A DNA stretch of 64,000 nt from Amyelois transitella (Eukaryota; Arthropoda; Insecta; Lepidoptera; Pyralidae), in the NCBI RefSeq assembly GCF_032362555.1, contig NC_083536.1, positions 4,898,001 through 4,962,000 of the forward strand, written 5' to 3'. The position numbers were made by a program, and so were the translations under genes. Positions 1 through 64,000 of this stretch are shown piece by piece. The notes under the pieces are model-generated. The model was given only the letters and a program-made list of their open reading frames with translations. It was not told the DNA's origin and did not search any database. The number at the start of each line of letters is the position of its first letter. Within the stretch, counting starts at the first letter, position 1.

Positions 1-315
1 GTACACACCAAAAGACAAGTCTCGAGTGTATGGCGGGCTTTATAGCGATTGGATTCATTCCAAAGTATATGACGGTTACTTTAAAAAGAAAATTGACAAC
101 TGACGCCTGTCATTAAGACAGGAAAACGACGGCTGTCAGATAAAAAAGAAAAACAAACAAAACTACCTACATCAGTCATCAGTAACTAAGAGAAAACTAG
201 GAATTTACCCACTCGCACTTAACAAAATATAGTGGACCAACCAACGAAATACAAAATTAATAAGCACCGCGTGAAAACATACACAGGGAGATGGAAGTGA
301 AAGAAGCCAACAGAC
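1..315. other. no recognised feature
   Basis: AT-rich stretch downstream of the LINE ORF1-like gene that lies on the minus strand. I see no coding signature, repeat or RNA gene in it. Confidence 0.4.
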
Positions 316-1137
316 TCAATTTGTATGCGGAGGTGGTGGCAACTTAGATTTGACCGCCTGTGTCTGCCGTCGGGTCACATTCCTTTTATCGACTACAGCC
401 GCGGTCGTTCTTTTTGGGGGTGGACGCTTGTCTACTGCCGTCGACGAGCCCTGGTCACTGCATATGTCCTCTCCTGGAAATCGCTTGATTAAAGTATTTA
501 GCTCACCTTCGGTTGCGATCTTAACACGCTCACCAGTTGGGATCTTAATATTGATAACTCCATCGAGAGTCCAACAGTGCCTCATACCGAAATGTCGTCG
601 AGCCGCTAAGAACACGCTTTGCCTTGTGTGTGTGAGCAATTCGGCAATACTAATTTTGGTACCCTTTAGTGCTGTTTTCTGATTCCATATATCAGATTTT
701 ATCTTCTGAGAGCGGAGACTCACTAATACTGGACGAGCTCGGTCTGGCCTTCTGGTTCCAATGCGGTGACAGATCTTTATTTGTGCGCTTGAATCTGTTA
801 ACTTGAATTTATCAGCAAGAAGATCACTCACTATTACCTTGATATTTTCATTGGGATCTTCCGTGACACCATTTAGCACCAGCACTTTCCGTCGCCCTCT
901 CATCTCCAAGGAGTCCACTCTGCAGCCTAAATCCTTTATTTGCTGTTGCAAATTTTGAAAAATGGAATAAACACACTCCTTGAAGTCCCGGAACTCCCGT
1001 TGCAACTGACCTATATCTGCTGATGGTGCTGCAGTAAGCCTCTTCTCAAACTCTGCCATGCGACAAGCTAATGAAGTTTCCAGTTGCCTCTGCGTCTGTT
1101 GGACTTGCTCCAGTTGTAAATTTCGCTGTGTGTCCAT
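316..1137 (-). CDS. LINE ORF1-like RNA-binding protein
   Basis: Uninterrupted 273-residue frame. The first 80 residues are Gln/Glu-rich and predicted coiled coil. They are followed by an RRM-like core (RRKVLVLNGVTED, then RPVLVSL about 45 residues later) and a C-terminal part with LLTHTRQSVFLAARRHFG and WTLDGVINIKIPTGERV. This order (coiled coil, RRM, small C-terminal domain) is that of the ORF1 protein of many insect non-LTR retrotransposons, which binds the element RNA as a chaperone. The last 45 residues are basic and Pro-rich. No EN/RT frame follows on the minus strand toward position 1, so this is either the 5' part of a truncated element, cut by the window edge, or a domesticated ORF1. 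Intactness without its ORF2 in view is the odd point. Confidence 0.6.
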   Translation of the reverse strand: MDTQRNLQLEQVQQTQRQLETSLACRMAEFEKRLTAAPSADIGQLQREFRDFKECVYSIFQNLQQQIKDLGCRVDSLEMRGRRKVLVLNGVTEDPNENIKVIVSDLLADKFKLTDSSAQIKICHRIGTRRPDRARPVLVSLRSQKIKSDIWNQKTALKGTKISIAELLTHTRQSVFLAARRHFGMRHCWTLDGVINIKIPTGERVKIATEGELNTLIKRFPGEDICSDQGSSTAVDKRPPPKRTTAAVVDKRNVTRRQTQAVKSKLPPPPHTN

Positions 1138-1362
1138 TTCGTTTGTGTAATAAAAGAAAATTTATCCACAAGGCAGGCAGGTGGGTGCAGGTATTCCTTT
1201 TATTATATCATTAACTTAATGATTGTAGTATTAGTTGTTGTATAAAACTAATTAAAAGTATTAAAAATAAAATAATAAATAATTAAAATATAGGATCAGC
1301 TGTTTTAATGTTTTGCCTGCAACTACCCACAGGAAAAAAAAAAAAAAAAAAAAAAAGAATTT
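1138..1362. other. AT-rich spacer with A-tract
   Basis: Upstream of the ORF1-like frame. It contains an A run of about 22 bases at roughly 1334-1356, next to a Hel-B fragment. No gene seen. Confidence 0.4.
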
Positions 1363-1423
1363 CGTTCAGATCCGTTCGGTAGATTTTGCGTGATGCGCGT
1401 ACAAACATACAGACAGACATACG

Positions 1424-1459
<36 letters not shown>

Positions 1460-1538
1460 AAAATTATAAAAAAATTGTTTTGGATTCTACTGACCCTAAA
1501 AAGACCCCTTATAATTTTTTTTCTTAAATATCTTCAAT
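1363..1538 (-). mobile_element. Hel-B fragment with GACA microsatellite
   Basis: Matches the 5' part of the Hel-B Helitron: the stretch GATCCGTTCGGTAGATTTTG, a (GACA)n tract at about 1410-1455, then AAAGACCCCTTATAAT and CTTCAATGTACAG. The 5' TC terminus and the 3' half are missing, and it runs directly into LINE sequence. Confidence 0.7.
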
Positions 1539-1542
1539 GTAC

Positions 1543-1843
1543 AGAATATCAATTAGATTTCTATGCATTAAATTATGGCATTTATTATGAAAACAATTTT
1601 TTAATTCTAACGGAAAGTCAATATTTCTTAACCTATCATTACAAATTTCGTTGTACACGTCAATTTGGTGAGGTTTTCTGTTCCCCCAGATTATTTTATT
1701 AACAGGGCAATTACTACCTATTTCAGACACTGTTTTAATTAAATCACACTTTATTTCTATGCATATGGGAAAGTGATCAGACCAGAAAGTGAGAGTGTTG
1801 TTACTGCACCTTCGGTCAACAGTTTTAAGAATAGATTAGATAA
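1543..1843 (-). pseudogene. LINE endonuclease fragment
   Basis: In the minus frame a peptide reads through a SDHFPICIEIK motif, the C-terminal histidine motif (SDH) of apurinic-type LINE endonucleases, and continues to about 1531. Upstream and downstream LINE parts are absent. The piece is joined to a Hel-B fragment on its left. Confidence 0.5.
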
Positions 1844-3465
1844 AATCTCTAAAGTTTTGGATACACACGCATCAGCTTAATAAGCTGCTAGTCTATCTAT
1901 ATATATAAAACTCTTCCGTTACTGAGTGACTGACTGACAGACAACGCACAGTCGAAACTACTGGTCGTAGACAGCTGAAATTTGGAATGTAGGTTCCTTG
2001 GGATATGTAGGGGAGCACTAAGAAAGGATTTTTGGAAATTCAACCCCCAAGGGGGGGAAAAGGGGTAAAAACGTTTCTATGAAAAATCTTAATCCTTGGG
2101 TTTATAAACTTGAAACTTGGCATGAACACGTACATAGGTAAGTAAATATGTTTGACATTATAAGTTTTTTCAAACTACCCTCCAATCGTGATTTAGGGGG
2201 TGCGATTGGGTGACTGATTTATTAACGCACAGCCGAAACCGCTCGGTATAGGAGTCTGAGATTTTGAACAGAGGTTCCTTTAGTAACATAAGTGAGCACT
2301 AAGAAGGGATTTTTGAAATGTCAACCCCCAAGGGGGGGAAACGGGATAAACTGAGCCGGGGCTGCGGGAAAGTTCTAACGAGATGCCGTAGCCCCGGAAC
2401 GCAAAGGGCAACTGAAGGAACGAGGTGGGTTTTAGTCAGTAAAAGTCTGACACTCCCTTCCGTTCCACCCAGAGCGGGAGAGGTCATTTGATGATTTCCC
2501 ATCCTTAAAAAAAAAGACTTTGTATGACAACTTTCAGTCGTCTCTTTAACATACATAATAACATACATAATTATGTACATACATGCATAACATTAATAAC
2601 ATTACGCCTTTTAATCCCTATTTTGTGTTAACACTACCCATACAAATAGCTACGAAATTTGACCGCATCCATTTTCACCTAAATTCTTAACGTTAATGAG
2701 ATTTACTTTTTATTATCAGGTCAACCTAATAGCCTCACATGTACGTATAACTTCGTAAGAATTTTCTTTCAACTCCTAACCGTTGAGGAGTTGTACCTTC
2801 CATCATCAGCTCATTCACATGGGATGATGACTATCAGACGCAAATACTTAAACAGATCTATGAAATTGTCAAAAACGTAATTGCCTGTAAATTTGAGGTT
2901 TGCCCTTGATTTCCCTGGAATACCATCATCAGATCCTGACTAGGTAACAACGGGACCAACTTGAAAGTATACTCTACCGAACAAAAAAAGAATCACGTAA
3001 ATCGGTCCATAAATCTCGGCGTAATCGGTATGCATAAATAAAACACCCGAATTTTATTTTCTATTAACTATCACGAGTTGTCTCGATGCTCGATAGATGG
3101 CGTTGGCATCGAGATAGATCGCGCTATGGTTTCGTTACCGTCATTTAGCTAGGTAGCGTAAAATATTTTAATTTATCGTGTAATTTTAGCAGCGCCCCTA
3201 GCGGACATACGCGAAACTACATATTACACACTACAAATATTTTGATTTCAAATTATTATTCGTTTGATTCATTAACTTTTAACTTGACTTATTTAACTTA
3301 TTTTACTCTCTATTTCAGTTAATTTTTGATTTGTTGATTAGATTTGATATTTTTGATAGTATAATTAGTTAGTGTTGGATAAGTTTTATAGTGTGAGTTG
3401 ATTTTTTAATATACTACTCTGTCAAGAAAGTAGCAGGAAAAGATCAATAATACACAAACTGTTTG

Positions 3466-4536
3466 TTATTCATCCAAATTTATTTTATCACCTTCAAAAT
3501 ATGCTCCTTTAGAAACGATACACTTACGCCAACGAATAATCCAATCATCAAAACATTTTTTAAACGCTGTTTCCGGAATTGAGGTCAGTTCTCGCCGCGA
3601 ATTCTCTTTTATGTCTTCTACTGATTGAAAACGGGTGCCACGAAGTGGTAATTTGAGTTTAGGAAAAAGAAAAAAGTCGGCTGGAGCCATATCTGGTGAA
3701 TATGGTGGTTGCTCGATGGTATTGAGTGTTTGGTTAAAAATTCGTTCACAATGATGGCCTTGTGCGAAGGTGCATTATCATGGTGCAAAATCCAAGAATT
3801 TTCTTTCCACAAATCTGGCCTTTTTCGTCGGATTTGCTCTCTTAAACGCCGCATAACACTCAAATAATATTCCTTATTTACCGTTTGACCTTCCGGCAAG
3901 AATTCCGAGTGCACAACACCGCGATAGTCAAAGAAAACAGTCAACATGACTTTGACTTTTGAACGACTTTGGCGTGGTTTTTTCGGTTTCGGTTCAGTTG
4001 GAAGGCGCCACTCCGAAGCTTGTTGACTAGTTTGCATGTCAAACTCGTAAACCCACGTCTCGTCACCAGTAACAATGCGTTTCATGAATGTTGGGTCGGA
4101 ATTGACTCGTTCTAGCATGTCCTCAGCGACTCTCATGCGATTGAGTTTTTGAAAAAAATTCAGGTCTTTTGGGACTAGCCGAGCGGCAACATGTTTCATA
4201 CCCAAATTATTAGTTAAAATGGTACGGATCGACTCGTGAGATACAGAAAGTTCGGTGGCTATCTCTCTCAAAGTTGAATGAGGATTTTCAGTCACTATTT
4301 CCTTCACTTTTGCGATGTTAACTTCAGTTGCAGACGTTGATGGCCTACCAGAGCGAGGGAAATCTTCCATCACATCTCGACCGCTTTTGAACGCTTTGTA
4401 CCACTCATAAGCACGAGTTTTGGATAAAGTCGATTCACCGTAAGCCTTCTGTAACATTTTCAGTGACTCCGAACACGATATTCCATTGGCAATGCAAAAT
4501 TTAAGACAAACTCTTTGTTCGATGTTTTTATCCATT
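3466..4536 (-). pseudogene. mariner transposase (D34D), frameshifted
   Basis: Cut-and-paste transposase of the mariner family. From the ATG at 4536: an N-terminal HTH region, then PRSGRPSTS and a second HTH (STLREIATELSVSHESIRTI). The catalytic motifs are VTGDETWVYEFD, ILHHDNAPSH and, in another frame, MAPADFFLFPKLK, giving the D,D,34D arrangement. The frame breaks near 3690 between the second and third aspartates, so the copy is dead. An upstream open extension (to 4646) runs into the nested LINE and is not part of the protein. Confidence 0.85.
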
Positions 4537-4639
4537 ATGAAATTAGCAATACACACTAGATATGATATAACTAAAAATAGCACTGTATTTAATGTAAACA
4601 ACAGATGCAACTCAAACTCCGCGCCAAAATTTCTAAAAA

Positions 4640-5280
4640 TGCTCAATTATCGGAACAACATAACAAACCTTTCATATGACGACTCTCTTGGTTACTATAA
4701 AATCCTCTCGCTTCAGAACCGCAGGACCCAATTCGACATAGCACTTTTGCATAAAATAATTAATAGCCTTATTGACTCCCCTACACTACTATCAAAAATT
4801 AACTTCCTAACCAAAGCTCGACTTCCGCTTCGCTCCTCTCGCAAACTTAACATTTTAGTACCACCTCAGTTTCGCGGGAATTATACTCGAAATAACTTTT
4901 TTCATCGCTGCATTGTAAATTATAACAAATTTTTCTCAGACATAGACATATTTTCCTGTTCTCTGTTGTCCACTAAAAACAAAGTGTGTACAAAATTTAT
5001 CTTGAAACAGATTTCTTAATATTGTTTTCGGTTTTATTTTTTATTTTTATACTCTTTACGATTTTTGTGTAATGCTAATTGTATGCATGCATCCCGTTAC
5101 ATACTTTTAATTTAAATAACACAAAGTTCGTTAACACGCGTAGTTTTAAGTTATTATAATTCATATAATATTTACTTAATCGGCACTGTTTGGTCTATAA
5201 TACTGTATACTGTTCTATAAGATATTTTATTTTGTACTTATGACTGTTTGTGCCAAAATAAATGAAAAAAAAAAAAAAAA
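4640..5280 (+). mobile_element. 3' end of a non-LTR retrotransposon
   Basis: Plus frame to the stop at 5019 encodes the C-terminal tail of a LINE RT protein (SYDDSLGYYKILSLQNRRTQ, RADI-like FDIALLHKIINS, then FFHRCIVNYN). An AT-rich 3' UTR of about 250 bp and an A-tail at 5264-5286 follow. It is strongly 5'-truncated, as usual for target-primed insertion, and lies inside the mariner. The similar bases CAAAATTTC (about 4622) and AAAAATTTG (about 5328) may be a degraded target duplication. Confidence 0.7.
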
Positions 5281-5644
5281 AAAAAATGGAAAACAGTTGT
5301 GCCAATCTAACAACAACAAAAAAAACAAAAATTTGAATTTGGAACCATAAATAAATAATCCATTCCCGATACTTTTCTGACTGAATGTATTCTTCATTTT
5401 TTATTCATTTCTTTGTTACTTTATTAGTCTTAGTTAATTTCCATAGATATAGTTTTAGTTAAAAAATTTCTAATTAAAATGGTTCAAGAAATTTTGTTTG
5501 TTAATGGGAATTATATTCCTCATGCTGTGGTAGATATAAAAAAGATGGAGCCTGTTTATATAACCGAATTACACGTGGGCGAAGCCGCGGGCGGAAAGCT
5601 AGTAAAATAATAAATTGTTTTATTAATTCATTTTTTTTAAATAA

Positions 5645-5918
5645 AAAGTTTTATAACGAAACTAATGACGAAAGAATACTATGAACATGCTCACAAGGGA
5701 TAAATTACATAAATTGAGCCTTACAGTAAGTTGTAAACTTGAGTCGCAAAATACTAACTCAACAATACTATATTTTATAGATTCACGAATAGAAAACCAT
5801 ACTCGGGACAAACTGAAAAAAAAGATCGTTTTACATCTTGACCCGGTCGGGGATCGAACCCAAGGTCTCCGTGTCTCAGATCAGCTTGATAACCGCTGAG
5901 CCACAGAGCTCGTCAAAC
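5645..5918 (-). mobile_element. tRNA-derived SINE
   Basis: Read on the minus strand the head has an A-box-like TGGCTCAGCGGT and a B box GGGTTCGATCCC at the spacing of a Pol III promoter, followed by an unrelated tail. A related, more degraded copy lies at 15075-15225. The tRNA of origin could not be settled. Confidence 0.65.
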
Positions 5919-6212
5919 CGCTGTGTGGACGAAGCGTCCTGTGCATGTATTTTTTGTTCATTGTAATAAATTTTATTGATATACCTTGGTATCTAATTAC
6001 AATATGAATGAACGTGTTCTAACGTGAACAGTAATTTGAACGACTATGACACAAAACATTTTAGCAAGGACAAAATCGCGCTGCGCATGCATTTTTATTT
6101 GAGTGCAGTGCGCAAACTGTATGTGACATGTATCATTTTTGTACGATCAAGCGCATAGTCCACACCACAGGACGTTGCTTCCAATAAATTTAAGTATTTA
6201 AAAACTAAAACA
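5919..6212. other. presumed 5' flank of the candidate host gene
   Basis: No repeat family or open frame recognised. It lies directly upstream of an ATG followed by a splice donor at 6213-6218, so it may hold promoter and 5' UTR. Confidence 0.3.
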
Positions 6213-6456
6213 ATGGTAAGTTGCTTTATACATATTTAATCGTTTCTTATAGATATAAGATTGATTTAATGTTATTCTAAATTTATGTTTTTTTACAGAC
6301 GCCGCAATACGTAGATGATGTGACTGCGAATTCAGATAATGAAACATTTATTCCCGATTCTTTTGAACATGCTCAACGTCTATCAGATGATTGACTGAGG
6401 AATTAATAAAAATACAAGCTTTCGAAAAATCAAAAGCAAAGGCGCGTGAACAGAAG
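6213..6456 (+). pseudogene. candidate host gene, exons 1-2 (frame broken)
   Basis: ATG at 6213-6215 is followed at once by GTAAGT. A polypyrimidine run and ACAG end at 6298, and an exon of 158 bases (6299-6456) ends AAG|GTAC. The exon encodes DNETFIPDSFEHAQRL, which resembles SETLIPESFQCPRDSFG of the exon at 15269. A TGA at 6392-6394 stops the frame. A one-base change there would restore a frame (TEELIKIQAFEKS...) that joins in phase 0 to the exon at 15269. I do not recognise the protein. Either the gene is decayed, or the window has an indel error at this point. Expression cannot be judged from sequence. Confidence 0.4.
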
Positions 6457-6486
6457 GTACCAAAAAATTTCTTTCTTTATTATTAA

Positions 6487-8761
6487 CTAGCTTTTGCCCG
6501 CGGCTTCGCCTGCGTTAATTTCGCTTCCATAAAAAGATTGCTTAGATAAAGAGCCTTGCATTGACATAAACTGTGCGTGTTTGAGGATGCTATTCAATCA
6601 CGCAAATTCTACTGGATGGATTTTGATGAAACTTACGTACCCGGGAAGAATAATGCCTGGAATAGAACATAGTTTATTTTTCCTACAAAAGCAAAGTCCC
6701 GGGGCGGAGGTGTTAAAAAACTAATAAATTCTAAAGACAAAAAAAGGAAATTATAATAATAGAGAGTTATAGTATCTCTTTGTATACAACATTTGCTGTC
6801 TTGCCCATTGGAGACATCACAAATAAACTGTCACAGCTAGTGACCCGCGAGCAAGCGACGTAGAACTGTCCGTGTGAGAAGCAATTCGTCCTGAGGTCGA
6901 CTCCGGCTGCTCCAAGCGTTTGACCTTACGATTTGTTAATTGTCATCGCGAAACATATAGCCACTGGAAACTGTACACGCTTAAATTGAAATGGAAAGTT
7001 GTTGGGAATGAGGGGAATGCGCAGTATAAAAACAATTTTACCAGCTGCACAACCAGTAAGTATTTCAGCTTCTATAATATTGTTCTGAAGCGACATCACT
7101 TTAAGACGAATCCCATTACAAAGTTTCGGCGGGGTTAAGTTGCGTAGCAACATAATTGGAATGCCTACTTTTAGTGCAATTGTATGCGCGGGCAGTCCAG
7201 ATTCCGAAAGTGAATTAAGGAACTCTACCGGATAAGTTGTAGCATCGGTACTATCTAAAACTGTATTTATGGATTGATATACCACCTCGCTCCCATCAAT
7301 TTTTTCCAAAATACTTAAATTAATAGCAGCTGCTTGCTCATTTTTGGGTGTTAGGATTGCTCGCTCGCATATCCAAGAATCCTCGTGATGAATTATTTGA
7401 GATAGGTTTGAGATATAAACGAAATGAATAAGTTCCTCCACCGAAGTAACTACTTGACAGAGGTTCTCTGGCAGAATCACCAATCCGTTCGATTCAGGCA
7501 ACGTACCATAACCGATTTTTAATAACACATCTGAGAATTCTTGCGCTCGAGGATTACCACCCATATTCTCCCATATTACGTGTTAGACTTAATTTCCTAA
7601 CCTGAGGCCAGAGTATGGAACGTTTGAGACATGCGCTTACTTCATCAGCTCAAGTACCTCGGCTTATGACGGGTAGAGTCTGGTGGAAATCACCACAAAA
7701 TAATACAGTGGTACCTCCCATAATGTGATTGTTTCGCCGGATATTTTTAAGCGTACGGTCGACTGCTTCCACTGCTTTTTTATGAGCCATGGTGCATTCG
7801 TCCCAAACGATTAGGCTACATTCTGCTCGTATTTTTGCTTTGTCGCTGTTCCGCGACACTGCACTGCACAAACTGGAGTCTCATTTATATCCAGGTCCAA
7901 AGGGATCTTGAACATAGTGTGCGCTGTTTTCCCTCTAGGTAATAAGGTGGCAGCTATCCCCGAAGACGCAACAGCTAACGCTATCTTTCCTTGCCTTCTA
8001 ACCTCAGCCAGTAATAAGCGAGTCAAAAAGGTTTTGCCTGTACCACCAGGCGCGTCAAGGAAAAATGTTTCACCCTGCTCCTCGTTAACACTTCTCAATA
8101 CGTTGTCAAACACAGACTTTTGCTCATCGAAAATCATCCCAATACCATTATTTACGATCTCAGCCATTGCAACAGCGTCATAACTTGTATCTGCTGAATA
8201 TTTGCGACTCACTTGTGGATCGTCAGAGGTTTCCTGTGGTTCCGGAAGACCGTAGTGACTCAAAGAATGGCCATCAATTGATAAGACAACATCTTAAAGC
8301 GAACAAAGACAATGATTGATAACTCTTTCATCAGATACAGTTACATTATCTCCATAAGAATTTTTAATTAATTAAAAAATTTGCCAGCGGCTACAATCGT
8401 GTTATTTCTTAAATCTCATGAGGCGCCATCTCGTATCGGGTGGTCAAAAAATAAATATCTAAACCACGGGAACTAAATAAACAAAGCAAATTGAATTAAA
8501 TAAATAAAATGCTATTTTTTTATAATTTTTTTTAATCATTATCCATACATATAATAATTAATTATTTATAGCTTTTTATATCGATTTAAAAATGACGAAG
8601 TTCCATACAAACTTGCACCCCCTATTTCATCCCCTTGGGATAGAATTTCAGGATAAAAAGTAGCCTATATTCTAATCCAGGTTACTAACTATATCTGTGC
8701 CGAATTTCGTTCAGATCCGTTCGGTAGATTTTGCGTGATGCGCGTACAAACATACAGACAG

Positions 8762-8792
<31 letters not shown>

Positions 8793-8913
8793 AAAATTCT
8801 AAAAAAAATTGTTTTGGCTTCTACTGACCCTAAAAAGACCCCTTATAATTTTTTTTCTTAAATATCTTCAATGTACAGACAAAGTTCAGTTACAGTTTTA
8901 TTTTATGTATGGA
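6487..8913 (-). mobile_element. Helitron Hel-B with native 3' end
   Basis: Minus orientation. The 5' TC end is at 8913 (preceded by A) and the 3' CTAG is at 6490-6487 (followed by T), with the hairpin GGCGAAGCC just upstream. It carries a (GACA)n tract near 8755-8795 and the only sizeable helicase remnant of the family in this window. It lies in the large intron of the candidate host gene, 30 bases after the exon-2 donor. The same native 3' end is seen at 61793. Confidence 0.8.
6780..8263 (-). pseudogene. Helitron PIF1-like helicase, C-terminal remnants
   Basis: Pieces of a superfamily 1B helicase, the Hel part of Helitron RepHel proteins that unwinds DNA for rolling-circle transposition. 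8263-7811 holds Walker A (DAPGGTGKTF) and ASSGIAATLL. 7871-7650 holds Walker B (LIVWDECTM) and FCGDFHQTLPV. 7564-6926 holds FAMTINKS, and beyond a frameshift the QGQTLG-like end and CSRVTS. The HUH Rep domain is absent, and stops and shifts separate the pieces, so it is not functional. It shows where the helicase tails of the short copies (12484, 21521, 32613, 59435, 62108, 63694) come from. Confidence 0.85.
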
Positions 8914-8923
8914 TGGATTTAAA

Positions 8924-10655
8924 CTAGCTTTCCGCCCGCGGCTTCGCCCACGTGTAATTCGGTTATATAAACAGGCTCCATCTTTTTCTATATTTACCAC
9001 AGCATGAGGAATATAATTCCCATTAACAAACAAAATTTCTTGAACCATTTTAATTAGACATTTTTTAACTAAAACTATATCTATGGAAATTAACTAAGAC
9101 TAATAAAGTAACAAAGAAATGAATAAAAAATGAAGAATATATTAAAAAATCAACTCACACTATAAAACTTATCCAACACTAACTAAATATACTATCAAAA
9201 ATATCAAATCTAATCAACAAATCAAAAATTAACTGAAATAGAGAGTAAAATAAGTTAAATAAGTCAAGTTAAAAGTTAATGAATCAAACGAATAATAATT
9301 TCAAATTAAAATATTTGTAGTGTGTAATATGTAGTTTCGCGTATGTCCGCTAGCGGCGCTGCTAAAATTACACGATAAATTAAAATATTTTACTCTACCT
9401 AGCTAAATGACGGTAAAGAAACCATAGCGCGATCTATCTCGATGCCAACGCCATCTATCGAGCATCGAGACAACTCGTGATAGTTAATAGAAAATAAAAT
9501 TCGGGTGTTTTATTTATGCATACCGATTACGCCGAGATTTATGGACCGATTTACGTGATTCTTTTTTTGTTCGGTAGAGTATACTTTCAAGTTGGTCCCG
9601 TTGTTACCTAGTCAGGATCTGATGATGGTATTCCAGGGAAATCAAGGGCAAACCTCAAATTTACAGGCAATTACGTTTTTGACAATTTCATAGATCTGTT
9701 TAAGTATTTGCGTCTGATAGTCATCATCCCATGTGAATGAGCTGATGATGGAAGGTACAACTCCTCAACGGTTAGGAGTTGAAAGAAAATTCTTACGAAG
9801 TTATACGTACATGTGAGGCTATTAGGTTGACCTGATAATAAAAAGTAAATCTCATTAACGTTAAGAATTTAGGTGAAAATGGATGCGGACAAATTTCGTA
9901 GCAATTTGTATGGGTAGTGTTAACACAAAATAGGGATTAAAAGGCGTAATGTTATTAATGTTATGCATGTATGTACATAATTATGTATGTTATTATGTAT
10001 GTTAAAGAGACGACTAAAAGTTGTCATACAAAGTCTTTTTTTTTAAGGATGGGAAATCATCAAATGACCTCTCCCGCTCTGGGTGGAACGGAAGGGAGTG
10101 TCAGACTTTTACTGACTAAAACCCACCTCGTTCCTTCAGTTGCCCTTTGCGTTCCGGGGCCACGGCATCTCGTTAGAACTTTTCCGCAGCCCCGGCTCAG
10201 TTTATCCTGTTTCCCCCCCTTGGGGGTTGACATTTCAAAAATCCCTTCTTAGTGCTCACTTATGTTACTAAAGGAACCTCTGTTCAAAATCTCAGACTCA
10301 TATACCGAGCGGTTTCGGCTGTGCGTTAATAAATCAGTCACCCAATCGCACCCTCTAAATCACGATTGGAGGGTAGTTTGAAAAAACTTATAATGTCAAA
10401 CATATTTACTTGCCTATGTAAGTGTTCATGCCAAGTTTCAAGTTTATAAACCCAAGGAATAAGATTTTTCATAGAAACGTTTTTACCCCTTTTCCCCCCC
10501 TTGGGGGTTGAATTTCCAAAAATCCTTTCTTAGTGCTCCCCTACATATCCCAAGCAACCTACATTCCAAATTTCAGCTGTCTACGACCAGTAGTTTCGAC
10601 TGTGCATTGTCTGTCAGTCAGTCACTCAGTAACGGAAGAGTTTTATATATATAGA
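8924..10655 (-). mobile_element. Helitron Hel-C, copy 2
   Basis: Complete 1.73-kb copy: TC at 10655, CTAG at 8927-8924. No helicase or Rep. It abuts a Hel-B copy on the left and another Hel-C on the right (CTAG at 10656), a head-to-tail arrangement of two Hel-C elements with no spacer. Its uninterrupted sequence shows that the mariner in copy 1 is a later insertion. Confidence 0.8.
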
Positions 10656-10736
10656 CTAGCTTTCCGCCCGCGGCTTCGCCCACGTGTAATTCGGTTATAT
10701 AAACAGGCTCCATCTTTTTTTATATCTACCACAGCA

Positions 10737-11390
10737 TCCATACATATAATAAAACTGTAACTGAACATTGTCTGTACATTGAAGATATTTAAGAAAAAAT
10801 ATTGTAAGGGGTCTTTTAAGGGTCAATAGAAGCCAAAACATTTTTTTTTTAATTTTTGTCTGTCTGTCTGTCCGTCTGTCTGTTTGTATGTTTGTACGCG
10901 CATCACGCAAAATCTACCGAACGGATCTGAACGAAATTCGGCACAGATATAGTTAGTAACCTGGATTAGAATATAGGCTAATTTTATCCTGAAATTCTAT
11001 ACCAAGGGGATGAAATAGGGGGTGCAAGTTTGTTTGGAACTTCGTCATTTTTGAATCGATATAAAAATCTATAAATAATTAATTATCATATTTATTATGA
11101 TTGAAAAAATAGCATTTTATTGATTAAATTAATTATGCTTTGTTTATTTATTTAGTTCCCGTGGTTTAGATATTTATTTTTTGCCCACCCGATACGAGAT
11201 GGCGCCTCATGAGAATTTAAGACATAACACAATTGTAGCCGCTGGCAAAATTTTTAATCCATACATCCATATCCATACATATAATAAAACTGTAACTGAA
11301 CATTGTCTGTACATTGAAGATATTTAAGAAAAAATATTGTAAGGGGTCTTTTTAGGGTCAATAGAAGCCAAAACATTTTTTTTTTAAATT

Positions 11391-11431
<41 letters not shown>

Positions 11432-11764
11432 CTGTCTGTATGTTTGTACGCGCATCACGCAAAATCTACCGAACGGATCTGAACGAAATTCGGCACAGAT
11501 ATAGTTAGTAACCTGGATTAGAATATAGGCTACTTTTTATCCTGAAATTCTATACCAAGGGGATGAAATAGGGGGTGCAAGTTTGTTTGGAACTTCGTCA
11601 TTTTTGAATCGATATAAAAATCTATAAATAATTAATTATCATATCCATACATATCATAAAACTGTAACTGAACATTGTCTGTACATTGAAGATATTTAAG
11701 AAAAAATATTGTAAGGGGTCTTTTTAGGGTCAATAGAAGCCAAAACATTTTTTTTTTTAATTTT

Positions 11765-11795
<31 letters not shown>

Positions 11796-13411
11796 CTGTC
11801 TGTATGTTTGTACGCGCATCACGCAAAATCTACCGAACGGATCTGAACGAAATTCGGCACAGATATAGTTAGTAACCTGGATTAGAATATAGGCTACTTT
11901 TTATCCTGAAATTCTATACCAAGGGGATGAAATAGGGGGTGCAAGTTTGTTTGGAACTTCGTCATTTTTGAATCGATATAAAAATCTATAAATATTTAAT
12001 TATCATATTTATTATGATTGAAAAAATAGCATTTTATTGATTAAATTAATTATGCTTTGTTTATTTATTTAGTTCCCGTGGTTTAGATATTTATTTTTTG
12101 CCCACCCGATACGAGATGGCGCCTCATGAGAATTTAAGAAATAACACAATTGTAGCCGCTGGCAAAATTTTTAATTAATTATATAATTAAAACTTCTTTT
12201 ATTGATTGATTTAGTTTCGCCAGCACTTACTGTTTCACCACATCTTTGAGAAGAATTTTTTTTTATGTAGGTAGGGTTTGACGCGCCCCGCATCGGCGAC
12301 GGTTGCCATGCTCCTCAAGATTAGCAGGAATAACACACATGTAGTAACGCCAGTACTTACCATTTCACCATTGATTTAGTTCCCGTGGTTTAGATATTTA
12401 TTTTTTGACCATCCGATACGAGATGGCGCCACGAGAATTTAAGAAATAACGCGATTGTAGCCGCTGGCAAAATTAGATGCTGCAAGCATCGGTACTTATT
12501 CGGTAGAGTTTCTTAATTCACTTTCGGCATCTGGACTGCCCGCGCATACAATTGCTCTAAAAGTAGACATTCCATTTTGTAATGGGACTGCCTTAAAGTG
12601 GTGTCGCTTCATAACATTATAATAGAAGCTAAAATTCTTACTGGTTGTGCAGCTGGTGAAATTGTTTTTATACCGCGCATTCCCAACAACTTTCCATTTC
12701 AAATTAAGCGTGTACAGTTTCCAATGGCTATATGTTTCGCGATGACAATTAACAAATCGCAAGGTCAAACACTTGGAGCAGCCGGAGTCGACCTCAGGAC
12801 GATTTGCTTCTCACACGGACAGCTCTACGTCGCTTACTCGCGGGTCACCAGCTGTGACAGTTAATTTGTGATGTCTCCAATGGGCAAGACAGCAAATGTT
12901 GTATACAAAGAGATACTTTAACTTTCCATTATTATAATTTCCTTTTTCGTCTTTAGAATTTATTCGTTTTTTAACAGCTGCGCTTCCGAGCTTTGCTTTT
13001 GTAAGAAAAATAAACTATGTTCTATTCCAGGCATTATTCTTCCCGTGTACGTAAGTTTCATCAAAATCCATCCAATAGAATTTGCGTGATTGAATAGCAT
13101 CCTCAAACAAGCACTCACGTAGGTTCATCAATTTTTTTGCATAATCTATACTAACATTATAAAGCTGAAGAGTTTGTTTGTTTGAACGCGCTAATCTTAG
13201 GAACTACTGATTCGAAATGAAAAATTATTTTTGCGTTGAATATACCATTTATCGAGGAAGGCTTTAGGCTATATAACATCACGCTGCAACTTTAACGAGA
13301 AAACAAAAAATGGACTATGTGAAAAAAAACGGGGAAAATTATTCATCCTTGTGGGCTTCAATGATGCTCAAAATAACAATTCCACGCGGACGAAGTCGCG
13401 GGCACAGCTAG
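10737..13411 (+). mobile_element. Hel-B::Lep1 chain with three 5' ends
   Basis: Three Hel-B 5' termini are stacked (about 10737, 11272 and 11644), each followed by the microsatellite-bearing 5' part. Only the last runs on to a 3' end (CTAG 13408-13411). The first two are cut off at about 11257 and 11643. The third contains the helicase remnant and, from about 13145, a Lep1-type tail (TCTATACTAACATTATAAAG). The whole chain sits precisely at an A|T of Hel-C copy 3. Confidence 0.75.
12484..12930 (+). pseudogene. Helitron helicase C-terminal remnant
   Basis: In the plus frame: [32 protein letters not shown] and [16 protein letters not shown], the last motifs of a PIF1-like helicase (motifs V-VI region). 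One internal deletion is seen relative to the copies at 21521 and 32613 (about three residues around RIP). The rest of the protein is absent. Confidence 0.8.
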
Positions 13412-15074
13412 TGAGGAATATAATTCCCATTAACAAACAAAATTTCTTGAACCATTTTAATTAGAAATTTTTTAACTAAAACTATATCTATGGAAATTAA
13501 CTAAGACTAATAAAGTAACAAAGAAATGAATAAAAAATGAAGAATATATTAAAAAATCAACTCACACTATAAAACTTATCCAACACTAACTAAATATACT
13601 ATCAAAAATATCAAATCTAATCAACAAATCAAAAATTAACTGAAATAGAGAGTAAAATAAGTTAAATAAGTCAAGTTAAAAGTTAATGAATCAAACGAAT
13701 AATAATTTGAAATCAAAATATTTGTAGTGTGTAATATGTAGTTTCGCGTATGTCCGCTAGGGGCGCTGCTAAAATTACACGATAAATTAAAATATTTTAC
13801 GCTACCTAGCTAAATGACGGTAACGAAACCATAGCGCGATCTATCTCGATGCCAACGCCATCTATCGAGCATCGAGACAACTCGTGATAGTTAATAGAAA
13901 ATAAAATTCGGGTGTTTTATTTATGCATACCGATTACGCCGAGATTTATGGACCGATTTACGTGATTCTTTTTCTGTTCGGTAGAGTATACTTTCAAGTT
14001 GGTCCCGTTGTACCTAGTCAGGATCTGATAATGGTATTCCAGGGAAATCAAGGGCAAACCTCAAATTTACAGGCAATTACGTTTTTGGCAATTTCATAGA
14101 TCTGTTTAAGTATTTGCGTCTGATAGTCATCATCCCATGTGAATGAGCTGATGATGGAAGGTACAACTCCTCAACGGTTAGGAGTTGAAAGAAAATTCTT
14201 ACGAAGTTATACGTACATGTGAGGCTATTAGGTTGACCTGATAATAAAAAGTAAATCTCATTAACGTTAAGAATTTAGGTGAAAATGGATGCGGACAAAT
14301 TTCGTAGCTGTTTGTATGGGTAGTGTTAACACAAAATAGGGATTAATAGGCGTGATGTTATTAATGTTATGCATGTATGTACATAATTATGTATGTTATT
14401 ATGTATGTTAAAGAGACGACTGAAAGTTGTCATACAAAGTCTTTTTTTTTTAAGGATGGGAAATCATCAAATGACCTCTCCCGCTCTGGGTGGAACGGAA
14501 GGGAGTGTCAGACTTTTACTGACTAAAACCCACCTCGTTCCTTCAGTTGCCCTTTGCGTTCCGGGGCCACGGCATCTCGTTAGAACTTTCCCGCAGCCCC
14601 GGCTCAGTTTATCCCGTTTCCCCCCCTTGGGGGTTGACATTTCAAAAATCCCTTCTTAGTGCTCACTTATGTTACTAAAGGAACCTCTGTTCAAAATCTC
14701 AGACTCCTATACCGAGCGGTTTCGGCTGTGCGTTAATAAATCAGTCACCCAATCGCACCCCCTAAATCACGATTGGAGGGTAGTTTGAAAAAACTTATAA
14801 TGTCAAACATATTTACTTTCCTATGTACGTGTTCATGCCAAGTTTCAAGTTTATAAACCCAAGGAATAAGATTTTTCATAGAAACGTTTTTACCCCTTTT
14901 CCCCCCCTTGGGGGTTGAATTTCCAAAAATCCTTTCTTAGTGCTCCCCTACATATCCCAAGGAACCTACATTCCAAATTTCAGCTGTCTACGACCAGTAG
15001 TTTCGACTGTGCGTTGTCTGTCAGTCAGTCACTCAGTAACGGAAGAGTTTTATATATATAGATAAGATGGGATA

Positions 15075-15225
15075 AAGCACACAGATTGAGCTAGCCCCAT
15101 AGTAAGTGGTAAACTTGTGTCGCAGGATAAGTACCAACGATACTATAATTTTTAATAAATCCCACCCAGGTCAATCTAATAAACACAATTTTTCCATGTT
15201 AGCCTGGTCGGGGATCAAACCCGTT
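15075..15225 (-). mobile_element. tRNA-derived SINE fragment
   Basis: Contains a degraded B box (GGTCGGGGATCAAACCC on the plus strand) and tail motifs shared with the SINE at 5645-5918 (TAAGTGGTAAACTTGTGTCGC compared with TAAGTTGTAAACTTGAGTCGC, allowing differences). It ends about 40 bases before the splice acceptor of the exon at 15269. Confidence 0.5.
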
Positions 15226-15268
15226 TTATTAGAATTATTGTTATGTGTATTTTTATTTTTTGTTACAG

Positions 15269-15727
15269 ACAACAGGACGCGACATCGCTTTCTTTCCAGA
15301 TAGTGAAACATTAATACCAGAGTCATTTCAATGTCCTCGAGATTCGTTTGGATTCTCCGAAGAACTTTTCAAGATACAGAGTCGTCCCACCGAACAATCA
15401 AAATTAAGTACCCATAAACGGAAAATGAAGTTAAAGGGGGGTCGCAATAAGGTAGATTTTTCCAAAAAGATTGTTAAATCACATGTTCCCCATCAATCGT
15501 TTGTGATAAAAAGTGCTCCCCACAAAGGTCTTAGACTGATCAAGATTCAAGTGCTTGACTTAGAGTGTAATCAAGTAATAAGTGACTGTCTTCAGGACGA
15601 TAGGGTCTTATTAAGCTCTCAATATGTGGTAAAAGATGTTGGTGATGAAATTATGGACCAGACTGAAAAAATTATTAGTAATATTTCAAAAAAAAATTTT
15701 AACTATAGTTATACCAATTGGTTTTAA
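15269..15727 (+). CDS. candidate host gene, terminal exon
   Basis: A good acceptor (TTTTTATTTTTTGTTACAG, ending 15268) opens a phase-0 frame of 152 residues to TAA at 15727. It includes SETLIPESFQCPRDSFGFSE, a basic stretch (HKRKMKLKGGRNKVDF) and an acidic C-terminal half ending NYSYTNWF. AATAAA follows at 15813. It is not similar to any transposon protein I know, so I infer the 3' exon of a host gene whose earlier exons are at 6213 and 6299. The spacing to the previous exon (8.8 kb) is entirely Helitron and SINE sequence. The function is unknown. The frame also extends upstream to 15245 without a splice, so a retained short ORF is the alternative. Confidence 0.5.
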   Translation, partial: TTGRDIAFFPDSETLIPESFQCPRDSFGFSEELFKIQSRPTEQSKLSTHKRKMKLKGGRNKVDFSKKIVKSHVPHQSFVIKSAPHKGLRLIKIQVLDLECNQVISDCLQDDRVLLSSQYVVKDVGDEIMDQTEKIISNISKKNFNYSYTNWF

Positions 15728-15812
15728 AATGTATGTCAATTAATGTAATTTCCTTTATCAGTTTTCATGTCATTGTGTTTTTTTTACAGATTTGTGTTAT
15801 TTGCCTAGTATC

Positions 15813-15818
15813 AATAAA
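15813..15818 (+). terminator. polyadenylation signal
   Basis: AATAAA 86 bases after the stop codon of the candidate host exon. Confidence 0.5.
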
Positions 15819-15895
15819 CGTAAAATTTATAAGATATGTGCCTTTATTTTATAGTTTAATTAGGAACCATAACCTAAATAAATAAGAAGAACACA

Positions 15896-16287
15896 GTATA
15901 TTTTATTCAGTAAAATATTTTTATTATTCGAAAAATCTAATTATAATTTAATTAAAGAATTAAACACAAAATTGTCTTGACACCACTTTTTTATGCTGGG
16001 GCCACATTAGCGGCCAACGTCAATGCCCATTATCGCGGTAATTATCGCGATAATTTTTAACGCCCTAAAGTAGGTGGCTATACTTAATACGGTATATTTT
16101 ATTCAGTAAAATATTTTTATTATTCGAAAAATCTAATTATAATTTAATTAAAGAATTAAACACAAAATTGTCTTGACACCACTTTTTTATGCTGGGGCCA
16201 CATTAGCGGCCAACGTCAATGCCCATTATCGCGGTAATTATCGCGATAATTTTTAACGCCCTAAAGTAGGTGGCTATACTTAATACG
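15896..16287. repeat. 196-bp direct tandem duplication
   Basis: 15896-16091 and 16092-16287 appear identical. Each contains about 98 bases of flank (end of the virus-like element) plus the first ~98 bases of the Harbinger element, including its terminal repeat. The true left end of the Harbinger is therefore present twice. Confidence 0.9.
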
Positions 16288-16537
16288 GCCAATGTGATTT
16301 GGCGTTTGGCGATAAAAACGGCGTAAAATTTACTTAACGGCAAAGATGGACGTTGACCGTGCTCTGTATTTTATGAGTGTAAATTTTTATTGTTTGAATT
16401 TATTGAATCATTATCGAATGAAAAAAAATAGAAAACACTGTAAGTCTTTCTTTGTCTATTAGCTTAATAATTCAATAAATATTAAAATGACCAGAATTAC
16501 CATGTTAAACTGTCTATTTTATGCTGTTATGTTATTT

Positions 16538-17171
16538 TTATGTTAATATCAGTACTTGAAGTCTTCTACGAGTAGTTCGAGCAGAAATTGTTTTATTTAT
16601 TTGTTCTGAAAACTCAGCAGCGAGCTCTGAAGATGTTTTTTTCCTGTTTCTTAATGACTCTCTCAGTATCTGACGATCCTGACGGTATGTGGTGATGCGC
16701 TTGCGCCCGTTTCTCGGTCTATTTTCATGTGACCCGGTAGCAGAGAATCGCTGAATAGCATATTGCACGGATCGGCGCGAACATTTCACAGTTTTGGAAA
16801 TCTCTACTTGTGATTTCCCTTGCTCATGCAGAAGCTGTATCTGCACTCGTTTTTCTAAAGAAAGTTCGTTTCGTTTTGGCATATCGCAACTATAACACTT
16901 AAAACTTTGAAATAAAATACCAAAGGCGCACTAGATCACTGGATTTTGTCACAACGAGCGATGGTAGCGAACTAAAAAATAAATGCAAAAATTGTAAAAG
17001 ACACATTTTATTGCACCCAGGTGTTTTATTGCCAGCTGCGGTATAGGTCATTATCTTAAAATCTTTGTAGATAACCGACAAAAGAATACTTAAACAATAG
17101 ATTTGGGTTTCTCCCATAATTACCGTGATCGAGTGAAATTTGTAAGGTGCTCAATACTTTTGGCCAAGACT
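16538..17171 (-). mobile_element. Tc1-like element remnant
   Basis: The minus frame 16882-16538 encodes the N-terminal HTH pair of a Tc1 transposase (LSLEKRVQIQLLHEQGKSQ, CSRRSVQYAIQRF, then the GRKR-type linker). The catalytic domain is missing. An outer end, CAGTCTTGGCCAAAAGTATTG read inward from 17171, lies next to TA and looks like a Tc1 inverted repeat. The partner repeat was not found. Confidence 0.65.
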
Positions 17172-17229
17172 GTATTTATGTCAAGCATTCATAGTATTCA
17201 AGTTTTTTTTTATATTTTGCAGGAACACT

Positions 17230-18308
17230 ATGGAAGAAATATTCTCCGACCTACTAGCTGAACCAAGCAACCAGTTTGAGGGATTCGTTCGAATGTCAGC
17301 ATCTGATTTCGAGTTAATTTTAAGCAAAGTTGGGCCTTTGATAGAAAAACAAAAAACTAGATTTCGTGTACCCATACCTGCCAAAACTCGACTAGCAGTT
17401 ACTTTACGATATCTAGCTACAGGAGATAGCTATAGAAGCTTACATTATTTGTTCAAGATGTCTTACCAAGTTATTTCCAATATTGTAAGGGAATGTTGCA
17501 CTGCTCTCATATCTGTATTGAAAGATATGATCAAGTTACCTGAGAATGAAAACGAATGGCCACAAAAGGAATCTGATTTTAGGGATACATTTCCTCATTG
17601 CTTGGGAGCAATCGATGGTAAACATGTTGTCTTGGTGTCACCGATTCACAGTGGGTCTGACTATTTTAATTATAAGCATTCGTTTAGTATTGTGTTGATG
17701 GCCTTAGTGGATCGTAATTTTTGTTTCATGTTCTGCGATATAGGCAGTAAGGGTAGAATCAGTGATGGTGGTATATTCAGAGATTGTGTTTTATTCGAAA
17801 AGCTTCAGAAAAATTCCTTAAACATTCCGCAACCTGAACCACTTTCTGATGGCGATGTAAATATGCCTTACGTTTTTGTTGCTGACAATGCATTTCCATT
17901 ACACCCAAACATAATAAAACCTTTTCCCGGAGACCACCCTCAAGGAAGTATGCAACGAAATTTCAATCGTAAACTTTCTTCTGTTCGTATTGTTGTGGAA
18001 AACGCATTTGGTGTTATGTCTGCACGATTTCGAGTACTTAGAAAACCTATAGCTCTACAACCAAGCGAAGCTTACATAACTTTTTAAGAAAAAGTTCAAA
18101 CTCACGGTCAATTTATACCCCATCGGGCTACACTGACACAGTCGTCAACGGAGGAATAACAAATCCTGGAACTTGGAGAATAGACATTGGAGAAGGCGAA
18201 GGCGCTTTCAAGCCAATGAAGAATATTGCGCGACGTTCATCTTTAACAGCAATCCAGGTCAGGAATAAATTCGCAGAACATTTCATGACCACGAATAATA
18301 ATTTGTAA
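17230..18308 (+). pseudogene. Harbinger transposase (DDE_Tnp_4), frameshifted
   Basis: Nuclease of PIF/Harbinger elements. The frame 17230-18087 contains an N-terminal HTH part (RLAVTLRYLATGDSYRSLHYLFKMS) and the catalytic motifs GAIDGKH (first Asp), VADNAFPL (second Asp) and VVENAFGVM (Glu). After ITF the frame stops at 18085. The C-terminal part resumes in another frame (FAEHFMT...) to TAA at 18308. An acceptor (TTTTGCAG at 17222) just before the ATG, and an upstream ATG exon at 16346-16439 ending in a consensus GTAAGT, suggest a 5' exon, but the phases do not join in the sequence as given. The start at 17230 is therefore tentative. Confidence 0.85.
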
Positions 18309-18495
18309 GTGTCGACAACACAAAATAGGTGCTCCCGTCAGGGGCAGAGCAAGGGGGAGCACGAGGGAGTACCCCTTTGCTATTCAAATAAACGAATGTC
18401 TTGTTTTTATTACTTTGGAAAATAAAACAACATACTATATATTTTGTCTTTCATTTATTTGTTTCTTGAAGTAATTAACATGGCATTTACAATTT

Positions 18496-19925
18496 TTATT
18501 TATCTTTAATTATCTGTATTTCACCGGACTCTGTAATAACTATTTGTGAGGCACGAGTTGGCGGTAGTATTTCTAGGTAATTGTCTTGGTGAGTTTGAAC
18601 TGAAAACTGTTCTGGAGGTAGACTATTTGAATCGTGAGGTGGAGGCGACTGGTATGTTTGGTGATTTGGTGATGGGCTGAATGCTTGATGGTGTGGTGAC
18701 ATGGATGTGGAGGGACCTGGATGTGATTGGTATGTTTGATGATTTGGTGATGAGCTGAATGCTTGATGGTGTGGTGACATGGATGTGGAGGGGCCTGGAG
18801 GCGACTGGTATGGTTGATGATTTGGTGATGGGCTGAATGCTTGATGGTATGGAGACATGGATATGGAGGGGCCTGGAGGCGACTGGTATGGTTGATGATT
18901 TGGTGATGGGCTGAATGCTTGATGGTGTGGAGACAGGGCTTTAGAAAACTGAGGTACTGCAGACTGCTGCTCAAGTCGATCTGCCATACATGCACGAAAG
19001 ACTAAATTGTGAATATCATTCATTAATATCTCACGCGTGTTTGGATTTCTTATTTTTTTTTAGTTTACTTGCGAGCAGTCTTCCGAACATGTAATATTCA
19101 TCATCTTTATTATCTTTCATGAATTCAAAAGCTTCATCCATTTGACGTCGCGCTGCTTTGATTTCTTGAGGTAACTCATCTCGCGCTTGTCTTTTTTTAC
19201 TATAATTTAGAGATTTATTTTCTTTTGGACGAGTTTCATTTTCTTCTTGTATATTTGGCGAAGCTGCTTCTGTTCCAGTAGAAAAATGAGGACTATTCTG
19301 ATTTCCATTATACCCATCACCTTCACTTCTTTCTAGATTCTCAATGTCGTCATGTGTCTGAAAAGAAAATAAAAGAATATTTATTATATAGGACAGATGA
19401 ACAGACAGTAGAACGGACAGACAGATGGACAGATAAATAGACTGACATCTGAGTGATAGCAATAGGGTTCCAACTATGTAGTATTTTTCGGACTGGTATA
19501 GGTGGTATGTGATTATTTTACAATGAAACACTCACTACTGTTGACAGACTAATATAATAACTTACCTGCGTATTAAATGTGCGGCCACTGTCATATACTC
19601 CTCGTAGGAAATTGTCCATCGTTTCGAAAGCAAACCAATTAGTTGTATACACGTCATCTCTGCCAGCTCCGGATTTCAAAGATTTTTTAATTTTATTTAA
19701 ATGGGTTCTATAGTAACCCATCAGGCTTTCCTTCTTTTTTTTCATTTCTTCAATAGTTGTTTCAAAAGGTACTAATTCCATCAGTCGGCGCCAAGCATCA
19801 CTTTGCGTTCCTCGATTCTTGAAAGTTTTCAGTTTTGGATCCCACAAACATGGTTCTGTTTGCAGAAGCTCGAGAAACGCAATTACTTTCTCGTTACTCC
19901 ACTCCATAGTATGTATTGCAAACAC
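18496..19925 (-). pseudogene. Harbinger MADF/BESS DNA-binding protein
   Basis: Partner protein of Harbinger transposases that binds the element ends and brings the transposase to the nucleus. Exon 1 (19925 to about 19567) encodes a MADF domain (FLELLQTEPCLWDP, WRRLMELV, LMGYYRTHLNKIKK, NWFAFETM). A donor GTAAGT follows, with an acceptor near 19361. Exon 2 encodes an acidic linker and DDEYYMFGRLLASKLKKN, a BESS-like region. A stop at 19034-19032 is one base out of phase with a further 175-residue frame (19023-18496) starting in DIHNLVFRACMADRL and carrying four 26-residue Pro/His/Gln repeats. I infer one gene with a single-base frame lesion. Confidence 0.7.
18620..18930 (-). repeat. 78-bp coding tandem repeat, 4 units
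   Basis: Four near-identical 78-bp units, coding for 26 residues each around HHQAFSPSPNHQPYQS, in the tail of the MADF protein. The substitutions differ between units, so the array is not brand new. Confidence 0.85.
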
Positions 19926-20162
19926 AACACACGTGCGATCCCGTCGCGCTCACGACGCACACTGACTGACGTAGTGTGACCGCTTTATCGCATTAATTCT
20001 CGCGTTATTCTCTTTGATGTACCGCCACTTGAATTATCGCCTAACGTCAAACGACAATGTAAATGCCGTTGTCAAATTATTGCGTTAAGTCGTGGCTACA
20101 TCTACGGTTAACGTCCCTTAACGCGATAATTAATGGCATTTCCCGGTAGTGTGGCCCCAGCA

Positions 20163-20620
20163 TTAAACAGAGTGCATTTTTCAAAGCACACCTTTTTTAT
20201 GATGAACACAATTTAACACCTGATTATTCTCCTCAAAATAATCCTCATATAATTTAAGTAATTTAGGACAACCCTTTTCACCCAGTTCTGTAATTTTACA
20301 ATCGTTGCATAACTCTTGAATCCATCCAATCTTCTCATTTCCTTTAATTAAGACATTTTTACTTTTTAAATATGGAATTATAACTCGCCGGAATTCTCGA
20401 TAATCGATAAACCCTTCATACCAATGTAGTCCCAGATTTTATTTTCTTTATTTTATTTATATTATTTTCTAACCATCGAACTCGCTTTTTTCTTCATCAG
20501 AAAGAGTTTTTAAAGAATAAGGTGCTTTAACCAAGAAAGTTTGTGTGTATTCCTTAGTTGCAATCGAAAATTCCTTAACAATAAAATTATTTTTCAAATC
20601 CTTAAACCCTTGTAAATCTA
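20163..20620 (-). pseudogene. conserved virus-like element protein (D-x-Q-G-F start), broken
   Basis: Two minus-frame pieces: DLQGFKDLKNNFIVKEFSI through APYSLKTLSDEEK, then after a shift GLHWYEGFIDYREFRRV through LCNDCKITELGEKG. The layout (Asp-x-Gln-Gly-Phe, WL, HHGL.W.DG-like, Cys-rich tail) resembles a conserved ORF I know next to capsid genes of insect Polinton-like clusters, possibly an RNase H-fold nuclease; that assignment is weak. The tail continues across the Harbinger insertion to about 15950. At least two frame lesions. It is the last gene, just downstream of the capsid C-terminal part. Confidence 0.45.
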
Positions 20621-20637
20621 TGATTATTTAGTAGCAT

Positions 20638-20968
20638 TCATGATAACTTCTTAACAATGTTGCTCAATGGCTTGTATTCAAATATGCAATCGTTTAGTAT
20701 CAGACAATATGCAGCAGTTTGATCGGGTATGTCTTGGTCAGATTCGAATTCAACTCTCACATCAATTGATCCCTTTAACATTTCATGTTGTCGTGAACAG
20801 TCTATAACAAATAACGGAGCTATGTCTCTAAATTCTTTTAATCCCATCAACGGCTCCGCTCGGCGACTATGATAAGACTGATGAAATCTTGCGTATTGTT
20901 CATATATTAATGAATATCTGTTGTCTCAGAAACTAATATTTAAACCTTCATACGGATAATATAAAGAA
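20638..20968 (-). pseudogene. major capsid protein, C-terminal part
   Basis: C-terminal piece of the double-jelly-roll-type capsid protein of the virus-like element. Visible motifs: APLFVIDCSRQHEML, SIDVRVEFESD, TAAYCLILNDCIFEYKPLS, near the C-terminus in this family, with stop at 20638. It is separated from its N-terminal part (22752-23629) by a Helitron whose A|T target lies exactly at the break. A TGA at 20928-20926 interrupts it in addition. The gene is therefore inactive even without the insertion. Only one copy of this C-terminal part exists, while the N-terminal part is present three times. Confidence 0.75.
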
Positions 20969-22597
20969 CTAGCTGTGCCCGCGACTTCGTCCGCGTGGAA
21001 TTGTTATTTTGAGCATCATTGAAGCCCACAAGGATGAATAATTTTCCCCGTTTTTTTTCACATAGTCCATTTTTTGTTTTCTCGATAAAGTTGCAGCGTG
21101 ATGTTATATAGCCTAAAGCCTTCCTCGATAAATGGTATATTCAACGCAAAAATAATTTTTCATTTCGAATCAGTAGTTCCTAAGATTAGCGCGTTCAAAC
21201 AAACAAACTCTTTAGCTTTATAATGTTAGTATAGATTATGCAAAAAAATTGATGAACCTACGTGAGTGCTTGTTTGAGGATGCTATTCAATCACGCAAAT
21301 TCTATTGGATGGATTTTGATGAAACTTACGTACACGGGAAGAATAATGCCTGGAATAGAACATAGTTTATTTTTCTTACAAAAGCAAAGCTCGGAAGCGC
21401 AGCTGTTAAAAAACGAATAAATTCTAAAGACAAAAAAAGGAAATTATAAAAATGGAAAGTTAAAGTACCTATCTCTTTGTTTACAACATTTGCTGTCTTG
21501 CCCATTGGAGACATCACAAATTAACTGTCACAGCTGGTGACCCGCGAGCAAGCGACGTAGAGCTGTCCGTGTGAGAAGCAAATCGTCCTGAGGTCGACTC
21601 CGGCTGCTCCAAGTGTTTGACCTTGCGATTTGTTAATTGTCATCGCGAAACATATAGCCATTGGAAACTGTACACGCTTAATTTGAAATGGAAAATTGTT
21701 GGGAATGAGCGGAATGCGCGGTATAAAAACAATTTCACCCGCTGCACAACCAGTAAGAATTTTAGCTTCTACTATAATGTTATGAAGCGACACCACTTTA
21801 AGGCAGTCCCATTACAAAATGGAATGTCTACTTTTAGAGCAATTGTATGCGCGGGCAGTCCAGATGCCGAAAGTGAATTAAGGAACTATACCGAATAAGT
21901 ACCGATGCTGCAAGCATCGGTACTATCTAATTTTGCCAGCGGCTACAATCACGTTATTTCTTAAATTCTCGTGGCGCCATCTCGTATCGGATGGTCAAAA
22001 AATAAATATCTAAACCACGGGAACTAAATCAATGGTGAAATGGTAAGTACTGGCGTTACTACATGTGTGTTATTCCTGCTAATCTTGAGGAGCATGGCAA
22101 CCGTCGCCGATGCGGGGCGCGTCAAACTACCTACATAAAAAAAAATTCTTCTCAAAGATGTAGTGAAACGGTAAGTGCTGGCGAAACTAAATCAATGAAT
22201 AAAAGAAGTTTAAATTATATAATTAATTAAAAATTTTGCCAGCGGCTACAATTGTGTTATTTCTTAAATTCTCATGAGGCGCCATCTCGTATCGGGTGGG
22301 CAAAAAATAAATATCTAAACCACGGGAACTAAATAAATAAACAAAGCATAATTAATTTAATCAATAAAATGCTATTTTTTCAATCATAATAAATATGATA
22401 ATTAATTATTTATAGCTTTTTATATCGATTCAAAAATGACGAAGTTCCAAACAAACTTGCACCCCCTATTTCATCCCCTTGGTATAGAATTTCAGGATAA
22501 AAAGTAGCCTATATTCTAATCCAGGTTACTAACTATATCTGTGCCGAATTTCGTTCAGATCCGTTCGGTAGATTTTGCGTGATGCGCGTACAAACAT

Positions 22598-22634
<37 letters not shown>

Positions 22635-22751
22635 AATTAAAAAAAAATGTTTTGGCTTCTATTGACCCTAAAAAGACCCCTTACAATATTTTTTCTTAAA
22701 TATCTTCAATGTACAGACAATGTTCAGTTACAGTTTTATTATATGTATGGA
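20969..22751 (-). mobile_element. Hel-B::Lep1 Helitron inside capsid gene
   Basis: TC at 22751 (preceded by A) to CTAG at 20972-20969 (followed by T); 1783 bp. From 5' to 3': Hel-B 5' part with (GACA)n at 22595-22632, a perfect palindrome at about 21899-21924, a helicase tail (21796-21521) and a Lep1-type 3' end. The two flanks fit together in the capsid reading frame, so the insertion is clean. The 5' half up to the palindrome also recurs at 25174 and 28467 as part of the tandem array. Confidence 0.85.
21521..21796 (-). pseudogene. Helitron helicase C-terminal remnant
   Basis: 91-residue frame with [30 protein letters not shown] and [13 protein letters not shown], the end of the PIF1-like helicase. 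It lies within the Helitron that splits the capsid gene. Confidence 0.8.
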
Positions 22752-23629
22752 TTTAAAAATACTCTTACGTCTCGAACATGACAATGGTCGAACTCTGCCA
22801 TCGACATTGTTGCATTACTTTTACGGTTTGTTTGTAAAGCAATAATAACAAATCTTGGTTTCTCCAACTGTGATGAAGTTTTAATGGACCAAGTATGTTT
22901 CCTGGTTTTGGGTAACAATGGGTACTCATACAAATCCCAGTTACGAAACGCTAAGGTTATCGCTCGATCTTTTTCTAAATGTTTAAGTAAATTAATTCTT
23001 TCACGATCCGACACTCGAATATGAGGAACTCGCCAAACTATTTTATTTATAATTATATCTTCGACAATTTCTCCAGAACTTAGTAATAAGGAATTGAGAT
23101 TTGTTTTACTTCTCAATAGTACTAATTCATGTTTACAGTTCATTATGATTTTTTCATAATCTTCTGCAAAACCTAATATTTTATTTAACGGTATATACAC
23201 AGAAAATCCTCCATCGGAGGTAATGCCTGAAGGAGACCAACCCCAAACTTTTGCGCTTTTGGATTCATTTTCGTTCAATGATAGATAAGATTTAATTGTT
23301 GTGGTAATACCTGCATTTTTAATCTTATCTATTTCTATCCCATTTAGTTCATATCTTATATCTTGAAATAGAAATAGTACAGGGTTGTTTACAAAATGCA
23401 CACTCGGCACTTTTTCTTTGCCAGCGTTATTTTGTTTATACACATCGACTCTGCCCTCAATATACAAACAGCTGAGTGCAGGCAACACATACAAGTCTTG
23501 TTGATTAATCGGTATCCGTATTTCATAATTTTTGTTAAAACTTGATACATAAGGCTTATACGAATGATATTCAAAACTTTCTATGCTATTGTCGTAAGAC
23601 GCGGGTTGGCATATATTTAAAATGTTCAT
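22752..23629 (-). pseudogene. major capsid protein, N-terminal part (unit 1)
   Basis: About 292 viral residues from the ATG at 23629. Motifs toward the end (WRVPHIRVSD, then EKPRFVIIALQTNRK, FDHCHVRDVRVFLN) match the first jelly roll and inter-roll region of the capsid proteins in insect Polinton/adintovirus-type elements. This protein would form the hexameric shell units. It is cut at 22752 by the Hel-B::Lep1 insertion. Its continuation is at 20968-20638, so unit 1 is the only unit next to the original C-terminal part. The ATG overlaps the stop of the 48-aa basic ORF (ATGA). The frame itself has no internal stop. Confidence 0.75.
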
Positions 23630-23772
23630 ATTAACAAACCTAGTAGCCTTAAAAAGGCTTTATTTTTTTTTGTTAGTTTTTTTTTAAATCGCAGCGATGT
23701 TTTTTTGTGAGGTGATCCTTTAGGACTGAGTCTTTTTATAGGAGTGAAGGTGTTTTTATGAAAATTTAACAT
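23626..23772 (-). CDS. 48-aa very basic small protein (unit 1)
   Basis: ATG at 23772, stop TGA ending 23626. It overlaps the penton end by 7 bases and the capsid ATG by ATGA, so it fills the gap between the two genes. 14 of 48 residues are Lys or Arg (for example RFKKKLTKKNK), and the C-terminus is hydrophobic (LRLLGLLI). I know no family for it. Tight overlaps on both sides and the charge suggest a small nucleic-acid-binding virion protein or a translational coupling ORF (inference). Confidence 0.5.
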   Translation of the reverse strand: MLNFHKNTFTPIKRLSPKGSPHKKTSLRFKKKLTKKNKAFLRLLGLLI

Positions 23773-24440
23773 TTTGGTTTAAAGTGCAAATACAACTGTA
23801 CTTCTTCACCGCGTAAGTTAATTTGCTTGTTTTCTGCGTCTAACAACCTTATATTGAGTGAATTTATTGAGCTCTGATTGACAGGAAAGTAAATTAAATT
23901 CTTAGGTATTTCAATATTTCTGTAACCAGGGGGTACGTTAGGCACAAATTCATAAATAATATGGCTTGCTTTTCCGTTTACAAATGATCCGCTGATAACA
24001 TCACATTCGATGCGTACGATAGTTGTTGCTAAAATGCTGACAGGATGCTGAGATTCAGTACTTATATTAGCTTTGATTGATTCTCTATTAAATCCTAATA
24101 TTTTTCCGATTGAATTATTTTTATTACAGTGTACATCTTTGGAACAAAAAATTCTTGTTTTTAACGTATTATTATTACAACCCAATTTCAACGCTGCATT
24201 CTTTATGTTACTTTTCAGATAATCACAAATATCTTGAAACTCATACGATCCTTCAGGAATTTCAATAACTTCATCTTTTCCATAGTAAAATTTGTTATTT
24301 TTTGCGTCTATGTTAGGTATAGAATTAAATGTAGAAAAATACAAAAGCCCACAGTCGTACTCTCCATTCAGTTGTAATGTAGGGGAATAGTTAGTTGTTA
24401 AAAATTCTCCTCTGCCTGTTATTGACACAGTGAAAGACAT
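23766..24440 (-). CDS. penton-like minor capsid protein (unit 1)
   Basis: Intact 224-residue frame. It opens MSFTVSITGRGEFL, continues with SYEFQDICDYLK and IGKILGFNR, and then the conserved block IVRIECDVISGSFVNG...HIIYEFVPNVPPGY and LRGEEVQLYLHFK near the end. This is the layout of the penton/minor capsid proteins (single jelly roll, vertex protein) of Polinton- and adintovirus-type elements. It lies between protease and capsid genes, transcribed with them on the minus strand. Identical copies occur in units 2 and 3. The assignment rests on pattern and context. Confidence 0.7.
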   Translation of the reverse strand: MSFTVSITGRGEFLTTNYSPTLQLNGEYDCGLLYFSTFNSIPNIDAKNNKFYYGKDEVIEIPEGSYEFQDICDYLKSNIKNAALKLGCNNNTLKTRIFCSKDVHCNKNNSIGKILGFNRESIKANISTESQHPVSILATTIVRIECDVISGSFVNGKASHIIYEFVPNVPPGYRNIEIPKNLIYFPVNQSSINSLNIRLLDAENKQINLRGEEVQLYLHFKPKC

Positions 24441-24472
24441 TTTTATACTGATACAAATATATTTTTATTATA

Positions 24473-24800
24473 TTATTTATACAAATGATGTTTCCAAAAT
24501 TCTTTTAAAAACTTTAAACAAAGGTGTCCGCAGTTTATAGTACCATAAGATTGATATTGCAAATAATTATAATTTTAAAGGACTTAAATAATATACTAGT
24601 TCCAATGGTGGTTTTAAATCACCAAAACTATCAAAATATTCACAGTAATTAATATATTTAACGTAGGCTACCCAATTTGTTCCAGGATTGTCAGAACTAT
24701 CTAAATTTAATACAGCACACTCAATTTTTTTTGGTTTCCGAGGAAGAGTATCTCTCATATACACTCCGCGAAAGTAAGGAATATCAATAGCATGTTCCAT
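24473..24800 (-). pseudogene. adenain-like cysteine protease, frameshifted (unit 1)
   Basis: Maturation protease of the adenain/Ulp1 (C5/C48) type. The first frame (24800-24567) has YFRGVYMRDTLP, NLDSSDNPGTNWVAY and YFDSFG. After a stop at 24567 the cysteine motif INCGHLCLKF is in another frame, and the tail stops at 24473. In this family the His of G-T-H-W and the Asp/Asn of the F-D-S-x-G block work with the Cys. Here the His position is Asn (GTNW), so the copy lacks the catalytic His as well as frame continuity. All three units share both lesions. Confidence 0.75.
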
Positions 24801-24841
24801 TATATTTAAATTGGTTAGTGCTCGTCTGGGTAGCCGCTTTT

Positions 24842-25198
24842 TCAGTTTTTTGAAGGACTTAGATATAATCCTGCTCCCTTTTTATATGGTTTTATATACA
24901 AGGCCTTTCCTAAAGCAACAGATTCCATCATCTTGTTATGTCGTTTAGACTCTTCAAAGTTTTTCTGAGCTACTTTGTAATCATTAACAGCCTTTGCTAT
25001 ACCTGCCGCGCCACCAGCAAGTGAACCTAAAGCTGACAGACCGGCAAAGATGGGAATGAGCGGTAAAAAGCCTCCGCATTTAGGAATGGGTATACATCGT
25101 AGTAAACGTGTACGTGATCCGTTATTTTTTAAAAATAGTCTTTTTGCGGTTGCATATGCAAAGTTTATAAGTAGAATAAGTACCGATGCTGCAAGCAT
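24842..25198 (-). CDS. X-like core protein with Helitron-derived start (unit 1)
   Basis: 118-residue frame. The viral part (from 25169) has a Gly/Ala-rich hydrophobic segment GGFLPLIPIFAGLSALGSLA, then AKAVNDYKVAQKN, KRHNKMMESVALG and KPYKKGAGLYLSP, resembling the precursor core protein X (mu)-like proteins of adenovirus-like elements. The native N-terminus is lost. Instead an ATG in the Helitron palindrome opens the frame and adds about 10 hydrophobic residues (MLAASVLILL). The chimeric ORF is complete on paper. Whether it is expressed cannot be seen. Units 1 and 2 share it; unit 3 has the native N-terminus. Confidence 0.65.
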   Translation of the reverse strand: MLAASVLILLINFAYATAKRLFLKNNGSRTRLLRCIPIPKCGGFLPLIPIFAGLSALGSLAGGAAGIAKAVNDYKVAQKNFEESKRHNKMMESVALGKALYIKPYKKGAGLYLSPSKN

Positions 25199-25886
25199 CG
25201 GTACTATCTAATTTTGCCAGCGGCTACAATCACGTTATTTCTTAAATTCTCGTGGCGCCATCTCGTATCGGATGGTCAAAAAATAAATATCTAAACCACG
25301 GGAACTAAATCAATGGTGAAATGGTAAGTACTGGCGTTACTACATGTGTGTTATTCCTGCTAATCTTGAGGAGCATGGCAACCGTCGCCGATGCGGGGCG
25401 CGTCAAACTACCTACATAAAAAAAAATTCTTCTCAAAGATGTAGTGAAACGGTAAGTGCTGGCGAAACTAAATCAATGAATAAAAGAAGTTTAAATTATA
25501 TAATTAATTAAAAATTTTGCCAGCGGCTACAATTGTGTTATTTCTTAAATTCTCATGAGGCGCCATCTCGTATCGGGTGGGCAAAAAATAAATATCTAAA
25601 CCACGGGAACTAAATAAATAAACAAAGCATAATTAATTTAATCAATAAAATGCTATTTTTTCAATCATAATAAATATGATAATTAATTATTTATAGCTTT
25701 TTATATCGATTCAAAAATGACGAAGTTCCAAACAAACTTGCACCCCCTATTTCATCCCCTTGGTATAGAATTTCAGGATAAAAAGTAGCCTATATTCTAA
25801 TCCAGGTTACTAACTATATCTGTGCCGAATTTCGTTCAGATCCGTTCGGTAGATTTTGCGTGATGCGCGTACAAACATACAGACAG

Positions 25887-25927
<41 letters not shown>

Positions 25928-26044
25928 AATTAAAAAAAAATGTTTTGGCTTCTATTGACCCTAAAAAGACCCCTTACAATATTTTTTCTTAAATATCTTC
26001 AATGTACAGACAATGTTCAGTTACAGTTTTATTATATGTATGGA
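25174..26044 (-). mobile_element. Hel-B 5' half (unit 2)
   Basis: TC at 26044 down to the palindrome at about 25180-25205, with no helicase tail and no 3' end. It joins the X gene through the AGTA filler at 25170-25173. (GACA)n at about 25880-25925. Confidence 0.85.
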
Positions 26045-26922
26045 TTTAAAAATACTCTTACGTCTCGAACATGACAATGGTCGAACTCTGCCATCGACAT
26101 TGTTGCATTACTTTTACGGTTTGTTTGTAAAGCAATAATAACAAATCTTGGTTTCTCCAACTGTGATGAAGTTTTAATGGACCAAGTATGTTTCCTGGTT
26201 TTGGGTAACAATGGGTACTCATACAAATCCCAGTTACGAAACGCTAAGGTTATCGCTCGATCTTTTTCTAAATGTTTAAGTAAATTAATTCTTTCACGAT
26301 CCGACACTCGAATATGAGGAACTCGCCAAACTATTTTATTTATAATTATATCTTCGACAATTTCTCCAGAACTTAGTAATAAGGAATTGAGATTTGTTTT
26401 ACTTCTCAATAGTACTAATTCATGTTTACAGTTCATTATGATTTTTTCATAATCTTCTGCAAAACCTAATATTTTATTTAACGGTATATACACAGAAAAT
26501 CCTCCATCGGAGGTAATGCCTGAAGGAGACCAACCCCAAACTTTTGCGCTTTTGGATTCATTTTCGTTCAATGATAGATAAGATTTAATTGTTGTGGTAA
26601 TACCTGCATTTTTAATCTTATCTATTTCTATCCCATTTAGTTCATATCTTATATCTTGAAATAGAAATAGTACAGGGTTGTTTACAAAATGCACACTCGG
26701 CACTTTTTCTTTGCCAGCGTTATTTTGTTTATACACATCGACTCTGCCCTCAATATACAAACAGCTGAGTGCAGGCAACACATACAAGTCTTGTTGATTA
26801 ATCGGTATCCGTATTTCATAATTTTTGTTAAAACTTGATACATAAGGCTTATACGAATGATATTCAAAACTTTCTATGCTATTGTCGTAAGACGCGGGTT
26901 GGCATATATTTAAAATGTTCAT
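26045..26922 (-). pseudogene. major capsid protein, N-terminal part (unit 2)
   Basis: Same protein as at 22752-23629, without a residue difference in the translated part. It is cut at the same base by Hel-B, but here no C-terminal part follows: the Helitron half is fused to the X gene of unit 1. It can only encode the truncated protein, ending a few Helitron codons later at 26032. Confidence 0.75.
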
Positions 26923-27065
26923 ATTAACAAACCTAGTAGCCTTAAAAAGGCTTTATTTTTTTTTGTTAGTTTTTTTTTAAATCGCAGCGATGTTTTTTTG
27001 TGAGGTGATCCTTTAGGACTGAGTCTTTTTATAGGAGTGAAGGTGTTTTTATGAAAATTTAACAT
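26919..27065 (-). CDS. 48-aa very basic small protein (unit 2)
   Basis: Same 147-base frame as at 23626-23772 with the same overlaps to penton and capsid genes. Confidence 0.5.
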   Translation of the reverse strand: MLNFHKNTFTPIKRLSPKGSPHKKTSLRFKKKLTKKNKAFLRLLGLLI

Positions 27066-27733
27066 TTTGGTTTAAAGTGCAAATACAACTGTACTTCTTC
27101 ACCGCGTAAGTTAATTTGCTTGTTTTCTGCGTCTAACAACCTTATATTGAGTGAATTTATTGAGCTCTGATTGACAGGAAAGTAAATTAAATTCTTAGGT
27201 ATTTCAATATTTCTGTAACCAGGGGGTACGTTAGGCACAAATTCATAAATAATATGGCTTGCTTTTCCGTTTACAAATGATCCGCTGATAACATCACATT
27301 CGATGCGTACGATAGTTGTTGCTAAAATGCTGACAGGATGCTGAGATTCAGTACTTATATTAGCTTTGATTGATTCTCTATTAAATCCTAATATTTTTCC
27401 GATTGAATTATTTTTATTACAGTGTACATCTTTGGAACAAAAAATTCTTGTTTTTAACGTATTATTATTACAACCCAATTTCAACGCTGCATTCTTTATG
27501 TTACTTTTCAGATAATCACAAATATCTTGAAACTCATACGATCCTTCAGGAATTTCAATAACTTCATCTTTTCCATAGTAAAATTTGTTATTTTTTGCGT
27601 CTATGTTAGGTATAGAATTAAATGTAGAAAAATACAAAAGCCCACAGTCGTACTCTCCATTCAGTTGTAATGTAGGGGAATAGTTAGTTGTTAAAAATTC
27701 TCCTCTGCCTGTTATTGACACAGTGAAAGACAT
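27059..27733 (-). CDS. penton-like minor capsid protein (unit 2)
   Basis: Identical 224-residue frame to that at 23766-24440, including the block IVRIECDVISGSFVNG and the C-terminal GEEVQLYLHF. Intact. Confidence 0.7.
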   Translation of the reverse strand: MSFTVSITGRGEFLTTNYSPTLQLNGEYDCGLLYFSTFNSIPNIDAKNNKFYYGKDEVIEIPEGSYEFQDICDYLKSNIKNAALKLGCNNNTLKTRIFCSKDVHCNKNNSIGKILGFNRESIKANISTESQHPVSILATTIVRIECDVISGSFVNGKASHIIYEFVPNVPPGYRNIEIPKNLIYFPVNQSSINSLNIRLLDAENKQINLRGEEVQLYLHFKPKC

Positions 27734-27765
27734 TTTTATACTGATACAAATATATTTTTATTATA

Positions 27766-28093
27766 TTATTTATACAAATGATGTTTCCAAAATTCTTTTA
27801 AAAACTTTAAACAAAGGTGTCCGCAGTTTATAGTACCATAAGATTGATATTGCAAATAATTATAATTTTAAAGGACTTAAATAATATACTAGTTCCAATG
27901 GTGGTTTTAAATCACCAAAACTATCAAAATATTCACAGTAATTAATATATTTAACGTAGGCTACCCAATTTGTTCCAGGATTGTCAGAACTATCTAAATT
28001 TAATACAGCACACTCAATTTTTTTTGGTTTCCGAGGAAGAGTATCTCTCATATACACTCCGCGAAAGTAAGGAATATCAATAGCATGTTCCAT
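27766..28093 (-). pseudogene. adenain-like protease, frameshifted (unit 2)
   Basis: Same as the copy at 24473-24800: GTNW in place of GTHW, stop after the first 77 residues, cysteine motif in another frame. Confidence 0.75.
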
Positions 28094-28134
28094 TATATTT
28101 AAATTGGTTAGTGCTCGTCTGGGTAGCCGCTTTT

Positions 28135-28491
28135 TCAGTTTTTTGAAGGACTTAGATATAATCCTGCTCCCTTTTTATATGGTTTTATATACAAGGCCTT
28201 TCCTAAAGCAACAGATTCCATCATCTTGTTATGTCGTTTAGACTCTTCAAAGTTTTTCTGAGCTACTTTGTAATCATTAACAGCCTTTGCTATACCTGCC
28301 GCGCCACCAGCAAGTGAACCTAAAGCTGACAGACCGGCAAAGATGGGAATGAGCGGTAAAAAGCCTCCGCATTTAGGAATGGGTATACATCGTAGTAAAC
28401 GTGTACGTGATCCGTTATTTTTTAAAAATAGTCTTTTTGCGGTTGCATATGCAAAGTTTATAAGTAGAATAAGTACCGATGCTGCAAGCAT
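28135..28491 (-). CDS. X-like core protein with Helitron-derived start (unit 2)
   Basis: Identical to the chimeric 118-residue frame at 24842-25198; the start codon lies in the Helitron palindrome at 28473-28499 and the viral part begins at 28462. Confidence 0.65.
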   Translation of the reverse strand: MLAASVLILLINFAYATAKRLFLKNNGSRTRLLRCIPIPKCGGFLPLIPIFAGLSALGSLAGGAAGIAKAVNDYKVAQKNFEESKRHNKMMESVALGKALYIKPYKKGAGLYLSPSKN

Positions 28492-29179
28492 CGGTACTAT
28501 CTAATTTTGCCAGCGGCTACAATCACGTTATTTCTTAAATTCTCGTGGCGCCATCTCGTATCGGATGGTCAAAAAATAAATATCTAAACCACGGGAACTA
28601 AATCAATGGTGAAATGGTAAGTACTGGCGTTACTACATGTGTGTTATTCCTGCTAATCTTGAGGAGCATGGCAACCGTCGCCGATGCGGGGCGCGTCAAA
28701 CTACCTACATAAAAAAAAATTCTTCTCAAAGATGTAGTGAAACGGTAAGTGCTGGCGAAACTAAATCAATGAATAAAAGAAGTTTAAATTATATAATTAA
28801 TTAAAAATTTTGCCAGCGGCTACAATTGTGTTATTTCTTAAATTCTCATGAGGCGCCATCTCGTATCGGGTGGGCAAAAAATAAATATCTAAACCACGGG
28901 AACTAAATAAATAAACAAAGCATAATTAATTTAATCAATAAAATGCTATTTTTTCAATCATAATAAATATGATAATTAATTATTTATAGCTTTTTATATC
29001 GATTCAAAAATGACGAAGTTCCAAACAAACTTGCACCCCCTATTTCATCCCCTTGGTATAGAATTTCAGGATAAAAAGTAGCCTATATTCTAATCCAGGT
29101 TACTAACTATATCTGTGCCGAATTTCGTTCAGATCCGTTCGGTAGATTTTGCGTGATGCGCGTACAAACATACAGACAG

Positions 29180-29228
<49 letters not shown>

Positions 29229-29345
29229 AATTAAAAAAAAATGTTTTGGCTTCTATTGACCCTAAAAAGACCCCTTACAATATTTTTTCTTAAATATCTT
29301 CAATGTACAGACAATGTTCAGTTACAGTTTTATTATATGTATGGA
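28467..29345 (-). mobile_element. Hel-B 5' half (unit 3)
   Basis: TC at 29345 to the palindrome near 28473-28499, ending at the AGTA filler (28463-28466). It has the longest (GACA)n of the three units (about 29174-29225). Confidence 0.85.
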
Positions 29346-30223
29346 TTTAAAAATACTCTTACGTCTCGAACATGACAATGGTCGAACTCTGCCATCGACA
29401 TTGTTGCATTACTTTTACGGTTTGTTTGTAAAGCAATAATAACAAATCTTGGTTTCTCCAACTGTGATGAAGTTTTAATGGACCAAGTATGTTTCCTGGT
29501 TTTGGGTAACAATGGGTACTCATACAAATCCCAGTTACGAAACGCTAAGGTTATCGCTCGATCTTTTTCTAAATGTTTAAGTAAATTAATTCTTTCACGA
29601 TCCGACACTCGAATATGAGGAACTCGCCAAACTATTTTATTTATAATTATATCTTCGACAATTTCTCCAGAACTTAGTAATAAGGAATTGAGATTTGTTT
29701 TACTTCTCAATAGTACTAATTCATGTTTACAGTTCATTATGATTTTTTCATAATCTTCTGCAAAACCTAATATTTTATTTAACGGTATATACACAGAAAA
29801 TCCTCCATCGGAGGTAATGCCTGAAGGAGACCAACCCCAAACTTTTGCGCTTTTGGATTCATTTTCGTTCAATGATAGATAAGATTTAATTGTTGTGGTA
29901 ATACCTGCATTTTTAATCTTATCTATTTCTATCCCATTTAGTTCATATCTTATATCTTGAAATAGAAATAGTACAGGGTTGTTTACAAAATGCACACTCG
30001 GCACTTTTTCTTTGCCAGCGTTATTTTGTTTATACACATCGACTCTGCCCTCAATATACAAACAGCTGAGTGCAGGCAACACATACAAGTCTTGTTGATT
30101 AATCGGTATCCGTATTTCATAATTTTTGTTAAAACTTGATACATAAGGCTTATACGAATGATATTCAAAACTTTCTATGCTATTGTCGTAAGACGCGGGT
30201 TGGCATATATTTAAAATGTTCAT
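29346..30223 (-). pseudogene. major capsid protein, N-terminal part (unit 3)
   Basis: Third copy of the capsid N-terminal part, again cut by Hel-B at the same base and without a C-terminal part. This unit lies next to the native upstream genes (X with its own N-terminus, PLA2), so by gene order it is the 5'-most unit of the cluster on the minus strand. Confidence 0.75.
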
Positions 30224-30366
30224 ATTAACAAACCTAGTAGCCTTAAAAAGGCTTTATTTTTTTTTGTTAGTTTTTTTTTAAATCGCAGCGATGTTTTTTT
30301 GTGAGGTGATCCTTTAGGACTGAGTCTTTTTATAGGAGTGAAGGTGTTTTTATGAAAATTTAACAT
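30220..30366 (-). CDS. 48-aa very basic small protein (unit 3)
   Basis: Third copy of the small basic frame, overlapping the penton end and the capsid start as in the other units. Confidence 0.5.
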   Translation of the reverse strand: MLNFHKNTFTPIKRLSPKGSPHKKTSLRFKKKLTKKNKAFLRLLGLLI

Positions 30367-31034
30367 TTTGGTTTAAAGTGCAAATACAACTGTACTTCTT
30401 CACCGCGTAAGTTAATTTGCTTGTTTTCTGCGTCTAACAACCTTATATTGAGTGAATTTATTGAGCTCTGATTGACAGGAAAGTAAATTAAATTCTTAGG
30501 TATTTCAATATTTCTGTAACCAGGGGGTACGTTAGGCACAAATTCATAAATAATATGGCTTGCTTTTCCGTTTACAAATGATCCGCTGATAACATCACAT
30601 TCGATGCGTACGATAGTTGTTGCTAAAATGCTGACAGGATGCTGAGATTCAGTACTTATATTAGCTTTGATTGATTCTCTATTAAATCCTAATATTTTTC
30701 CGATTGAATTATTTTTATTACAGTGTACATCTTTGGAACAAAAAATTCTTGTTTTTAACGTATTATTATTACAACCCAATTTCAACGCTGCATTCTTTAT
30801 GTTACTTTTCAGATAATCACAAATATCTTGAAACTCATACGATCCTTCAGGAATTTCAATAACTTCATCTTTTCCATAGTAAAATTTGTTATTTTTTGCG
30901 TCTATGTTAGGTATAGAATTAAATGTAGAAAAATACAAAAGCCCACAGTCGTACTCTCCATTCAGTTGTAATGTAGGGGAATAGTTAGTTGTTAAAAATT
31001 CTCCTCTGCCTGTTATTGACACAGTGAAAGACAT
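30360..31034 (-). CDS. penton-like minor capsid protein (unit 3)
   Basis: Third intact copy of the 224-residue penton-like frame, identical in translation to units 1 and 2. Confidence 0.7.
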   Translation of the reverse strand: MSFTVSITGRGEFLTTNYSPTLQLNGEYDCGLLYFSTFNSIPNIDAKNNKFYYGKDEVIEIPEGSYEFQDICDYLKSNIKNAALKLGCNNNTLKTRIFCSKDVHCNKNNSIGKILGFNRESIKANISTESQHPVSILATTIVRIECDVISGSFVNGKASHIIYEFVPNVPPGYRNIEIPKNLIYFPVNQSSINSLNIRLLDAENKQINLRGEEVQLYLHFKPKC

Positions 31035-31066
31035 TTTTATACTGATACAAATATATTTTTATTATA

Positions 31067-31394
31067 TTATTTATACAAATGATGTTTCCAAAATTCTTTT
31101 AAAAACTTTAAACAAAGGTGTCCGCAGTTTATAGTACCATAAGATTGATATTGCAAATAATTATAATTTTAAAGGACTTAAATAATATACTAGTTCCAAT
31201 GGTGGTTTTAAATCACCAAAACTATCAAAATATTCACAGTAATTAATATATTTAACGTAGGCTACCCAATTTGTTCCAGGATTGTCAGAACTATCTAAAT
31301 TTAATACAGCACACTCAATTTTTTTTGGTTTCCGAGGAAGAGTATCTCTCATATACACTCCGCGAAAGTAAGGAATATCAATAGCATGTTCCAT
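31067..31394 (-). pseudogene. adenain-like protease, frameshifted (unit 3)
   Basis: Third copy with the same Asn at the catalytic His position and the same frame break. These lesions therefore predate the triplication. Confidence 0.75.
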
Positions 31395-31435
31395 TATATT
31401 TAAATTGGTTAGTGCTCGTCTGGGTAGCCGCTTTT

Positions 31436-31870
31436 TCAGTTTTTTGAAGGACTTAGATATAATCCTGCTCCCTTTTTATATGGTTTTATATACAAGGCCT
31501 TTCCTAAAGCAACAGATTCCATCATCTTGTTATGTCGTTTAGACTCTTCAAAGTTTTTCTGAGCTACTTTGTAATCATTAACAGCCTTTGCTATACCTGC
31601 CGCGCCACCAGCAAGTGAACCTAAAGCTGACAGACCGGCAAAGATGGGAATGAGCGGTAAAAAGCCTCCGCATTTAGGAATGGGTATACATCGTAGTAAA
31701 CGTGTACGTGATCCGTTATTTTTTAAAAATAGTCTTTTTGCGGTTGCATATGCAAAGTTTATAGTTGAATGCTTGTCCTTTGATTTAATATTTTTAAGCT
31801 TAGATTGTATATTTTTCACTACTTTCATAAATGAACGAACTCCAGCGCCAGCTTTGAGTTTTGCTTTCAT
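31436..31870 (-). CDS. X-like core protein with native N-terminus (unit 3)
   Basis: 144 residues from the ATG at 31870. A basic N-terminal part (MKAKLKAGAGVRSFMKV, then Lys-rich) precedes the hydrophobic GGFLPLIPIFAGLSALG segment and the KRHNKMMESVALG tail seen in units 1-2. In adenoviruses the X precursor is a small DNA-condensing core protein with a similar Gly/Pro/Ile segment; the match is by pattern only. The start overlaps the end of the PLA2 frame by 4 bases (31867-31870). In related elements the two can be one polypeptide, so a short deletion plus shift may have separated them here. Confidence 0.65.
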   Translation of the reverse strand: MKAKLKAGAGVRSFMKVVKNIQSKLKNIKSKDKHSTINFAYATAKRLFLKNNGSRTRLLRCIPIPKCGGFLPLIPIFAGLSALGSLAGGAAGIAKAVNDYKVAQKNFEESKRHNKMMESVALGKALYIKPYKKGAGLYLSPSKN

Positions 31871-32060
31871 TGCATTTTTTGTCGAATGTTTAAATCCTTA
31901 TTATTGTATGCAATATCGTGGTACATATAAGCTTCATCCAATTTATTTATACCTCGCTCACCTCTTAATAATCGTTTTTGAAGTTTAGTACCTGGTCCAC
32001 AAAACTGATATCCAGGAATATGTAGTTCGAAAGGTAAATTATTGATGACGTTATTTAAAA
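31867..32060 (-). pseudogene. parvovirus-type phospholipase A2 domain, main part
   Basis: Carries both signature motifs of the PLA2 domain found in parvovirus VP1 and in Polinton/adintovirus-type elements: the calcium loop GYQFCGPGTKL and the catalytic MYHDIAY. In viruses this domain breaches the endosomal membrane. The domain stops early at 31867. Its first codons lie at 38828-38810, separated by the 6.7-kb Helitron/LINE block; phases across the insertion agree. The open frame to the right of 32060 is Helitron sequence and not part of the protein. Confidence 0.75.
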
Positions 32061-32612
32061 CTAGCTGTGCCCGCGACTTCGTCCGCGTGGAATTGTTATT
32101 TTGAGCATCATTGAAGCCCACAAGGATGAATAATTTTCCCCGTTTTTTTTCACATAGTCCATTTTTTGTTTTCTCGTTAAAGTTGCAGCGTGATGTTATA
32201 TAGCCTAAAGCCTTCCTCGATAAATGGTATATTCAACGCAAAAATAATTTTTCATTTCGAATCAGTAGTTCCTAAGATTAGCGCGTTCAAACAAACAAAC
32301 TCTTCAGCTTTATAATGTTAGTATAGATTATGCAAAAAAATTGATGAACCTACGTGAGTGCTTGTTTGAGGATGCTATTCAATCACGCAAATTCTATTGG
32401 ATGGATTTTTATGAAACTTACGTACACGGGAAGAATAATGCCTGGAATAGAACATAGTTTATTTTTCTTACAAAAGCAAAGCTCGGAAGCGCAGCTGTTA
32501 AAAAACGAATAAATTCTAAAGACAAAAAAAGGAAATTATAAAAATGTAAAGTTAAAGTACCTATCTCTTTGTTTACAACATTTGCTGTCTTGCCCATTGG
32601 AGACATCACAAA

Positions 32613-32888
32613 TTAACTGTCACAGCTGGTGACCCGCGAGCAAGCGACGTAGAGCTGTCCGTGTGAGAAGCAAATCGTCCTGAGGTCGACTCCGGCTGCT
32701 CCAAGTGTTTGACCTTGAGATTTGTTAATTGTCATCGCGAAACATATAGCCATTGGAAACTGTACACGCTTAATTTGAAATGGAAAATTGTTGGGAATGA
32801 GCGGAATGCGCGGTATAAAAACAATTTCACCCGCTGCACAACCAGTAAGAATTTTAGCTTCTACTATAATGTTATGAAGCGACACCAC
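32613..32888 (-). pseudogene. Helitron helicase C-terminal remnant
   Basis: 91-residue frame, the same tail as at 21521-21796 ([23 protein letters not shown]). Confidence 0.8.
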
Positions 32889-33699
32889 TTTAAGGCGGTC
32901 CCATTACAAAATGGAATGTCTACTTTTAGAGCAATTGTATGCGCGGGCAGTCCAGATGCCGAAAGTGAATTAAGGAACTATACCGAATAAGTACCGATGC
33001 TGCAAGCATCGGTACTATCTAATTTTGCCAGCGGCTACAATCACGTTATTTCTTAAATTCTCGTGGCGCCATCTCGTATCGGATGGTCAAAAAATAAATA
33101 TTTAAACCACGGGAACTAAATCAATGGTGAAATGGTAAGTACTGGCGTTACTACATGTGTGTTATTCCTGCTAATCTTGAGGAGCATGGCAACCGTCGCC
33201 GATGCGGGGCGCGTCAAACCCTACCTACATAAAAAAAAATTCTTCTCAAAGATGTGGTGAAACAGTAAGTGCTGGCGAAACTAAATCAATGAATAAAAGA
33301 AGTTTTAATTATATAATTAATTAAAAATTTTGCCAGCGGCTACAATTGTGTTATTTCTTAAATTCTCATGAGGCGCCATCTCGTATCGGGTGGGCAAAAA
33401 ATAAATATCTAAACCACGGGAACTAAATAAATAAACAAAGCATAATTAATTTAATCAATAAAATGCTATTTTTTCAATCATAATAAATATGATAATTAAA
33501 TATTTATAGATTTTTATATCGATTCAAAAATGACGAAGTTCCAAACAAACTTGCACCCCCTATTTCATCCCCTTGGTATAGAATTTCAGGATAAAAAGTA
33601 GCCTATATTCTAATCCAGGTTACTAACTATATCTGTGCCGAATTTCGTTCAGATCCGTTCGGTAGATTTTGCGTGATGCGCGTACAAACATACAGACAG

Positions 33700-33740
<41 letters not shown>

Positions 33741-34172
33741 AATTAAAAAAAAAATGTTTTGGCTTCTATTGACCCTAAAAAGACCCCTTACAATATTTTT
33801 TCTTAAATATCTTCAATAGAATAGAATAGAATAGAATAGAATAGATTTATTTTCAAAATTGGATACAAGGTATCACTTATTGACGTCACATAACTTAAAT
33901 CTAATTATAACTACTACCGCTTCCAAAGCGCATGTGTAGAAGAAGCGGCGGAACAAACTACACTGCAGCATTTTCATAGGACGTCAATTTACAAATATAG
34001 ATCTCTTAAATCTAAATCGTGGACGAATGCACATTGTCTACATTAAAAAACATGTATGAATGTAGAACTGATTATGTCAATACGAATATTTCGTCAAATA
34101 AAATAAATATAAAATAAAATATGTACATACTGTACAAATTATGTCCAGATCATGTCAAAAATACACAAGCAT

Positions 34173-37064
34173 TTAAGAGGCCATTATGTCCAGCTCGGGC
34201 CACACATGTTTATCATTAATATAATCATCCGTGCTGTAATAGGCTTTCCTACAAAGCTCAACTTTAATATACTGTTTGAATTTTCTATCATTCATTTCAA
34301 GAACACTTTTTGGTAATTTATTATAAAATCTTATACAATTAATAAGAAATGATTTCCCTACCTTAGCCAGCCGATGTGCTGGGATCGACAACTTGTAATT
34401 GTTCCGCAGTGATCTACTAGTACATTCACCTACTTTTTTGAAAGAGTCTAAGTTTTTCCTAACATGCATGATGTTATCGAATATGTATTGGGAGGGCAAA
34501 GTTAAAATATTTAGGTTTTTGAAAAAATCTCTAAGGGAATCTCTTTGTTTAAGACCGTAGATATATCGAATTGCCCTTTTTTGTAAAATGAAAATAGTTT
34601 GTATGTCTGCTGCTGATCCCCAAAGCAGTAGACCATATGACATTAAACTATGAAAATAACTAAAATATACTAGCTTAGCAGTTGCCACATCCGTCAAATG
34701 CCTAATACGACGAATAGCGTATGCTGCAGAACTAAGCCTTTTAGAAAGTTTTAAAATGTGAGCATGCCATTTCAAATTTGAATCTAATGTTATTCCTAAG
34801 AAAGTAGTACTATCAACAAAATCTAATCTTTTACTATTTATACTAATATCCACATTTGCCTGCCGCACATTGGGAAGTGTAAACTTAATGCATTGGGTCT
34901 TATTTGCATTTAACAGTAAGTTGTTGATTGTAAACCAGTTAGAGATGGCGGCTAAAGTGCTATTCACATCATCACAGATTTCGCTACGGCGGTTCATTTT
35001 AAAAATTAGTGACGTATCATCTGCAAACAACACGATGCCAGTCTGTTTCTCATTCATGCAAGGCAGGTCGTTGATATATATCAGAAAGAGAAAAGGTCCC
35101 AAAATGGAACCTTGCGGTACCCCAATTTTTACCGTCGCTCCTTTCGATTTTGAATTATTTAAATCTACCGTCTGTAATCTATCACTAAGATATGATTTAA
35201 TTAGTTTAACGGCAGCAGTATCGAACCCGTAATGAGCGAGCTTGAGCAGAAGAGTTCTATGATCTACGCAATCAAATGCTTTGGTCAGATCGCAAAACAC
35301 TCCGATGGCATCCTGTGAGTCTTCCCATGCATTGAGAATATGAGTGACAAGAGCCACACCTGCATCTGTTGTACATTTCCCCTCAGTAAAGCCGTATTGC
35401 TGACTATGAAATAATTTATTAGACTTAAAGTAACGCTGCATTTGATTAAGCATGATTCTCTCGAACACCTTGCTCAAAATTGGTAAAATTGAGATTGATC
35501 TATAATTACCAGGATCTGATTTTTCACCTTTCTTGAATAATGGAATTAGTTTACTATACTTCATTAAATTTGGAAATATCCCTTGGTCAACACAATTATT
35601 GAATATATAAGCTAAGTCCCCAGCTATAATATTTATAATATGACATATGACAACAACCGACATACCCCAATAATCCTCAGACTTTTTCAGATTAAGTTCT
35701 TTAAAGGTATTAATAATGTCAGTAGGGTCAATATTTAAGAATTTGAATTTGGAACTGCAAATGCTGACATTATTTTTAAGTAGAATTTCAGCTTCATTAG
35801 GGCATGAGTCAATATTAGAAGTTAATTCCAACGGTATATTTGTAAAAAAATGTTCAAATAAATTTACTATTTCTGTTGTAGAGGTAATTTTCCTATCATT
35901 AAATTTAATTTCATTAATATTGTCTTTAAAATTATTTCTACCAGTTTCCTTGTTTATAACACTCCAGGTTTCCTTTGTTTTGTTAGGAGCATTACTTATT
36001 TTGTTTTTAATGAACAAAGATTTTGCATGTAGACATACTTTTTTGAAAATTTTTGAATAATTCCTAACATGGTCTACGAAGCCGCTTTCAAATCGATACT
36101 GTTTTTGGGCATATAAATCGTACAAAGTCTTTCTACTTTTGTAGATGCCAACAGTAGCCCATTCACTGAATTTAAAGTTATTATTGCATTTCCGTTTCTT
36201 TTGTATAAATGTTTTAGAGTACGCGTCTGAAATGGTAGTAAATAACTTATTATAATGACCATTAGGATCGCTGCCCGTGTAAGTTACTGCGCAAATTTTA
36301 TTCTCTAAAGAACTTGTAAATTTATTGATTTTATGGGCTGTGATAGGTCTGCACATAATTAATCCATCACGTGTACTACGTTTAGTGGAAAAGGTAACTA
36401 ATTGACCGCAGTGATCAGAGGGTAATTTACTAAATACATTTTTATTATTTGGTTTTTGTTCACTAAAAACATTATCAATACATTTAGCAGATGTGGCAGT
36501 GAAGCGGGTTGGTTCCAAGAAGGCATTATCTAAGTTAAAACATTTAAATAGGTTAAGAAACTGTATTGTCACTGTGGAGCTAACTAATATGTCAATGTTA
36601 AAATCACCGCAAACAACTACTTTCTTATTACTTTTTGTCGCTACTATTAGAACTTCCTCCATTACATTCAGGAAATCCATAATACTACTGTTGGGTGGAC
36701 TATAAATACAAATAACAATGTGTTCCTCAAGCTCGGCACAAGATACCTCAACACAGCGCTCAAGAGAAAGTCTGACTATGTCATGGCGCTCCTTACAGCG
36801 ATGACCATTTTTAACATATATTACTGAACCGCCTCTGATTGCAGACCCTCTCCTGAAGCAGCTCACCGCATTAAAATTGTTAAGACTGGGCATCAGCTCA
36901 CCCTCCAAGATCCAATGCTCAGTCAAACACGCCATATTAACATCCATTTTTTCATTAAATAGATCAATAATAAGTTCTTTGCCAGGAAGGCCCTGTATAT
37001 TTTGGTGTACAATTTTTAATTCATTTGTCCTTCCTTTTGTCCTGTGGTTTAGTTTAAACCACAT
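34173..37064 (-). CDS. LINE ORF2: endonuclease-reverse transcriptase
   Basis: 963 residues without a stop, the expected length. N-terminal apurinic-type endonuclease: HQNIQGLPGK, CLTEHWI, VVCGDFNID and the final SDHCGQ. Reverse transcriptase: PLFKKGEKSDPGNYR, QYGFTEGKCTTDA, FCDLTKAFDCVDH (catalytic Asp), VPQGSILGPFLFLIYINDL and the catalytic FADD in VLFADDTSL. A C-terminal region follows. It nicks target DNA and copies the element RNA on site. The frame overlaps the end of ORF1 by 16 bases, suggesting coupled translation. With all motifs present, this copy may still be able to work if ORF1 and 5' UTR were complete. Confidence 0.9.
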   Translation of the reverse strand: MWFKLNHRTKGRTNELKIVHQNIQGLPGKELIIDLFNEKMDVNMACLTEHWILEGELMPSLNNFNAVSCFRRGSAIRGGSVIYVKNGHRCKERHDIVRLSLERCVEVSCAELEEHIVICIYSPPNSSIMDFLNVMEEVLIVATKSNKKVVVCGDFNIDILVSSTVTIQFLNLFKCFNLDNAFLEPTRFTATSAKCIDNVFSEQKPNNKNVFSKLPSDHCGQLVTFSTKRSTRDGLIMCRPITAHKINKFTSSLENKICAVTYTGSDPNGHYNKLFTTISDAYSKTFIQKKRKCNNNFKFSEWATVGIYKSRKTLYDLYAQKQYRFESGFVDHVRNYSKIFKKVCLHAKSLFIKNKISNAPNKTKETWSVINKETGRNNFKDNINEIKFNDRKITSTTEIVNLFEHFFTNIPLELTSNIDSCPNEAEILLKNNVSICSSKFKFLNIDPTDIINTFKELNLKKSEDYWGMSVVVICHIINIIAGDLAYIFNNCVDQGIFPNLMKYSKLIPLFKKGEKSDPGNYRSISILPILSKVFERIMLNQMQRYFKSNKLFHSQQYGFTEGKCTTDAGVALVTHILNAWEDSQDAIGVFCDLTKAFDCVDHRTLLLKLAHYGFDTAAVKLIKSYLSDRLQTVDLNNSKSKGATVKIGVPQGSILGPFLFLIYINDLPCMNEKQTGIVLFADDTSLIFKMNRRSEICDDVNSTLAAISNWFTINNLLLNANKTQCIKFTLPNVRQANVDISINSKRLDFVDSTTFLGITLDSNLKWHAHILKLSKRLSSAAYAIRRIRHLTDVATAKLVYFSYFHSLMSYGLLLWGSAADIQTIFILQKRAIRYIYGLKQRDSLRDFFKNLNILTLPSQYIFDNIMHVRKNLDSFKKVGECTSRSLRNNYKLSIPAHRLAKVGKSFLINCIRFYNKLPKSVLEMNDRKFKQYIKVELCRKAYYSTDDYINDKHVWPELDIMAS

Positions 37065-37672
37065 GTAGCGTCCACAGAATCATCATTACAAAAATTTGAT
37101 GATTCTGTCGATTTTGTCAGATTTTGTAAACAATGTAGTTTACCACAATGTAAACTCGTCCATTCTTTTATGTTATTTGCTATCAAAGTAGCAATTCTTT
37201 TTTTATAAAGTCGAGAAAGATAAATATTATCTTTAGTCAAAAAACAATTTTTTATGAACAAATTTGTATCAAAAAATACAAACTTGTCATGACGACATGA
37301 CATATTATGAACAATATTGTTCATCAAATGAATAAATTTATTCTTCTTTGGCGTCTGACAACTTATATAGGGAAAAGCACAAAAAATTATTTTACCTACA
37401 TTTAAATTATTCAGAGTTCCTAGACCCTGAATAAGGTCTTGTTTACTAATATTTAAACTGTTTCCAACCATTATAACAATTGTAGATGTGTTGCTCAATT
37501 GTGTGTTTTTTATACAATTAATAATTTGTGAGTAGTTGGAATTGGGTAGACAATAATTTATTATATTTGATAAATTCTCACTAAACAGTTTACCCATGTT
37601 GCGTCCTATGCTGTCTGAAAAAATGACTGTGTTCTGGGGGCTACACATATCAACACCGACACTCTCCGGCAT
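37049..37672 (-). CDS. LINE ORF1 with SGNH esterase-like domain (5' truncated)
   Basis: 207 residues. TVIFSDSIGRNMG resembles block I (GDS) of SGNH hydrolases. IVIMVGNSLN resembles block III (GxND, here GNS). DKFVFFDTNLFIKN...LTKDNIYLSRLYKKRIATLIANNI matches the block V region, but the expected DxxH is DNIY. ORF1 proteins of many CR1 elements carry such an esterase domain after a zinc finger. The zinc finger is missing, as the element starts eight bases upstream of this frame. Confidence 0.6.
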   Translation of the reverse strand: MPESVGVDMCSPQNTVIFSDSIGRNMGKLFSENLSNIINYCLPNSNYSQIINCIKNTQLSNTSTIVIMVGNSLNISKQDLIQGLGTLNNLNVGKIIFCAFPYISCQTPKKNKFIHLMNNIVHNMSCRHDKFVFFDTNLFIKNCFLTKDNIYLSRLYKKRIATLIANNIKEWTSLHCGKLHCLQNLTKSTESSNFCNDDSVDATCGLN

Positions 37673-38112
37673 ACTATCAGATGTACAGACAATGTTCAGT
37701 TACAGTTTTATTATATGTATGGATGTATGGATTAAAAATTTTGCCAGCGGCTACAATTGTGTTATGTCTTAAATTCTCATAAGGCGCCATCTCGTATCGG
37801 GTGGGCAAAAAATAAATATCTAAACCACGGGAACTAAATAAATATTTACAAAGCATAATTAATTTAATCAATAAAATGCTATTTTTTCAATCATAATAAA
37901 TATGATAACTAATTATTTAAAGATTTTTATATCGATTCAAAAATGACGAAGTTCCAAACAAACTTGCACCCCCTATTTCATCCCCTTGGTATAGAATTTC
38001 AGGATAAAAAGTAGCCTATATTCTAATCCAGGTTACTAACTATATCTGTGCCGAATTTCGTTCAGATCCGTTCGGTAGATTTTGCGTGATGCGCGTACAA
38101 ACATACAGACAG

Positions 38113-38153
<41 letters not shown>

Positions 38154-38650
38154 AATTAAAAAAAAAATGTTTTGGCTTCTATTGACCCTTAAAAGACCCC
38201 TTACAATATTTTTTCTTAAATATCTTCAATGTACAGACAATGTTCAGTTACAGTTTTATTATATGTATGGATTAAAAATTTTGCCAGCGGCTACAATTGT
38301 GTTATTTCTTAAATTCTCATGAGGCGCCATCTCGTATCGGGTGGGCAAAAAATAAATATCTAAACCACGGGAACTAAATAAATAAACAAAGCATAATTAA
38401 TTTAATCAATAAAATGCTAATTTTTCAATCATAATAAATATGATAATTAAATATTTATAGATTTTGATATCGATTCAAAAATGACGAAGTTCCAAACAAA
38501 CTTGCACCCCCTATTTCATCCCCTTGGTATAGAATTTCAGGATAAAAAGTAGCCTATATTCTAATCCAGGTTACTAACTATATCTGTGCCGAATTTCGTT
38601 CAGATCCGTTCGGTAGATTTTGCGTGATGCGCGTACAAACATACAGACAG

Positions 38651-38691
<41 letters not shown>

Positions 38692-38809
38692 AATTTTAAA
38701 AAAAATGTTTTGGCTTCTATTGACCCTTAAAAGACCCCTTACAATATTTTTTCTTAAATATCTTCAATGTACAGACAATGTTCAGTTACAGTTTTATTAT
38801 ATGTATGGA

Positions 38810-38828
38810 TACCTCTTCCCTTCTTCAT
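38810..38828 (-). pseudogene. phospholipase A2 gene, start codon side
   Basis: ATG at 38828 and the next five codons, basic, run into the Helitron 5' end at 38809. The phase agrees with the main part at 32060-31867. It lies 46 bases downstream of the integrase stop, in keeping with the dense packing of the cluster. Confidence 0.6.
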
Positions 38829-38873
38829 AGATATTCTTAAAATGAAGATATTTATTATGACGCTCACTTTATA

Positions 38874-39807
38874 TTACAATAGTAATGCATTCTTGTCCAC
38901 CCAACTATTTTCTTTTTCACTTAAACCTAACCACTTTACATAAAGTTTATGACCTTTACGTTTAATAACTCTTTCAATAAGATAAAGTTCTGGAAATTTC
39001 GTTTTTTGTAATTCACATTCATAAAAAGCTCCCAAAATTTCCTGTTTATGTTTGTTTTCTAATAGGTATGTTGGTGGATTCGTATCATTTACCTTGACAA
39101 TAACGAATATTTCTGTCAACCAGTTGGGAGTGTATCCTTTATAAAAATCACCTTTAAATTTACTTATCCGAACACTATCACCAACGTGGAACTTAGGCTT
39201 GCGATATATAACTCGCTTTTGTGCACGCAATTTGTTACATCTAGCATGTATCTGGTTTACTTTATTTACGTCGACTGGTTTAAATTTAGTAGTACGGTGA
39301 GTAGTATTGTTATATTTTTCTACAACGGAATTTAAATTTGGTCCTAACCATTTATAACAACCATACAAACTAAACATTTTGTAAAGATAACATTTTATTG
39401 TACGAATAACTCTTTCCACAATAGAAGCTTTTTTTGGTGGAGTAGGTGGAATAATGATTAATGTCATATTTCTTACACAATTTATTAAAAGCATCATTAT
39501 AAAATTCTTTGCCTAAATCAGTTTGTAAATTTATAGGTTTTCGTTTTGAACGAGATAAAATTTCAAACATTGCTTTTGTCACACATTTTTTGTTTTTTGA
39601 TTTTATAGGATATGCCCACACATATTTTGTAAAAGTATCTATTACAACTAAAACATATTTATATCCTTTGTTAAAATAAGAATATTTCTGAAAAGCAATA
39701 AGATCAGCTTGCCATAAGTCGTCTATTCCTTTTATAATTGTAAATCGACGAGGAAAATTTCTTCTTGCTGCTTTATGAATTTCATCCACTATGTTTTTTT
39801 TGCTCAT
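38874..39807 (-). pseudogene. retroviral-type integrase with chromodomain, frameshifted
   Basis: Integrase of the Polinton/adintovirus kind. The first frame from 39807 has DLWQADLIAFQKYS (first Asp), VLVVIDTFTKYVWAYP and NLQTDLGKEFYND (second Asp). A shift near 39430-39480 leads to PPKKASIVERVIRT (Glu), TTHRTTKFKPVDV and a linker FHVGDSVRISK. The C-terminal YLIERVIKRKGHKLYVKWLGLSEKENSWVD is a chromodomain, which can guide integration to modified histones. All three DDE residues are present; only the frame is broken. Confidence 0.85.
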
Positions 39808-39816
39808 TGTGTTGGT

Positions 39817-40161
39817 TCAATTTAAGTTCATCAAATTATCTATTTCTTGTTTTGTATAAAACGATTTTGGACAAACGGTCTGATGTAGCTTTTTCCATTT
39901 TTTTTTAAATATACTTGTATATTATCATTAACCACTCTTATTTCTTTTCTTAACTCTTGTAGTATATTATCGACGTATGCTTTGTTCACTGCTTCATCGG
40001 CTTCATTTGGAGATGAAAGATGAATTAGATTCTTTTAATTTAGATGTTTTCAAATCATAGTGTCCAGCATCAGTTTTCACCAATGTATCGTTTAAAGTGT
40101 CGATAAATTCCAATAATTGCAAACGTTTATGGACGTGATGACCGAACTTATCTACATTCAT
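39817..40161 (-). pseudogene. small helical protein of the virus-like element, frameshifted
   Basis: ATG at 40161 opens MNVDKFGHHVHKRLQL and a helical region to a stop near 39998. In other frames EAVNKAYVDNILQELRKEI and TKQEIDNLMNLN continue it to 39817. Heptad-like spacing suggests a coiled coil, perhaps a fibre or trimerising part (inference). I recognise this start as typical of insect Polinton-like clusters but know no function. It lies between the DUF8207-like gene and the integrase. Confidence 0.5.
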
Positions 40162-40175
40162 TGCTGTCTAGATGA

Positions 40176-41174
40176 TTAGAGATCTCGAATTATACTGCTC
40201 ATTTTCTGTGGCGATAGCTGTTTATGTTCTATATTTATAATTCCAGCTTCTCGTAATTCTTCTATGACTGCAATAATTTCATTATCTACACCACTATTGC
40301 CAGCCGCTCGTGATCCTAACAACAATTTTAATCGTTCTACCAGTTCGTTGGGATCATCCCAATAAACATAATCAGTATATTTTTTTACTTTTTTCAGAAG
40401 TGGAATACCTTTTCCTTGAGGGAGACTTTCTACACTTGAAGTCATATTTTTTGAGAATTTTAATAAAGGCTTAATGACATTAATGTATTTAAAACCTTTG
40501 TTACTGTTTATAGGTTTAGATGACTCATAATTACGTCGATGTGCATTAGTATCAATTAGTAACAATTTATAATTTTGCAAGTCCTCCTCTCTGACTTTTT
40601 CTAGATCAGGTTTCCTTTTAAATAGTAACTCTCTTAAACCATCTGTCTTCTTTAAAATTCGAGTTCCTATTTTCAGAATGTTATCATTATCGAAACCACG
40701 AATATTGCCAAGCATTAGTTTTCCCCGCTCATGTCTTACTCCAAAAGGTATAGCATCCATTACTTCTGATGATGTAGACCACGACAAAGTTTGACGATTA
40801 TCTGGAGAAGACGCAATAGATTTGAACGAACCTTCACTGACATTATGATCTTCAGAAGGTGTGGAAGTTAAGGTTTTGTTGTAATTATTAGGAAAGTCGC
40901 TTTCAGAAACAGTGTCATTCGATTCTTCATTGGATGAATAAGACGATGTACTTTCATTTTTACATTTTTTCCCAACAGAGGGAATGTAATTATTTTCATT
41001 CTCAACCCACTTTTCATTATTTTTATTGGCTATCAAATTAAGGGGATCAACAATAGGTTTGAAAATTTTCTCCAGTGCCATATTATTTACGTTTTTTGTG
41101 TCGTTAATCATCCCCACTTTTCTTTTAACAGCTGCTGCTGACTTAACTATTTGTTTTTTAAATGTTTTTTCCAT
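40176..41174 (-). CDS. DUF8207-like protein of the virus-like element
   Basis: Intact 332-residue frame. The N-terminal half is Ser/Asn-rich and probably disordered. The middle has AIPFGVRHERGKLMLGN and LRELLFKRKPD. The C-terminal half holds the conserved block KKYTDYVYWDDPNELVERL and LLGSRAAGNSGVDNEI, which I know as the hallmark of DUF8207 proteins found beside integrase and capsid genes in arthropod elements. Function unknown; position and conservation suggest a structural or assembly role. No frame lesion, unlike its neighbours. Confidence 0.65.
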   Translation of the reverse strand: MEKTFKKQIVKSAAAVKRKVGMINDTKNVNNMALEKIFKPIVDPLNLIANKNNEKWVENENNYIPSVGKKCKNESTSSYSSNEESNDTVSESDFPNNYNKTLTSTPSEDHNVSEGSFKSIASSPDNRQTLSWSTSSEVMDAIPFGVRHERGKLMLGNIRGFDNDNILKIGTRILKKTDGLRELLFKRKPDLEKVREEDLQNYKLLLIDTNAHRRNYESSKPINSNKGFKYINVIKPLLKFSKNMTSSVESLPQGKGIPLLKKVKKYTDYVYWDDPNELVERLKLLLGSRAAGNSGVDNEIIAVIEELREAGIINIEHKQLSPQKMSSIIRDL

Positions 41175-41253
41175 TTTTCTGCTTGATATTGTGTTCAGTC
41201 GCAGATCACACTTTAAAGTGGCCTTTCATTATCACTACATTGTATTAAGTATG

Positions 41254-41532
41254 TTAATCTAGAACTATAAAAGTGTCAAATGCTGACCTATAACATCCTT
41301 TGTTTTTATCACAATCCTTATTAATAACAAGATAAATAAAAGGCTTTTTCCAAACTTTTGAACACATTTCACGAAATTGATTCCATGACATATCAGACCC
41401 AACATGCTCATCATAAACATGTTTCAAATTAATGTCATCTTGTTTAAATAATACAATCAAATTGGAATTGTCTCTCACTAGTTGTTTAGGTATTTTTGTA
41501 TATGTTTTTTATGTTTGATTAATATAAAAACA
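41254..41532 (-). pseudogene. packaging ATPase, C-terminal part
   Basis: RDNSNLIVLFKQDDINLKHVYDEHV, then FREMCSKVW and KPFIYLVINKD, the end of an A32/FtsK-like genome-packaging ATPase of Polinton type; stop at 41254. A stop in frame lies close to the junction with the inserted LINE (41540-49371). The N-terminal part with Walker motifs is at 49788-49379. Confidence 0.7.
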
Positions 41533-41539
41533 ATCAATT
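41533..41539. repeat. target-site duplication of LINE, left copy
   Basis: ATCAATT here and at 49372-49378 flank the LINE that splits the ATPase gene. The right copy abuts the ATCT tail, so one or two bases are ambiguous. Confidence 0.6.
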
Positions 41540-41870
41540 AGGGTGCGCTTCTTAACGTACCGGACGTGTTAATGAAGCTCGTGTGTTTATAAATTTTAAA
41601 TGTGGTGTTTCCTGAAAGTTGAGTAGTTGAACTTCGATAACCAGATTTCTAACTTTATAATTGTGTGTTTCGTGTTTATTTCGTAAATGATTGGATGAAA
41701 CTGGCTGTGTAAAGTGGAAAACATTTAATACAAATTCAATGAACAAAGTGTATATGCAGTGACGGTGAGGTAGATGAAAGATAAATCATCGCTGAAATCA
41801 TCAAGTGACTCATAATCTTGCAGTGAACGTTTAGTATTACATTGAAACTTTCGTCACTTGTAAATTAACC

Positions 41871-41941
41871 GCAGTTGGCTGTGCGGAAAAGTGCACGGCT
41901 GAGACGTGCGTTAATAATCACCGGTTCAAATCCCGCTCGAC
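41871..41941 (+). ncRNA. tRNA-Ser(UGA)-like segment in LINE 5' region
   Basis: The sequence can fold with a 5-bp anticodon stem GCACG/CGTGC around loop GCTGAGA (anticodon TGA), an acceptor remnant AGTTG/CGACT and a B-box-like GGTTCAAATCC. An A-box-like TGGCTGTGCGG lies upstream and a T6 run follows at 41944. The T stem is mispaired, so it is not a working tRNA. It lies 80 bases before ORF1 of a LINE, where it could act as, or derive from, a Pol III promoter. Confidence 0.4.
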
Positions 41942-42023
41942 TCTTTTTTATTTTTTCCTTTCTAATTTTATTTTTATCTCATTCACGACTTACCCTGTTC
42001 GTTTTCAAGTGTTGTGACTCAAA

Positions 42024-43183
42024 ATGGAGATCAATAATAATTGTGCCGGCTGCCTAAAACCGATTGAAAAGGGCCAATTCTTAATATGCTGTTCTTGTAA
42101 GAAGAAATACGACCTTATTTGTGCAAATGTATCGGAGCAGCGTTTCTATAATACTCTGACACACGAGCACAGAGCATCCTGGAAATGTCCATTGTGCATA
42201 TGCAAGCTGCCCAGGTCGGATAACACCAATACACCCGTTCGAGGTTCGGAAAATGGTGTGACGCAGCGTCGCGGGGCAGCGGTAGACAGTCCTCGGGAGC
42301 GGCCGGCGATGCTGCTTATATCATCTGACCTCAACAACACAGCTCTTAATGATACGCTGGACATCGCAGATACCCAGATGTTGTTCCTCGAGCTTCGTCA
42401 GTTTCGGGAGGAGTACAGGGAGGATAGGAGTATTGATAGGGCGCATATGAGGATGCTAGCGGAGTCTCTGGACAGGATTACGATGAGACTTGATGAGAAT
42501 GATAAGAAAGTTGAACAACTACAAGTGCGTGTTGAGAGCCTTGAGAATCTGGTAGGAAGGCAAACTATGGAACGCGAGACTGTGACTGATGAGGTTGAGA
42601 AATCCTTGCTAAATACTATAGCAGATTTAAAGTCCGAAATTAATGATCGTAATCAGGACCACTTGCTCAATGACGTTGAAATCACCTGTGTGGAGCATCC
42701 TGGAGAGAGCCTGCCTCATATCGCTATCACACTCGCTGAAAAGCTAGGAGTCAAACTCGTTTGCGAGGACCTCGTCGACGTGTCACGTGTGGGTTCTCCC
42801 GCAGTGACTCTGGACGTCGCTGCGACAACTTCGCCGCCGCGCCCCAGACCGATTGTCGTACGGCTAGCACGTCGAGCACTCCGAGATCAGTTGCTGAAGG
42901 CAGCACGTGTTCGCCGTGGCGCCACTACCGAAGGGACGGGCCTTCCTTCCCCCCGCGCAGATTTTATGTCAATGAGCGCCTGACTAAATTAAACAGGCAA
43001 TTATTTCGACGAGCGCGTGAGTTGGCGACTTTGCACAAATGGCGTTACGTCTGGACTCGAGATGGCCGAATCTACGTACGGCAGTATCAATCACCCGATG
43101 TGCCGCGGCATCGTCTGCGCAATGAACAGGATATCATGCGGGTTTTTGGGCTGGAAACAATTCGCGCTACTGAAAGCACATAA
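42024..43183 (+). pseudogene. LINE ORF1: PHD finger, coiled coil, RNA-binding region
   Basis: Starts CAGCLKPIEKGQFLICCSCKKKYDLICANV, then WKCPLCICK: a Cys-rich PHD-like finger (about residues 8-58). A linker, a coiled coil (residues 125-205, MLAESLDRITMRLDENDKKVEQ) and the RRM-like region follow. After a shift near 42950 the C-terminal part in another frame (FYVNERLTKLNRQLFRRARELA, RDGRIYVRQ) ends at 43183. This is the nucleic-acid chaperone of the LINE. One frame lesion makes it inactive as it stands. Confidence 0.7.
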
Positions 43184-43465
43184 ACGGGGCTTCGACTACT
43201 TCCTTGCCTCATTTAATCTGTCTTGTTCGTTTGCCTTCCTCCATTATCGTTGGATGTTTGTGTTGTATTTTATTTATACTGTTTTTGACATACTTCCGGT
43301 CGCTGGTTTAGTTGTGCTTAACACTTACCGGAGTATGGCGTTCTCGTTCACTCATCCATCTTTATGTACTAAAAAGAAATTGTTTTCCATGTTAACAATC
43401 ACTGCTTTTAGTGAGGATTTTTTCTTTGAATTTGTCTTGTTATTAACATTTAATTGCTGCTGCTA

Positions 43466-43892
43466 TCTATATATATAAAACTCTTCTGTTACTGAGTGAC
43501 TGACTGACAGACAACGCACAGTCGAAACTACTGGTCGTAGACAGCTGAAATTTGGAATGTAGGTTCCTTGGGATATGTGGGATATATAGGCAAGTAAATA
43601 TGTTTACTTGCCTTGAACACTTACATAGGCAAGTAAACATATTTACTTGCCTATGTAAGTGTTCATGCCAAGTTTCAAGTTTATAAACCCAAGGAATAAG
43701 ATTTTTCATAGAAACGTTTTTACCCCTTTTCCCCCCCTTGGGGGTTGAATTTCCAAAAATCCTTTCTTAGTGCTCCCCTACATATCCCAAGGAACCTACA
43801 TTCCAAATTTCAGCTGTCTACGACCAGTAGTTTCGACTGTGCGTTGTCTGCCAGTCAGTCACTCAGTAACGGAAGAGTTTTATATATATAGA
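43466..43892. mobile_element. inverted dimer of Hel-C 5' ends
   Basis: Both outer ends are the Hel-C 5' terminus, TCTATATATATAAAACTC on the left (+) and its complement on the right. The arms match other Hel-C copies and meet around 43590-43670, where AAGTAAATATG/CATATTTACTT repeats form an imperfect palindrome. No CTAG 3' end is present. Confidence 0.75.
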
Positions 43893-44030
43893 TTGATTAT
43901 TAAAGGCGATGATAATTGGCTTTTCAGCATTGGGGACACGTGTGGGAATCCGAGCAATATAGCTTATGTCCTCCTTCTTAAAGTGGAAATTGCTCAACTC
44001 ACCAACCTTCTGTGCTATATCAAATAAGTT

Positions 44031-44594
44031 TTAATTTTTCTTCAAAGGGATGCCACAAATTTCCACGTTATTGGCCCTTGCCAACTGGTCCCTCTCCTCT
44101 AACTCCTGTTTAAGCCTTTTGATATCAGTCTGTAAAGTCGGGATCTCATTAACCATCTTCTCAACACCTGAGACACGGATCTCTATGGCCGAAAAAGCTG
44201 CGGTGAAATCACCAATAGATTTATGAGCCCATTCAATAGAATTTTTTAGTTCTGTCATCTCCGACTTGATGGTTTTAACGTCCTCCACTAATGTCTTCAA
44301 TGACCCGAGATCAAAAACAATCCAGTTTAACTGTTCCTGCATCTTATCCAATTGAGACGGAGCAGGGGATACAGGTGCCGGTGAAAGAGACCCAGTTTTG
44401 CAAGAGGGACAGCGCCAAGTATTTTTACGATCCCCTAGTCTTCTATACCCATTTTCGGCAATGCCGGCACACGCGAAATCATATACCCTATTGCAAACAC
44501 TGCACACGGGGCCGTCCGTGTGTTTATTGTTGCAACTTGCACACGTAAACATTGCGATGATTGAGTATGAATATATAGACCGAGAGCGCAACAA
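44031..44594 (-). pseudogene. LINE ORF1 fragment with PHD finger
   Basis: 187-residue frame: CASCNNKHTDGPVCSVCNRVYDFACAGI and WRCPSCK form a PHD-like finger, followed by a long coiled coil (LKTLVEDVKTIKSEMTELKNS to LKQELEERDQLARANNVEICGIP). The RNA-binding end is missing. The fold order is as in the ORF1 at 42024 but the sequence is different, so it belongs to another LINE family in opposite orientation. Confidence 0.7.
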
Positions 44595-45090
44595 ATAATT
44601 TAACTGACAAGCGTGTGTTCACTAACGGTGCCGCGGAGAGACTGTCTACATATTTTTTCCTATTAAGTATATTACACTCTTATTCTGTTACACAAATATA
44701 TTATAAATAAATTTTGAATCCTTCCATTTGTTTTATTTAACCTTCGCGAGTGTTACTGATCGGGAATACAAAGTGCCATTGTGTAACAGTGTTACTCATT
44801 GGGAAAACGATAGTTGCAATGTGTACCACTGCTACACAACGGGAATTTTTTTCCCATTGAGTAACAGTGTTACAGATCGCGGTGTGACTGAATGGGAACA
44901 AACCCTTCAATACAGAACTAGATTTGCTCGTAACTGTTTCTCATATTTGGGTTCCTGGATATATAATAAATAGGCAGCGTGGTTGTTCGAACTCTTAGGA
45001 ATAAAACTTTTAGGTCTTGCAAAAAACTGGTCACTAATTACTTATTAACGTTAGATTATCAAGCTACAGAAAATCTAACCAAACCGCGCA
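44595..45090. other. unassigned repeat-like spacer
   Basis: Contains three spaced variants of GTGTTACTGATCGGGAA / GTGTTACTCATTGGGAA / GTGTTACAGATCGCGG (about 44749-44885). No clear gene. It may be 5' sequence of the ORF1 fragment on the minus strand, or LINE spacer. Confidence 0.3.
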
Positions 45091-45795
45091 TCTATACTAA
45101 TATTATAAAGCTGAAGAGTTTGTTTTGTTTGTTTGTTTGTTTGTTTGTTTGTTTAAACGCGCTAATCTCAGAAACTACTAAACCGATTTGAATAATTCTT
45201 TCACTGTTAGATAGTCTATTTATCGAGGAAGGCTATAGGCTACATTTTATCCCGGATTTCCTACGGGAAACGTCAACAATGCAGGTGAAAGTTGAATGAG
45301 TCGGCCATCAGCAAGCTTTCCACGCGAACGCTGCGCAAACCAACAAAGATATAGTAAAACAATGTACTAAAGATGTGAAGTACTCATTTTTTGCCACAAA
45401 AAAGTCCGCGAGAGCATATATCTATCTCTTAAGGTTTACTTACAATAACCACTTTTATGTTCATTTTTTAAGATTTATTTTTTCATTATAAACATAAGTT
45501 ATTTTGAAACCAATTTTCTTTAATTCAGTATTAATCCTTATCCAAATAAATATGTTTATTACTTTCGACTTTTCATGTAGACTAAAATTGCCATTTACAG
45601 TATATAAATCAGACGAATAGGTTTTGAGATATAGTCGTTATAAGCAATTTGCAGCGAAACATTTAATACGGCGAACCAGCGTTCTTTCTAATACGCGTGA
45701 CCGCCTGACATTGATAAAGCCGAGGAGGATGTTTGCAAAATAAATATGATGCCCAAAATACTATTCCACGCGGACGAAGTCGCGGGCACAGCTAG
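45091..45795 (+). mobile_element. Lep1-type Helitron, complete
   Basis: 705 bp: A|TCTATACTAATATTATAAAG at the 5' end, a (TTTG)n tract at 45120-45152, and 3' GACGAAGTCGCGGGCACAG then CTAG|T at 45792-45795. The hairpin GAC-GAA-GTC precedes the end. Non-coding. It matches the non-autonomous lepidopteran Lep1 Helitrons I know, and its 3' part is the one grafted onto Hel-B elsewhere in the window. Confidence 0.85.
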
Positions 45796-46137
45796 TTTTA
45801 TATCTATTTCTTTACGATTTTGTCAGTGCTTCGTCCAGAATGATAGTGTCATCCTTCAACTACTTGTCTTCATCTTGTTGTTTTTCTGGATAGTCACTCT
45901 GTGTTTTGCAGTAATACAAAAATGTGGAATAACTTACACGACACGACAACTTACTATTAACCACTCTTTTTCTTTACATTATACAATTATAATTTCACAC
46001 ATTCACATGTTTATTTTAATACAACAATTATCTTATCTTATATATATTAAATTTCTACTATTGGAAGTCAAATGTAATTCCCTGCTTCACTACTGTCTCC
46101 CTCCTTTGCACCTTTCATCTTATATGTCGTCACAGTA

Positions 46138-48950
46138 ATGAAACACAAGACTAGATATTTTGGTCTTGGACTTTTTAATGCTGGTTCTTTGAACACTAAA
46201 CAAGATGACTTCCTAATGGCTATGGCCCGTTATCAGGCTGAAATAGTTGCAATTAATGAAACTTGGTTGCCTTCGGGACATGAGGAGCGGGCGCCTGCTC
46301 CACCTGGTTACCGGTTTCTCACCTCTCCGCGTCCTAATCACTTGTGTGGCAGTCGTGGTGGTGGGGTTGGTTTCTACGTGAAGCGTGGACTGCGTGTCCG
46401 CGTCGTCAAGCATCCTGAGGCAGACATAGAACAGATGTGGTTGTCCACGCGAGTAAATGGGTATTCAATCGCAGTCGGCACTGCATATAGATCTCAGCGG
46501 GTGAAGGTCGACATGTTTATTGATGCTCTGACTGAGTCGACTGTATTTTTCTCTGATCACGATCTTGTTGTATTCCTTGGTGACGTTAACATTGACATGT
46601 TAAATCCGGCAGAGGATAACACATTGAAATTCCTAAATTATCTGGATTGTATGGACCTTAACCAAGTAGTCAATGAACCTACTCACTTCACTTCGCACTC
46701 TGCAAAACTTATTGATGTGGTCTGCACAAATGCCCCTACTCGTAAAGTCTCAGTTACTAATATAACTGGTTGTGTGGATGGTCACGCGATGATCAACGTC
46801 GAGGTGCTTTTGAAAAAGGCTAAAGTACCCTCAAAATATATTTATTATCGGCCCTTGAAAAAAATCGATATGAATGATGAATTTAATGGTGACTTGGCTT
46901 TAATAGATTGGACTTCTCTTTTTGATATAGCTGATATCGGGGCTTTGGTCGACAAATTCAGTAGAACTGTGCTTGAGATCTTTGATAAACATGCTCCAGT
47001 AAAGAAAACAAAAATTGTTCATGGTCACTCTCTCCCTTGGGTAACGGATACCTGTAGGCTTATGATAGATCTACGTGATAAGGCCCTCAAAAAATTTAGG
47101 AAATCAAAATCTGACGCTGATAGAAAACATTATATTGAATTTAAAAAACTGGTTAAGACTAGTATTGCCAATGAAAAGACTGCTTATTTCAATCACTACA
47201 TTAACTCACAGATAAGTAACAGCAAAACCTTTTGGAGCAATTTGAAGGAAAAAATTCTTGTGGATGCCAGCAGAAATGACAGCTTACCTAGTAGTTTTGA
47301 CAATCCCCACGTAATAAATAATCATTTTCTCAATATTCCTGTCAGTAATGTAGCTAATTTATCTAATCTAACATTTTATGAATTTAATCGATTTAATGAT
47401 TCAATTTTTTTCCAATTTAAACCTATATCTGAGAATGATGTTGGCAAAATTATTCTTGCAATTAAGTCAAATGCCGTTGGATATGATGGGATCAGTCGAG
47501 ATATGATCATCCTTACTCTTCCTTCTACTTTAAGCATTATTACTAGGATCATTAATTTGTCTCTTCTTTCAGGCGAGTTTCCTCCTCAATGGAGGGAGGC
47601 TGTGGTTACTCCGATCCCTAAGACTAACAATCCCAGTAGCTTATCTGACCTTAGACCAATAAGCCTGCTATCTTATCTTTCGAAGGTTCTTGAAAAAGCA
47701 GCACAGTTACAACTTTCGAAATACATCGATGCAAATAAAATATTGCCTACGTTACAGTCTGGTTTTCGCAGGAGCCGTGGCACCCTCACTACTTTGATTG
47801 ACGTCACTGATAATATATTGGCTGAGCAGGATGAGGGTCGTGGTACTTTGCTCACTTTGCTGGATTATTCGCGTGCTTTTGATAGCCTTGACATCTTTCT
47901 GCTTCTTTCAAAGTTAGCGTATTACGGCCTAGATCATCATTGCGTCAGATGGTTTCATAGCTACCTTTTCGGCAGATCGCAGCGAGTTAAACTGACAAAA
48001 GAGGATGGTTCATACCTCATGTCTACTCCCAAACCAGTGAACCGTGGGATCCCTCAAGGATCTATACTCGGGCCCCTCCTCTTCATAATCTATAGTGCCG
48101 ATCTAACTAACGTCATTAGGCATTGCAGATATCACTGTTACGCGGATGACGTACAGTTATACATTTCACATAAGCCAGAAGAAGTATCATCTGCAGTAGT
48201 TAAAATGAATGAGGACCTGGAACTTATCGCCGATTGGTCAGCTAAAAACTCGTTAGTACTTAACCCTTCGAAGACTAAAACGCTAATCCACCAAGGATTA
48301 GCGTTTTAGTCTTCGAAGGGTTAAGTACTAGTACTAGAGTCATGGATGTTATGGATGGTGAGCTTCGTTTCGAGAAACACGTGTTGGAGGTCGTCAGAAA
48401 CTGCTTCTTTCGTTTGAAGGTTTTATACAAGGTTAGAAATGTTTTGTCAGAGAATGTACGTATTAGGTTGTGTGAGGCTCTGGTTTTATCGCGGCTCAAT
48501 TACGGGGATGTTGTCTATGGGCCTCGCTTATTGGAAAGAACTCGGCGATTAATTCAACGTGTCCAAAATGCATGCTGCCGATTTTGTTTTGATATTCCAC
48601 CTCGAAGTCGCATTACGCCATACCTTAACAAGGCCTCCATGTTAAATATGGACTCGCGCAGGCAACTACATCTTGCTAGTTTATTATTCGGAGTTATAAG
48701 ACACGGGATCCCTGAGTATCTCCACTCTAAAATAAAATTCAACACCAAGCATAACGCGAGATCATGTCGGCCCCCATTACTAACTTATCGACACAAAACG
48801 GCTGCATTCAGGGGCAGCTTCCGCTACCAGGCCACTAAATGTTGGAATAATATACCTCCCCCCATTAGGCTTCAAGCATCTATCACTTTGTTCAAAGTTA
48901 AATTCCGCAGGCATCTTTTGGATCTGCAGAACTTGCATATTCGGCACTGA
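46138..48950 (+). pseudogene. LINE ORF2: endonuclease-reverse transcriptase, broken
   Basis: First frame 46138-48309 has the endonuclease (LFNAGSLNTKQDD, INETWLPSG, FLGDVNIDML, VDGHAMI in place of the SDH motif) and reverse transcriptase (TPIPKTNNPSSLSDLRPISL, SGFRRSRGTLT, LLDYSRAFDSLD, NRGIPQGSILGPLLFIIY, catalytic YADDVQLY). A 36-bp perfect inverted repeat at 48254-48330 breaks the frame just after VLNPSKTKTLI. The C-terminal part (VMDGELRFEKHV to HIRH) is in frame 48342-48950. It looks recently disabled, as all motifs remain. Confidence 0.85.
48254..48330. repeat. 36-bp perfect inverted repeat (hairpin)
   Basis: Arms 48254-48289 and 48295-48330, perfectly complementary, around a 5-base loop ACCAA. 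The right arm replaces normal RT coding sequence, so the reading frame is lost here. Confidence 0.95.
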
Positions 48951-49378
48951 TGGCGGTTTCTGCTTCTCATGTACTCTTTTATTCCATTCCCATTATATAT
49001 TTAAATAAATGTTTCAAGAAAAAGGTTTATAACGTTACACAAGCGATGCCGGGGCATGTGTTGAATTTTCAAATATTTTGGATACTCTTTTGGTTATTAA
49101 GCCGCTACATTTATCACACTTATACAAATGAAACTTTTAAGTCACGATCACGACACGAGTCTTTGTTTATTTTTTATTACGTACGCAGATTGACCTGCAC
49201 TAGCACCTAGGTCATAACTGAAAATCAGCGTATTGCTCTATAGCAATAAATTCGTTGAGTTGTGACCTTTTTGTATTGCTGCAACTCACACCCTAATTAA
49301 TTTGTATTCCGTATGTTCATTGTAAATTGTGTGTAGCAAATCAAATAAATGAATTATCTATCTATCTATCTATCAATT

Positions 49379-49788
49379 TTCTTATGTCGACCCATAGCAA
49401 AATAATCTCTAATGCTGTTCTGATTTTCGCAAGCTACATCATCAAATATTATAATTGAATCAGGTAGCGCTTCGTGAGGACTCAAAATTTCACAATTGTG
49501 ATTGTATTTATGAAAGGTTGTACCACAAACCATATTCATAACTTTCTCTAAAAATAAGTATTTTGCTTGATATAAAGATTTTGAATAAACATATAAGTTA
49601 CAAAATCGTGGACCATCTGTATGTAACAATAAACTTATTACTAAGTTGGTTTTTCCACAATTTGATGGACCACAAACGATACAACGTATTGTGTTCGGCA
49701 GAAGGTTTCCGTGTCGTTTTGGTTCTTGTGATGAAGCAGGACAAATACAATCTAATTTTAGTGAGTCTTTTTGTTTCACAAATTTCAT
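49379..49788 (-). pseudogene. packaging ATPase, N-terminal part
   Basis: Starts at the ATG at 49788. Walker A is in CIVCGPSNCGKTNLVISLL, and Walker B in DSIIIFDDVACENQ, followed by IRDYFAMGRHKK. This is an A32/FtsK-HerA-type ATPase that pumps genomes into capsids in Polintons, adintoviruses and large DNA viruses. The LINE at 41540-49371 cuts the gene after RHKK; the C-terminal part is at 41532-41254. No lesion inside this part. Confidence 0.8.
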
Positions 49789-50404
49789 TTCAAATTATTA
49801 GCATGTGCTTAAACTCGTTTGCAGTACTCAACGAATTTGAGCGAAATTAATTTAGGTTTAACGATTAAACACATTTTATAATTCAACATGTAAAATCTTG
49901 TTGGTAGAACAGGAATCAGGAAAGTACAACAAAATAATGTTTGATGGTTAGAATGAATCATGTGTAAAAAGTGTGTTCGGTGTGTGATCTTTCCACGAGC
50001 TCGCGGGTGATTCTTATCAATTTTATAATGGAGTCAGGTGAGTGCATTCGACTAATGTTTTGTGGTTAGAATGAATCGAATTTTGTTTATTGGGAATTCT
50101 GGGATACAAAAGTGTCCCAGAATTCCCAATAAACATCTACTACCCGCCTTATGTTATGTTTTGGAATTGGAGGGAAGTTTTTTATTTTCTTGGTTAGTTA
50201 TTATGCGCTCATTCCGGCCGGCCCACAGTTTGTTTATATCACGCCCTGTTATCACTTCAAGCATTTATAATGGTAGTCTTTGGATTTTATTGAATAATTC
50301 ATAAATTACGTTTCAATCAATTCTCGGGTGCAATTTGTAAATACGAAAACTTCATATCGAAAATAGTGTACTTGTGTTCTACGATATTGTTTTCTATTTT
50401 AACA
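49789..50404. other. gap between virus-like element and hAT
   Basis: The 5' side of the virus-like element should end here. The phrase GGTTAGAATGAATC occurs twice (about 49945 and 50064). A perfect hairpin lies at 50085-50134. No gene seen; terminal repeats of the element were not found. Confidence 0.4.
50085..50134. repeat. 20-bp perfect inverted repeat
   Basis: Arms 50085-50104 (GTTTATTGGGAATTCTGGGA) and 50115-50134 with a 10-base loop. Confidence 0.95.
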
Positions 50405-51281
50405 ATGCCTCGAAAGAAAAGCAACATATGGAATCATTGTAAAACTGTAGATAGAAATGGTAAGAAATACGCAAAATGTCTATTTTGTTCAAAGGAGTAT
50501 GCATTTGCAAATGCTACACGTATGGTGGAGCATTTATTGTCATGTGAACAATGTCCATACGATATAAATACTTCATTTGGTAATAAAGCGAAGAAATCAA
50601 GCACGAAAAAGAGTTCAATGCCTGTGTCTTCAACTCCTGTCAGTCAAATAGTGACTCATTAGGATTTCCCATTGACTTCTACTGTGTTAAGTTGCCCGGA
50701 ACCAAATATCCAAATAACTTATGCAATGCAAGCAATTATGTGGTTGCCGAAACGATTATTGATTGTGATGAAATCGATGCTGCATTAGCACGTGCGGCAT
50801 ATTCCTCTGGGCTTCCACTTAATTTATTTGAAAATAAATACTGAAAAAATGCTATCGATTTATTAAAAAGTAATTACAAACCACCTACTAAATATGCAAT
50901 GAGTAATGCATTACTTGAAGCGGAGTATCATAGATTAAAAGTTAATATGGACAAAAAGATAGTCTGCAATGGTCTTAGGTTTGGTTATGGACGGGTGGAC
51001 GAACATTTGTGGTAAAAAAATAGTGAATTTCATAATCACAACACCTGAACCTATTTTTTGGAAAAGTATATACCCAGGCAATTGCGATAGTCCTAAAAGA
51101 TATCGGCCCCGATAAATTTGTTGCTATTATTACAGATAATGCTAGTAACATGCGTTCAGCGTGGCGGAAAATTCTGACTTTGTACTCACATATCGATCGA
51201 TTGCATCGGTTGTGCTGCTCATGGGCTGAATTTATTATTTAATGATATAATGAAAATCGAGGATTGAAAGAGTTTCTATGA
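50405..51281 (+). pseudogene. hAT transposase, N-terminal part
   Basis: From the ATG at 50405: a BED zinc finger, SNIWNHCKTVDRNGKKYAKCLFCSKEY...MVEHLLSCEQCP. The frame ends at 50662, and degraded pieces follow (for example DEIDAALARAAYSSGLPLNLFENKY, and ITDNASNMRSAWR-like sequence near 51130). A gypsy element inserted at 51282-51286 splits it; the C-terminal part is at 55757-56641. hAT transposases bind element ends with the BED finger and cut with an RNase H-type core. Confidence 0.8.
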
Positions 51282-51286
51282 GGAAT
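51282..51286. repeat. 5-bp target duplication of gypsy element
   Basis: GGAAT here and at 55752-55756, directly outside the two LTRs. Confidence 0.9.
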
Positions 51287-51396
51287 TGTACTGTATGTAG
51301 TTTTGATTACTCCTTATGTCAAGTCTTGCGGGTATCTATTCAGTAATAAACCAGCATTGAAGCAAAGCGGTTGTTTTATTAAGCTCCGATATATCA
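51287..51396 (+). repeat. 5' LTR
   Basis: 110 bp, TGTACTG...TATATCA, differing from the 3' LTR (55642-55751) by one base noticed (GGTTG versus GGTTA). TCTGGCGACGAGG just after it is the presumed primer binding site. Confidence 0.9.
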
Positions 51397-51447
51397 TCTG
51401 GCGACGAGGCATCACTACCCACGTAATTTAAAAAAAAAAAAAACAAA

Positions 51448-52185
51448 ATGTCGACAATAATTGGAAATCTTACGATTTTTGATCATAAAATTCACGAATG
51501 GGAAGTTTTTTACGGAAAATTGACGCAATTCATCAAGTTGAATAATATTTCGGTTGAAAATCAAAGTGCAGTGCTGTTAACAAACTTATCGGATGAATCC
51601 TACCGTCTGGTTCGGTGCCTTGTGCATCCGAATAAGCTTAAAGAATCAAACTATAGTGAGCTGGTGAAGTTACTCAACACGCATTTTACGCCAAAAAGGT
51701 CGACGTTCGTTGACAGAGCGAAGTTCTATGCGCTACGCGGTAAAATCGGATGGCGAGAGCATCGAAGATTGGGCTGCGAGGCTACGTGGGCTGGCGGTAT
51801 ATTGCGATTTTGGAACGGAACTCCATACCGTGCTGCGGGACCGTTTCGTTTTGGGCTTTGGAACAGGACGGGAGCGCGACCGTCTGTTTGAAGCAGATTC
51901 AAAAAGCAGCGTGTGTCCGTCAGGCACGCGCTAGCGTCGCAGGTGGCGCAGGGGCAGCTGATATCAAGGAGGAGTCCGTGTTCTATGCAGGGGATCATCG
52001 ACGCGCGGCGGCGGAGGCGCGGGTAGCAGCGGCCGTCAGGGAGGCGGTCGTAAGGTCGATGATAATGAAGTGCGTTGCGCGGTGTGCGGTTACAGGAATC
52101 ACGATGGTTCTAAGTGTAGATCCAAAAATTACAAGTGCCTTGTTTGTGGTCAAAAAGGTCACCTTAAAAGGATGTGCGTAGTTAA
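51448..52185 (+). pseudogene. gypsy Gag, frameshifted
   Basis: Starts MSTIIGNLTIFDHKIHEWEV, with YSELVKLLNTHFTPKRS. After a shift near 51720 the capsid part continues as ESIEDWAARLRGLAVYCDFG and RDRFVLGFGTGRERDRLF. After another near 51895, KAACVRQARASVAG. Two CCHC knuckles, CAVCGYRNHDGSKC and CLVCGQKGHLKRMC, lie at 52075-52176 in the frame that runs on into pol. Gag packages the element RNA. Frame pieces are separated by single-base lesions. Confidence 0.75.
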
Positions 52186-55100
52186 AAAGTCAAATGTGCA
52201 TAAATTCGTGCCGGAAAATGTGGGCTCGGATCGAGAGGATTGCAGTGAATGTGAATTATTCAACATGAGGTATGTGGTCAATAAACCGATTAAATTATCA
52301 GTTAGGATAAACGATGTAGATATGTGTATGGAGTTAGATTCTGGGTCGGGGAGTTCAATTATTTCAAGTACATTATATGTGCAGCATTTTTCTAACCTAA
52401 AATTGTTTAAGAGCGATGTAAATATGTGTCTTTACAATGGACACAAAATCATCCCCCTGGGATATTTTATTGCGAAAGTTAAATATAATAAATCTGTACA
52501 TGAAATTAAAATGTATGTATTTAAAAATGGCGGACCCCCTCTCTTGGGTCGTGACTTTATGGCGAAATTTAAAATTTATTTTGCTATAAAAAATTATATG
52601 ATAACTGATAATAAAATCTGCAAAGAATTGCCACGTCTATTGATACAGTTCCCAAACCTGTGGAAAGATGAGTTGGGGTCTTTTAATAGGTTTGAAATTG
52701 ATTTAAAACTTAAAGACAAAGCATCGGCAAAATTTTTCAAACCTCGTACCGTTCCCTTCGCTCTCAAAGATAAGGTGAGCGCAGAGCTCGACCGGCTCGT
52801 GAGTGTAGGCATTTTAAAACCGGTTTGTTATTCCGATTATGCTACGCCGATTGTTCCGGTATTAAAGGAGAATGGTAAACTAAAAATTGCAGGCGATTTT
52901 TCATGCACTCTAAATAAGGACCTGGAAATTGATAAGTACCCATTACCTAGAATTGAAGAGGTGTTTTCCAAAATTGGTGGGGGGGGAGTGCTACTCAAAA
53001 TTAGTAGTATCTGGCTGGACGACGTCTGTATTACTGGGCCGAATAAAGAGTCTCATTTGTCTAGACTTCACGAGGTTTTAAGTAGGTTAGACGATGCAGG
53101 CTTACGGCTACAGAAAGAAAAATGTTGTTTTTTTTTCAGGAGAGCGTAACCTACTTAGGGTATGTCATAGATAAAAATGGCCTAAGAACGTGTCCAACCA
53201 AAGTGGAAGCTATCGTTTGTGCTCCGGCACCTACTGATATGTTAGGCGTAAAACGTTTCCTAGGAATCGTAAATTATTATAGGAACTTCATACCGAATGC
53301 ATCAGCCTTATTAAATCCGTTGCATGAACTTCTTCGCACGGACGCAATATGGCAATAGGGGGAGCGTCAAGAGGAGGCGTTTAAAGAAGTCAAACGGATC
53401 CTAGCTAGCGAGCGGGTACTTGCTCATTTTGACCCGTCCGCGCCGCTCGTACTGACGGTGGACGCGGGCCCCGCCGGCCTCGGCGCCGTGCTGGCTCATC
53501 AGGACGCCAACGGGCGCGAGCGACCGATTGCCTTCGCGTCGCGATCCTTGTCAAAGAGCGAAAAAAATTATAGCCAGATACAGAAGGAAGCAACGGCTAT
53601 AATTTTTGGAGTTAGGCATTTTCATCAATACATCTATGGTCGCAGTGAACCTTTTATATTAAAAACCGACCATAGGCCGTTGTTGTCAATTTTTGATAAA
53701 AACAAAGGGGTTTCGGTAACAGCAGCCTTACGTCTGCAGAGGTATGCCATAATATTGTCCGCATATAATTATACAGTCAAGTACATAGATGGCAAAAGTA
53801 ACGACGTGGCGGATTATTTTTCTCGATCTCCATTGCCAGTATCAGTTAACAACGAAGGCGAGCAAGACGCAAATTCTAAATATTTTCTTTTCCTTGAAGA
53901 AAGAGCGGAACCGGTTCTATTTTCAGATTTAAAACGTGCCATACAATCTGATAAATACATGAAAATTGGTTGGCCTAGGAAAGTTAAATGTAAGAATATT
54001 GTGCCTTATTTTCAATGTAAAACTGACTTGGAGGTTATCAATGATTGTTTGTTTCGCGGACATAGGGTTGTCGTTCCGGATATTTTTAGAGAAAGAATGT
54101 TAAAAGAGCTTCACTCAGCACATTTCGGTGTAGTTAAAACTAAAAGCGCGGCTCGTAGTAGAATGTGGTGGCCGGGGATCGACGCCGACATTGAGCGGTG
54201 GGTCGGCGCCTGCGCAGCTTGCTCCGCAGTGCGCAGTGCTCCGCCGCGAGCGGCCCCCGCGCCCTGGCCGCGCCCCTCGGCACCCTGGCATCGCATTCAC
54301 ATTGACTACATGGCTTTAGGACAGGCTATATATTTAATTGTTATTGATGCATTTTCCAAATGGTTGGAATGTATTTATATGGAACGTGGCACTTCTACAT
54401 TCGCATTGATACAAAAACTAAGAGAAATGTTTTGTAGGTTTGGTTTGCCTAAGGTTATTGTATCTGACAATGATGTAAAAATTAATTCGGCTGAATTTCA
54501 TACATTCTGTAAATCTGATGGTATTAAATATTTAACATCGCCTATCTACCACCTAGCTAGTAATGGCCAAGCAGAAAATTCTGTCAAAACTTGTAAAAAA
54601 ATGTTAAAATGTATGTTTTTGGAGAGCAACTTGTGTCAAAGGAAAATTTTAGAAAAATTACAGAGCTATTTGTTTAGTTATAGGAATACTGTTCATTGTG
54701 CTACAGGTTCAACTCCAGCTGAACTTATGTTAGGTCGCAATCTGAGATGCAGATTAGATCTTATCTTGCCACAAAACTCGAAGCCCGATGACATTGTAAA
54801 CAATGAGTCAGCATTATTAAAGCCTAGTAGACGCTTCATAGTAGGTGAAGCAGTATGGGCGAGATGGTTTGTTGCTAGAAAAGGTATTTGGTGTACAGGC
54901 ATTATAAACAAAGTTGTGGGTTCAAGAATGTATGAAATTTATTTTAAGGATTATAATAGTTATGGTTATAGACATATAGATCAAATAAGGAAGTTAACTA
55001 AGGCTAATGTTACAAATAATGATATGATAAGCGACGACGACGGGGACACGGCCGGTCCAGATACGTGTTTATTGTCTGACCCGAGCGTGTCCTCAACGCC

Positions 55101-55455
55101 TGCCCCGGCGCCCGACTCGCGCGCCCCGCAGCTCGCGCCCGCGTCCGCCGCGGCGCCGCCACAGCTCGCGCCGGCATCAGCACATAGCCCTGATCTGCCT
55201 ACTTATGTTGAGGGGGGAGAGATGTCGGTAATGTCCGGTGGTGGAGGTGATACTCGGTGTGAGAGAGACCAAGAAGATGGGGAAGTGTGGGCAGAGGCTT
55301 GTGAGGGAAATGTGATTCAAGCTCAAGCATCGGAGCTGAGTGAAAATCAGAATGAGGTAGTTTCGGCGACTAACGACAAACAAAGTAATTTAAATGAAGA
55401 TATTGCTAGACGTTCTAAAAGAGTTCGGAAACCAACGGTTTTCTTTGAACCGTAG
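52186..55455 (+). pseudogene. gypsy Pol: protease, RT (deleted core), RNase H, integrase
   Basis: Protease with MELDSGSGSSIIS, then RT N-terminus (LDRLVSVGILKPV, IAGDFSCTLNKDLEIDKYPLPR). At about 52985-53005 the frame jumps from GGGGVLLKIS to WLDDVCITGPNKE: the fingers-palm block between the first catalytic Asp and the Y/W-x-DD motif is missing. A shift lies near 53130 and a nonsense TAG at 53356. RNase H: LTVDAGPAGLGAVL, KTDHRPLLSI. Integrase: HHCC finger (ELHSAHFGV...CAACSA) and HIDYM, VSDNDV, NGQAENS as DDE. The tail has a Pro/Ala-rich GC-rich part at 55080-55190. Confidence 0.85.
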
Positions 55456-55641
55456 GCTCCTCATTCGTTTTTCAAGCAGACAAGCCGAGATTGTAGATAA
55501 TTAGGTATATTGATTTGTTATTTAGATTTAAAACATATATATTATATAAGGATGAGCAGAGCAGTGTCAGTTTTTTAGTTGATAATTAGATTAGTTAGTG
55601 ATATTATTGTTACAGGTTTCCAAATTAATGTTGGAGGGAGT

Positions 55642-55751
55642 TGTACTGTATGTAGTTTTGATTACTCCTTATGTCAAGTCTTGCGGGTATCTATTCAGTA
55701 ATAAACCAGCATTGAAGCAAAGCGGTTATTTTATTAAGCTCCGATATATCA
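55642..55751 (+). repeat. 3' LTR
   Basis: Partner of the LTR at 51287-51396; preceded by the polypurine run. Confidence 0.9.
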
Positions 55752-55756
55752 GGAAT

Positions 55757-56641
55757 GCAAGAAAACTGTGAAACATATTATTAAAAGACATGTTTGCTTA
55801 GGCACATTTGAAGTAAAACAAAGAGAAAAGTACGGAAGTCAATACTTAACCCTGAAACTGCCTAGTAATAGACAAGATGGGCAGGGTCTATTCTGACCTT
55901 TAAATCATTATTGGCAAACCGCGATGCTTTATCAGCTTTAGTAATCGATCAAGATATTCAGATCGATCCCTATACGAGCAAATAATATTGGCCGATTCAT
56001 TGTGGTCAAAATTAAAAGTTATGGAAAAGATGTTATCGCCCATATCAGAAGCAATATATAACTTGGAATCTGAGAAAAAAGATATAATTTTGAAGTACAT
56101 TGAAGAACGCAGATTATTTTGTATTCAACCTATTCATTTGGCCGCGTATTTACTTGATCCCAGATTTCATAATTCCATCTATCCATATTAAGAGTCCATA
56201 ACTGACAACGAGTTCTTACAAGTGTCTCAGTATATAGCTAAGCTTGCTGATATTTTACAAACCACTCCTGAACACTCCTGAAATAATGTCGAATTTTGCT
56301 GAATATCAGGCTAAAAGCGGTTTTTGGTCCAATGACATAATTTGGCAACCAGTAAATAATTTGCACCCCCGAGACTGGTGGAAAGGATTTTGTCAGTCTA
56401 AACTACTCATGAGTGTTGCTACAAGATTATTGAGTGTTTCGCCATCATCTGCAGCGTCTGAAAGAAACTGGTCTATATTTGGTCGAACGCATACAAGAGA
56501 CAGGAATCGACTTCTTTCAGAAAGAGTTAATAAACTTGTATACGTTTGATCAAATTTACATTTAATGCAATCTAAATCATTTGAATTTGAGCCTTGTATT
56601 TTTGATTCTTTAGAAAGCGACAATGAGTTTGTATCTGATTA
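55757..56641 (+). pseudogene. hAT transposase, C-terminal part
   Basis: Fragments of the core (MADSLWSKLKVMEKMLSPISEAI, IHLAAYLLDPRFHN) lead to the dimerisation domain: RDWWKGFC, LMSVATRLLSVSPSSAASERNWS, FGRTHTRDRNRLLSERVNKLVYV. Several stops. It is the continuation of the BED-finger part at 50405, with the gypsy element between them. Confidence 0.85.
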
Positions 56642-56884
56642 ATGAGCAAGATTACCTTACAATATGCATAATTGTTTTAAAAATTGGTAATTAAACATGT
56701 TTTTTTCCAATCGTTTTTTTTTATTTTAAACAAACGACGAAAATCTCAATGAAACTATATTTCCCCAAGGTTTTATTCTGATGTATTTCAATGTAACAAA
56801 CCAATAAAACGGTAAAAAACGAAAAAACCTATCTTTCACCGATAAAAACAATTTGTTTCTTTTCAACATATTTTTTTTTTTTAC
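56642..56884. other. hAT 3' flank, AT-rich
   Basis: T- and A-rich stretch between the hAT end and the truncated LINE. Terminal inverted repeats of the hAT were not identified. Confidence 0.4.
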
Positions 56885-58697
56885 AAATATACCGTTGGAA
56901 TTAACTTCTAATATTGACTCATGCCCTAATGAAGCTGAAATACTACTTAAAAATAATGTCAGCATTTGCAGTTCCAAATTTAAATTCTTAAATATTGACC
57001 CTACTGACATTATTAATACCTTTAAAGAACTTAATCTGAAAAAGTCTGAAGATTATTGGGGTATGTCGGCTGTTGTGATATGTCATATTATAAATATTAT
57101 AGCTGGGGACTTAGCATATATATTCAATAATTGTGTTGACCAAGGGATATTTCCAAATTTAATGAAGTATAGTAAACTAATTCCATTATTCAAGAAAGGT
57201 GAAAAATCTGATCCTGGTAATTATAGACCAATCTCAATTTTACCAATTATGAGCAAGGTGTTCGAGAGAGTCATGCTTAATCAAATGCAGCGTTACTTTA
57301 AGTCTAATAAATTATTTCATAGTCAGCAATACGGCTTTACTGAGGGGAAATGTACAACAGATGCAGGTGTGGCTCTTGTCACTCATATTCTCAATGCATG
57401 GGAAGACTTGCAGGATGCCATCGGAGTGTTTTGCGATCTGACCAAAGCATTTGATTGCGTAGATCATAGAACTCTTCTGCTCAAGCTCGCTCATTACGGG
57501 TTCGATACTGCTGCCGTTGAACTAATTAAATCATATCTTAGTGATAGATTACAGATGGTAGATTTAAATAATACAAAATCGAAAGGAGCGACGGTAAAAA
57601 TTGGGGTACCGCAAGGTTCCATTTTGGGACCTTTTCTCTTTCTGATATATATCAACGACCTGCCTTGTATGATTGAGAAACAGACTGGCATCGTGTTGTT
57701 TGCAGATGATACGTCACTAATTTTTAAAATGAACCGCCGTAGCGAAATCTGTGATGATGTGAATAGCACTTTAGCCGCCATCTCTAACTGGTTTACAATC
57801 AACAACTTACTATTAAATGCAAATAAGACTCAATGCATTAAGTTTACACTTCCCAATGTGCGGCAGGCAAATGTGGATATTAGTATAAGTAGTAAAAGAT
57901 TAGATTTTGTTGATAGTACTACTTTCTTAGGAATAACATTAGATTCAAATTTGAAATGGCATGCTCACATTTTAAAACTTTCTAAAAGGCTTAGTTCTGC
58001 AGCATACGCTATTCGTCGTATTAGGCATTTGACGGATGTGGCAACTGCTAAGCTAGTATATTTTAGTTATTTTCATAGTTTAATGTCATTGGCTCAGTGC
58101 CGTGTGGTTCCCGGCACCAATACAAAAAAGAATAGGACCACTCCATCTCTTTCCCATGGATGTCGTAAAAGCCGACTAAGGGGTAGGCTTATAAACTTGG
58201 GATTCTTCTTTTAGGCGATGGGCTAGCAACCTGTCACTATTTGAATCTCAATCCTATCTTAAAGCCAAATAGCTGAACGTGGCCTATCAGTCTTTACAAG
58301 ACTGTAGGCTCTGTCTACCCCGCAAGGGATATAGACGTGATTATATGTATGTATGTATGTATGTATGTTTAATGTCATATGGTCTACTGCTTTGGGGATC
58401 AGCAGCAGACATACAAACTATTTTCATTTTACAAAAAAGGGCAATTCGATATATCTACGGTCTTAAACAAAGAGATTCCCTTTGAGATTTTTTCAAAAAC
58501 CTAAATATTTTAACTTTGCCCTCCCAATACATATTCGATAACATCATGCATGTTAGGAAAAACTTACTCTTTCAAAAAAGTAGGTGAATGTACTAATAGA
58601 TCACTGCGGAACAATTACAAGTTGTCGATCCCAGCACATCGGCTGGCTAAGGTAGGGAAATCATTTCTGATTAATTGTATAAGATTTTATAATAATT
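56885..58697 (+). mobile_element. CR1-like LINE, second copy, 5' truncated
   Basis: Close copy of 33819-37680 in plus orientation, starting within ORF2 (TNIPLELTSNIDSCP). RT motifs intact: FCDLTKAFDCVDH, VPQGSILGPFLFLIY, VLFADDTSL. A SINE (58090-58367) splits the C-terminal part. A nonsense TGA at 58483-58485 (DSL then stop) and a Hel-B::Lep1 insertion at 58705 follow. Pieces continue at 60264-60370 and 61677-61792, after which a Hel-B cuts in again. The copy is thus chopped by four later insertions. Confidence 0.85.
58090..58367 (+). mobile_element. lepidopteran SINE with 11-bp target duplication
   Basis: GGTTCCCGGCACC near the head, GGCGATGGGCTAGCAACCTG and CCCCGCAAGGGATATAGACG in the body, and a (TATG)n tail. 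I recognise this body from a SINE widespread in moths. TTTAATGTCAT is repeated at 58079-58089 and 58368-58378 and restores the LINE sequence when collapsed. Confidence 0.85.
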
Positions 58698-58704
58698 GTA
58701 TAAG

Positions 58705-60263
58705 TCCATATACATATAATAAAACTGTAACTGAACATTGTCTGTACATTGAAGATATTTAAGAAAAAATATTGTAAGGGGTCTTTTTAGGGTCAATAGA
58801 AGGCAAAACATTTTTTTTTTTAATTTTTGTCTGTCTGTCTGTCCGTCTGTCTGTCTGTATGTTTGTACGCGCATCACGCAAAATCTACCGAACGGATCTG
58901 AACGAAATTCGGCACAGATATAGTTAGTAACCTGGATTAGAATATAGGCTACTTTTTATCCTGAAATTCTATACCAAGGGGATGAAATAGGGGGTGCAAG
59001 TTTGTATGGAACTTCGTCATTTTTGAATCGATATAAAAAGCTATAAATAATTAATTATCATATTTATTATGATTGAAAAAATAGCATTTTATTGATTAAA
59101 TTAATTTTGCTTTGTTTATTTATTTAGTTCCCGTGGTTTAGATATTTATTTTTTGCCCAACCGATACGAGATGGCGCCTCATGAGAATTTAAGACATAAC
59201 ACAATTGTAGCCGCTGGCAAAATTTTTAATTAATTATATAATTAAAACTTCTTTTATATCTCGAATTTAAGAAATAACGCGATTGTAGCCGCTGGCAAAA
59301 TTAGATAGTACCGATGCTTGCAGCATCGGTACTTATTCGGTAGAGTTCCTTAATTCACTTTCGGCATCTGGACTGCCCGCGCATACAATTGCTCTAAAAG
59401 TAGACATTCCATTTTGTAATGGGACTGCCTTAAAGTGGTGTCGCTTCATAACTTTATAATAGAAGCTAAAATTCTTACTGGTTGTGCAGCTGGTGAAATT
59501 GTTTTTATACCGCGCATTCCCCTCATTCCTAACAACTTTCCATTTCAAATTAAGCGTGTACAGTTTCCAATGACTATATGTTTCGCGATGACAATTAACA
59601 AATCGCAAGGTCAAACACTTGGAGCAGCCGGAGTCGACCTCAGGACGATTTGCTTCTCACACGGACAGCTCTACGTCGCTTGTTCGCGGGTCACCAGCTG
59701 TGGCAGTTAATTTGTGATGTCTCCAATGGGCAAGACAGCAAATGTTGTAAACAAAGAGATAGGTACTTTAACTTTCCATTATTATAATTTCCTTTTTTTG
59801 TCTTTAGAATTTATTCGTTTTTTAACAGCTGCGCTTCCGAGCTTTGCTTTTGTAAGAAAAATAAACTATGTTCTATTCCAGGCATTATTCTTCCCGTGTA
59901 CGTAAGTTTCATCAAAATCCATCCAATAGAATTTGCGTGATTGAATAGCATCCTCAAACAAGCACTCACGTAGGTACATCAATTTTTTTGCATAATCTAT
60001 ACTAACATTATAAAGCTGAAGAGTTTGTTTGTTTGAACGCGCTAATCTTAGGAACTACTGATTCGAAATGAAAAATTATTTTTGCGTTGAATATACCATT
60101 TATCGAGGAAGGCTTTAGGCTATAAAACATCACGCTGCAACTTTAACGAGAAAACAAAAAATGGACTATATGAAAAAAAAACGGGGAAAATTATTCATCC
60201 TTGAGGGCTTCAATGATGCTCAAAATAACAATTCCACGCGGACGAAGTCGCGGGCACAGCTAG
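58705..60263 (+). mobile_element. Hel-B::Lep1 Helitron
   Basis: TC at 58705 to CTAG at 60260-60263 followed by T. It contains (GACA)n, the palindrome at about 59307-59333, the helicase tail and the Lep1-type 3' end. It is inserted in the LINE. Unlike other copies, its left flank carries a short extra duplication of LINE sequence (ATTGTATAAG twice) and the base before TC is G. Confidence 0.8.
59435..59710 (+). pseudogene. Helitron helicase C-terminal remnant
   Basis: 91 residues, [21 protein letters not shown] and [12 protein letters not shown]. Same tail as in the other Hel-B copies. Confidence 0.8.
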
Positions 60264-60370
60264 TTTTATAATAAATTACCAAAAAGTGTTCTTGAAATGA
60301 ATGATAGAAAATTCAAACAGTATATTAAAGTTGAGCTTTGTAGGAAAGCCTATTACAGCACGGATGATTA

Positions 60371-61676
60371 GGGGGAAGTCCCGTATCGCCGGACGGCACC
60401 TAGCGCCGGACACTCGTACTATTCAAGCGAGTATAAATCAGTTCGATTCAAAATACAAGTGAAAGGGGTGCTGGGGCCAACAAGTACAAGATCACGCGCC
60501 GCGCCTCGCCAGTGACGCACACGGCCGCGGCAGGAGTAACCATTTGCTGTTTTAGGCTCGAAATCACGGCGTCACCTAAATATCAATGTAAGTAATTCTA
60601 GTATATTTATGCATTTACATTTGAGTGGTATTCAAAGATAAAATCAGTACTCGATTGTTATCCGTAAAATGGTAGAATATTATTACATCTTTTAAACAAT
60701 TTTAGTAGGTACCATCTAATGAACGAAAATGTGTGTCCCTTAGCACCGGACACTAAGTCGTCCCTTAGTGCCGGACAGTAAACATATTAATATTTCTTGT
60801 AAGAAATTACGGATTTTATTCTAATTATTTAATATTGTTGTAGAGTATAGAAGAAAGAAGATAGTTAAAATGGAAGAGAAGAAAAAGAAAGGATCCTGGG
60901 ATCCACAGAGCTTACAAACTGCTATTGATAAGGTTATGTCAAAAGAACTGAGTGTAAGACAAATTGCAATGCGATACAATATTCCTAAAAGCACTATACA
61001 TGATTAAATAAAGGCCCTAAATCGAGAAGAAGTAACAATGAAACCAAAGTTAGGTAGGTTCACTAACACCCTCTCAGCAGAGTATGAAGAAGTCTTGGTG
61101 GACCACATTAAAGATTTATCGAATAGATGCATGCCGCTCATGAAAAAGAAGTTACCAAAATTAGCATACGACTTAGCTGAAGTCATGAAGATTCCTCATC
61201 GATTTAATAAAGAAAAAGGCAGTGTTGATAATAAAAAATAAAAGTCGCAATAAAAAATTGCGACTTCATGAAAAGGCATTCTGACATTTCGTTGAGAACA
61301 CCGGAATCGACAAGCATGATGCGCCCCGTAGGATTTAACAAACCACGAGTGGATCTCTTCTACGACAACCTTGAAAAGCTGATGAAACAGTACAACATTC
61401 ACACCCTCAAGAATTTATAACTGTGATGAAACTGGTGTCAATTGCGTGCACAAATATTCGTCCGGTACTAGGTGCCACTTTTTAAAATTATGTTTTTTGT
61501 TACCAAAGTTTGTTTGATAGTATTAATTATTTTTTTGCAGAGGTTGCATTTTTGTGAAATTAATTTGATTTCTAACTTTGTTATCTAATATAAGTCATAA
61601 TTTTATAAACATTCCTTAAATATTTTATATTTCATTTTTAAATAACCTTAGGTGTCCGCCACTGGGGGACTTCCCC
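60371..61676 (+). mobile_element. pogo-like DNA transposon remnant
   Basis: 1.3 kb flanked by TA (60369-60370, 61677-61678). Inverted ends GGGGGAAGTCCC / GGGGAAGTCCCC. Subterminal repeats of the type GCGCCGGACA occur several times near both ends. It carries a broken psq-HTH transposase gene. It is inserted in the CR1-like LINE, whose sequence is restored when it is removed with one TA. Confidence 0.85.
60870..61460 (+). pseudogene. pogo-like transposase N-terminal region, broken
   Basis: ATG at 60870. GSWDPQSLQTAIDKVMSKEL and SVRQIAMRYNIPKSTIHD form a psq-type HTH. After a stop at 61004, TMKPKLGRFTNTLSAEYEEVL to AEVMKIPHR, and in further frames RTPESTSMMRP, FYDNLEKLM and CDETGVNCV, the latter being the first part of the DDE core (Asp in CDETG). 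The rest of the catalytic domain is missing. Confidence 0.75.
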
Positions 61677-61792
61677 TATATTAATCATAAACATGTGTGG
61701 CCCGAGCTGGACATAATGGCCTCTTAAATGCTTGTGTATTTTTGACATGATCTTGACATAATTTGTACAGTATGTACATATTTTATTTTATA

Positions 61793-62650
61793 CTAGCTTT
61801 TGCCCGCGGCTTCGCCTGCGTTAATTTCGCTTCCATAAAAAGATTGCTTAGATAAAGAGCCTTGCATTGACATAAACTAATATTATGCAAAAAAAATAGA
61901 TGTACCTACGTGAGTGCGTGTTTGAGGATGCTATTCAATCACGCAAATTCTACTGGATGGATTTTGATGAAACTTACGTACCCGGGAAGAATAATGCCTG
62001 GAATAGAACATAGTTTATTTTTCCTACAAAAGCAAAGTCCCGGGACGGAGGTGTTAAAAAACTAATAAATTCTACAGACAAAAAAAGGAAATTATAATAA
62101 TAGAGAGTTAAAGTATCTCTTTGTATACAACATTTGCTGTCTTGCCCATTGAAGACATCACAAATAAACTGTCACAGCTAGTGACCCGCGAGCAAGCGAC
62201 GTAGAACTGTCCGTGTGAGAAGCAATTCGTCCTGAGGTCGACTCCGGCTGCTCCAAGCGTTTGACCTTGCGATTTGTTAATTGTCATCGCGAAACATATA
62301 GCCACTGGAAACTGCACACGCTTAAATTGAAATGGAAAGTTGTTGGGAATGAGGGGAATGCGCAGTATAAAAACAATTTCACCAGCTGCACAACCAGTAA
62401 GTATTTCAGCTTCTATAATATTGTTCTGAAGCGACATCACTTTAAGACGAATCCCATTACAAAGTTCCGGCGGGGTTAAGTTGCGTAGCAACATAATTGG
62501 AATGCCTACTTTTAGTGCAATTGTATGCGCGGGCAGTCCAGATGCCGAAAGTGAATAAAGGAACTCTACCGGATAAGTTGTAGCATCGGTACTATCTAAA
62601 ACTGTATTTATGGATTGATTTAATTCCTCTTTCCACCAGAATTGAGAAAC
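61793..62650 (-). mobile_element. Hel-B with native 3' end, 5' truncated
   Basis: CTAG at 61796-61793 with the GGCGAAGCC hairpin, the same native 3' end as at 6487. Helicase tail at 62494-62108. The 5' part fades into unrelated sequence before the ATATT repeat. It cuts the CR1-like LINE. Confidence 0.75.
62108..62494 (-). pseudogene. Helitron helicase C-terminal remnant
   Basis: 128 residues, the longest unbroken tail in the window: [61 protein letters not shown]. It lacks Walker motifs. Confidence 0.85.
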
Positions 62651-62683
62651 TTGGAAATTATGTTTCTTTGCTAATGTCCAGAA

Positions 62684-62835
62684 AATTATATATTATATTA
62701 TATTATATTATATTATATTATATTATATTATATTATATTATATTATATTATATTATATTATATTATATTATATTATATTATATTATATTATATTATATTA
62801 TATTATATTATATTATATTATATTATATTATATTA
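62684..62835. repeat. (ATATT)n microsatellite
   Basis: About 150 bases of pure ATATT units between two Hel-B copies. It has no interruptions, so its true length in the genome may differ. Confidence 0.95.
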
Positions 62836-62843
62836 TCCATACA

Positions 62844-64000
62844 TCCATACATATAATAAAACTGTAACTGAACATTGTCTGTACATTGAAGATATTTAAG
62901 AAAAAATATTGTAAGGGGTCTTTTTAGGGTCAATAGAAGGCAAAACATTTTTTTTTTAAATTTTTGTCTGTCTGTCTGTCCGTCTGTCTGTCTGTATGTT
63001 TGTACGCGCATCACGCAAAATCTACCAAACGGATCTGAACGAAATTCGGCACAGATATAGTTAGTAACCTGGATTAGAATATAGCCTACTTTTTATCCTG
63101 AAATTCTATCCCAAGGGGATGAAATAGGGGGTGCAAGTTTGTATGGAACTTCGTCATTTTTGAATCGATATAAAAAGCTATAAATAATTAATTATCATAT
63201 TTATTATGATTGAAAAAATAGCATTTTATTGATTAAATTAATTTTGCTTTGTTTATTTATTTAGTTCCCGTGGTTTAGATATTTATTTTTTGCCCAACCG
63301 ATACGAGATGGCGCCTCATGAGAATTTAAGACATAACACAATTGTAGCCGCTGGCAAAATTTTTAATTAATTATATAATTAAAACTTCTTTTATTCATTG
63401 ATTCAGTTTCGCCAGCACTTACCGTTTCACCACATCTTTGAGAAGAATTTTTTTTTATGTAGGTAGTTTGACGCGCCCCGCATCGGCGACGGTTGCCATG
63501 CTCCTCAAGATTAGCAGGAATAACACACATGTAGTAACGCCAGTACTTACCATTTCACCATTGATTTAGTTCCCGTGGTTTAGATATTTATTTTTTGACC
63601 ATCCGATACGAGATGGCGCCACGAGAATTTAAGAAATAACGCGATTGTAGCCGCTGGCAAAATTATTAGTACCGATGCTTGCAGCATCGGTACTTATTCG
63701 GTAGAGTTCCTTAATTCACTTTCGGCATCTGGACTGCCCGCGCATACAATTGCTCTAAAAGTAGACATTCCATTTTGTAATGGGACTGCCTTAAAGTGGT
63801 GTCGCTTCATAACTTTATAATAGAAGCTAAAATTCTTACTGGTTGTGCAGCTGGTGAAATTGTTTTTATACCGCGCATTCCCCTCATTCCTAACAACTTT
63901 CCATTTCAAATTAAGCGTGTACAGTTTCCAATGGCTATATGTTTCGCGATGACAATTAACAAATCGCAAGGTCAAACACTTGGAGCAGCCGGAGTCGACC
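62844..64000 (+). mobile_element. Hel-B Helitron, cut by window end
   Basis: TCCATACATATAATAAAAC start (a duplicated TCCATACA lies just before, at 62836), (GACA)n near 62965-62998, palindrome near 63668-63694, then the helicase tail until the end of the window. The 3' end lies outside. Confidence 0.85.
63834..64000 (+). pseudogene. Helitron helicase C-terminal remnant, partial
   Basis: Plus frame with [17 protein letters not shown] and [17 protein letters not shown], cut by the window end. Confidence 0.75.

Follow-up and report, generated by a model that had tools for sequence, protein, structure and literature searches.

Helitrons have been described across Lepidoptera and in insect viruses, and one of them is listed with TC and CTAG ends (PMC5704228). 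Tandem Helitron arrays through terminator bypass are cited in PMC4067079, and end bypass and filler DNA are the models given for Helitron gene capture in PMC6544945. In C. elegans, polymerase theta (Pol-theta) is described as producing templated insertions and also tandem duplications, which span roughly 100 bp to 10 kb (PMC8654963). A search of the open-licence literature found no publication on a Helitron with an adintovirus, nor on a Helitron with a Polinton, a capsid and tandem duplication. We analysed a 64,000-nt stretch of the Amyelois transitella genome (the window; contig NC_083536.1, 4,898,001 to 4,962,000; all coordinates below are window positions), in which part of a Helitron is repeated together with virus structural genes in three head-to-tail units.

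The virus element and the Helitron in its hexon gene

The virus part of the locus is, as judged from its reading frames, a decayed endogenous adintovirus. All frames described here lie on the minus strand. The hexon (double-jelly-roll major capsid protein) is recognisable by BLASTP, and its N-terminal piece (residues 1-292, 22754-23629; PF21738, 5.3e-71) is 66% identical over its full length to Spodoptera moth adintovirus 1 (P0080; among the best 120 of 1224 matches). This piece is repeated in units 2 and 3, as is a 224-aa penton-like protein (23766-24440) with 189 homologues, the closest at 89% among the best 120; its Pfam penton match (0.051) is below the cut-off, and a PDB sequence search with it gave no match. 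An interrupted frame at 31161-31475 (repeats 24567-24881 and 27860-28174) has no Pfam match and is presumably, by motif, an adenain-like protease. The native copy of what we take to be a pX-like gene (31436-31897) has homologues in the protein search (294 hits, best 120 listed). A PLA2-like frame follows (31867-32060; PF08398, 1e-8), broken by a second Helitron of the same family (32061-33817, minus strand) that continues at 37681-37724 past an inserted LINE. The virus integrase (38874-39816) combines an rve core (PF00665, 7.2e-16) with a C-terminal chromodomain (PF00385, 5.4e-5), although its sequence is divided between two frames and the chromodomain match, at 23.5 bits, falls short of the 25.1 cut-off. 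No Pfam hit for PolB (in adintoviruses, PolB with an OTU-like domain) was obtained among the scanned window frames, which included 19 of 25 further stop-to-stop frames of at least 100 aa, the other six duplicating sequence from the array or from Helitron copies. Because the element is truncated, we class it as an adintovirus remnant. An IMG/VR scan with the hexon gave eight pattern matches and confirmed no relative, and a PHROGs search returned weak matches only (E 0.027 to 0.16).

The C-terminal remainder of the hexon (residues 308-402, 20638-20925; PF21738, 1.8e-24) lies past a complete non-autonomous Helitron of 1783 nt (20969-22751, minus strand), which has a 5' TC and a 3' CTAG, agreeing with CTRR, and sits between A (22752) and T (20968) without target duplication. 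The two hexon pieces match neighbouring stretches of intact hexons, with the same 15-residue gap in 11/11 intact hexons compared: the spans are 1-292 and 308-402 in seven, three hexons of slightly greater length give 308-404 for the second, and both are shifted alike in P0018. Elsewhere in the same genome the hexon runs uninterrupted across the site in 35 of the 38 other places read, and the window Helitron was found at the equivalent site in none of the 38. These distinct places (27 best and 11 hand-picked, with L036, which overlaps L027, counted once) come from 131 hexon rows outside the window, many of the remaining rows being pieces of one copy; the sites were read from BLAST matches of at least 60 nt in one table and at least 40 nt in another. 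What interrupts the hexon gene is an ordinary Helitron insertion at an A|T site. In the element's 3' terminal region the predicted fold is no stronger than in shuffled sequence (z 0.17), and the strong hairpin is internal. A Helentron/DINE-type element, considered because of the microsatellite, was rejected, since the TC/CTAG ends and the A|T site fit a canonical Helitron. Related copies contain a Pif1 2B domain, at 6926-7564 and 62108-62692.

The three-unit array and its joints

A BLAST comparison of the window, retaining only matches above 40 nt inside 20400-34000, defined units at 21893-25173, 25174-28466 and 28467-31763 (3281, 3293 and 3297 nt), all on the minus strand. Unit 1 proper (21893-25169) holds the Helitron 5' part, the N-terminal 292 codons of the hexon, the penton, the protease-like frame and part of pX; unit 2 (25174-28462) and unit 3 (28467-31763) begin with the Helitron 5' part (25174-26044 and 28467-29345), followed by the virus part, which in unit 3 continues into native virus sequence. 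A 4-nt AGTA filler ends each of the first two units (25170-25173 and 28463-28466) and is absent from the third because that unit ends at 31763, where the native virus sequence restarts; this right breakpoint lies inside the pX-like gene. Outside an ACAG tract (22590-22632, 25871-25925 and 29164-29226) the units are identical at 3223/3223 sites (695 + 2528). The ACAG stretches measure 54, 66 and 74 nt, differing by 12 and 8 nt. A preliminary description had proposed a triplicated cassette of about 3.3 kb with half a Helitron and tract differences in multiples of four, and this is borne out in each respect, the unit carrying the 5' 859 nt of the 1783-nt element. Between units the Helitron halves show 0/805 differences, whereas three further members of the family differ from them at 6 to 13 sites, which indicates that they derive from this one insertion.

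Both internal joints read ...GCAAAGTTTATA-AGTA-GAATAAGTACCGATG..., as had been noted before, and connect the middle of the Helitron with the middle of the pX gene. The earlier proposal that a single joining event was followed by amplification is supported. Neither TC nor CTRR (nor CTRR|T) is present at the joint. It does contain a 3-nt match, ATA, and its ATA-AGTA matches the adjoining GAATAAGTA, so that microhomology and a templated-looking insert, as in Pol-theta tandem duplications, are present; the templating signal is weak, as such templating arose by chance in 2.5% of 200,000 simulated joints. Five nucleotides inside each unit begins a perfect 27-nt palindrome with 12-bp arms and a 3-nt loop (21898-21924, 25179-25205 and 28472-28498), with a predicted fold of -13.1 kcal/mol (z -4.9). 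The window has eight palindromes whose arms are 12 bp or longer, six of them copies of this one, compared with a mean of 0.1 in plain shuffles of the window (n = 10). The breakpoint does lie beside a strong palindrome, as previously described, and this palindrome is internal to the Helitron. As a 3' terminus the palindrome was rejected: complete copies extend about 0.9 kb beyond it to CTAG, and two related helicase-bearing copies lack the full palindrome while retaining part of it.

Origin of the array

We consider it likely, as the best explanation overall, that a Helitron insertion was followed by a microhomology-mediated or templated tandem duplication and then by unequal exchange, all within a decayed adintovirus on a repeat-rich, probably W, chromosome. 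The non-autonomous Helitron entered the hexon gene at its A|T site. A tandem duplication of 3.3 kb would then have run from mid-Helitron, 5 nt before the internal hairpin, to a position within the viral pX gene. The ATA match may have served to join an end that had broken or stalled, and the 4-nt insert seems to be templated by the adjacent Helitron sequence, with AGTA following ATA. Such marks are of the kind left by Pol-theta end joining or a similar template switch, either of which may have acted here. Two units could have become three by unequal sister exchange between homologous repeats, and slippage would account for the changes in the ACAG tract. A duplication carried by the virus before integration is excluded, because the unit includes Helitron sequence inserted into the hexon. 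The best explanation gives the Helitron the role of breakpoint source rather than of mobility, with the capsid genes as passengers. Against it stand the weak templated-filler signal and the rarity of Pol-theta duplications in wild-type C. elegans, where they build up in helq-1 mutants (PMC8654963).

With a hairpin so close to the break, a stop of the Helitron type could also be suspected, and at 10736-11643 and 37681-38810 the 5' part of the same Helitron family is itself arrayed in tandem. Both observations count against the tandem-duplication history and lend themselves to rolling-circle replication that set out from the Helitron 5' end, ran as far as the internal palindrome or past it, and gained viral DNA by end bypass; for tandem Helitron arrays, PMC4067079 cites terminator bypass. 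All units do retain the Helitron 5' end in the same orientation, with a single 3' end at the left. We nevertheless regard this origin as very unlikely. The virus DNA keeps its native order and passes into native flanking sequence to the left and right of the array, the joint lacks Helitron ends, and the palindrome is not terminal and is incomplete in the two helicase-bearing copies. No dispersed copy was found: of the 134 hexon matches in the genome, those that reach the fused residues are the three window rows, and the joint words occur in none of the homologues listed for the chimeric pX frame (best 120 of 294). Nor did the hexon matches include a second site at which a Helitron 5' end and 3' end, set at a new A|T target, enclose captured sequence. 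The preliminary description had suggested that a Helitron captured and amplified viral genes, and had itself held that a junction confined to one locus would favour simple exchange. Capture or amplification by the Helitron is not supported: the unit has no Helitron 3' end, and the hexon search, which found the fusion at this locus only, favours local exchange. Separately, a single contig of 12.4 Mb, which is probably the W chromosome, accounts for 125 of the 134 hexon matches.

Tandem duplication, reintegration of an excised circle and replication template switching all leave an identical joint. The segment could accordingly have left as an extrachromosomal circle, multiplied and recombined back, with the joint that we observe and with units identical outside the tract; this route requires extra steps, and we hold it to be improbable. 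Perfect identity outside the tract would also be expected if the assembly held more units than the genome, a reading to which we give very little credence: the ACAG stretch differs in each unit, which indicates that the assembler held distinct sequence, and a joint with filler between mid-Helitron and mid-pX would not be expected from the repetition of one intact unit.

Meaning and comparison with known systems

The locus is mostly ordinary genome decay, cleanly recorded, and offers a clean example of how nested insertion and local tandem duplication can mimic a transposon with captured virus genes. It leaves a single Helitron 3' end (20969) with three in-line 5' ends upstream of it (22751, 26044 and 29345); an element transposing from the second or third of these would take one or two capsid cassettes with it. 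That the array is a latent composite Helitron, possibly mobile, or that Helitron machinery drove its amplification, seems to us extremely unlikely; in either case, Helitrons would be a route for multiplying endogenous virus structural genes. The array is a plausible precursor of real capture, because a tandem duplication broken inside a Helitron puts foreign DNA between Helitron ends without transposition. Of greater importance than the array may be the incidental finding that adintovirus copies are concentrated on one probable W chromosome.

As in Helitron gene capture, gene sequence adjoins Helitron sequence in a repeated unit; here, in contrast, the virus genes keep their native arrangement and location, they are not bracketed by new Helitron ends, and the 134 hexon matches include no dispersed copy. 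The window Helitron resembles lepidopteran non-autonomous CTAG-end Helitrons in its TC/CTAG ends, A|T target and helicase remnant, a likeness judged by these features, and differs in having a palindrome with 12-bp arms in its interior and a 107-nt module that is duplicated. With Spodoptera moth adintovirus 1 and other adintoviruses the virus element shares the hexon and the nearby penton-like, PLA2/pX-like and rve-chromodomain integrase frames, whereas it is endogenous, cut by two Helitrons and a LINE, broken in its frames and devoid of PolB among the frames scanned. Like the Pol-theta tandem duplications of PMC8654963, the array is a kilobase-scale duplication in tandem whose joint shows microhomology and a short insert that looks templated; it differs in having three units rather than two, and Pol-theta is a candidate enzyme here.

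Nested insertion of a Helitron in the hexon gene

The Helitron in the hexon gene is a nested insertion and not a capture. On the minus strand it spans 22751 to 20969 (1783 nt), beginning with TC and ending with CTAG, and its flanking bases are A and T. Inside it are the remnant of a helicase and a palindrome, of which the two related helicase-bearing copies have only part. The element ends the hexon frame (22739-23629; double-jelly-roll domain PF21738, 5.3e-71), and the hexon C-terminal remainder lies on its far side. Compared apart, the two hexon pieces show the same 15-residue gap against intact hexons (11/11). A hexon search of the same genome gave 134 matches (132 of 134 candidates scored; counts are lower bounds), and 38 distinct other places were read, the 27 best rows and 11 further. 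Hexon is contiguous across the Helitron site in 35 of these; the other three (loci L033, L034 and L040) lack clean continuity, having lost shorter or larger stretches, and show no match to this Helitron at the site. This Helitron was present at the hexon site in 0/38 places. Among the 134 matches, only the three window rows extend to query residue 296, where the fused frame has its Helitron-encoded end.

The preliminary description had proposed a Helitron amplifying captured capsid genes. This was not borne out: the hexon search found no second genomic site of the fusion among its 134 matches, and neither CTRR|T nor TC is present at the joint between units. The words of the joint occur in none of the 120 best of 294 homologues of the chimeric pX frame.

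The Helitron has relatives at 11643-13412, at 32061-33817 plus 37681-37724, at 58710-60265, where there is an internal gap, and at 62843-64000, where the window ends before the element does. At 37681-38810 and 10736-11643, complete copies are preceded by head-to-tail repeats of the Helitron 5' part; of the four joints observed, three share one internal AATTTTTAA|T site. Nested insertion followed by direct-repeat collapse would explain these repeats. Four other virus copies (L016, L023, L029 and L043) have same-family Helitrons nearby, none at the hexon site; in L016 and L029 the element sits at nearly the same position, upstream of penton. Elsewhere in the window, a LINE reading frame ends in a hairpin whose arms match perfectly over 36 bp (48254-48330). 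The stretch 17146-19949 contains a Harbinger-like transposase (DDE_Tnp_4), a MADF gene and 78-bp repeats (18640-18935).

The tandem array and its joint

Three repeated units, starting at 21893, 25174 and 28467, were confirmed by three-way alignment, which found differences only in the ACAG tract (54, 66 and 74 nt) and at the right end of unit 3, where native sequence replaces the filler of the other units and runs on past 31763 as virus. Split at the tract, the units are identical at 695 + 2528 = 3223 sites. At an assumed mutation rate of 2.9e-9 per site per generation, the lack of any difference bounds the age of the triplication at about 107,000 generations, if there was no gene conversion. 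The virus copy looks much older, because its hexon piece differs from 27 other copies compared at 11 to 19 positions in about 878 nt. The Helitron halves of the units show 0/805 differences between them and 6 to 13 from three other family copies; all three therefore derive from this one insertion.

Reading both joints bore out the same AGTA filler, in the order pX (...TTTATA), AGTA, Helitron (GAATAAGTACC...). The earlier claims of one joining event and of a junction beside a palindrome also stand, given a single shared joint in three identical units and a break 5 nt from a hairpin (-13.1 kcal/mol, z -4.9), a plausible stall or break site. Because the Helitron side itself contains ATA-AGTA, the filler may be a short copy templated there, following a 3-nt microhomology; this is suggestive only, as 2.5% of 200,000 simulated joints were templated in any of four ways by chance. 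The break would have been end-joined at this hairpin-adjacent point by a putative end-joining enzyme, with the hairpin possibly contributing, and two units may have become three by unequal sister exchange. Helitron insertion, then microhomology/templated tandem duplication, then unequal sister exchange is, in our judgement, quite probably the history of the array; our confidence is slightly lowered because the cited Pol-theta tandem duplications come from helq-1 mutants (PMC8654963).

Chromosome setting

The window is C32:4898001-4962000 in a 327-Mb genome of 33 contigs. The five contigs between C5 and C30 whose sizes were read become shorter in order; after them come C31 (14.0 Mb), C32 (12.4 Mb) and C33, which is a mitochondrial contig of 15,205 bases and carries COX1 and ND5 domains. 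The series resembles a set of autosomes followed by Z, W and the mitochondrial genome, with C32 as the W. The host is probably a lepidopteran. If C32 is the W, a homologue is an unlikely partner for exchange, and the third unit would have been gained by unequal exchange between sisters.

C32 holds 125 of the 134 hexon matches against 5 expected by length, although matches are not copies, one broken copy giving several. Sixteen of 20 C32 copies compared lie 0-5 substitutions in about 878 nt from a copy on another contig. These sequences suggest a recent, large adintovirus accumulation on C32, probably the W chromosome. Inverted hexon pairs at 4800227/4810175 and 6853488/6868204, 10-15 kb apart and with the same scores, look as if they were local inverted duplications. 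Another copy, L019, has a tandem duplication of about 370 nt within the capsid region.

The adintovirus remnant

The locus is an endogenous adintovirus interrupted by transposons, part of which has been triplicated locally in tandem. Hexon residues 1-292 gave 1224 protein matches; among the best 120, the top homologues are 402-aa proteins (up to 89%), and all nine organism-named rows are moths or butterflies (Loxostege, Ostrinia, Parnassius, Spodoptera, Chrysodeixis, Helicoverpa). The matches listed include 'hexon [Spodoptera moth adintovirus 1]' (row P0080), at 66%. A penton-like frame matches 189 homologues, the top one at 89%, though its Pfam penton score is weak (0.051). There is a PLA2-like frame (31867-32060), a frame with 294 homologues that we take to be pX-like, and an interrupted frame presumed protease-like from its motif alone. 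An integrase (38874-39816) has an rve core and a chromodomain scoring sub-threshold. The element is a broken remnant; there is an in-frame stop in the hexon remainder, and the integrase is split.

Adintovirus traits described in PMC11071296 include a hexon that BLASTP can recognise, an integrase combining rve with a chromodomain, and a PolB that bears an OTU-like domain. Unlike adintoviruses, the window element gave no PolB hit among the frames scanned; like them, it has a BLASTP-recognisable hexon and an integrase with an rve core and a sub-threshold chromodomain.
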